A DNA stretch of 33,640 nucleotides from a virus, in IMG/VR virus record IMGVR_UViG_3300021594_000473, positions 1-33,640 of that record. One strand, given 5' to 3'. The translations under genes were made by a program, and so were the position numbers. Below the pieces are notes generated by a model, which had not been told where the DNA came from, made no database searches, and was given only the letters and a program-made list of their open reading frames with translations. This document shows positions 1 through 33,640 of the stretch, piece after piece; within the stretch, counting starts at the first letter, position 1, and each line of letters starts with the position of its first letter.

Positions 1-210
1 ATATCCTTCATATGAATCTACGTAAGCTTCTAATGGATATGCATTATTAAACTTTGATTCAATTACTTCTCTAATTACAGATTTAGTTGTTACATATGAT
101 CTGGGAATATAATATATCTCAACACCATGAATTTGTATAGATTCATTTATCAAATCCTGAACTAAGTTCTGTTCTCCTTTAGAACCTTGTATAAAAAATG
201 GATTTAACAT
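1..210 (-). CDS. 14: Neck protein gp14 (N-terminal 70 codons, cut by window edge)
   Basis: The first 70 codons of a gene that continues beyond base 1. The protein begins MLNPFFIQGSKGEQ and continues NLVQDLINES..GVEIYYIPRSYV, which I recognise as the N-terminus of the cyanophage version of T4 neck protein gp14. In T4, gp14 with gp13 completes the head so that the tail can join. The ATG at 210-208 lies 4 bases after the gp13 stop and has an AGGA element about 9 bases upstream, so the two are almost certainly co-transcribed and in the usual neck order. Only the start is visible, so the rest of the protein cannot be judged. Confidence 0.85.
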   Translation of the reverse strand, partial: MLNPFFIQGSKGEQNLVQDLINESIQIHGVEIYYIPRSYVTTKSVIREVIESKFNNAYPLEAYVDSYEGY

Positions 211-214
211 ATGT

Positions 215-1045
215 TTATCCTATCATATCTAATGGTGGAAGTTCATATGTAGAGGACATTTTATCCAATATTGCTTCTATTTCTTTTTGTCCGTCATCAT
301 AAATTTGCCTTCCATTTAACTCGACTCCACCAGGAAGTTTTACTCCTTGGAACTTAATTAAATTTTGCCCCCACTGTCTTTTTATCAATGCAGTTATATA
401 TGGTTTTAAGAAAGAATCGTTCCAAACTCTTCCATAATCAGACGGATCTAGCATCCTATAGCAATCAATTATTATATACTCTCCAACTCTTAAACTAGAC
501 CAATCTATATCTAGATATAATCTATCCTGTCTCTTATTAAATCTTATTTGTTTTTGTGTAGTTAATAACCAATTAATATCTTCAAGGTAAGTTTTTACCA
601 TAGAATATGTTAATAATTCTGTAGATCCCCAGTAGTAAATATCATTTAAAAATAATTGATATTTAATGCTAAACATTCCACTTGAAATTGAATTCGATCC
701 TTCAAATTGCATTATTTTATTAATTCCAATTACATGAGGGGGAACTTGTATGTAATTGCTATTTTCATAAAAATTAAAAGTCCCAATAGAGGATGATGCA
801 GATGTAGTTGAAACACCAACACCAGTTAATCCCTTCGCCTTTCCTCTATCAATATCCTGTTGTGTTACTTGATATTTCAAATAAGTTTGATATACGCCAT
901 CAAAATGACGCTCTTGGAATAATTGTATAGCATCATCTACTAGATCTTCAATTTGCTCTTGAGCAACATTGATCTCCAAAACTGGTGCTCCCAGTTTTCT
1001 CAAGCAGTAATCAATTAATTCTTGTCTTGTAGATGGTTGTGCCAT
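215..1045 (-). CDS. 13: Neck protein gp13
   Basis: A 276-residue protein beginning MAQPSTRQELIDYCLRKLGA and ending in ELPPLDMIG, both characteristic of cyanophage gp13. In T4, gp13 and gp14 form the neck that seals the DNA-filled head and receives the tail; by family the same role is expected here. The middle carries the conserved FSIKYQLFLNDIYYWGS, the TTQKQIRFNKRQ stretch and KLPGGVELNGRQIYDD. Length fits cyanophage relatives (T4 gp13 is somewhat longer). The ATG overlaps the TAA of the 54-residue gene upstream (TAATG), and an AGGA element precedes it. gp14 follows after 4 bases. Confidence 0.92.
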   Translation of the reverse strand: MAQPSTRQELIDYCLRKLGAPVLEINVAQEQIEDLVDDAIQLFQERHFDGVYQTYLKYQVTQQDIDRGKAKGLTGVGVSTTSASSSIGTFNFYENSNYIQVPPHVIGINKIMQFEGSNSISSGMFSIKYQLFLNDIYYWGSTELLTYSMVKTYLEDINWLLTTQKQIRFNKRQDRLYLDIDWSSLRVGEYIIIDCYRMLDPSDYGRVWNDSFLKPYITALIKRQWGQNLIKFQGVKLPGGVELNGRQIYDDGQKEIEAILDKMSSTYELPPLDMIG

Positions 1046-1209
1046 TATAGTCCTGCTATAACTTCTTGTTGTTTAAAGTATAATTTAACGTAAGATTTTG
1101 CAATATTTTTAATTTGATCAATATCACTTATACTATCTATTTCTCTTGAAATTTTCTCATACTCAAACATTTTTCCAATATTTTCTAAATTTATTTTATC
1201 GGGATTCAT
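1045..1209 (-). CDS. Conserved short cyanophage protein upstream of gp13
   Basis: A 54-residue protein (MNPDKINLENIGKMFEYEKI..., ending KQQEVIAGL), acidic/basic and probably helical, with no membrane segment or cysteine. Its stop overlaps the gp13 start (TAATG) and its ATG overlaps the upstream stop (ATGA), so it is translationally coupled on both sides. I recall very similar short proteins in the same place before gp13 in other T4-like cyanophages; no function is known to me. The position inside the neck/baseplate operon suggests a virion or assembly accessory role, which is inference only. Confidence 0.85.
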   Translation of the reverse strand: MNPDKINLENIGKMFEYEKISREIDSISDIDQIKNIAKSYVKLYFKQQEVIAGL

Positions 1210-1415
1210 TTACTTAGTAACTCCATAATGGATTTAATAGATTTTTTAATTTCATCTATTTCAATTTCAATATTTAATATTCTTTCTTTCTCCCTTTCTT
1301 TTGCTTCTCTTGCTAGGATATAATTTTGATATTCATTGTAATTTGTATTAATAACTGCTTTAGTATTTTCATCCCTTATATAGTTTGGGTGACCTTCAAC
1401 TTTATTAATATTCAT
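1206..1415 (-). CDS. Short coiled-coil protein of the late operon
   Basis: A 69-residue protein starting MNINKVEGHPNYIRD. The first part carries KVEGHPNYIRDENTKAVINT, which I recall from cyanophage short proteins at this position. The second half is a charged helix (AREAKEREKERI...IEIDEIKKSIKSIMELLSK) with heptad-like spacing of Ile/Leu, so a coiled coil is likely. I chose the ATG at 1415, one base after the upstream stop, over an in-frame TTG at 1424 that would overlap the 825-codon gene. The stop overlaps the next ATG. Function unknown; a chaperone or minor virion protein are both possible. Confidence 0.8.
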   Translation of the reverse strand: MNINKVEGHPNYIRDENTKAVINTNYNEYQNYILAREAKEREKERILNIEIEIDEIKKSIKSIMELLSK

Positions 1416-1416
1416 A

Positions 1417-3894
1417 TTATGCAAGTGCGATTATTCTAAGTTGTTTAAATCTTGGTGGATACACTTGTGTTGTTGAAGTACCAATAAGTTTAACACTAAA
1501 ATATCTAAATGGAGATAACTTGTCGATAGTGAATTCCAAATCGCGGAAAGTTAAATCTTTACTATTAAATCCCAAAGAATCAACTTTAGAATACAACTTA
1601 TCTGGTTTTCCATTATTTGCCGCTAAATCTATAATTGTTCCATCTGCTGTCAGATTATCATAACCTGGGAATGGATAGTATATTGGACTTTCTTCTGGAT
1701 CCTTCAGTAGAGCAAAAAATGCTCGAACATCACTATAAGTATTAACATATGCAGAAACAATAACTTTAATTGAAGTTGCTGGTGTCTCCAAAGAAATAGC
1801 ATTTGTTGCGTATACAAATGCACTTGGATCTTCTTCTAATGAAGCTACTCTATTATCAGTAACATAATTTTCAATTGGACTATTAATTCTATTAGTAGTT
1901 AAAATTACTGAAGTTCTATCCAAATCAATTACTGGGGAAACATAAGAATTGCTAGTATTTAATTCTAAATTCAAAGTTAAAGATTTATTTCCAGGTAAAT
2001 TTGTAAGTTTTTCATTTTCATTAATTTTTGAGCAAATTAATCTAGGAGAGGTCAAATAATTAGAATTATTTAAATTAATGGATTCAAATCCTTTGTCTGC
2101 AAATGATGCTTCAGTTCCATCAACACTTGTTCCAGAAACAGTTCTTGCTGAAGCACTAATATTAGTTCCAACTAAGTTCAATGTTTGTATTACTGGAGTT
2201 ATTATTTCGTATTGAATATTTTGAGTAGATTTTACTATTGATCCACCACAAGATTTTTCTTGATTTAAATATAGTTTAGGGAAAAATGTTCCAATAGATC
2301 TATCTAAACCATTTGTTGAAGTATCTAACTTTATAGTATAATAGTCCAAATCTATGGGATCGGGAACGGTAACGTCCACGAAGTTGTGAACTTTATTAAT
2401 TCTTCTCAAAGAAACAGATCCCAATTCATACTTATATACAAAAGTTCCAACTGGATATTCTAAAGATTTAGTTCCATCAATTGATCTTGTTATTCCTATT
2501 AATTGGGGAGTTGCACCAGATACAGTTCCAGTATAGGAAATTATTTCATCCCCAATTAAAGCATATCCAGGATTAGTGGTTCCCACTCCAACATTTTCAA
2601 ATAACTCAAATCCACTTACGCTTGATACATCTATAGAAGTGTTTGATGTTGAAGATAAGGTTGAAGTCAATTTAACTGGATTTAAATCGGGTTCAACTTC
2701 AGATAATTCAACTTTATTAGTTGAAAAATGCATCCCATGATTTCTATGCTTAACCTTTATATGCAAACCATCGGATACTGTTGTAATAGTATCGGCTAAA
2801 ACATTTGCCCCAGTATTTTTTAAATCTGTTGCAATCCCAACATTATTAATATATCTAATAGTTTTTCCTACCCCAGTTACAAAATCTCCCTGAACTTGGT
2901 CAATAATAATTTCATTTATTCCAGAAAGAGAGGTAACCGATAATCTTAAATTTCTACCTAAAGATGATATTCCAACTATCGGAGCAGTCAAAACATCTCC
3001 AATTTTATATCCAGATCCACCAGATCTAAATGTCGCTGCAACTGCCACACCACTAGAAATGGTTATATCTGCAGTTGCACCACTTCCATCACCAGTTATA
3101 GATCTTAAATTTACATTAGTAAATAAACTACTAGATGATGATGGAGTATATCCTATTCCAGCATTTATAATATTAAGATTTCCAACTCCAGAACCAGCAT
3201 ATCCAACAAATGTTCCAGATGAATTATTTGTAGATTGTATAATTTTATTTCCTAAACTTGGTAATTGGGATTCTGCCAAGGTTGTTCCCAGACCAACTCT
3301 TATTTTTCTTGAAGATAAAATTAAAGGATCTCTAGGTAATGTTGCAATCTGTTCGTTTCCTTCTTGTAATTCCGAATTATAAAAGTTTATATTTCCATTT
3401 GATCTAAAGTTTGCTCTATAAAGATTAAACTTTAAGTCTTCAAATTGGCTAGCAGTCCACGTAGATCCATTTTGAGATTTAAATAGTGAACCAGATGATG
3501 GTTGCTTACTAACTAATACTTTTTGGGATTCTAAAATATTTGCTGGATTTGTATCAAATTCACCAAGCCTACTAATCCATACAGAATAATCTGGAGAAGC
3601 AGAAAGAATTGCTATAGAATGGAATTGTCCTCCAGCAAGATAGACTGGAGATTGAAAATATACTGTAGTTGGAATAGTTCCAGTTTCCGAAATATAAACT
3701 TCATTTGGATCTAATACAACTTCACTAAAAGGATACACTTCTGAAGTTGGGTTTCCATACTTTACTGGACGTAATTGAACAGTAACTGGAAGTTGTATAT
3801 CCTTACTATAAAAATACAAATCAACAGAAGTTACAAAAATACCACTCTCTGCTTCAACGTAAAATGATTGTGCTAATGGATCCGTTATTTTCAT
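1417..3894 (-). CDS. Large virion structural protein (825 aa)
   Basis: An 825-residue protein beginning MKITDPLAQSFYVEAESGIF, then VTSVDLYFYSKDIQLPVTVQ, a beginning I recognise from large cyanophage virion proteins encoded between the gp8/gp9-type genes and gp13. Around residues 130-150 it has the conserved SKQPSSGSLFKSQNGSTW, and near residues 240-320 two glycine-rich repeats (AGIGYTPSSSS; GGSGYKIGDVLTAP) of a type shared with the neighbouring giant proteins. The C-terminus has SPFRYFSVKLIGTSTTQVYPP and ends RLRIIALA-like (KQLRIIALA). No signal peptide or membrane segment. The position corresponds to the T4 gp9-gp11 stretch, so a peripheral baseplate or fibre-attachment role is likely, but I cannot assign a T4 gene number with confidence. 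Confidence 0.85.
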   Translation of the reverse strand: MKITDPLAQSFYVEAESGIFVTSVDLYFYSKDIQLPVTVQLRPVKYGNPTSEVYPFSEVVLDPNEVYISETGTIPTTVYFQSPVYLAGGQFHSIAILSASPDYSVWISRLGEFDTNPANILESQKVLVSKQPSSGSLFKSQNGSTWTASQFEDLKFNLYRANFRSNGNINFYNSELQEGNEQIATLPRDPLILSSRKIRVGLGTTLAESQLPSLGNKIIQSTNNSSGTFVGYAGSGVGNLNIINAGIGYTPSSSSSLFTNVNLRSITGDGSGATADITISSGVAVAATFRSGGSGYKIGDVLTAPIVGISSLGRNLRLSVTSLSGINEIIIDQVQGDFVTGVGKTIRYINNVGIATDLKNTGANVLADTITTVSDGLHIKVKHRNHGMHFSTNKVELSEVEPDLNPVKLTSTLSSTSNTSIDVSSVSGFELFENVGVGTTNPGYALIGDEIISYTGTVSGATPQLIGITRSIDGTKSLEYPVGTFVYKYELGSVSLRRINKVHNFVDVTVPDPIDLDYYTIKLDTSTNGLDRSIGTFFPKLYLNQEKSCGGSIVKSTQNIQYEIITPVIQTLNLVGTNISASARTVSGTSVDGTEASFADKGFESINLNNSNYLTSPRLICSKINENEKLTNLPGNKSLTLNLELNTSNSYVSPVIDLDRTSVILTTNRINSPIENYVTDNRVASLEEDPSAFVYATNAISLETPATSIKVIVSAYVNTYSDVRAFFALLKDPEESPIYYPFPGYDNLTADGTIIDLAANNGKPDKLYSKVDSLGFNSKDLTFRDLEFTIDKLSPFRYFSVKLIGTSTTQVYPPRFKQLRIIALA

Positions 3895-3960
3895 TTCTTA
3901 TATTTTTAAAGTAGGAATTGCAATTATTTGTTCATTGTATATTATTTAGTTTTTATTTTG
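3895..3960 (-). other. Short AT-rich spacer between the 825-aa and 2443-aa virion genes
   Basis: A 66-base, very AT-rich gap. Read on the minus strand it contains CTAAATAATA and, close to the next ATG, AAAATATAAG. Neither matches the T4-type late box TATAAATA well, so I do not call a promoter. No clear hairpin terminator is visible, and the upstream gene probably reads through into the downstream one. Confidence 0.4.
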
Positions 3961-6900
3961 TTATCTTCTATTTTTCCTATTATCTTTATTTCTGTCGTTA
4001 TTACCTCTGTTATTTCCTGAATTGCTATTTCCTCCACTGTTATTTGGTGGTGGTGGGTTATTTCTTTGTGGTGGGGGATTATTCTGAGGATTTTTATTTG
4101 CCCCTCTATTGTTATTGTTATTTTGTGGTTGCGGTTTAGGTTGACTTCTGTAGGCATTTCCGATTGTAACATTAGCACCAGCTGGTCCATATGTATCGGA
4201 ACGTTTTACACCGTATCCTTGCTGTCTAGTAAGCTTTATCGCCTCAATTGAATTAGCATTAGGATTCAAGTTTGATACCGCATTTATAATTCCAACTCCA
4301 GAATTTGCGGTAGATATTTGTCCCTTTGGACGGGGTGTTATATCCAGTTCTTTATATCCTTTTTTAGTAATTGGGAATAATCCATTTGCTAATCCAGAAG
4401 TTGCTCTATCGTTTGGAGTTACTTTTAAATTATTTTGTCTCCAAAGTTTTTCTGCTTTATCTTTACCTAAAGTTGCTACATAGAAACCAAATGCTTTTCC
4501 ATTTACCAAATTAACAGGAACAGAAGTTCCTGGTTTTAAACCAAGTTTATTTGTTACAGAATTTCCGTTCGCATTAACAAATCCAACAGAAACTTTGTCA
4601 TTAGGTTTTTTAGTTCTTGTTTTTGATGGTGATGGTGATGTCGTTACGGGAGGTTCAGTTGTGCTTGTAGGTGTAGGTGTAGGAGTTTCTTCGGTTTCCT
4701 CTTCACCTCTAGGGAATACTGGACCATCTCCACCCCCGCCACCACCAGGGGCACCGCCTCCATCGCCGCCGCCTGGTGCTGGTATTGGATCCTGTGTTGA
4801 TGGTAACGGATCTCCAATTGGAATTGGCGGTGGTGGTGGGGGAGTTCTATCCGCAATAAGAGTTTTAGTTACAACAGGAGATTGAGTTTGAGAAGCGGAT
4901 ATATTATCAGTTACAGTTTGAGTTTCTACTCTTACCGTTCTTATTGAAATTACATTTTCTTGTACAGTATCTACTCTACCATCAGAGACGAATCGTTCTT
5001 CTGCTCCAGTTGTAGCTATCCCCTCTATTTGTGTGTTAGTCTCGCTGCTGGTCAATTTAAATATTTTACTTCCAGTTTTGAACGATGGGAATACAGGTAC
5101 ATTTGGATTTGGTATCCAGAATGATCCAGTTAAAGTTCCTTTATCATCGGAAATTAGTTTAACATCAGTTATAACTGCTACTGCTCCACTTGTCTGTCCA
5201 ATCAATTGCATTCCAGATTTTACCCACCCATAAAATGATCCTACAGCATAAGTAGATAAACTATAAGTATCTACATTCAATATGGTTGACGTTTGGGAAT
5301 ATTGTGATCCTAATGTATCTAATCTTGTATATGGATTTAAATTATATGTATCAGTTGGAGCATTATATGGTCCATATTTGTGATTTGGTGCTGCAACTCT
5401 AAATTTAATTCTTGGATCTATTGCTAGTGTTAATGATGCTGCATTGGATGTGAATTTACCTTCGGATGTGTTGACTGATCCAATAACAGTCTCTCCTACA
5501 GAGAATGTTCCACTAGTCATAGTAATTTCAAGGAGTTTTGGAATTACATATTCTGAAACACGTAATCCATCAAAAAATGGATACAATCTTGTGGAGGGTT
5601 TTAATCTCTTTGCTGTAAATTCAATATTTCTAGACCTCATAAATGGAGTCAATTCAGTGCTTATTACTCTATCTCCATAAGAAACCGTTTCAAAACTATC
5701 TCTGGTTATAGATCTAGTTCCAGTTCTAGTCGATGTTCCAGTTCTGGTAATAGTATCTGTTACTTCTTGGAAAGTTAAAAATCCTTCATCGAATACTCTA
5801 GTTTTAGTATCTTTAGTTTGTCCAGTCCATACAGTTTCCCAAGCACCCCAAATGACGGGACTAAATCCAGTTTGTTTGTCCAAATCTCCAATAGAAATTT
5901 GAGATTTAGTTTCAGTTAAATTGCCTTGAATCTGTGTTACATTTGCCTGTATTCTAACTTGATCTACCCAAACATCAGAAGATGGATATAATTGAATTGT
6001 TCCACCATAAAATGGAGATCTATATGAAGCTACGGGTTCAACTCTAGTAGAATATGGTTGTCTTATTACTTCAACCTCATCGAAAGATAATGTTACTATC
6101 TGCCCAGATTTTTTAATGTTATTTGCTATTAAATCGTTTGCTGTAGATAAATCCACATTTGGATTAACAGTAGACCCAATACCAACTAAAGACTTAGATC
6201 CTATAATAAGATCTAATGCTGTTGTAAATGGAGCTGGTCTAAGTTCCGAATTATTTACATCTATACTATTTTTTACATAAGTTACTTTTTTCTGAGAAGT
6301 TGTAGATTTAAAATCATCAACAAAAAATCCAGATTTAAATCTATTCAGTCCATTAGCATCTTGAATTTGTAAACTTGATGTATCGCTCTCTAATAAGGTT
6401 AGTGAAGTATAATACTCAAGATTTTTAATTCTGTTCTCAAGAGTCCTTATGTCGGACATCCTATATCTTTTATGTTCCGTTAAATTAATTGTAGCGTCAT
6501 TAACATTGCAAAGATATGGGGGAAGAGTGATAGTCGCTATTTCTAAACCGCTATCTGTAGAAACTGGGGGATTAGGATTATCTGCGGGTTCACCCTTTCT
6601 GAGTTGAAATGTTCCTTCTTTAGTAATGAATATTTTATCAATTCTTGGTAGGTAATAAGAAAAACCTAATGTTATTGCTTCATCAGAAGCAAGAACTTTG
6701 TTTGATGAATAATTAAAAATTCTACCAAAAAATTCAAATGGAGAAAATGTAGAAGCAGATACTTGTATATTAGATACTCTTGGTCTAATATCAATTAAAT
6801 CACTAACTCTAATACCATTAATACTGGGAATATCACAATAATCAAATTGATCATATGAATTTACAGTAAGAATATCTCCAGTATCCGAATTTGGTATTGA

Positions 6901-9900
6901 AGAAGACTCCAAAATAATTTTTATTCTTCTAGTTGGTGGTCTAAATTCTGGTCTTCTTACTATCTTGGAATAATCGTAAATTGTATCTTTTTGTCCATTA
7001 TCTAGGATAAAATTCGATGTGATATTTCTATCTCCAGGAATAAATTCTGAAATAAACCCAGTTATTCCAGATTCTTCAAATTTAATTTGCTCTCCAATTT
7101 CGAAAGATTTACCATTTAAACTAGTAAAAGTTATCTGTGAGTCATTGACTCTTTCGCAATAAATTGCAATTGAATTGCTACTTTGACCTATTACTTTTTC
7201 TCCAATGAATAAGTCTGAAGTTTTTGTTGTCGGACCAGTTAATGCAGAAATAGTAATTCTTGGAAGAATCGGATCTGATGTAGAATTTGATTCATATATA
7301 CCATAAATTTTTATTACATCTGGTCTTAGCAAACAAATTTCTTCATCTTGAACTCTAGTTCCATATGCAAAATTTCCAAATGTAAGTCCATCATTAGAAG
7401 TTTGAGTTCCTATTCCAGAATAATTGTAAATTGACTTATCTACAACAATATATTCAATTCTATTTCTTGTTTTTACTTTTGACTCTACTTTGCTGTCAGT
7501 TAAAGTTGCAATAAGTTTCCCAGTTCCAGATGCAGTTTGTAGACCTCTTATTGTTAGTTCTGTTGAACCATTTGAAAATACTAATCTATCTTCAGTCAAT
7601 ACTTCTATTGTTCCATTAATAGATAATGAATATCTCTCTTCGTCAAATGGTAAAAATGTCTCACCATCTCCCGCAATTATTGTTTGAGTTGAATTTGAAG
7701 TAATAGTTACATCAAATTGCTTTCTAATAGTAAGTAAAGATCCACTTAAATCTACAGAAGATACATATTTTTTAGGTAAAGTCGTATATAAAGTATTATC
7801 TGTAGATCTTTGTAGTCCAGACTTTAAAATTTTGAAGTCACTGATATTAATTGAACTTGTTGGTAATGCTCCAGAACATACTCCAGAAACTGTAGTTACA
7901 CCAGAAATTCTCAATGAAGTTGGATTTACTTGGGTTATTACCGAATAAGTAATATCAGAGAACCCAGGATTACTATAGGAAATAATATCTCCAATCGAAG
8001 CAATTTCTGCAAATTTTACCCCAGGAGCAGTAACAGTGCTTACTCCAGCAACTGCAGCTGTTACATTAGCATAATTACCTGAATATACAGGTCTTTGTTT
8101 TACGTCCGCAGTAAATGTAAATCCAATTCCAGTAGCAGAAGCATAAACTGACTTTACACTTTCCAGACCATAATCGGTAACTGCAATAGAAACTCTCGTA
8201 TTTTCTATTCCATCAAATATAAATCTTTCTCCATTAGCAAATTTTCCTTTAGTATTATAAAGTGTAATTGTAGGAGAATTTGTTACATCATATCTAAGAA
8301 ATCCAGTTGATCCACTAGATTTTCCTTTGACTTGAGTTGGTCTCGATAAAGTTATTGGTTCATTAAGAGTTATTTCTGTATATGTTTGAATGTCATATAA
8401 AGATAAATCCCACTCATTTGCATTTGGAGTAGAGGATTCATATGAACCACTTTCGAGGGCAAAATCATATACTCTAGCAACACCAATTTCCTTACCAGGA
8501 GCGATTAATGATGTTCCAACTCTAGAATCTCTTAAACTTATATAATATGAAGTAGAAATTCCTAAAATTGGATTTCCATTCACTCTATTAACAGTAAATG
8601 TTGGTCCAGTTACATAATTTACTCCTTGAGAATCTAAAGTATTGGTATCTCTTGGTTTTTGGAAATCTATAAAAGTTGGACTGATTGTTTCTACAGAAAA
8701 TCCTTGAACTATTGCTTTTAATGCGGATACTTGATAAATTCCTAGATCATCTGCAGGCGTATTATTATTATATGTTGTTTGACCCTCTGAAAAAATCCCC
8801 TCATTACCCATAAAGTCATTCAATGACTCATTTAAAGTGATGATTGGTGGTTTTACGTAGTAATCTCCAGACTCTTCGTAAGTTCTCCTGGCAAATTCTT
8901 TTGCTATTTCACTATATCTTGGGTCATTCCTTAATGATACTAAAACTCCTTGTCTTACTTGAACTAATTCAACAAAATCCAAAGGATTATCTAAATCCAA
9001 TGGAACTTTTGCTAAAAATGCGTTTATCTGAAGTCTATCAGATCCAGGAGCCGAATAATTTTGGTATCCTTGAGCATTATCAAGTAAATCCGGATCTTCA
9101 TCCGCACTTACAATATTTTCTATTATTTTAAGTCCTACTTTATAACTTCCATTATTTGCATACTGATCTAATAAAATTGTTTCATCGTCTACATAGACAA
9201 AGTGCCCTCTTAAGTAATATACACCTTTACTAATTGAAACAGCAGATCCAGTAGCATTACAATTACTTTGGTCTGTTATAGCAAATCCTTCTTCTGGTCT
9301 AATAATTATTTGAGAATCTTCAAGTACATTTTCTTCTTCTAATCCACTCTCTAATATTAAAACTTCACCGTTTATAAATCCCTCAAATTTACTATTAGCG
9401 TAATCTGAACTTAAGTAATTTATATAAAGAGTATTTAATGATCTTTCTGAGTTAGTATAATCTAAAACTCCATCTATTTTTGCACGTATTCCTGAAGATT
9501 GTCCTCTTATTGTCTTTCCAACTAAATATGGCAAATAACTTATAATTGGAATTCCCAGATAATTATCTTGCAATGTAACTGCTTGATATCTATCAAGAAA
9601 ATTTAGTTGTCCAGGTATTACAACATCTCCATCTTTATAGATGGAATCCGCAAACCTTTCAATTTGATTTTGTAATGTTGATTGTAAAGAAGTTAGCTCT
9701 CTTGCCTGAATCGGTGTTCCAGGTTTAAACAAAAATCTAAAATAATTGCTTTCTGGATTGAAATCATCAATTTGATTTTTAGACCTAGTTATTGAAGGTC
9801 TATTGTCAACGTATATAATTTCTCCTGAATATTTTAATACTTCAGGTTGAGATATACCATCAATAAAAGTTTGTCCAAGATAGTATGTCTTATTATTTAT

Positions 9901-11292
9901 TACTGTAGATATACCTGAAAAGTTTGTATCTATACCTAATACATTACTTCCACCAAATATATTAATTGATCCACCTGAGATTGGTTGTGTAGTAAATCTA
10001 TTTAATATAAATCCATAATCTGGATTAATTTTTTTAGTTTTATCTGTGTTAAAACCTACCAAACTTCTATCTTGCCAATATTTTAAAATTCCAGTTACTT
10101 TATCATATGAAACAACTCTACCTACTGCAGTAATTCCAACTCCTATAGTTTGGCGTATTAAAGAATTTGGAGCAAATGTAGTTTGACTATATCCAATTCC
10201 TGTAAGTTTTAGCGCATATAAAGCACTAGCTTTATCTAAAGTTAGTGTAGAAGCACCTCCAAATGAAAGAGGATTTTTTACTATTCCTACTCTAGATATT
10301 TTATTTCCAATAATAAAATCTGGATTATCTACACTGTTTTCCATTCGAGCATATATTGCCACATTATATGCTCCAAGTTCTCTGTAAATATCATAACCAT
10401 GTCCATCTCTTGGGGGAATTATGATATCTACAACTGCAGCAGTTGATCCAACTGGTATTCCAGCAGATCTCAAATCTAAAACAGCATGTGTATAATCAAG
10501 TCCACCATTTGTTATAGTTACACTGTCTAATTTTGACTCGTTGTTAATAATTACTGTAGCTTTAGCTCCAGAACCATCCCCGTAAATAGGGACATTTGTA
10601 TATGACCTATTTGCTGTTCCTAATCCAACTCCTCTATTTTTTATAACCGCTACTTTTAATTGTCCACTTGTTATGGCATTATTTCTTATATTAAAATACT
10701 CTAAATTAGTTTCCCAATCATTTGGGACAGGTATAAAGTTTGTAGATTCAAATTTTATAATGTCTGATGGTTTTATAGTATATAAGTATTTCCAAAGATA
10801 TCCATCTTCGTTATCTCCAGCAGATCTTGGTTCCAAATCTGTAAAATTTGGTTCATCCAAAGATGGTCTACCACTGGGATTTTCTGGATCAGTTCCATTA
10901 TGAATACAAATATAAACTTTATACTCACTATTAACAATATAATAATTTGCTGAATATAAATTAGTAGATTTTGATGGTTGAGATAAATTTGTTCTGGAAA
11001 TATCGTGCCTATACATATCATATGTGGTTCCAGCTTCCCACATAATCTTTTTTACAACTGGTCTTATATCACTGGATGATATCTTTTTTAAAGACATCAT
11101 TGTATCCCAATAATCATTCTCTTCATCGAATGAATCTTTTGGTGAAGGGGGACTTGCATCCCAATCACTTTGATAATCATCTGGATTGCTGAGTCCTACA
11201 AAAGCATAATATGAATTAGAAGACGAAGATGCAATAGAAACAAAGTTTCTAGCATTAAGAATTCTTAGTTGATCAGTTATTATTGCAGACAT
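3961..11292 (-). CDS. Giant baseplate protein: gp8-like N-terminus fused to DUF4815-type protein, disordered tail (2443 aa)
   Basis: Residues 1-505 (MSAIITDQLRILNARNF... to GEIIYVDNRPSITRS) look like a complete cyanophage gp8, a baseplate wedge subunit; GEIIYVDNR is close to where gp8 normally ends. Directly after it, DFNPESNYFRFLF and PGTPIQARELTSLQS (about 511-538) begin a DUF4815-type virion protein, with later family signatures RFKSGFFVDDF and GLKP-like RLKPSTRLYPFFDGLRVSEY. I know these two parts as separate genes in relatives, so this appears to be a fusion. From about residue 2147 come Pro/Gly/Thr-rich linkers (TPPPPPPIPIGDP), a short domain of unknown kind (about 2240-2370), and an Asn/Pro/Arg-rich tail ending DNRKNRR. 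A late-type promoter box lies just upstream. The fusion is inferred from family memory, not from an alignment. Confidence 0.85.
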   Translation of the reverse strand: MSAIITDQLRILNARNFVSIASSSSNSYYAFVGLSNPDDYQSDWDASPPSPKDSFDEENDYWDTMMSLKKISSSDIRPVVKKIMWEAGTTYDMYRHDISRTNLSQPSKSTNLYSANYYIVNSEYKVYICIHNGTDPENPSGRPSLDEPNFTDLEPRSAGDNEDGYLWKYLYTIKPSDIIKFESTNFIPVPNDWETNLEYFNIRNNAITSGQLKVAVIKNRGVGLGTANRSYTNVPIYGDGSGAKATVIINNESKLDSVTITNGGLDYTHAVLDLRSAGIPVGSTAAVVDIIIPPRDGHGYDIYRELGAYNVAIYARMENSVDNPDFIIGNKISRVGIVKNPLSFGGASTLTLDKASALYALKLTGIGYSQTTFAPNSLIRQTIGVGITAVGRVVSYDKVTGILKYWQDRSLVGFNTDKTKKINPDYGFILNRFTTQPISGGSINIFGGSNVLGIDTNFSGISTVINNKTYYLGQTFIDGISQPEVLKYSGEIIYVDNRPSITRSKNQIDDFNPESNYFRFLFKPGTPIQARELTSLQSTLQNQIERFADSIYKDGDVVIPGQLNFLDRYQAVTLQDNYLGIPIISYLPYLVGKTIRGQSSGIRAKIDGVLDYTNSERSLNTLYINYLSSDYANSKFEGFINGEVLILESGLEEENVLEDSQIIIRPEEGFAITDQSNCNATGSAVSISKGVYYLRGHFVYVDDETILLDQYANNGSYKVGLKIIENIVSADEDPDLLDNAQGYQNYSAPGSDRLQINAFLAKVPLDLDNPLDFVELVQVRQGVLVSLRNDPRYSEIAKEFARRTYEESGDYYVKPPIITLNESLNDFMGNEGIFSEGQTTYNNNTPADDLGIYQVSALKAIVQGFSVETISPTFIDFQKPRDTNTLDSQGVNYVTGPTFTVNRVNGNPILGISTSYYISLRDSRVGTSLIAPGKEIGVARVYDFALESGSYESSTPNANEWDLSLYDIQTYTEITLNEPITLSRPTQVKGKSSGSTGFLRYDVTNSPTITLYNTKGKFANGERFIFDGIENTRVSIAVTDYGLESVKSVYASATGIGFTFTADVKQRPVYSGNYANVTAAVAGVSTVTAPGVKFAEIASIGDIISYSNPGFSDITYSVITQVNPTSLRISGVTTVSGVCSGALPTSSINISDFKILKSGLQRSTDNTLYTTLPKKYVSSVDLSGSLLTIRKQFDVTITSNSTQTIIAGDGETFLPFDEERYSLSINGTIEVLTEDRLVFSNGSTELTIRGLQTASGTGKLIATLTDSKVESKVKTRNRIEYIVVDKSIYNYSGIGTQTSNDGLTFGNFAYGTRVQDEEICLLRPDVIKIYGIYESNSTSDPILPRITISALTGPTTKTSDLFIGEKVIGQSSNSIAIYCERVNDSQITFTSLNGKSFEIGEQIKFEESGITGFISEFIPGDRNITSNFILDNGQKDTIYDYSKIVRRPEFRPPTRRIKIILESSSIPNSDTGDILTVNSYDQFDYCDIPSINGIRVSDLIDIRPRVSNIQVSASTFSPFEFFGRIFNYSSNKVLASDEAITLGFSYYLPRIDKIFITKEGTFQLRKGEPADNPNPPVSTDSGLEIATITLPPYLCNVNDATINLTEHKRYRMSDIRTLENRIKNLEYYTSLTLLESDTSSLQIQDANGLNRFKSGFFVDDFKSTTSQKKVTYVKNSIDVNNSELRPAPFTTALDLIIGSKSLVGIGSTVNPNVDLSTANDLIANNIKKSGQIVTLSFDEVEVIRQPYSTRVEPVASYRSPFYGGTIQLYPSSDVWVDQVRIQANVTQIQGNLTETKSQISIGDLDKQTGFSPVIWGAWETVWTGQTKDTKTRVFDEGFLTFQEVTDTITRTGTSTRTGTRSITRDSFETVSYGDRVISTELTPFMRSRNIEFTAKRLKPSTRLYPFFDGLRVSEYVIPKLLEITMTSGTFSVGETVIGSVNTSEGKFTSNAASLTLAIDPRIKFRVAAPNHKYGPYNAPTDTYNLNPYTRLDTLGSQYSQTSTILNVDTYSLSTYAVGSFYGWVKSGMQLIGQTSGAVAVITDVKLISDDKGTLTGSFWIPNPNVPVFPSFKTGSKIFKLTSSETNTQIEGIATTGAEERFVSDGRVDTVQENVISIRTVRVETQTVTDNISASQTQSPVVTKTLIADRTPPPPPPIPIGDPLPSTQDPIPAPGGGDGGGAPGGGGGGDGPVFPRGEEETEETPTPTPTSTTEPPVTTSPSPSKTRTKKPNDKVSVGFVNANGNSVTNKLGLKPGTSVPVNLVNGKAFGFYVATLGKDKAEKLWRQNNLKVTPNDRATSGLANGLFPITKKGYKELDITPRPKGQISTANSGVGIINAVSNLNPNANSIEAIKLTRQQGYGVKRSDTYGPAGANVTIGNAYRSQPKPQPQNNNNNRGANKNPQNNPPPQRNNPPPPNNSGGNSNSGNNRGNNDRNKDNRKNRR

Positions 11293-11305
11293 TTTATTTG
11301 TTTTT

Positions 11306-11317
11306 TATTTATTTATT
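11306..11317 (-). promoter_or_regulatory. T4-type late promoter box before the gp8-like gene
   Basis: Minus strand reads AATAATAAATAAATAA, giving two overlapping AATAAATA octamers that match the T4 late consensus TATAAATA at 7 of 8 positions. They sit 14-25 bases before the ATG at 11292 and in the only gap between the two giant genes. A similar box precedes gp25. AT-richness makes chance matches possible. Confidence 0.5.
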
Positions 11318-11318
11318 A

Positions 11319-14300
11319 TTAAAAATAACCAAAATATTTTAAAGGATTTTTTCTTCTTACTATAGAAGAAGTATCAATTCCAGAAATACCGTTTTCACTG
11401 TATGCATAGAAATTCTTTGGATTCTTTCTTGTTGGAATTGAAATTCTACCCCAAGAGAAATCTCCATAATATTCGTTATTAAATGAAGTTCCAATAGAAC
11501 TAAAATCAGAAACATTAACTACAACTTTAACTACATTTGTAGTACCAACTCCAGTAACAGATGTTTGTGCAACAGAAACTTGAGCAGCTTGATATACATT
11601 ATCGACGAATTGTGTTCCAACCCCAATTGTGGTAAGGTCTGTTCTAAGAGAAGTTAAACCGTAACCAACATTAGAATTTTTTACCACAAAGTAATAACCA
11701 GTTTGTATTCCACTTATTCCTGTGCTTGTTATGGTTGAATTATTAATTATTGAATTTCTTACATAAGAATCACTTGGTACATATAATGTAAATTCTATTC
11801 CTGTTGGTATTCCAACTACAGAAGTAGTTGATATTCCAACAATTGAACCGAAATCTCCCTCATAAGAAACATTTTTTATTCTTTCAACTTTAGAAATTGG
11901 GGATTCTATTATTACTAAAGGTGGGTTTGTTTGCGTATATCCAATTCCTGAAGTTATTATTCCAATAGAAGATACAGAACCAGAAGAAATATATGCGGTT
12001 GCAATAGCAACATTTGCTGAAGATATTCCAATCTTTTTCTGTATTGTTACAGATGGAGTAAATGTATATCCAATTCCAGGATCAGTTAATGTTATAGAAG
12101 AAATTGTTCCCGCAACAGAAACTGTAGCAGTGGCAGTAGCAGACCTTATTTCATCTTGAGATATAATTTCTATGTCAGAAATATATGAAGTTAATGCATT
12201 TTCTTTATAACTATCAAAGAATGTTTTTAAATTATCTACAAACATAACAGTGGATCCAATACCGACATTTTGAATTATATTTGTTGTTGGATAGATAAGA
12301 GGTTCATAGAAAATTCTATCTTTTCCTACAGGTTTTCCATTTATTATTCTATCTTCAGTTTGTTTTTTCCAAGTTATTGGTCTTAATAATAATTCATTTG
12401 TTGATATACCAACACCAGAATATGGAGTTGTAGAAATATCATCAGTTGCATTTATTGACACTACAGTTCTAAATTGTTGATTTAAGAATATATCATCAGA
12501 ATTTAGTTCAACATCATCTCCGATTTGAATGCTTTCGAGAATATCCACTTCCAAAACGTCTACATCTGCAGTTCCTCTATAAAAAAGAATTGAAGAAGTA
12601 TCCCCAGGTTTAGGTGCTTCAGTGAATGAAATTACGCTACCACCTTCAAATATATAACTTTCGCCTGGAACTTGAAGAATATTATTAATAAAGACAAGTA
12701 GAGTTGATTGAATATCTATTTGAGATCCAGATTTTGCTCTAATGGTCCTTAATTGTCCGTCAACTTTAATTGGGAATAACTTTCTTGAAGAATCAAACAA
12801 ATCATCTAAAGGATCTAAAGGAAGTAAATCTCCAACAACCCAAGATGTAAATTTATTATTATAAACTTTATCTACAATAATTTGTGCTTCTCTAAAAGAA
12901 GGCGACACTGTGGGATCTAATGGTATTCCTGTTAAACCACCTGTAGGTACAGTTAGTATATCTCCTGGTTTATATCCATATCCATAATTTTTAATATTAA
13001 AGTCAATTATACTTGAACCTTGACCAACAACAACATCAACTTTTGATTCTGTTCCAACTCCACTTGAAGTTGAAGAATACTTTAATTTAAGATTTGTGTA
13101 AGATTGTGGTTGATCAAATACTAAAATCGGAGGTTCCGTAAATCCTATACCAGGATTTACTATCGTAACGTTTGGTGATATATTTCCAGATATAATCGTA
13201 GTAAATCCAACAAAAGTAACAGAATAAGATTCCGAGTTTTCAGTTGCGTATCCGACATTGACTATACCAATTTTTGGATCTGTTAAACGTATTTTTACAG
13301 AATCTCCAGCATTTATTATAGAAGTAGAAGTGCTAGATGTAGAAACTATAACAGAGGTAGTACCAAATCCTACAATTTGCCCATCTTTTATCTTGGATCC
13401 AATGTCAATAAATCCATTATTATAATAAGAAAGTTTATTTAAAATTCCATTATTATTAATAATAGAAATGATAGTTTCTCCTATAGAAACTGTTTCTACC
13501 ACCTCACTAATCACTTCTAAACTTTCAGTTGCTCTATATCCAGATCCAGTATTTCCTACACTAATTGATGTTATTGTTCCCGCTATGGATATTGTAGCAG
13601 TACCACCTGCAGATACTAAAGGTTGATATCCAAGACCTCCAGTGGATCCAAATGAGACTATAACACCACCATAAGGAAGTTTAGACTGATTTATATCATA
13701 GGTAGTAGATGATGCAGTTCCAACAAATGTGATTGTTGATATCCCAGAAACTTCATTTAAATAAAATGCACCTTCAATGTCCACAGCACCCAATCTTCTT
13801 GGTTGTTGAAACACACCATCAATTAATACAATAGAATTTCCAGTTGAAAATCCAGAAACATTATTACTAGATGAAGTTAATGTATATGATGTAGTTATTC
13901 CATTAAATTCTTGAGATAAACTATCAAAAATATAATTTTTCGAGTATGGTTCAAATGAAGTATCTGGTATAGATGATCTTAAAAATGTTCTGCCATTAAA
14001 AGTAGAGAATGTAGTTATTCCAGTATAATCTCTATCATTAGGTCTATTTGTTATAGTTCCTATAGGACTCTTACCAGCAGGAGCTTCAATAAAGTTTATT
14101 TTATTTCCAACAATATTATAATCACCTTCAATTTTTCTAATTAGTGAACCTGCCGTATGGAAACCAAGGGATGTTCCCATCCAAGGTCTTTGAACTAATA
14201 CTAGATTTGAGTCTGCAATTCCAGTCTTATTAATTCTCATAATTTCATCATCAATTTTGATAAGTTCTCCACTAAAGAATGATGTAATCCCAACAAAATT

Positions 14301-17300
14301 TAAAATGCTATCACTAGTCTCGGAATCCGAAGCCAATAATGTCGTAACAGATGTACCAACTATTGGAGATTGTATAAAATTATCAATTGCAATTAAACAT
14401 CTTGAATTTTGATTATTTGCTGTAAATTTATGGAACGATCCAATACCCACAGAACTCAATTGAAGTGGAACGGGAATAGATTTTAATGCATTTTCAGCAG
14501 TATCAGAAACTCTTATTTTAGATGGATTTACATTGATTGCATATAACTTACTTGGAAGTTTATCTGTGGTTCCGATTCCAACAATACTAGATGTAACGAT
14601 TCCAATAGGACTATGAACACCATCCTCAAGATAACTATAAAAAATTTCCTCACCTGTAACATAAAAATGATTTGGAATTGAGAAAGAGTTATCTAAAATA
14701 TCTACAATTTTTTGATCATTTCCAAGGAATTCTTTTTCAAAAACTGTATTATTTTCATAAGTTAGATCAAATGACTTTCTTATGTCTTTTGATGTACCTT
14801 CGTATAAACCATAACCAGTATCAATAGATGCATTATTTAATAGTATTTCATAATCTAAGGTTCCAGCATTAACAAGACTTAATGCATTTTGGAAAACTCT
14901 AACTTGAGTATCTATATTTGGTATCGGCGTAAATTCAAAATTGACATTTGTTCCAGAGACAGTAGCACCAAAAGTTCCAAGACCAATATGTGTTCTAACT
15001 GGAGCGTAATCTACCAAATATGCTCTATTTCTATCATTAATTAAAATAGTTTCTAAAAACTCATAACGATTATTTGTAGTATCTTCTACAGAAATTAAAT
15101 AATACGCTCCAGAGTATGGATTTCCATAAGAAGCAATTGTATTTTGAATTGGAGTAGATGTTGATCCAATTCCAGTATAGTGAGAAGAGAATCTAGTGTT
15201 ATTTAAAGTTATAGTAGAAACACCAGAAGATGTAGTATCACCTATAGCAACAGTAATGCTATAAAAATGTGAGGTATGTGCAAGAGCAACATTTGGAGTG
15301 AAGTCTAGATTAATATTTGGACCAGAATAATAGAAATGATATGTGCCTAAACCAGAGGATGTTTCCGAAGATGCATTTGACATCAGACCATAATCTAAAA
15401 CGTGAATATCAGTTCCATCATGAACTAAAGAAAATTCTATAAATTCCAAATCTTCAAGGTTTAATGCTTCTACTCCAACTAAAATCTTTGCAGATCTATT
15501 TGACTTAGGAATACTTAAAATATTAGATGGTCCCGTTGATCCAGATGAAATATATTTTGTTGTTGCTGCAATACCAACAACTCCAAGAGAAGTTGAATCA
15601 CTTCCATCCAAATAATCATTCATATTATAAGAAATATATGAAATATCATAATCATTTACTTCAAAATTAACTGGATAGAAAAGAAGTTTTCCTTCATCGC
15701 CACTGATAACAAAATCAAATGATCCAAGATTTCTTGCTGTATCAATTCTTCCATATTGATTTAAATATGAGTCAAAACTATCGTACATCAAACTAATAAT
15801 GGAAAATTGTCGTTCTCCAATAAATCTTTGATCTCTTACATAAGTAATGTATTTTTTGAATCTCTCGTTTTCAAGTCTAAAACTATCTACAACGCTGAAT
15901 GGAGTGGATCTAGGAGTGTTATTAAACCTAGGACTTATATCATCAAAAATTAATACTCTATTTCCCACAGATTCAAAATAATCTTGAAGGTCTCTTGAAT
16001 TAAATATTATTTCATTTGAAATGGCAGTAGATCCAATTTTTATAGTTTTTTCAGATGCTAAATCAAAATCTACAACACAGTTTAAATCTACAACTTCAAT
16101 TATGTCAGAAAAAGTATTAACAGAAATTCCAAAAATATCTTCAGAAACCGCAGATACAACCAAATCAGAATTTGAATAATCTGAAATTGATTCTATCTGT
16201 AAATCGGAAAATTTCTTATATCCAGATGTATGATTTAAAGAACTTACATAAGAATTCCAGTCTTCATATTCTACTTTAGATTTTAAAGAATAAGAAAAAT
16301 ACTGATAATAGTCACTATCTTGAATTCTTTGAGTATTTTCATTTAAAAATCCCGTTTTGTCCTGCCATCCATCAATTACAAGTCCAGAAGAACTTAAAAT
16401 ATAAAATCCATCAGAATTTTCGACATTTACGATTTTGGATTTTGTATTTGATGTTTCTCCATAAATCTGATCATTTGCACTAAAACTTTCTTTAGATATA
16501 ACTTTTAATTTATCATTTTCTTTGTCTATATCTAGAACTTTAGATTTTATTTTTCCATTTGATATATTCTCACCTATTTTGTAACTTCCTTTTTCTATTT
16601 TTACTTCAAATTTTGGAAAATATTTTTCTGGTATAACTAATCCATTTGACAATAAAGGATAAAAAGTTCCTGGAATTTCGTTTTCGGAAATATAACCTTT
16701 AATATTAAAAGTTATAGAAGAATTAGAACCACCAATATTGGGATCTCTGCCCTTTACTATAAATGGTTTATAATTATAATTTAAAGAATTATAACCTTTA
16801 CCAATAGTTCCAACTCCTACACTTACATTTTCTATGATGAATGTATCATTTATCTCAAATGGGAAATCATTTAAAGAACTATAACTTACACCCAATCCAA
16901 CAATAACATCTTTAGTAATAGAGTTGTAATTTATTGATATTATAGGAATTCCGTTTGTATTATTAGTAGGAACAACTTTAACTGATGATCCAGTTATAGA
17001 GTTCGTATTTTTTACAATTGACACATAATTTTCAGATGATGAATATTCCAATTCAACATCATTTATAATAACGTTATTTACGGGATCTACTAATACTAAT
17101 TTTGGATCTGTAGTATAATTTATTCCTGGGGTAAGTTTTTTAATATATTGCAACTTCCCTAAAGGTGATATTGATATAATTTGAGGAAGTTTAAATTGTG
17201 GTTTTAGAGTAATATCTGAAGGAAATCCGAATCCAATATCTCTGATATCAATTCTGTTTGGAACTCCAATATTTAAACCAAATGGATATACTAAAGAATC

Positions 17301-19913
17301 TCTTCCACTATTTGAATTTATAGATGTTATTGAAGGTAAAGATTTGAAGTTCTTTGTTGAAAAGGGTGAAATTTTATATATTCCACCAGTCTCTGTTTCA
17401 GATGAAGTAATATATAAAATATTAGTATTTCCACCATTGCTATAAAAATCTTCTTCAGGAGTTAATGGGAGATAGCATTCAAAATTCGTAGATCCTATAC
17501 CAACTTTACTGATAGTATATTCTCCACTGTAATCACTATAATCTATCAATAAGGTGTTATTATTTTGAATATTTTCGTTATCAATTAAAATATCTTTTTT
17601 AACCTGAGATATTTTATCCAAATTTATTGGACTTATCTTATAGTATAATACTCTTGGATCAGAAAATTCTAACTCAATTCTTGCATTAGTATCGATTCCA
17701 ACATTATTGTATTTTATAATATTTGGTTTAGTTACGAATTGATATTCATCTTTTAATTCTTTATCAGTGTAAAAATTAAGTTTAAATGCTGAGTATAATC
17801 TGGATCCAACATTATAAGATAATGAAGAATCTGAAAGGTCAAATACGGTCTTTCTTCCCGTTTGTATTTTTAATAATGGATTAATTAGTCCTATTTCTCC
17901 AGTTGAAGCGGAACCAATATTTACATAATTTGGATCTAAACTTAACGATTCATAATAAGAATCGCATAATCTTATAGTATCTTCATCTACAACATTAATA
18001 TAATATATTTTGTTATTAATTAAATTTGTTGATGGAGAATTTGAAGTGTATACTACTTTTTGTCCAGTTGTAAATTTATGATTTACTATAGTTATAGTAT
18101 CATCAGTTGGGTTTACATCTAAATTACTAAATTCATAATTACCAATCAGAATTCTTCTATTATAATCGTTATACTTTACTTTTATAGTTGTAGTTATACC
18201 AACATTCTTTACAAATAAACCTACAGAATCATTTACTCTCATATTATGAGTAGATGCCAAGGAAACAACTACACTTCCATTTTTAATTTGGAATGGTTTT
18301 ACATTATTATATTTTGTTTTAAAACTATGATTTACTCCCGATCCATTTGATATAAAATACATCAAATTATTGGTTGATGATATTCCAATATAACTTCCAG
18401 TAGATCCCAATCCAACGATTGAAGTAGATATACCTATAAAATCTTCAGATATTTTTACAGAGTAAACTTCTGATCCGTCTGTAAGATTATAATTATTAAT
18501 TCCGTCTAAAGAAATGTCAATTCCAGATCCACCATTGGAACTGTATATTAGTTTAGTTCCATTTTCTATTTGGTGATTTGGAATATAAATTGATCTGATT
18601 GGGACAAATATCTCAGTTATTCCGATTCCAGGATTTGATATTGCTAATGTTGAACCAATACCAATTGTACCAATACCAACAGACTCTGAGGGAGTAAAAT
18701 AATATTCTTTATTATTTTTTAAAGTATTTGATAAATTATTCTGAGGTAAATTAATATAAAACTTTCTAGTATTTTCTGTTAAAGATTCTCCTACATTATA
18801 TGCTAATCCAACAGTTCCATCGTATGCTCTTTCTACTTTAATTCTAGAAGAAATTTTGTCTACATCTAAAATTTTAACTTTTTCATCTCTAATGCTGTAT
18901 ATATCATTTGTTGTTATGTTTGGATAAGACAATGGACCATATACATCAAAATAAGTTATTATTCCAGTAGCAGAAGTATCTGGAACTGTTTTACTCAAAA
19001 ATAAAACATTATTTTTTATTTTTATTTCGAATGATTGATTTATTTTAAAATTAAAAGTATTTGTTCCAATTCCACTGAAAAATATTTGTTGCCTATCGAT
19101 TAAATTATGTGGAGAAGTAGAAATTCCAATAAAATTTCCATATGGATCTTGGTTTGGAAATATTTCTACGTTATTAATTTTTTGACTTTTATATGATATA
19201 TTAGAAATTTCTTTGCCAGATATTGTGGTTACCTTTCCATATATTTCTTCATCGTCAAAATTTATAATATCACCAACTTTATACCCACTTCCAGGGAAAG
19301 GTGCGTATATATCAGTAACATTGTTTGCCGAAACATCCTTTACAAAGTTATAAATTGGTTTAATTTTATTAGGATTTAGTATATAATTATAACCAGATGT
19401 ATCAGATTCTAAATTGTAATGATCAGTATATCTAACTTTATTTTCTAAATTAAAATTTTGTAAAGATAAATTATTACCAAAATTATCTTCGGATGGAATA
19501 TGCTTATAAGTATTTCCAATAATATATGGGAATTCTGGTTTTTTGTAGTCAGTAAATGGACCTGAAGTTTCTACCTGACCATCATTTATAGTAGCAAAGT
19601 ATGCATATATTCCATTTGGATATTCTGGAGTTATAGTATATCTTCCATTATGTTGATCTAAATCTCCATTATCAACAAAATCATAGTCTTCTACAAAAAA
19701 TCCTTCAGGATATAAATCAACACTAGGTCTTTTTGATTTGAGTGAAGATGTATATCCAGACTTCATTAATTTTACATTTCCGCCCGTTGAAGTTTCATAT
19801 CCATATGGACCATAAATTGGATTTCCATCATAAGCCCATCCAATTATTGGTGAATGGTATGTAGTTTCAACTTCTTTTGAATTAACAAAATTTAAATCGT
19901 GGAGATAATACAT
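11319..19913 (-). CDS. Giant virion protein with N-terminal YHYH-type domain, gp7 position (2864 aa)
   Basis: The protein begins MYYLHDLNFV and reaches GWAYDGNPIYGPYG at residues 25-38, the signature end of the YHYH domain family; the start of that domain seems to be missing. Much of the rest is beta-rich and glycine-rich, with repeated PGIGYTFTPSVTI-, GNTGSGYRATE- and NYGYGYKPGDILTVP-like units. RIQDSDYYQYFSYSLKS near residue 1200 is a stretch I recall in giant cyanophage virion proteins. No membrane segment. It lies between gp6 and the gp8-like gene, the T4 gp7 (baseplate wedge) position. The ATG lies inside the upstream giant ORF (32-base overlap), with only a weak GGA upstream, so this may be the continuation of that protein after a frameshift. 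Confidence 0.8.
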   Translation of the reverse strand: MYYLHDLNFVNSKEVETTYHSPIIGWAYDGNPIYGPYGYETSTGGNVKLMKSGYTSSLKSKRPSVDLYPEGFFVEDYDFVDNGDLDQHNGRYTITPEYPNGIYAYFATINDGQVETSGPFTDYKKPEFPYIIGNTYKHIPSEDNFGNNLSLQNFNLENKVRYTDHYNLESDTSGYNYILNPNKIKPIYNFVKDVSANNVTDIYAPFPGSGYKVGDIINFDDEEIYGKVTTISGKEISNISYKSQKINNVEIFPNQDPYGNFIGISTSPHNLIDRQQIFFSGIGTNTFNFKINQSFEIKIKNNVLFLSKTVPDTSATGIITYFDVYGPLSYPNITTNDIYSIRDEKVKILDVDKISSRIKVERAYDGTVGLAYNVGESLTENTRKFYINLPQNNLSNTLKNNKEYYFTPSESVGIGTIGIGSTLAISNPGIGITEIFVPIRSIYIPNHQIENGTKLIYSSNGGSGIDISLDGINNYNLTDGSEVYSVKISEDFIGISTSIVGLGSTGSYIGISSTNNLMYFISNGSGVNHSFKTKYNNVKPFQIKNGSVVVSLASTHNMRVNDSVGLFVKNVGITTTIKVKYNDYNRRILIGNYEFSNLDVNPTDDTITIVNHKFTTGQKVVYTSNSPSTNLINNKIYYINVVDEDTIRLCDSYYESLSLDPNYVNIGSASTGEIGLINPLLKIQTGRKTVFDLSDSSLSYNVGSRLYSAFKLNFYTDKELKDEYQFVTKPNIIKYNNVGIDTNARIELEFSDPRVLYYKISPINLDKISQVKKDILIDNENIQNNNTLLIDYSDYSGEYTISKVGIGSTNFECYLPLTPEEDFYSNGGNTNILYITSSETETGGIYKISPFSTKNFKSLPSITSINSNSGRDSLVYPFGLNIGVPNRIDIRDIGFGFPSDITLKPQFKLPQIISISPLGKLQYIKKLTPGINYTTDPKLVLVDPVNNVIINDVELEYSSSENYVSIVKNTNSITGSSVKVVPTNNTNGIPIISINYNSITKDVIVGLGVSYSSLNDFPFEINDTFIIENVSVGVGTIGKGYNSLNYNYKPFIVKGRDPNIGGSNSSITFNIKGYISENEIPGTFYPLLSNGLVIPEKYFPKFEVKIEKGSYKIGENISNGKIKSKVLDIDKENDKLKVISKESFSANDQIYGETSNTKSKIVNVENSDGFYILSSSGLVIDGWQDKTGFLNENTQRIQDSDYYQYFSYSLKSKVEYEDWNSYVSSLNHTSGYKKFSDLQIESISDYSNSDLVVSAVSEDIFGISVNTFSDIIEVVDLNCVVDFDLASEKTIKIGSTAISNEIIFNSRDLQDYFESVGNRVLIFDDISPRFNNTPRSTPFSVVDSFRLENERFKKYITYVRDQRFIGERQFSIISLMYDSFDSYLNQYGRIDTARNLGSFDFVISGDEGKLLFYPVNFEVNDYDISYISYNMNDYLDGSDSTSLGVVGIAATTKYISSGSTGPSNILSIPKSNRSAKILVGVEALNLEDLEFIEFSLVHDGTDIHVLDYGLMSNASSETSSGLGTYHFYYSGPNINLDFTPNVALAHTSHFYSITVAIGDTTSSGVSTITLNNTRFSSHYTGIGSTSTPIQNTIASYGNPYSGAYYLISVEDTTNNRYEFLETILINDRNRAYLVDYAPVRTHIGLGTFGATVSGTNVNFEFTPIPNIDTQVRVFQNALSLVNAGTLDYEILLNNASIDTGYGLYEGTSKDIRKSFDLTYENNTVFEKEFLGNDQKIVDILDNSFSIPNHFYVTGEEIFYSYLEDGVHSPIGIVTSSIVGIGTTDKLPSKLYAINVNPSKIRVSDTAENALKSIPVPLQLSSVGIGSFHKFTANNQNSRCLIAIDNFIQSPIVGTSVTTLLASDSETSDSILNFVGITSFFSGELIKIDDEIMRINKTGIADSNLVLVQRPWMGTSLGFHTAGSLIRKIEGDYNIVGNKINFIEAPAGKSPIGTITNRPNDRDYTGITTFSTFNGRTFLRSSIPDTSFEPYSKNYIFDSLSQEFNGITTSYTLTSSSNNVSGFSTGNSIVLIDGVFQQPRRLGAVDIEGAFYLNEVSGISTITFVGTASSTTYDINQSKLPYGGVIVSFGSTGGLGYQPLVSAGGTATISIAGTITSISVGNTGSGYRATESLEVISEVVETVSIGETIISIINNNGILNKLSYYNNGFIDIGSKIKDGQIVGFGTTSVIVSTSSTSTSIINAGDSVKIRLTDPKIGIVNVGYATENSESYSVTFVGFTTIISGNISPNVTIVNPGIGFTEPPILVFDQPQSYTNLKLKYSSTSSGVGTESKVDVVVGQGSSIIDFNIKNYGYGYKPGDILTVPTGGLTGIPLDPTVSPSFREAQIIVDKVYNNKFTSWVVGDLLPLDPLDDLFDSSRKLFPIKVDGQLRTIRAKSGSQIDIQSTLLVFINNILQVPGESYIFEGGSVISFTEAPKPGDTSSILFYRGTADVDVLEVDILESIQIGDDVELNSDDIFLNQQFRTVVSINATDDISTTPYSGVGISTNELLLRPITWKKQTEDRIINGKPVGKDRIFYEPLIYPTTNIIQNVGIGSTVMFVDNLKTFFDSYKENALTSYISDIEIISQDEIRSATATATVSVAGTISSITLTDPGIGYTFTPSVTIQKKIGISSANVAIATAYISSGSVSSIGIITSGIGYTQTNPPLVIIESPISKVERIKNVSYEGDFGSIVGISTTSVVGIPTGIEFTLYVPSDSYVRNSIINNSTITSTGISGIQTGYYFVVKNSNVGYGLTSLRTDLTTIGVGTQFVDNVYQAAQVSVAQTSVTGVGTTNVVKVVVNVSDFSSIGTSFNNEYYGDFSWGRISIPTRKNPKNFYAYSENGISGIDTSSIVRRKNPLKYFGYF

Positions 19914-22900
19914 TATTTACTGTCCATTTTTTAGAATTAAATTTTAAAGTGCAATTTCCACCAAGGGAAAGCACTTGCAACTTTGTATCTCCTTTAACGT
20001 ATCCATACCCACCATTTATAACTTTAACTTCCACAATAGATCCATTTTGCACTATTGGAGTTAATACTGCTCCAGATCCACTAAATGAATAAACTGCAAT
20101 TAAAGGAGAATCATCGTAATTAGATCCACTATTTTGGATGTTTACTCCTATTATTTGTCCATTAGAAATTATAGGAGTAAGTTGAGCACCTTTTCCATTT
20201 TCAAGTCTGTATAGGGGTTGTCTATTATAGTTTAATATTTCTTCAGAACCATAATAATTTCCACCATTTGAAATGAAAATCGAAGTTACACTTCCAGTTA
20301 CTATTGGTGATATTACAGCATTAAAATTTTGATTATTAAAAGTTGATACACCAATTTTTCCAGTTACTATAGCCTGGATAGGAGGATAATTGAAATAGTG
20401 AATTCCAGATCCAACGGAAGAGAAATTTATATAATCTCCTCTATTAATATAATAATTTGCTGCAGTTGTTCCTACTCCAATGACAGATAATTTAAATTTA
20501 TCATCATCGACTTTTGTTACGTAATAGGATGATGCAGATGATAATCCACTTACTGGGATTTCCGATGCGTTATATACTATAATTTCTCCAGTTTCATATC
20601 CATGATTCTGTATAGTTACTGTATTTGCTATCGTGCTTATTCCAGAAGAAGGAGACTCTATTAATCTGTTTTTATAACCTTTGCCATTATTTTCAATTAT
20701 AAATCTTTGAATTTTCTTTTTAGTAGAATAGGATTCTATAGAATGTTTTCCTGTTCCATATGAAGTGATGTTTACTGTGTTTATACCAGATACAGAATCC
20801 AATTCGGTATTATGAATTGTTATGGAAGTCGCACTTAAAGTTTTTATATAATAGATTGAATTATCAATCAATCCTCCGATTGGTGTTTGATTGAATGCTC
20901 TATAAACAACTTTTTCAAAATCTCTAAATTTATGGTCTTGAGAAAATGTTATTATATTAGTTGACAAATTGACGTTATTGCTATCATCCGATTTAAATAA
21001 TTCTTCGTGTTTAAATAAGGATAATTCCGCTTTTACTACAGCACCCTTTCCACCACCTCCAATTATATCAATAGTAGGTGTTTCAATATAATCAAATCCT
21101 GGATCTACTAATTTTATTCCAGACAAAGAACCAGCAACACCAACATATCCTTTAGCAAAATCTTCTGTTGTCCTTTGTGAATCATTTTTGTCAGTAATTA
21201 TCAATGTAGGTGGATTTATTACATTATAATCGTTTCCTCCATCTAAAATATCTACACTTTCTATTTCCCCATAGTAAACTAAATCATTTGATTTGTAATT
21301 TAAAATTTCTACACCATTAATTAAAACACCAATATTTTGATTTGGTTTGGTTTCATAAAACTCCAAAGAATCTCTTTTTTGTAATTCTGGAATTCTTTTA
21401 ACCAATTTATATGGAGCAAAACTATTTTCATAGAACTTATCTAATACAATAGTGCTATCTGTAATATTTCCAATCAAATTTATGAATTTATTTGCATAAA
21501 TTGAAGACCTGCTTCTAGATAATTTTATTTTTGTTGAACTTATTCTCTTAACGTAATATAAACCAGATTCTATATTTAAAGTATTATTCGGACTCTTAGG
21601 AATATAATATACAGCGTCTCCAGTTAAAAATGGATGTGTTCCTATTTCAATTTCTTCCCCATCAAAATTACCACTAAAAGATACCGAATGTTTTTTTATA
21701 TCAAGGGTCAAATTTGAATATGATGGGATAGAATTTGATACAACATAAGTATCTACCTGATCAAAATCGTAATATACATTAGTAACATTTGATGTTACTT
21801 GATCTATGAAAGAATCTCCAGTATTTACATAAGATATCTTCCTTTCCAAGTAATATTTTTCAGAAAGATCTATATTACCACTTTGGGACTCTACTACAAA
21901 AGATTTTTTGTTGTTAAGAGATATTACTTTAAGAAGTATTTCTCTTTCTTTTGTATCGTATAATACTAAAGTATCTTGAACGTAAATGTAAGAATCTTCA
22001 AAAAGTTCAACAGAGTATGAAAAATTTGAAGAATCTACTAAAGATATATTTTTAACATCATAGTAAATTGCGTTATTATATAACCAGGAAGTATGAACTG
22101 GTCTATTTCCAGACAATCCGATATTATCAATTATAACAAGATCATTTTTTGAATATCCTGGTATTGGAGTTAGAAGAACAGAATCAGAAATTACAGAAGT
22201 AATTTTAAATTCGATTTTATTATTATTTAAATCATATCCATAGCAGTAATTGCTATCTTCTACATCAGTTCCAATTTTTATATCAAAAGTTACTCCAGAA
22301 CACTCTAAAAATTGATTGATATTTTTATCATAATAATTTATCAATTTAGGAGTTCCATCAGAAAGTTTAATTAATAACTCTCCTTCATTTGGAAATCCAA
22401 CAGTAGAATCAACTGTTATAAAACTTGAATTTGTTTTTATATCCGATGTTACTTTTGTTTTGGGACTTATTGTGAATTTACCAGATATTGTTCCACTTGA
22501 AACATTAATATCTCTATTATAATCGCTATCTAAACTAATTTTATAATAGATTTTATCTCCTCTTTTTATTTCTTCTACATCTAATACTGTAGCGAAAGAT
22601 TTATTAGTAGAATTTATTTTGTTCTGATATACAGTATTACCAACAAGATTTAGTATATTTCTATTATCGCACTCAACAATCAATTGTTGAGTTTTTCGAT
22701 ATTTAGATACTGATGGGGATATTAAATTATCCGATGGTCTTAGTACAGTTACTTTTTCCCCGTAAAGTGCGTTGAAAAGAATGGAAAAAGATTTATCTGA
22801 CCCCTTAGAAGAATAAAAATCTTTTACTTGCTTGATAAAAAGTTTTTCATTGACATTCTCATTTAATTCTAACCCCTCAAATCCTGGAGCAATTTGTTTT

Positions 22901-23391
22901 TTTATCTTATATAAAAATTCATTTAAAAATAAAGCACTCAAGTTTAAAATAATGGTTCCATCCGAGTGCGAATCGGAATTGCTAGTGGAAAAAGTTAACT
23001 TATCATTTTTTCCGTTTAAGTTGCTTATTCCACTAAATCCCCTTATACATTCTTCGAAGCTATTATTGGTTTTGGACTTATATGTAATTATCTCACCATC
23101 AATTTGAATGATTCCATACTTATCTGGAAATCCTTCCGTAGATTTAACTAAAATAGAAGAATCAAATTGTGTAATATCACCAATTAAATTTGTAGATTGT
23201 GATATACTTTTAATATTATCAATTTTTGCATATAAATCAATATTATTAAGTATGTCCGATGGACCACCAGGTATCTCTAAAGATTTATAATATTGCGATA
23301 AAAACTCTGATACAAGAGGAAATTCCTCTGTAACGAATGATGGAAGTTGATTTTCAACAATTTCGCTGATATTAACTCTTGAATTTACCAT
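19882..23391 (-). CDS. Giant virion protein, N-terminal part, probable baseplate wedge gp7-type (1169 aa)
   Basis: Begins MVNSRVNISEIVENQLPSF, then EEFPLVSEFLSQYYKSLE and GGPSDILNNID, an N-terminus typical of the large cyanophage virion protein that follows gp6. Further conserved stretches are FLYKIKKQIAPGFE, FIKQVKDFYSSKGSDKSF and LFNALYGEKVTVLRPSDNL. The C-terminal third has glycine-rich repeats (DGGNDYNVINPPTLII, DPGFDYIETPTIDIIG, NGGYGYVKGDTKLQV). It follows gp6 with one base between, matching T4 gp7, a central baseplate wedge protein. The last 11 codons overlap the next giant ORF in another frame and read SPRFKFC, with no sign of a family C-terminus, so the reading frame may be broken here. 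Confidence 0.85.
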   Translation of the reverse strand: MVNSRVNISEIVENQLPSFVTEEFPLVSEFLSQYYKSLEIPGGPSDILNNIDLYAKIDNIKSISQSTNLIGDITQFDSSILVKSTEGFPDKYGIIQIDGEIITYKSKTNNSFEECIRGFSGISNLNGKNDKLTFSTSNSDSHSDGTIILNLSALFLNEFLYKIKKQIAPGFEGLELNENVNEKLFIKQVKDFYSSKGSDKSFSILFNALYGEKVTVLRPSDNLISPSVSKYRKTQQLIVECDNRNILNLVGNTVYQNKINSTNKSFATVLDVEEIKRGDKIYYKISLDSDYNRDINVSSGTISGKFTISPKTKVTSDIKTNSSFITVDSTVGFPNEGELLIKLSDGTPKLINYYDKNINQFLECSGVTFDIKIGTDVEDSNYCYGYDLNNNKIEFKITSVISDSVLLTPIPGYSKNDLVIIDNIGLSGNRPVHTSWLYNNAIYYDVKNISLVDSSNFSYSVELFEDSYIYVQDTLVLYDTKEREILLKVISLNNKKSFVVESQSGNIDLSEKYYLERKISYVNTGDSFIDQVTSNVTNVYYDFDQVDTYVVSNSIPSYSNLTLDIKKHSVSFSGNFDGEEIEIGTHPFLTGDAVYYIPKSPNNTLNIESGLYYVKRISSTKIKLSRSRSSIYANKFINLIGNITDSTIVLDKFYENSFAPYKLVKRIPELQKRDSLEFYETKPNQNIGVLINGVEILNYKSNDLVYYGEIESVDILDGGNDYNVINPPTLIITDKNDSQRTTEDFAKGYVGVAGSLSGIKLVDPGFDYIETPTIDIIGGGGKGAVVKAELSLFKHEELFKSDDSNNVNLSTNIITFSQDHKFRDFEKVVYRAFNQTPIGGLIDNSIYYIKTLSATSITIHNTELDSVSGINTVNITSYGTGKHSIESYSTKKKIQRFIIENNGKGYKNRLIESPSSGISTIANTVTIQNHGYETGEIIVYNASEIPVSGLSSASSYYVTKVDDDKFKLSVIGVGTTAANYYINRGDYINFSSVGSGIHYFNYPPIQAIVTGKIGVSTFNNQNFNAVISPIVTGSVTSIFISNGGNYYGSEEILNYNRQPLYRLENGKGAQLTPIISNGQIIGVNIQNSGSNYDDSPLIAVYSFSGSGAVLTPIVQNGSIVEVKVINGGYGYVKGDTKLQVLSLGGNCTLKFNSKKWTVNNVLSPRFKFC

Positions 23392-23392
23392 A

Positions 23393-25291
23393 TTATTTTA
23401 ATATTTGTGGTCCGTTTGGATAACTTGAAGTAGTTAGATAAGTACTTCCAGAGGAGTCTGCTCCAGAAGAGATGTCATCGGAAAGTATTGTTAATTTACT
23501 TCTATTAATATCTATCTGCAAATATAAATCTTGTAATCCGATAATATCATTTGATTTGGGGATGGCAGAAATCATAATTACAGGTTCCCCATCTTGAGTA
23601 ATTTCAGTTCCAGTTACAGAGATAGATTGTAAGAATATTTCACCCGTTTCATAATTTACTTTACCCACTTCATTGAAATAATTTTGAGATTCTCCATCAA
23701 ATACAAACAATTTTCCTTGTGTTGGATTATTTAAATCTGGAAAATCGGTCAAGTAAACATAATTCTCAAAACCTTCTACTTTAAATCCAGAAGATTTTAT
23801 ATTTTGTCCTTGAGGATTTTTTATATGAAATTCATTACCAAAACATATTTCGTAATTTCCAAATGCATTTATATTCACTCTAAGATCTCTTCTCATTGAG
23901 ACTTTAGTGATATTTGAAGTGATAGCAGAATTGCTATCATCAATCAATTTTAAGAATTTACTATATTTAAATCTTGCCCCATATCTATTAATCTCACTAG
24001 ATTTTGTGTATTCTAAAATATTATTGTATACGGAATTTAAAACTACATTTTCATTGGAAGCCAGATTCTTGTTGTAATAAATTGTAGTTTCATACTCTAC
24101 GTTTAGATACTTAAGATCCATAAACACAGGGACAATTCCTGCTACAGAATATTTTCTCAATTCTGATTTGATAAATTCTTTACTTGCAGAGGAAAGAAAG
24201 AATCCATTTGTAGGTTTAATTGCAATAAAAACCTTTCCATACTCTGGTGGTTCTAAAGTTTCTCCACCAAATACAGAAATTGATTCTGTTTCTGGATATA
24301 TTTTTGGAATTAGTGCTTCATAATCATTTGCAGTAACTGCTCTATTTTGACTTGAGTATATTTTTGGTGCGTATTTTTTGATATAACTTACAGATTCAAT
24401 TTGTTGTCCACCACTTGTTGGTCCATTGGAAGTAACCAAAGAAATTTGAGAATTGATTATACTACCATCATTTGCGACTAATCTTCCAGCATAAGTGAAG
24501 TTTGTTATTCCATTTGCAACTTCACCATTTGTTACTACATATGAAACTGTAACGTAATTTCCGTTAACAAGTTTTTTACCAAATAATCCATCACCAAAAA
24601 GCAATTCATATCGTTCATCTTCAATTTCTTGAATTAAGAATATTTTTGATGTTGAATCTATGTTTACAATACTATCAATATATTTGAATACTTTAGTATC
24701 GCTTGAAAGTGCATTATCTTTTACTGTTACTGATATAGTTGATGTGTCTATTCCAGGGTTATCTAAAATAAATCTTTGATAGTTCGTTGAATCTACGGTG
24801 AAATTTTGGGTAATTAAAGTTCCTTCGTAAATTGTAATATCATCAAACGATGCTATTCCATCTTTAACTGGAACGGTGACATCTTCTGGAATTGAAAATG
24901 AATTACTTTCTCTACCAAAAGTTGTTAAAGTTGTAAAACAAATTCCCTTTTTTAAAGTTACTGTCAATGGTCTAACATCTAAACCAGATAAATCTACAAA
25001 AAATGAAACTTTTGTTTTTGAAGCAGTTTTTGATCTAGGAACGTAACCAATATTTCTTGCGAGAGAAACGACATTTTCTCTGAGAGTAGCACCATCAAGA
25101 AACAATTCATTGCTAATCATATTAGCATTATATGAATTGATATATGTGTTATACGCTAATACATCAATTAATACAGAAAGACTGGATCCTTCAAAGTCGT
25201 AATCTGTAAAATTGGAATTTGTTTTTAGATAATCTTTTATCGAAGTCTTTATATCTTCGAAATCTAAATTCGTAAAATTAACTAATGCCAT
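23393..25291 (-). CDS. 6: Baseplate wedge protein gp6
   Basis: A 632-residue protein beginning MALVNFTNLDFEDIKTSIKD with FEGSSLSVLIDVLAYNTYIN and LDGATLRENVVSLARNIGYV soon after. These are hallmark stretches of T4-like gp6, the baseplate J-type protein whose dimers form the inner ring of the baseplate wedge. AVTANDYEALIPKIYPETES in the middle is another gp6/J-family signature. Length is close to T4 gp6. The start ATG overlaps the gp25 stop (TAATG), and the next gene begins one base after its stop, so gp25-gp6-gp7 are tightly coupled, as in T4-like cyanophages. Confidence 0.95.
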   Translation of the reverse strand: MALVNFTNLDFEDIKTSIKDYLKTNSNFTDYDFEGSSLSVLIDVLAYNTYINSYNANMISNELFLDGATLRENVVSLARNIGYVPRSKTASKTKVSFFVDLSGLDVRPLTVTLKKGICFTTLTTFGRESNSFSIPEDVTVPVKDGIASFDDITIYEGTLITQNFTVDSTNYQRFILDNPGIDTSTISVTVKDNALSSDTKVFKYIDSIVNIDSTSKIFLIQEIEDERYELLFGDGLFGKKLVNGNYVTVSYVVTNGEVANGITNFTYAGRLVANDGSIINSQISLVTSNGPTSGGQQIESVSYIKKYAPKIYSSQNRAVTANDYEALIPKIYPETESISVFGGETLEPPEYGKVFIAIKPTNGFFLSSASKEFIKSELRKYSVAGIVPVFMDLKYLNVEYETTIYYNKNLASNENVVLNSVYNNILEYTKSSEINRYGARFKYSKFLKLIDDSNSAITSNITKVSMRRDLRVNINAFGNYEICFGNEFHIKNPQGQNIKSSGFKVEGFENYVYLTDFPDLNNPTQGKLFVFDGESQNYFNEVGKVNYETGEIFLQSISVTGTEITQDGEPVIMISAIPKSNDIIGLQDLYLQIDINRSKLTILSDDISSGADSSGSTYLTTSSYPNGPQILK

Positions 25292-25692
25292 TATCGTGTT
25301 GGAGTGAGTGCGAATGATAACTGTTGAGTTGGCACATCAATTCCTATAATTTTATATTTTATTACTATATCGAATTGATTTTCATCGTAATTTGGATTTA
25401 CATCTAATTCTAAAAGAGTTACTCTAGGCTCAAAGGTTGTGATTACATATTCAATTTCATTTCTTATGAAAATAGAAGTGTTTCTATCGAGGTTTTCAAA
25501 AAGAAGCCTTGATACTTCAGAACCTAATTGACTATTAAAAAACCTTTCTCCTTTTTGAGTAAGAACTAAATTGCGAATAGAACGTGCTATCGCCCTTTCA
25601 TTGGTAATTGTCAGTATGTCACGAGTCAGTGGATTACTCTGTAACGTTAAACTGACATCTTTAAAAGGTCTACTAACACGTTCTAAAGGCAT
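25291..25692 (-). CDS. 25: Baseplate wedge protein gp25
   Basis: A 133-residue protein of the gp25/lysozyme-like baseplate family. It shows SIRNLVLTQKGERFFNSQLG (about residues 39-58) and the diagnostic EPR motif at 88-90 within TTFEPRVTLLELDV; in contractile tails the EPR segment holds the wedge and sheath together. It heads the visible late operon: a late-type promoter box lies about 30 bases before the ATG and the stop overlaps the gp6 start. Length matches T4 gp25 (about 132 residues). Confidence 0.96.
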   Translation of the reverse strand: MPLERVSRPFKDVSLTLQSNPLTRDILTITNERAIARSIRNLVLTQKGERFFNSQLGSEVSRLLFENLDRNTSIFIRNEIEYVITTFEPRVTLLELDVNPNYDENQFDIVIKYKIIGIDVPTQQLSFALTPTR

Positions 25693-25721
25693 TTATTGTA
25701 TCATAGAGGTCAATTATAACT

Positions 25722-25729
25722 TATTTATT
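25722..25729 (-). promoter_or_regulatory. T4-type late promoter box before gp25
   Basis: Minus strand reads CTAATAAATAAG; AATAAATA matches the T4 late consensus TATAAATA at 7 of 8 positions and lies 30 bases before the gp25 ATG. TATAAT follows a few bases downstream and could serve as a host-type -10, though no -35 is evident. Confidence 0.5.
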
Positions 25730-25738
25730 AGATTTATT

Positions 25739-25987
25739 TTAACTTTTGCTACCATAAACTGGTTCAGTTCCATACTCCCAATCATCATAATCATCATCAT
25801 TTCTAATTTTTTGATGCAATTCCGATTGAGCACTTAAATTATGCTTTTTCTGAGAGTAATCGTCATTCATAATCTCAGAAATCACTTGTTTTTTGAAATT
25901 ATTAAGTGATCCATAGTCAGTTGCAAGTTGATTTGTGCCCCACATATCCATCATATATTCTCTATTTCGATCCGATTGCTTTCCCAT
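25739..25987 (-). CDS. Hypothetical 82-aa acidic-tailed protein
   Basis: Starts MGKQSDRNREYMMDMWGTNQ, has a helical middle (NNFKKQVISEIMNDDYSQKK) and ends with an acidic, Asp/Tyr-rich tail (NDDDYDDWEYGTEPVYGSKS). No known domain recognised, no cysteines, no membrane segment. I chose the ATG at 25987 because a longer in-frame version would overlap the 71-residue gene upstream. It lies immediately before the late promoter of gp25, so it may close the preceding transcription unit. Confidence 0.65.
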   Translation of the reverse strand: MGKQSDRNREYMMDMWGTNQLATDYGSLNNFKKQVISEIMNDDYSQKKHNLSAQSELHQKIRNDDDYDDWEYGTEPVYGSKS

Positions 25988-26036
25988 AGCGTTTTTTCCG
26001 ATTTTTAGAGTTAAATCAGAACTTTTTACGGGGTTC

Positions 26037-26252
26037 CTATCCCGTGCTATCGATATTTGAGATATTTTTTCGGTGAAAAGTACTATTTTTTTGAATTCTA
26101 ATGTCAGAATTTTTAAAAGTCCAACATTCTCCATTACTATCTAGAAACACTACCCACTCAAGATCGTGTTCTTGAGATCTGTCGATTAAAAAAAATGCCC
26201 AGCCATTACCTTTAGGAGTAACAACTGGGATCTGTGGGTCTAATTGAAGCAT
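26037..26252 (-). CDS. Conserved short cyanophage protein (71 aa)
   Basis: Begins MLQLDPQIPVVTPKGNGWAF and continues FLIDRSQEHDLEWVVFLDSN then GECWTFKNSDIR. I recall closely similar short proteins (IPVVTPKG...A.FLIDY...HDL.WV.F...GECW) in many T4-like cyanophages; function unknown. Probably a small beta-rich fold. The C-terminal part (NSTFHRKNISNIDSTG) looks less conserved. It follows the 47-residue basic gene by 9 bases. Confidence 0.75.
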   Translation of the reverse strand: MLQLDPQIPVVTPKGNGWAFFLIDRSQEHDLEWVVFLDSNGECWTFKNSDIRIQKNSTFHRKNISNIDSTG

Positions 26253-26261
26253 TTTATTGTA

Positions 26262-26405
26262 TTAATTGCCTTGTCCTCTGTATTTTTTCTTCGCCTTATT
26301 ACGGGATGTGGCGGCATATTTCGTTCTTCCACCTTGACCTTGAAGGGTCTTTTTCAGTTTGGGTTCTGGTGCATTCTTATTTGTAAGTGACGGTCGTTTT
26401 GCCAT
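26262..26405 (-). CDS. Small, highly basic protein (47 aa)
   Basis: MAKRPSLTNKNAPEPKLKKT... ending KKKYRGQGN: rich in Lys/Arg, Gly and Pro, without acidic stretches, so nucleic-acid binding or disorder is likely. The MAKRPSL / APEPKLK start and the YRGQG end are features I recall from short proteins of other cyanophages. The ATG overlaps the stop of the upstream 48-residue gene (TAATG), indicating translational coupling. Function unknown. Confidence 0.7.
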   Translation of the reverse strand: MAKRPSLTNKNAPEPKLKKTLQGQGGRTKYAATSRNKAKKKYRGQGN

Positions 26406-26551
26406 TAGATTTCCTCCAATTCAATTTCATTTATATCATAATCCTCGTTATCATAATATTCTTGAGCGAGGTTGTCAAGAACCTCAGCACATTCTTCGTG
26501 TGTGAGGTTCTGATATATCTTACGTCCTTTGTATAAGATATTAAAGGTCAT
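26405..26551 (-). CDS. Conserved short acidic cyanophage protein (48 aa)
   Basis: MTFNILYKGRKIYQNLTHEE, then CAEVLDNLAQEYYDNEDYDI and NEIELEEI. The pattern 'YKGR.IY.NLT.EEC.EVL..LA..YY' followed by an acidic tail matches a short cyanophage family I recall, function unknown. Its start overlaps the stop of the glycosyltransferase-like gene (TGATG) and its stop overlaps the next ATG, so it lies in the middle of a coupled operon. Confidence 0.75.
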   Translation of the reverse strand: MTFNILYKGRKIYQNLTHEECAEVLDNLAQEYYDNEDYDINEIELEEI

Positions 26552-27321
26552 CAGATAACGCGAGTTTTCTCGTGACCAACACGGATACGAGGATCACACC
26601 AAATTTCAAATCCTGCTTCTTTTGCATCGAGACAGAATGAAACATCCTCTCCGCACATGTCCTGAACTGCTCCCGATTCAAAGACTTGCATCTTAGGTGC
26701 AAACCAAGGATATTCGAGATTTTCAAATACACCTTTCTTAATCAGGACCCAACCGAATCCAGTGTAATCAACTGTAAATGGTTTCTTACGCTTGGAAATT
26801 GAATCAACGGTTTCGTGATTCATCACACCACCATTCTTACGGAAATCGTCTTCCTCAAGCCAGTGTGCAACGGAGGTTGTGTGACCATCTTCTGTTGCAT
26901 ACCAACCAGCAACAACTTCCTTCTCTTCACCCTCTTCAGAGAGAGCAAGATCACAGAGTTGCCAGAACTTCTCGGTGTTGAAGACGATATCACTATCAAT
27001 CCACAGTTGGTAATCATAGTCCAACTTACCGTCCCAGGGAACTTGCTTCGGTCCTCGGAGAACATTGGCACCCAACACTTTACAACGTGCAAAGTTAACC
27101 ATTGAAGAGTAATCCTGAGAAATTTGAATACTCATTCCGTTTTGTACAAGGTCAAAACACAATTGCACAAATGCTTTCAGAAAGATAAACGAACACCCTC
27201 TGCCAGGAAGGCAGAAAACAATCGATTTTCCTTTCATTCTTTCTTTGATTGCACCGTAGTCCCAACTATCAGTTTCAGTGGGCTTCGGTGGGTTCGCTTT
27301 TACAGTAAATCCTTTTGCCAT
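26551..27321 (-). CDS. Glycosyltransferase-like protein (GT-A type, 256 aa)
   Basis: The protein shows the layout of a GT-A glycosyltransferase. After SIVFCLPGRGCSF (about 33-45), a run of core sequence leads to a DxD-type motif DSD at 109-111 (YQLWIDSDIVF), which in such enzymes binds the metal and nucleotide sugar. It then has VAGWYATEDG (137-146), the acceptor-side GEDVSFCLDAKEAGF (224-238) and DPRIRVGHEKT near the end. I recall homologues in T4-like cyanophages. The target (phage DNA, virion protein or host surface) cannot be read from sequence. It is preceded by a host-type promoter, and its stop overlaps the next gene. Its G+C (about 50% in sampled lines) is well above that of the structural genes. 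Confidence 0.72.
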   Translation of the reverse strand: MAKGFTVKANPPKPTETDSWDYGAIKERMKGKSIVFCLPGRGCSFIFLKAFVQLCFDLVQNGMSIQISQDYSSMVNFARCKVLGANVLRGPKQVPWDGKLDYDYQLWIDSDIVFNTEKFWQLCDLALSEEGEEKEVVAGWYATEDGHTTSVAHWLEEDDFRKNGGVMNHETVDSISKRKKPFTVDYTGFGWVLIKKGVFENLEYPWFAPKMQVFESGAVQDMCGEDVSFCLDAKEAGFEIWCDPRIRVGHEKTRVI

Positions 27322-27344
27322 AGAGATAACATTACTTCCTTCAA

Positions 27345-27373
27345 ATTTTATCGTTTAATCAGTCAATTGTCAA
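27345..27373 (-). promoter_or_regulatory. Host-type sigma70 promoter for the glycosyltransferase-like operon
   Basis: Minus strand has TTGACA (27373-27368), a 17-base spacer and TAAAAT (27350-27345): a perfect -35 and a one-mismatch -10 at optimal spacing, 24 bases before the ATG at 27321. The -35 overlaps the stop of the 63-residue gene. This is the best host-type promoter in the window. Confidence 0.7.
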
Positions 27374-27561
27374 TGAGAAGACTCTAAGTTTAGGTTCTTA
27401 TTTGATGTGAGTTCCACAAATGTGAGGTCCTCCACAGTATAATCGGTCTTCATTAAACCTACCATATTCTTCAATGTATTCCAAGTAATTTCAAACTCTT
27501 CTTCCTTCAAAGAATGGAAAAGGCAGCGTTCCTTGGCGTATATGTGGTAAATTTTTTCCAT
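27370..27561 (-). CDS. Conserved short cyanophage protein (63 aa)
   Basis: MEKIYHIYAKERCLFHSLKE, then FEITWNTLKNMVGLMKTDYT and VEDLTFVEL. The combination 'KIYHIYAK..C..H.L.E.EF..TW..L.N.VGL..TDY...DL.YE' matches a small family I recall from T4-like cyanophages; function unknown. A TATATATAA stretch at about 27583-27593 could serve as its promoter. The last codons overlap the -35 of the downstream promoter. Confidence 0.75.
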   Translation of the reverse strand: MEKIYHIYAKERCLFHSLKEEEFEITWNTLKNMVGLMKTDYTVEDLTFVELTSNKNLNLESSH

Positions 27562-27890
27562 TATTAATTAATTGACAACCGCTTTATATATAAGCACTCA
27601 AATAAACCCGAGTGGTAATAACACTACCTTCGGATACCTTATTAACCATCCTGCAAGAACTACCTTCCAGAAATTCCAGTAAGGGGTTTGGGGGCGATTT
27701 TTTCTACGGGAAATTTTTTTATAATACACGGAATACACTCGGCAATTTGGCGGAGTTCTTGTTGAATAATTCTCGGTCTCTTGGGGACCTTTGTAGGTTA
27801 CATAGGACCCATTTTTTAATAAGGGGGCGCACGGCGGGCGGCATAACGATAACGTTATATCGTATAACTGCCCTGCCGAAAGAACGAACA
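27562..27890. other. Gene-free junction between the small-gene block and the phage core
   Basis: About 330 bases with no convincing gene on either strand. It holds TATATATAA (about 27583-27593, probable promoter of the 63-residue gene), homopolymer runs of T near 27700 and 27715, a doubled GAAGGTAGT (minus strand, near 27627 and 27663), and an imperfect palindrome around 27845-27868 centred on AACGTT. It marks the change from cyanophage-type core genes to the promoter/stem-loop block. A 116-codon plus-strand frame crosses it, but I do not consider it a gene. Confidence 0.5.
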
Positions 27891-27892
27891 GA

Positions 27893-27918
27893 GGGGGACG
27901 GTCCTGAGACTGTCCCCC
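27893..27918 (-). terminator. Hairpin terminator after the 58-aa gene
   Basis: Perfect 7-base stem GGGGGAC / GTCCCCC with a 12-base loop, starting 8 bases after the stop at 27926. It is followed on the minus strand by TCTGTTCGTTCTTTC, a T-rich but broken tail. Confidence 0.65.
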
Positions 27919-27925
27919 ATAAGGA

Positions 27926-28102
27926 TCAATCCGCCATCGGATCGGTTACGTCGCTGCCGTAAGTCTCAGAGAACTGAGCGGCGAGCAGAGTAGCGGTGTG
28001 ACCCACAGGATCGGTGATCCGATTGAACTTGCTGCCGTCGTTGCGATAAGCGACCCACAGGATCTGGCGATCGGTCAGGCGGGAGGCGGGAGAGAAGCGC
28101 AT
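27926..28102 (-). CDS. Hypothetical 58-aa protein
   Basis: MRFSPASRLTDRQILWVAYR, then NDGSKFNRITDPVGHTATLL and AAQFSETYGSDVTDPMAD. No domain recognised; mixed charge, one tryptophan, probably alpha-helical. It is preceded by a TAGAAT promoter of the block type and followed by a strong hairpin. Its start region overlaps the 3' end of the upstream 100-codon frame by 28 bases. Supported by promoter, terminator and codon use typical of this block, but not by recognised homologues. Confidence 0.6.
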   Translation of the reverse strand: MRFSPASRLTDRQILWVAYRNDGSKFNRITDPVGHTATLLAAQFSETYGSDVTDPMAD

Positions 28103-28377
28103 CGGTCGTTTGCGGTTGACTCTGGAATTCTACAGGATGGGGGGCGCGGATGCAACCCGTGGCGCTTGATCAGTCCGTCCGCTGCCATCCGCTTGAGGGT
28201 GATAGCGAGGGCAGTCCGTGCCTCATTGGGCATCCCCAGAGCGGCGTTAATGTCGGTAGGGCGCATCCCGTCCTGATTGGCGCAACCGCTGCCATCATCC
28301 ATCGGCAGGATCGAAAGGATCGCCCACTGATAGGTGGCACCGAAAGCGTCAGAGCGGGTGAAGGTGGTGGAGAACAT
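28075..28377 (-). CDS. Putative winged-helix/HTH protein (100 aa)
   Basis: MFSTTFTRSDAFGATYQWAI... is followed by RPTDINAALGMPNEARTALA and ITLKRMAADGLIKRHG (about residues 39-74), which reads as a recognition helix plus wing typical of small winged-helix DNA-binding proteins. If so, it could be an early transcription regulator. The last 25 or so residues (HPRPPSCRIPEST...) are coded by DNA that also contains the promoter and start of the next gene, so the natural C-terminus may have been lost. The start follows a TACAAT box by about 50 bases. The assignment rests on pattern only. Confidence 0.55.
   Translation of the reverse strand: MFSTTFTRSDAFGATYQWAILSILPMDDGSGCANQDGMRPTDINAALGMPNEARTALAITLKRMAADGLIKRHGLHPRPPSCRIPESTANDRCASLPPPA
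28115..28135 (-). promoter_or_regulatory. Block-type promoter of the 58-aa gene (TAGAAT)
   Basis: Minus strand TGTAGAATTCCAGAGTCAAC: extended -10 (TG.TAGAAT) followed by a leader resembling the block consensus. It lies within the 3' end of the upstream coding frame. No -35 seen. Confidence 0.5.
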
Positions 28378-28428
28378 GGTTCTTCAGGTTTGGTGGTGGG
28401 GGTCGGTTTCCCTTCCCCCGTTGATCGT

Positions 28429-28437
28429 ATTGTAGAG
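28429..28437 (-). promoter_or_regulatory. -10 promoter of the winged-helix gene (TACAAT)
   Basis: Minus strand CTCTACAATACGATCAACGG; TACAAT at 28434-28429, directly behind the terminator of the upstream gene and about 52 bases before the ATG. No -35 recognised. Confidence 0.45.
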
Positions 28438-28442
28438 CATCA

Positions 28443-28463
28443 GGGGGAGGATGCAACCCCCCC
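28443..28463 (-). terminator. G/C hairpin after the 71-aa gene
   Basis: Minus strand GGGGGGTTGCATCCTCCCCC: at least a 5-base G/C stem, 11 bases after the stop at 28474 and just upstream of the next -10 box. No T-run, so it may act as an intrinsic terminator only weakly. Confidence 0.5.
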
Positions 28464-28473
28464 GATGGTCGGT

Positions 28474-28689
28474 TCAGCAACCGAACACCAGATCAGCGAT
28501 GGCGTCGGTGATCTCAGTGCAGCGGCACCAGCGAACGGCATTGCCGCTGGCAGGCACCATCCAGACCATGCACTCCTCACCCCAGATCTTAGCGATCGCG
28601 TAAGCGTGGTTCATATCGGTTGCCCACTCGCAACCGTGAGGATCGAAGGAAGTCCAGGCGGTGGGTTGAACTGCGAAACCGTAGGTCAT
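28474..28689 (-). CDS. Hypothetical 71-aa Cys/Trp-rich protein
   Basis: MTYGFAVQPTAWTSFDPHGC EWATDMNHAY..., then AKIWGEECMVWMVPASGNAV and RWCRCTEITDAIADLVFGC. It has five cysteines and four tryptophans in 71 residues, and looks like a compact beta-alpha protein; the Cys do not form a standard zinc-finger spacing. I chose the ATG at 28689 because it follows the block promoter by the usual distance; a longer frame would run through that promoter. Terminator and promoter at both ends make it a single-gene unit. Function unknown. Confidence 0.6.
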   Translation of the reverse strand: MTYGFAVQPTAWTSFDPHGCEWATDMNHAYAIAKIWGEECMVWMVPASGNAVRWCRCTEITDAIADLVFGC

Positions 28690-28703
28690 GAGGTTCAGGT
28701 GGC

Positions 28704-28724
28704 GAACTGAGATCAGTATAGAGT
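28704..28724 (-). promoter_or_regulatory. Consensus block promoter, copy 1
   Basis: Contains the 17-mer GAACTGAGATCAGTATA (plus strand); minus strand TATACTGATCTCAGTTC, with TATACT as -10. It lies 15 bases before the ATG. The leader also holds GTTC-N7-GAAC. Confidence 0.65.
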
Positions 28725-28731
28725 CAGGGGT

Positions 28732-28751
28732 GGGGGTCGGTGATGACCCCC
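28732..28751 (-). terminator. Hairpin terminator after the 63-aa gene
   Basis: GGGGGTC / GACCCCC, 7-base perfect stem with a 6-base loop, 11 bases after the stop at 28763 and immediately before promoter copy 1. Confidence 0.65.
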
Positions 28752-28762
28752 AGTGCCAGAGA

Positions 28763-28954
28763 TCAGACTGTCCAGGTGATCTGCTCAGGGGCGAAGCGGG
28801 AGAGTACCTCCTGCAGATAATCCAGGGCAACGGGGCGGCGGGCAACGGGCAGACCCTTTTCCCATCCTGTGGCGACCCATCCTGTGGCGTAGCGGTCAAA
28901 GGTGACACGCTGCCCAGCGATCATAATCCAGGTTGCGGTGGTGAGGTTAGGCAT
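28763..28954 (-). CDS. Hypothetical 63-aa protein
   Basis: MPNLTTATWIMIAGQRVTFD, then RYATGWVATGWEKGLPVARR and PVALDYLQEVLSRFAPEQIT, ending WTV. The first half is beta-rich (WIMIAGQRVTF..YATGWVATG), the second a helix. No family recognised. Start follows a TAGAAT promoter by about 24 bases; a strong hairpin follows the stop, so it forms a single- or two-gene unit with the 38-aa gene upstream. Confidence 0.6.
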   Translation of the reverse strand: MPNLTTATWIMIAGQRVTFDRYATGWVATGWEKGLPVARRPVALDYLQEVLSRFAPEQITWTV

Positions 28955-28966
28955 CGGTTCAGGTGT

Positions 28967-28986
28967 GAACTGAGAGAATTCTACAG
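28967..28986 (-). promoter_or_regulatory. Variant block promoter (TAGAAT)
   Basis: Minus strand TGTAGAATTCTCTCAGTTCA: extended -10 TG.TAGAAT followed by the consensus CTCAGTTCA leader. The -10 lies at 28983-28978, just after the stop of the 38-aa gene. The leader contains GTTCA-CACC-TGAAC. Confidence 0.6.
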
Positions 28987-28988
28987 GG

Positions 28989-29105
28989 TCAGCGGGCGAT
29001 CAGATCGGCGGCAGTGTGCAATACGTCTGCTGTCACACGGCGGGCAGGTTCCATCGGTTGCCAGAGCATCAGCAGCAGAGCGATTCCAGCAGCGACCTTT
29101 AGCAT
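28989..29105 (-). CDS. Short membrane-anchored protein (38 aa)
   Basis: MLKVAAGIALLLMLWQPMEP followed by ARRVTADVLHTAADLIAR. A hydrophobic segment (residues 4-15) at the N-terminus and a basic, amphipathic C-terminal helix; a short single-pass membrane protein or signal-anchored peptide is likely. The layout 'hydrophobic N-terminus - QP - ARxxTADxLxxxAxxI' is one I recall from very short cyanophage proteins, function unknown. No promoter of its own is visible; it is probably co-transcribed with the 54-aa gene upstream past a hairpin. Confidence 0.6.
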   Translation of the reverse strand: MLKVAAGIALLLMLWQPMEPARRVTADVLHTAADLIAR

Positions 29106-29127
29106 GGTAGGATTGGGGGTTGGAGAG

Positions 29128-29149
29128 GGGGAGGGGTTTCCCCCCTCCC
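29128..29149 (-). terminator. G/C hairpin between the 54-aa and 38-aa genes
   Basis: Minus strand GGGAGGGGGGAAACCCCTCC: a G-rich arm, AAA loop and C-rich arm with two unpaired G. It lies 8 bases after the stop at 29157. No promoter follows, so it may attenuate rather than end transcription into the 38-aa gene. Confidence 0.5.
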
Positions 29150-29156
29150 TTAGGGG

Positions 29157-29321
29157 TCAGGCGTGACCGTCAGTGTAGTCTCCGATGATCATGCCGTTCT
29201 GGCGAACCTGAGCGTACCCGTATTCTTCAGAAAGGGACAGGCACAGATCCCAGGCACGGTCGGCGTCGGTGGTGGTGTTCTCCCAGGGAGCGGAGGGGCA
29301 GATCACGTCAAGGCGGTTCAT
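29157..29321 (-). CDS. Hypothetical 54-aa protein
   Basis: MNRLDVICPSAPWENTTTDA, then DRAWDLCLSLSEEYGYAQVR and QNGMIIGDYTDGHA. The arrangement - a helix followed by YGYAQVRQNGMIIGDYT, probably two strands - suggests a small alpha/beta protein. No family recognised. The ATG lies 13 bases downstream of the conserved promoter block (copy 2), as for its neighbours. Confidence 0.6.
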   Translation of the reverse strand: MNRLDVICPSAPWENTTTDADRAWDLCLSLSEEYGYAQVRQNGMIIGDYTDGHA

Positions 29322-29333
29322 TGGTGGTTGTCT

Positions 29334-29354
29334 GAACTGAGATCAGTATAGGGG
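29334..29354 (-). promoter_or_regulatory. Consensus block promoter, copy 2
   Basis: Minus strand CCCCTATACTGATCTCAGTT; carries the full 17-mer. -10 TATACT; no -35. It follows the terminator at 29361-29379. Confidence 0.7.
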
Positions 29355-29360
29355 TTGGAG

Positions 29361-29379
29361 AGGGGGCATTGCGCCCCCT
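29361..29379 (-). terminator. Hairpin terminator after the 63-aa gene at 29393
   Basis: AGGGGGC / GCCCCCT, 7-base stem with loop GCAAT (minus strand), 13 bases after the stop. Stem and loop are almost identical to the hairpin at 31740-31758. Confidence 0.7.
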
Positions 29380-29392
29380 GGTGGACAGTGCC

Positions 29393-29584
29393 TCAGTTGG
29401 CATAAAGGGAGTTGAAATCCTCCACAAACTCCAGTGCCTCATCACCGCTCATGCGGGAGATCATTTCACGGGCGACCGTCTCCCAGGAGTAGTGATCCGC
29501 CAGATCACAGATTGCCTCACGGGCATCGGAAGCGTAGCGGTGAGCAGCGGTGATCTGAGCGTAGGTCATTTCAAGGCGGGACAT
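29393..29584 (-). CDS. Hypothetical 63-aa helical protein
   Basis: MSRLEMTYAQITAAHRYASD, then AREAICDLADHYSWETVARE and MISRMSGDEALEFVEDFNSL, ending YAN. Almost entirely helical, acidic, with regularly spaced Ala/Leu/Ile; it could be a small four-helix protein or dimer. No family recognised. It forms a complete single-gene cassette: consensus promoter 12 bases upstream of the ATG, and a strong hairpin 13 bases downstream of the stop. Confidence 0.6.
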   Translation of the reverse strand: MSRLEMTYAQITAAHRYASDAREAICDLADHYSWETVAREMISRMSGDEALEFVEDFNSLYAN

Positions 29585-29596
29585 GGTGGGTCGGTT

Positions 29597-29617
29597 GAAC
29601 TGAGATCAGTATAGGGG
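29597..29617 (-). promoter_or_regulatory. Consensus block promoter, copy 3
   Basis: Contains the full 17-mer (29597-29613); -10 TATACT lies directly next to the hairpin that ends the upstream gene. It lies 12 bases before the ATG at 29584, giving a very short leader without a Shine-Dalgarno sequence. Confidence 0.7.
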
Positions 29618-29640
29618 GTGGCACCCCTCAGAATGCCACC
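29617..29640 (-). terminator. Hairpin overlapping the stop of the 79-aa gene
   Basis: GGTGGCA / TGCCACC, 7-base stem with a 10-base loop. The upstream arm includes the last codons of the gene (stop at 29630-29628) and the other arm abuts promoter copy 3. The alternative inner stem GGGGTGCCACCCC is also possible. Confidence 0.55.
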
Positions 29641-29867
29641 AGTTGATCCACTTCCCACTGTGGCACAGTTGCAACCTCACCGCCGCAGTTCTCTGCCAAC
29701 CAGCGGTTAATGTGCTTTGAGGTTGTGACGCTGTAGAACTGCTCGGTGCGGATCCAACCCTTACCAGGCACCAGGGCGGCAACAGGGGTGGAGTAGGAGA
29801 ACAGAACCTCAGTCCCATCAGCGAGGGAGATCTGGGTGCTGGTGGTGGTGACTTGAGTGACTTTCAT
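29628..29867 (-). CDS. Short phage protein with SYxTPVA...TSKHINRWL motif (79 aa)
   Basis: MKVTQVTTTSTQISLADGTE, then VLFSYSTPVAALVPGKGWIR, TEQFYSVTTSKHINRWLAEN and CGGEVATVPQWEVDQLVAF. The pattern 'FSYSTPVAA..PG.GW.RTE..YS.TTSKHINRWL' matches a small family I recall as widespread in phages (possibly DUF8033). Its function is not known to me. Beta-rich N-terminus, then a conserved S/T-rich turn and helix. It has a consensus promoter 13 bases upstream and its stop codon lies inside a terminator hairpin. Confidence 0.7.
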   Translation of the reverse strand: MKVTQVTTTSTQISLADGTEVLFSYSTPVAALVPGKGWIRTEQFYSVTTSKHINRWLAENCGGEVATVPQWEVDQLVAF

Positions 29868-29879
29868 GGCGGGTTGCCT

Positions 29880-29900
29880 GAACTGAGATCAGTATAGGGG
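29880..29900 (-). promoter_or_regulatory. Consensus block promoter, copy 4
   Basis: Full 17-mer at 29880-29896 followed by GGGG; minus strand CCCCTATACTGATCTCAGTT. It lies 13 bases before the ATG at 29867. No -35. Confidence 0.7.
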
Positions 29901-29905
29901 TTGGA

Positions 29906-29925
29906 GGGGGTCTGGTGTGACCCCC
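29906..29925 (-). terminator. Hairpin terminator after the 63-aa gene at 29935
   Basis: GGGGGTC / GACCCCC (minus strand GGGGGTCACACCAGACCCCC), 7-base stem with a 6-base loop, 9 bases after the stop and 6 bases before promoter copy 4. The stem is identical to that at 28732-28751. Confidence 0.7.
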
Positions 29926-29934
29926 TGTGACAGA

Positions 29935-30126
29935 TCAGCGACTGGACAGGATTCGGAGCGCCCCCTCAATATCCTCAATGATCAGGCGGGCACCGACAGG
30001 ATCGAAGTTCGGGCGATCGTGAGTGATCTCCTGCTCAGCGAGCAGATCACGCCAGAACTTGAGTTCGCGGTCAAGGGCACGGACTCCTGCGCTTGCCTGG
30101 CAGGTGGTGAGTTCGAAAGTTGCCAT
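29935..30126 (-). CDS. Hypothetical 63-aa helical protein
   Basis: MATFELTTCQASAGVRALDR, then ELKFWRDLLAEQEITHDRPN and FDPVGARLIIEDIEGALRIL, ending SSR. Two helices separated by a loop (HDRPNFDPVG); no recognised family. Only the ATG at 30126 fits; a longer frame would cross the promoter. Complete cassette with promoter copy 5 upstream and a hairpin downstream. Confidence 0.6.
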   Translation of the reverse strand: MATFELTTCQASAGVRALDRELKFWRDLLAEQEITHDRPNFDPVGARLIIEDIEGALRILSSR

Positions 30127-30139
30127 CGGGTTCAGGTGT

Positions 30140-30160
30140 GAACTGAGATCAGTATAGGGG
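30140..30160 (-). promoter_or_regulatory. Consensus block promoter, copy 5
   Basis: Full 17-mer at 30140-30156, then TAGGGG; -10 TATACT. The leader contains the perfect inverted repeat GTTCA-CACC-TGAAC between the -10 and the ATG. Confidence 0.7.
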
Positions 30161-30166
30161 CAAAGG

Positions 30167-30184
30167 GGAGGGGTTGATCCCTCC
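30167..30184 (-). terminator. Hairpin terminator after the 61-aa gene
   Basis: GGAGGG / CCCTCC, 6-base stem and 6-base loop, about 22 bases after the stop at 30206 and 7 bases before promoter copy 5. Confidence 0.6.
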
Positions 30185-30205
30185 GCTGTGCCGCTTGTCA
30201 GAGTG

Positions 30206-30391
30206 TCACCCGAGTGACCCGTTCTGATCCAGGATGCCGTAGGCAACCTCAAAACCAGTAGGGGTGGGGTAGATTCCCAGATAGGCGCGACCGATACTGA
30301 TTGCCGCGGCCTCATCCCTCACGCGAGCACGGGGATCGATGGCAACGTAGAGGAACTGATCCAGGAAGCGGGGAGTGCGAATCAGGGGCAT
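30206..30391 (-). CDS. Hypothetical 61-aa protein
   Basis: MPLIRTPRFLDQFLYVAIDP, then RARVRDEAAAISIGRAYLGI and YPTPTGFEVAYGILDQNGSLG. Beta-rich ends around a short helix; no family recognised. Its ATG comes one base after the stop of the 46-aa gene (TGAGATG), so it is the second gene of a two-gene unit with no promoter of its own. Confidence 0.6.
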   Translation of the reverse strand: MPLIRTPRFLDQFLYVAIDPRARVRDEAAAISIGRAYLGIYPTPTGFEVAYGILDQNGSLG

Positions 30392-30392
30392 C

Positions 30393-30533
30393 TCAGTCTA
30401 CCAGGTGAGCGGGGCAACCGCAGGAGCGGTACAATTCTACCATACGCTCTGCCTCCATCAGGGAGGGGAACGTTTGAGTGCGCCACTCGCAAGCATTGTA
30501 GGGCGACTGATAACGGATCGTGAAACCGCGCAT
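30393..30533 (-). CDS. Hypothetical 46-aa Cys-containing protein
   Basis: MRGFTIRYQSPYNACEWRTQ, then TFPSLMEAERMVELYRSCGC and PAHLVD. The SCGCPAH near the C-terminus plus one earlier Cys and a His could bind metal, but three Cys and one His at this spacing are not a known motif to me. The layout 'beta strand - W - helix AERMVELYRSCG - PA' is like small phage proteins that handle host factors, though I cannot assign one. It is followed directly by the 61-aa gene. Confidence 0.55.
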   Translation of the reverse strand: MRGFTIRYQSPYNACEWRTQTFPSLMEAERMVELYRSCGCPAHLVD

Positions 30534-30551
30534 TGTGGGAGGTTCAGGGTT

Positions 30552-30570
30552 GAACTGGTGTCAGTCTAAA
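30552..30570 (-). promoter_or_regulatory. Variant block promoter (TAGACT)
   Basis: Minus strand TTTAGACTGACACCAGTTCA resembles the consensus TATACTGATCTCAGTTCA; the -10 overlaps the stop codon of the 43-aa gene upstream. The leader contains GTTCA-ACCC-TGAAC. Confidence 0.5.
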
Positions 30571-30697
30571 TGCTGACGGATTGAGTGTAGGATGCGGGAG
30601 TCGGTTTGGCATCTGTCCCCCTGGGAACGTGATCCAATACAATGCCAACAGCAATGCCAATCAGAACGAACTGTAGGAAGTTCTCAATTCGGCGCAT
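30566..30697 (-). CDS. Short membrane protein (43 aa)
   Basis: MRRIENFLQFVLIGIAVGIV then LDHVPRGTDAKPTPASYTQS and VSI. A basic N-terminus followed by a clear transmembrane segment (about residues 7-20) and a polar tail: a typical single-pass membrane peptide. Small membrane proteins of this kind are frequent in early regions of phages, where some block host or rival phage functions; nothing here identifies the target. Its stop lies inside the promoter of the 46-aa gene, so spacing is extremely tight. Confidence 0.6.
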   Translation of the reverse strand: MRRIENFLQFVLIGIAVGIVLDHVPRGTDAKPTPASYTQSVSI

Positions 30698-30711
30698 CAG
30701 GGATCAGTGGG

Positions 30712-30730
30712 GAACGGAATCAGTATAGCA
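30712..30730 (-). promoter_or_regulatory. Variant block promoter (TGCTATACT)
   Basis: Minus strand TGCTATACTGATTCCGTTCC: extended -10 TGCTATACT, with GAT and GTTC positions matching the consensus. It directly follows the hairpin at 30736-30753. Confidence 0.55.
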
Positions 30731-30735
30731 CGGAA

Positions 30736-30753
30736 GGGGGGCAGGTGCCCCCC
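30736..30753 (-). terminator. Hairpin terminator after the KTSC-like gene
   Basis: GGGGGGCA / TGCCCCCC (minus strand GGGGGGCACCTGCCCCCC): near-perfect palindrome of 18 bases, 7 bases after the stop at 30761, followed by TTCCGT. Confidence 0.65.
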
Positions 30754-30760
30754 GACTCTA

Positions 30761-30985
30761 TCAGGCGACAGCGACCAGTTGATCGTTGCGGATAGCAGTG
30801 TTCACAAAGCGACCCACCGAACCCTCAGGATCGGCAATCACGGCGCTCAGTTGGGCAACGAACTGCTCAACATCTTGCACACCGTAGGTATAATCACGAC
30901 CACCGTTGAAGGTGATAGTTACTTGACCATTCTCCACGTCAGAGATGTTCTCAATGGCGCTGGAGGTAAAGTTGAACTGAGACAT
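30761..30985 (-). CDS. KTSC-like domain protein (74 aa)
   Basis: MSQFNFTSSAIENISDVENG, then QVTITFNGGRDYTYGVQDVE, QFVAQLSAVIADPEGSVGRF and VNTAIRNDQLVAVA. The pattern 'SSAIENI.Y...L.V.F.GG..Y.Y..V....V..L..A...GS.GRFVNTAIR' fits the KTSC family (related to the C-terminal domain of lysyl-tRNA synthetase), which is common in phages and whose role is unclear. I chose this ATG because a longer frame starts inside the promoter region. The leader is unusually long (about 60 bases) and AT-rich near the ATG. Promoter TATTCT upstream, strong hairpin downstream. Confidence 0.7.
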   Translation of the reverse strand: MSQFNFTSSAIENISDVENGQVTITFNGGRDYTYGVQDVEQFVAQLSAVIADPEGSVGRFVNTAIRNDQLVAVA

Positions 30986-31046
30986 AATGAATTCAAAAAG
31001 TAAAGGGTTGAGTGAAGTGTTTTGAGCGGGATGCTTCACCCCCGCT

Positions 31047-31065
31047 GATGAGATCAGAATAGGGC
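31047..31065 (-). promoter_or_regulatory. Variant block promoter (TATTCT)
   Basis: Minus strand GCCCTATTCTGATCTCATCA: consensus with TATTCT for TATACT and CATCA for AGTTC. About 60 bases before the KTSC-like ATG, so this unit has the longest leader among the clear promoters. Confidence 0.5.
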
Positions 31066-31121
31066 ACCAGGGGCAGAGAGTCAAGGGGTAGTGGACACTC
31101 TGCCAACTGGCACCCTTAGGG

Positions 31122-31598
31122 TCACTTCCAGAGACCTTCAGAGATCAGGCGATTGACCAGAGACTGTGCCAGAGATCCACAATGGGGGCAGGCGGTAGCG
31201 TATTTGATCTCAGATCGCAGGGCGTACTTTTCGGTAGAACGGAATCCGCCGAACTTGTAACGATAGACTGCGCTTACGGTTTTCATCAGTTGGCGCTTTT
31301 CAATGTCACCTTCAACCACTTTATAAACAGGGATGAAGTAACGGAAATCACCGATTGCGCGGGAACGGTTCAACTTATCCACAATCAGTTTGGCACTCTT
31401 AGCACCAAAGAAAGGGGTCAGTTCAACTTGCAACCAAGCGTGAAATGGTGCCAATTCATCACTGTGAGCACCAGAAACTTTCTGCTGATTATGCAGTTGA
31501 GCGATAGCATCATTCAGGGTCTGGAAAGACTGAGTAACGTTGCTCTGCAGTTCTTCAAGAGCAGCGGTCAGGGACTGAATGCTGTTAGCGTTGGACAT
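31122..31598 (-). CDS. Hypothetical 158-aa protein with coiled-coil start and CxxC
   Basis: The largest gene of the small-gene block. Residues 5-43 (SIQSLTAALEELQSNVTQSF...TLNDAIAQLHNQQ) form a likely coiled coil. The middle (PFHAWLQVELTPFF, GAKSAKLIVDKLNRSRAIGD) and the basic part (YRYKFGGFRSTEKYALRSEI) follow, and near the C-terminus is a single CPHC. No family recognised; two Cys plus nearby His could form part of a metal site if the protein is a dimer. I rejected a start at 31748 because it would read through the terminator/promoter gap. The start MSNANS follows a poly-C/G-rich leader. Confidence 0.6.
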   Translation of the reverse strand: MSNANSIQSLTAALEELQSNVTQSFQTLNDAIAQLHNQQKVSGAHSDELAPFHAWLQVELTPFFGAKSAKLIVDKLNRSRAIGDFRYFIPVYKVVEGDIEKRQLMKTVSAVYRYKFGGFRSTEKYALRSEIKYATACPHCGSLAQSLVNRLISEGLWK

Positions 31599-31650
31599 TG
31601 GAATGTCGGTGTTGGTGGTGGGGTCGGGTGGGGTTGTTTCCCCCCCGATG

Positions 31651-31679
31651 AACATAGAATGACAGACCAGGGCGACCAA
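31651..31679 (-). promoter_or_regulatory. Possible promoter of the 158-aa gene
   Basis: Minus strand TTGGTC (31679-31674), 17-base spacer, TATGTT (31656-31651). Only partial matches to consensus, but correct spacing, and located between the terminator at 31732-31759 and the gene. Confidence 0.35.
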
Positions 31680-31731
31680 TGCAACCAGGTGTGTGACACT
31701 ACCCGAACTGGCATAAGGTCGCTTGACAGAC

Positions 31732-31759
31732 AAAAAAAGAGGGGGCATTGTGCCCCCTT
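31732..31759 (-). terminator. Strong rho-independent terminator after the 56-aa gene
   Basis: Minus strand AGGGGGCACAATGCCCCCTC followed by TTTTTTT: 6-7 base stem, short loop and a run of seven T. It is the only textbook intrinsic terminator with a long T-run in the block, 7 bases after the stop at 31764, and its stem is a near copy of that at 29361-29379. Confidence 0.85.
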
Positions 31760-31763
31760 GTGA

Positions 31764-31934
31764 TCAGTAACCAGCAAACTCTAGGAGTTCATCCAGCGGG
31801 ATTCTTTGCCCCTCTAAGTTAGAGAAATAGGCATTGAAATCCTCTAGGAGATTGTGAGAAGTGGCAAAGCGAATTGCATCGAAATACTTAACGTAACCGT
31901 TACGATCCGCCTTGCGTTCGATGTTGCTAACCAT
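31764..31934 (-). CDS. Hypothetical 56-aa protein
   Basis: MVSNIERKADRNGYVKYFDA, then IRFATSHNLLEDFNAYFSNL and EGQRIPLDELLEFAGY. Helical, aromatic-rich, mixed charge; no family recognised. ATG overlaps the stop of the 46-aa gene (TGATG), so it is translated as the second gene of a unit that ends at the strong terminator. Confidence 0.6.
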   Translation of the reverse strand: MVSNIERKADRNGYVKYFDAIRFATSHNLLEDFNAYFSNLEGQRIPLDELLEFAGY

Positions 31935-32074
31935 CAGAATTCAATCTCCTCAGAGGTGGGTTCATTCAGATCAACGCTATCCACAGAATCAGAACAGATC
32001 GCATCGAGAATCGAAAGAATCTCCTGCCCATTGTTCCCTTGGCGAAGCATCGAAAGAAGAACGTCTTTAGACAT
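31934..32074 (-). CDS. Hypothetical 46-aa acidic protein
   Basis: MSKDVLLSMLRQGNNGQEIL, then SILDAICSDSVDSVDLNEPT and SEEIEF. One or two helices with an acidic tail (SEEIEF); acidic small proteins of this type occur often in phage early regions, sometimes as DNA mimics, but nothing here proves that. 5' leader preceded by TACAAT at 32134-32129. Overlaps the next ATG (TGATG). Confidence 0.6.
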   Translation of the reverse strand: MSKDVLLSMLRQGNNGQEILSILDAICSDSVDSVDLNEPTSEEIEF

Positions 32075-32128
32075 GGTTTCATTGTAAGGTTGAGGTTTGG
32101 TGGCAGTCTTTAGGGCGCTGCCGTTCCC

Positions 32129-32137
32129 ATTGTATCA
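32129..32137 (-). promoter_or_regulatory. -10 promoter (TACAAT) in the end of the 52-aa gene
   Basis: Minus strand GGTCTGATACAATGGGAACG: extended -10 TG.TACAAT adjoining the stop at 32137-32135. About 55 bases before the 46-aa ATG. No -35. Confidence 0.45.
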
Positions 32138-32293
32138 GACCCTAGCGAGATCTGATTCCCATTTCACCGACTTCAGAATCTCTTTGTATTCTGCGGGTGA
32201 AGGGGAGACTGATGCCTGCATGATAGCACGGCGGCACTGCTCAGCGATCTCTTCGATGCTCACAGCGCGATCAGTAGCGGGATTGTAACGCAT
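32135..32293 (-). CDS. Hypothetical 52-aa protein
   Basis: MRYNPATDRAVSIEEIAEQC, then RRAIMQASVSPSPAEYKEIL and KSVKWESDLARV. Helical; SIEEIAEQCRRAI followed by SPSPAEYKEIL suggests two helices joined by a Pro turn. No family recognised. Complete unit with TATATT promoter upstream. Confidence 0.6.
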   Translation of the reverse strand: MRYNPATDRAVSIEEIAEQCRRAIMQASVSPSPAEYKEILKSVKWESDLARV

Positions 32294-32338
32294 TGGAGGT
32301 TAGCGTTGGGTTTGGTGGGGATTCCTCCCCATGCACTC

Positions 32339-32348
32339 AATATAGCGC
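32339..32348 (-). promoter_or_regulatory. -10 promoter (TGCGCTATATT) of the 52-aa gene
   Basis: Minus strand AATGCGCTATATTGAGTGCA: TATATT at 32344-32339. It lies 45 bases before the ATG; the leader also contains GGGGAGGAATCCCC, a small palindrome near the start. Confidence 0.45.
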
Positions 32349-32373
32349 ATTCTGGGGAGGAGTCTAGGGGGGT

Positions 32374-32397
32374 TGTGCCAGATTCTGAACTGGCACA
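32374..32397 (-). terminator. Hairpin terminator after the 40-aa gene
   Basis: TGTGCCAG / CTGGCACA, perfect 8-base stem with an 8-base loop, 6 bases after the stop at 32404; the longest uninterrupted stem among these hairpins. No T-run. Confidence 0.65.
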
Positions 32398-32403
32398 GGT
32401 GAT

Positions 32404-32526
32404 TCAGTTTTTATCCTCAATCACGGTAACGATCTCCTGGGAGTTCTGGAGGTATTCAGTCTGAATGATTCCAGGAGCGATCTCAGTCTGTCCGACGATC
32501 ATAGCGAAAGCAAGGAGTTCAAGCAT
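32404..32526 (-). CDS. Hypothetical 40-aa protein
   Basis: MLELLAFAMIVGQTEIAPGI, then IQTEYLQNSQEIVTVIEDKN. A hydrophobic first 11 residues (LLAFAMIV) could be a membrane anchor or signal peptide, too short to be certain. No family recognised. Starts inside the upstream gene (8-base overlap) and is the last of a four-gene overlapping unit; the hairpin at 32374-32397 follows. Confidence 0.5.
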   Translation of the reverse strand: MLELLAFAMIVGQTEIAPGIIQTEYLQNSQEIVTVIEDKN

Positions 32527-32665
32527 CGTTAAGCATTGCAACGAGTTTGTCGTAAAGAGCATCCACATTGGTGCCCACCTGTTCGCTCACTTCATCCCAA
32601 TCATCGTGAAAGCGAATGAGATCAAGAATTGCAGCGATTTCATCAGATGTCAGAGTCATCATCAT
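32519..32665 (-). CDS. Hypothetical 48-aa protein, triple-ATG start
   Basis: MMMTLTSDEIAAILDLIRFH, then DDWDEVSEQVGTNVDALYDK and LVAMLNDA. Three consecutive ATG (32665, 32662, 32659) leave the exact start open; all give a small acidic helical protein. 'LTSDEIAAILDLIRFHDDWDEVSEQVG' looks like a conserved short phage protein, but I cannot name a family. It overlaps the 34-aa gene at its start and the 40-aa gene at its end. Confidence 0.6.
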   Translation of the reverse strand: MMMTLTSDEIAAILDLIRFHDDWDEVSEQVGTNVDALYDKLVAMLNDA

Positions 32666-32747
32666 CTGTGGGGAAGTAATCAGGGAAAGTGGGGAGGTCT
32701 CCCTCCCACACTATAGCACCGAGATCAAAGAGATCGGAGAATGACAT
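32643..32747 (-). CDS. Very short acidic protein (34 aa)
   Basis: MSFSDLFDLGAIVWEGDLPT FPDYFPT..., ending DDDSDI. The start overlaps the stop of the 51-aa gene upstream (TAATG) and the frame runs into the 48-aa gene (about 23-base overlap). Aromatic/acidic composition (WEGDLPTFPDYFPTDDD) recalls very short cyanophage proteins, but that is a memory-based impression. The DNA also contains a -10 box (TATAGT), so this stretch could instead be a plain leader. Confidence 0.5.
   Translation of the reverse strand: MSFSDLFDLGAIVWEGDLPTFPDYFPTDDDDSDI
32710..32718 (-). promoter_or_regulatory. -10 promoter (TGCTATAGT) inside the 34-aa frame
   Basis: Minus strand GGTGCTATAGTGTGGGAGGG: extended -10 TGCTATAGT at 32715-32710, followed by the palindrome GGGAGGGAGACCTCCC. 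It would give the 48-aa and 40-aa genes their own transcript. Confidence 0.4.
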
Positions 32748-32902
32748 TAAAAGTCGTTGGATGAGTCAAGGGGCAGACCCTCAGCAAGGTCATCATACTC
32801 TGGATCGTAGAATGCTTCAACCTCCCGTAGGGTTTCTTCATCATCGTAGAAACCGAAGGAGATTGCTTCTTCGATCTGGGGGTCTTCAATGAAGTGGTTC
32901 AT
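32747..32902 (-). CDS. Hypothetical 51-aa acidic protein
   Basis: MNHFIEDPQIEEAISFGFYD, then DEETLREVEAFYDPEYDDLA and EGLPLDSSNDF. Strongly acidic (many Asp/Glu, few Lys/Arg), Tyr/Phe-containing. Such small acidic proteins may act as protein-binding or DNA-mimic factors, but there is no direct evidence here. It heads the four-gene overlapping unit; a CATACT promoter lies 17 bases upstream. Confidence 0.6.
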   Translation of the reverse strand: MNHFIEDPQIEEAISFGFYDDEETLREVEAFYDPEYDDLAEGLPLDSSNDF

Positions 32903-32918
32903 GGTGGTGAGTTCCGTT

Positions 32919-32940
32919 GAACAATGTCAGTATGGCAGGG
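32919..32940 (-). promoter_or_regulatory. Variant block promoter (CATACT)
   Basis: Minus strand TGCCATACTGACATTGTTCA: matches TATACTGATCTCAGTTCA at most positions. 17 bases before the ATG at 32902 and directly after the hairpin at 32944-32963. Confidence 0.55.
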
Positions 32941-32943
32941 GAT

Positions 32944-32963
32944 GGGGGGCAGTGCAACCCCCC
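32944..32963 (-). terminator. Hairpin terminator after the 60-aa gene
   Basis: GGGGGG / CCCCCC with loop TTGCACTG (minus strand), 13 bases after the stop at 32977, just upstream of the CATACT promoter. The loop shares TTGCA with the hairpin at 28443-28463. Confidence 0.6.
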
Positions 32964-32976
32964 CTTGTGCCACTTG

Positions 32977-33159
32977 TCAGTCTGTCACATCCTCCAGCAG
33001 TTCAGGGTAGTATTCTTCACACTCAGTGATCAATTCTTCATCAGAATACTTACCATAACCCTCATCCAGATAATCATAACACAGTTGTGTCATTGTCTTA
33101 AGATCCATGTCATCCAACATTTGCTGAATGAGAGCATCTTGAAGTTCAGTACGGTTCAT
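32977..33159 (-). CDS. Conserved short cyanophage-type protein (60 aa)
   Basis: MNRTELQDALIQQMLDDMDL, then KTMTQLCYDYLDEGYGKYSD and EELITECEEYYPELLEDVTD. The pattern 'R.ELQDALIQQMLDDMD..T..QL.YD.L...Y..YS.EELI.E...YYPELLED' is one I recall from many T4-like cyanophages. Function unknown; all-helical, acidic. It lies 2 bases after the stop of the 58-aa gene and is the last gene of a coupled unit. Confidence 0.72.
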   Translation of the reverse strand: MNRTELQDALIQQMLDDMDLKTMTQLCYDYLDEGYGKYSDEELITECEEYYPELLEDVTD

Positions 33160-33161
33160 GA

Positions 33162-33338
33162 TCAGAAACGAATGATAGGGTGATCAACATCGAGGACATC
33201 ACATTCCTCAGTTGCAAACACAAAATCTACATCGTATTGAATGTGCTGATCCTCCCATTTATTGTAGAGGCAAACATCTTGATTCAGTTGTTCCTCGTTC
33301 AGTTGTTGCAACTGTTGCAGAAGTTCTTTGTACTTCAT
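33162..33338 (-). CDS. Hypothetical 58-aa protein, paralogue of its upstream neighbour
   Basis: MKYKELLQQLQQLNEEQLNQ, then DVCLYNKWEDQHIQYDVDFV and FATEECDVLDVDHPIIRF. It shares a plan with the 66-aa product upstream: YK(E/D)LL..LQ, a QL(N/D) segment, a DV.xY stretch and a C-terminal DVLD.DHP..xF. Similar short proteins occur in cyanophages; function unknown to me. ATG overlaps the upstream stop (TGATG). Confidence 0.7.
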   Translation of the reverse strand: MKYKELLQQLQQLNEEQLNQDVCLYNKWEDQHIQYDVDFVFATEECDVLDVDHPIIRF

Positions 33339-33538
33339 CAGAAGGAGAGGTAGGGATGATCAGAATCTAACACGTCGTTGGTGTCAGATGCGGTGAGCAG
33401 TGTTGTGATGGGATAATACTCATCAGCATCAGGATCATACACTGTAGGGGTGCAGTCCAACTGCTCTGCTGTCATGGATTGTAACATGACCAGCAGATCC
33501 TTATAGGTTTGGCAACCGTAGGGTGCGTTAGGTGTCAT
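33338..33538 (-). CDS. Hypothetical 66-aa protein of the same small family
   Basis: MTPNAPYGCQTYKDLLVMLQ, then SMTAEQLDCTPTVYDPDADE, YYPITTLLTASDTNDVLDSD and HPYLSF. The sequence YKDLL..L..M..EQLD.T.TVYDPDADEYYP...DVLD.DHPYL is a pattern I recall from short cyanophage proteins. It is the longer of two adjacent paralogues. Its ATG is 1 base before the stop of the upstream partial gene ends (ATGA-type contact), so it is translationally coupled. Confidence 0.7.
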   Translation of the reverse strand: MTPNAPYGCQTYKDLLVMLQSMTAEQLDCTPTVYDPDADEYYPITTLLTASDTNDVLDSDHPYLSF

Positions 33539-33539
33539 T

Positions 33540-33640
33540 TCAGAATGATACGATAATCAATGGAATTGATGCACCAACCTGTAGCACAGGTAATCTCTTC
33601 GATGAGATCATCCTCATCATCTGCCTCCCAGATTTGCCCT
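33540..33640 (-). CDS. Partial short protein (C-terminal 33 codons, cut by window edge)
   Basis: The C-terminus of a gene that starts beyond base 33640. The visible part reads ...GQIWEADDEDDLIEEITCAT then GWCINSIDYRIILK. The combination of an acidic helix (EADDEDDLIEEI), CATGWC and a short beta end resembles C-termini of small cyanophage proteins of unknown function. Stop TGA at 33542-33540 sits 1 base before the ATG of the next gene. Confidence 0.55.
   Translation of the reverse strand, partial: GKSGRQMMRMISSKRLPVLQVGASIPLIIVSF

Follow-up and report, generated by a model that had tools for sequence, protein, structure and literature searches.

What separates the tiny genes that crowd one stretch of a T4-like cyanophage genome, and does the separating DNA also serve to exchange them? 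The question arises from positions 27926-33640 of the window, the whole 33,640-nucleotide stretch of viral DNA analysed here (IMG/VR record IMGVR_UViG_3300021594_000473), where a cluster of genes of about 38-158 aa lies on the minus strand. Similar arrangements, the Promoter-early Stem-Loop (PeSL) elements, were reportedly described in T4-type phages by Arbiol et al. in 2010 and Comeau et al. in 2014. The sequence comparisons set out below suggest that the block is probably a hyperplastic region in which a T4-like cyanophage exchanges genes, built from composite promoter/terminator cassettes.

Repeated cassettes with a terminator-like hairpin and a promoter-like element are present throughout the block. 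On the minus strand, composite cassettes separate the tiny genes in a regular order: a dyad box (GTGACAGTTnnnnAACTGGCACA), a GC hairpin, a -10 box (TATACT or TACAAT), a leader and the ATG. The spacer from box to -10 is constant at about 30 nt (29-31 nt), and the GC hairpin sits within it. The leader has the form CTCAGTTCA-n(10-17)-ATG, which places the ATG 10-17 nt past the core. The original prediction had listed seven places with the order stop codon, hairpin, -10, leader and ATG, and all seven carry it, on the minus strand. Its expectation of a dense set with its own consensus was also borne out, as five of the seven share an identical core 18-mer, CTATACTGATCTCAGTTC, at a density far above chance (5 copies in the window against 0.09 expected from shuffles, with up to three mismatches allowed). 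The remaining two have variant cores, and four cassettes lie beyond the predicted list. The cluster comprises six close-match cassettes plus variants.

All features located below are on the minus strand. The first identical core (28704-28721) lies 5' of the gene at 28474-28689; its spacer holds the hairpin GGGGGTCATCACCGACCCCC (28732-28751), and its dyad box CAGTCTGATCTCTGGCAC (28753-28770, one mismatch) overlaps the end of the gene at 28763-28954. The core at 29334-29351, 5' of gene 29157-29321, is accompanied by the hairpin AGGGGGCGCAATGCCCCCT (29361-29379), and that at 29597-29614, 5' of gene 29393-29584, by GGTGGCATTCTGAGGGGTGCCACC (29617-29640), a hairpin that contains the stop codon of the upstream gene. 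The core at 29880-29897 precedes gene 29628-29867, with the hairpin AGGGGGTCACACCAGACCCCCT at 29905-29926 and the box CAGTCGCTGATCTGTCAC at 29927-29944 (two mismatches). The last identical core, at 30140-30157, precedes gene 29935-30126 and is followed on the upstream side by the hairpin GGAGGGATCAACCCCTCC (30167-30184) and the box CACTCTGACAAGCGGCAC (30188-30205), which has three mismatches and the expected distance to the -10.

The two variant cores among the predicted places are CTATACTGATTCCGTTCC (30711-30728, 5' of gene 30566-30697), with the hairpin GGGGGGCACCTGCCCCCC at 30736-30753, and CCATACTGACATTGTTCA (32918-32935, 5' of gene 32747-32902), with the hairpin GGGGGGGTTGCACTGCCCCCC at 32944-32964 and the box CAGACTGACAAGTGGCAC at 32967-32984 (two mismatches). 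Two of the additional cassettes have variant cores and no hairpin: GTAGAATTCTCTCAGTTC (28967-28984), 5' of gene 28763-28954, and TTAGACTGACACCAGTTC (30552-30569), 5' of gene 30393-30533. A third, at 28415-28463, consists of the hairpin GGGGGGGTTGCATCCTCCCCC (28443-28463) and then CTACAAT (28415-28435), 5' of gene 28075-28377. The fourth, at 32339-32392, 5' of gene 32135-32293, combines the box CAGTTCAGAATCTGGCAC (32375-32392) with a -10 of TATATT; its box/-10 pattern match (32339-32380) keeps the fixed distance without the 18-mer.

The same fixed distance holds well beyond the window. The box lies at -37 to -39 in the canonical set, and when 92 box sites were picked without the 18-mer, 62 had a -10 at 36-44 nt, where 3.2 were expected; 49 of these 62 hits fell at 38-40 nt. 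Across 17 regions, composites of box and -10 numbered 84 on the gene strand, 11 on the opposite strand and 1 in the control, and the complete genome of ACG-2014f gave 29 versus 0. Only 56 of the 137 independent contexts, about 40%, have a strong box, and a -35 matching at least five of six positions occurs in only 21/137, the -10 being present. A minority of cassettes have TTGACa 16-18 nt upstream in place of the box, many have neither box nor -35, and across independent contexts the two tend toward mutual exclusion (p = 0.036).

Single hairpins in the window exceed composition-matched shuffles by a modest margin only (z from -0.3 to -3.0). Pooling 137 independent upstream contexts gives a hairpin frequency of 44%, with shuffles at 8%. 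The window's canonical cassettes have no U-tract; a clear terminator with one occurs just once in the block, at 31731-31758. In some relatives the spacer holds a hairpin with a T-tract, and of 34 such spacer hairpins examined in relatives, 7 are followed by a U-tract.

The position of the cluster is conserved. It lies just upstream of g25-g6 in 11 of the 11 loci checked, the window included, and is a single locus in 10 of 10 long contigs. In the window this downstream landmark is formed by the baseplate wedge genes g6 (23393-25291) and g25 (25291-25692), together spanning 23393-25692 on the minus strand. The small-gene cluster has a GC content of 49-60%, against 26-40% in structural genes, and the PHROGs for its genes, which the original prediction proposed as candidate host-takeover genes, are all of unknown function. 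Cultured S-PM2 and S-CAM9 have the same architecture and the same GC-rich island, and the box/-10 pair is present in cultured S-PM2 and S-SRM01. In S-PM2, composites lie at 8588, 9868 and 11362, within the region discussed in PMC4503421, at 5091 shortly before that region, and at additional sites across 17045-24274; that at 11362 coincides with a stem-loop reported there (11369-11391).

The core 18-mer occurs in at least 119 viral contigs, and the reversed 18-mer in none. Among sites with up to three mismatches, 336 of 357 have an ATG 7-20 nt 3' of the core, while the reversed-DNA control has 0. Exact copies in L015, L021, L024, L050, L086 and L087 lie in an AT-rich coding context and look like chance, in one repeated gene. 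A search of 84,980 prokaryote genomes gave only two chance matches to the 18-mer, and a host origin of the promoter is not supported, as the 18-mer has no cyanobacterial match. Full-text searches returned nothing relevant for the core, and no paper containing the box sequence was among the matches listed; subscription papers may still describe either. Two other ideas about the cassettes did not hold up. One took the dyad-symmetric leader element TGANCTNAGNTCA for an operator; it was rejected because in the TACAAT class (66/311) the left half is lost and CTCAGTTCA is kept. The other held that cassettes encode shared C-terminal tails; it was rejected because the tail proved to be the mark of one 38-aa gene family.

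Exchange was assessed by comparing pairs among 311 non-redundant cassettes. The upstream gene alone is shared in 189 pairs, the downstream gene alone in 304, and both genes in 33. Among the single-linkage protein families for adjacency counts, family 0, whose 208 members form a chain of dissimilar proteins, was not relied on. At recent joints, upstream-linked identity stops at +9 to +29 in 44 of 53 pairs, and downstream-linked identity begins at -20 to +17 in 59 of 74. Similarity thus switches within the -10/leader core, the upstream gene retaining the hairpin and the downstream gene the leader. Genes of the window itself are found swapped elsewhere; both genes flanking the core at 29334-29351, for instance, have other partners in other loci.

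The original prediction that genes are exchanged exactly at cassettes therefore holds for the position of the joints and is weaker for their frequency: cassette borders break in 82% of cases, only modestly more than the 74% at nearby borders without a recognised cassette, a control that may be contaminated by degenerate cassettes. The position of the joints would suit the predicted homologous recombination, but because cassette-free borders break nearly as often, modularity of gene borders could account for much of the swapping. Recombination might occur anywhere, the surviving products being those with joints between genes, and the cassette might be conserved only as the phage's preferred type of promoter. 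This is an unlikely explanation, and one with which the cassette dialect of each phage agrees, since significant within-genome similarity is what shared regulation predicts. Against it, recent swaps split the cassette inside the core, and the whole cassette does not travel with one gene. The joints cannot be located within the invariant core, and therefore promoter selection with illegitimate exchange may also explain them. That the swaps are assembly chimeras at short repeats is very improbable: the loci are mostly metagenome contigs and the repeats measure 18-26 bp, but among 132 swap junctions 44 are shared by at least two loci, replication of both junctions is seen for 13 of 127 pairs, identical arrays recur across different IMG/VR datasets (L019, L023 and L032, for example), and the cultured phages and ACG-2014f carry the same architecture or its box/-10 composites.

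The nearly fixed distance to the ATG and a consensus without a Shine-Dalgarno-like sequence would also suit a core that acts mainly at the start of translation, with dyad and hairpin as mRNA 3'-end structures and no promoter between them. The SAS/ESAS elements of cluster K mycobacteriophages are similarly placed, as short conserved elements just 5' of the ATG of non-structural genes, in many cases with a conserved inverted repeat ahead of them that varies in consensus between subclusters (PMC3203893). However, SAS has a Shine-Dalgarno core, in an element 3-7 nt before the ATG, and a proposed translational role (PMC3203893), whereas the leader consensus here has no AGGAG, and a hairpin lies between the dyad and a -10 at fixed distance. 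This reading is improbable, given that the spacing of box and -10 hexamer is kept at sites lacking the leader element, that box and -35 tend to replace one another, and that in the dyad an A (56%) tends to face a G (82%), a combination that speaks against an RNA stem.

The likeness to T4-type PeSLs lies in an intergenic stem-loop with a promoter among small genes, in the hyperplastic region of a T4-like phage, with a link to gene shuffling, as related in the citing papers PMC4503421 and PMC3950731. The predicted kinship holds for the dense stem-loop/promoter cassettes and for swaps joined in the core; it does not extend to the T4 early promoter (-35 TTTAC/TTGAC), which the cassettes here lack, or to the stem-loop, which lies between dyad box and -10 instead of upstream of the -35. 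In T4 itself one stem-loop was observed on the upstream side of the -35, and no box/-10 composite was found in T4 positions 1-50000. The cassettes may thus work like T4 PeSLs while differing in build. Archaeal hosts offer further parallels, with archaeal promoters in the first case: the haloarchaeal tailed virus HGTV-1 has a TATA-box and inverted-repeat motif that precedes most ORFs in one arm of the genome and has been compared to PeSLs and gene shuffling (PMC3950731), and halovirus HF2 has promoters on intergenic repeats, tested with a reporter gene (PMC8707807).

Under the favoured explanation, each small gene would be a separate, presumably early, transcription unit bounded by a composite cassette of about 70-90 bp. 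A putative dimeric activator would bind the dyad box, whose centre lies about 54 bp ahead of the predicted start, and bring host RNA polymerase to the -35-less -10. The spacer hairpin would end or protect the transcript of the upstream gene, so that terminator and promoter would share one stretch of DNA in an activator-dependent promoter class. The core from the -10 to CTCAGTTCA, nearly identical throughout, would be where swaps join, the upstream gene retaining the hairpin and the incoming gene its leader. In its general form, that T4-like cyanophages possess a phage-specific promoter class with a dimeric-activator box fixed about 30 bp from the -10, the preceding gene's terminator in the spacer and a shared core as gene-exchange joint, the proposal has about an even chance of being correct.

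Early and middle transcription in cyanomyoviruses, which lack the T4 regulators alt, mod, motA and asiA, has been described as unclear (PMC2984593). The box/-10 pair supplies a concrete, testable promoter rule, found in cultured phages and in the complete ACG-2014f genome. The S-PM2 paper judged PeSL-like shuffling unlikely, with stem-loops sparse (PMC4503421), a judgement that needs revisiting because composites occur in the region discussed there. The g25-proximal island is where exchangeable small cyanophage genes should be sought. If the proposal is true, this promoter class would stand in for the MotA/AsiA-type control that cyanophages lack, and regulation and gene shuffling would rely on the same DNA; the switches point to an undescribed route by which viruses of cyanobacteria may turn on their genes.

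The window, a viral fragment of 33.6 kb, carries genes for the T4-type baseplate; among them are g6 (23393-25291) and g25 (25291-25692), both on the minus strand. Upstream of these, on the same strand, lies a block of about 20 small genes (27926-33640), whose GC content is 49-60%, whereas that of the structural genes is 26-40%. PHROGs matches were obtained for a minority of the 20 small genes scanned, every one of them of unknown function, and no Pfam match above the cut-off was found for the ten scanned. Inspection of the cited sites bears out the predicted order of stop codon, hairpin, -10 box, leader and ATG between small genes. CTATACTGATCTCAGTTC occurs five times in the window, always on the gene strand (0.09 expected). 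The block's only clear U-tract terminator, AGGGGGCACAATGCCCCCT CTTTTTTTG (31731-31758, minus strand), follows gene 31764-31934. A further gene (28989-29105, minus strand) encodes a peptide of 38 aa whose N-terminal half is hydrophobic (MLKVAAGIALLLMLW...); the family of this peptide occurs at many loci, directly upstream of a hairpin-less cassette. The intergenic stretch 27561-27925, between the two GC regimes, contains inverted repeats, such as GGGGGACGGTCCTGAGACTGTCCCCC at about 27893-27918.

The canonical 18-mer of the cassette core (the -10/leader element) is present, as an exact match, in at least 119 viral contigs, and its letters reversed in none. Across 84,980 bacterial and archaeal genomes it was matched twice, in two unrelated clostridial MAGs, as chance allows. 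Allowing up to three mismatches, 357 core sites were detected in 1.09 Mb of fetched loci, 336 of them with an ATG 7-20 nt downstream; the reversed-DNA control gave 0. Among 311 non-redundant cassettes, the -10 is TATACT in 204 and TACAAT in 66, and CTCAGTTCA is common to both classes. Leaders also form phage-specific dialects (e.g. CCCTACAATAGCCACATCAA in the cultured cyanophage S-CAM9, GTAGGATAACTTCAGTTC in S-PM2, GTAGACTAACAGCATCAAC in the contig G002), and are more similar within than between genomes, a difference reached by 0 of 1000 permutations.

In 10 of 10 long contigs, the cluster lies upstream of g6 (by roughly 3-15 kb) on the same strand, matching the window. The cluster falls on a local peak in GC content, and since this also holds in S-CAM9 and the complete S-PM2 genome, the jump in GC seen in the window does not stem from faulty assembly. 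Across the window (27926-33640), contigs G001-G010, S-PM2 and S-CAM9, the cluster forms an island of about 50-60% GC upstream of g25-g6, in genomes of about 27-45%.

Alignment of upstream regions revealed a dyad box, GTGACAGTTnnnnAACTGGCACA, at a fixed -37 to -39 from the core, with or without a hairpin. To offset the excess weight of one gene family in the no-hairpin class, upstream contexts were clustered into 137 independent ones. The box is present at 7/9 or better in 56 of these (9 in the reversed control), and in 40 of the 56 it lies at -37 to -39; hairpins occur in 44% of the 137 contexts (8% in shuffles). When box sites were chosen without reference to the core in 16 cyanophage regions, 62 of 92 had a -10 hexamer 36-44 nt downstream (3.2 expected), 49 of them at 38-40 nt. 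A combined box and -10 scan of 17 regions gave 84 hits in the direction of the genes, 11 in the opposite direction and 1 in the control. Similarly, TGGCACA-N28-31-TANNNT occurs 29 times forward in ACG-2014f (reverse 0, control 0), and 0 times in T4 1-50000. A -35 element is rare, found in 2 of 41 independent contexts with the box versus 19 of 96 without (p = 0.036). In some relatives the spacer itself holds a textbook terminator, as in TGGCACA AGACCCGCCACACAAGGCGGGTTTTTTGC TATAAT. The box, which lies about 54 bp upstream of the predicted start, therefore reads as a putative activator site, and the hairpin as a putative terminator nested inside the predicted promoter; we infer promoter activity, activator and termination at the cassettes from sequence.

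In ACG-2014f (NC_047713, 27.6-55 kb), about 25 box/-10 composites run in one direction, reaching well upstream of the helicase gene; the small-gene region marked by the box there is larger than the cluster in the window. S-SRM01 (W01, 157820), ACG-2014d (W05, 156879) and S-RIM8 (W06, 159220) share a conserved composite, TGGCACAATCCAGTTGAC..., in which the box is combined with TTGAC and a -10-like hexamer; its position in the three genomes is similar.

Comparison of pairs among the 311 cassettes showed that only the upstream gene was shared in 189, only the downstream gene in 304, and both in 33. Where swaps are recent, the identity that accompanies a shared upstream gene stops at +9 to +29 (44 of 53 pairs), and the identity that accompanies a shared downstream gene begins at -20 to +17 (59 of 74), which places the joint within the core. 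At such joints, the upstream gene and the predicted hairpin remain together, as do the leader and the downstream gene. Both neighbours of window cassette 29334-29351 are found elsewhere with other partners, the upstream gene (29393-29584) at 86-91% identity and the downstream gene (29157-29321) at 74-87%, and gene 29628-29867 has a 93% copy with a different upstream neighbour. Such swaps could be assembly chimeras, but 44 of 132 junctions recur in at least two loci and cultured phages share the cassette architecture, making this unlikely. Alignment ends show an approximately threefold excess at cassettes over uniform. The original prediction of a swap module is supported in part, in that genes are exchanged at cassettes, with joints in the core. 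However, gene borders nearby that have no recognised cassette are broken almost as often (74% versus 82%), and the cassette is therefore a usual joint of exchange, but only a candidate cause.

In the S-PM2 island, a gene annotated as an anti-restriction protein sits behind a cassette-like leader. Several cassette-led ORFs at about 21.5-25 kb (NC_006820; loci L138/L125) are unannotated, e.g. one starting near 22097, and gene calling in cassette islands is incomplete. Elsewhere in S-PM2, a box-hairpin-T-tract-TATAAT composite at 11362-11405 coincides with a stem-loop at 11369-11391, one of the few reported (PMC4503421). A putative middle promoter has been reported for Syn9 and P-SSM4, and as absent from S-PM2 (PMC2984593); the present box is common in S-PM2.

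Further parallels are the start-associated elements (SAS/ESAS) of cluster K mycobacteriophages and the motifs of the haloarchaeal virus HGTV-1. The proposed likeness to the Promoter-early Stem-Loop (PeSL) cassettes of T4-type phages holds in part: the cassette works alike and shares several of the PeSL features tested, whereas its promoter part differs from the T4 type. It is consequently not classed as a PeSL, but is a related variant with a different promoter.
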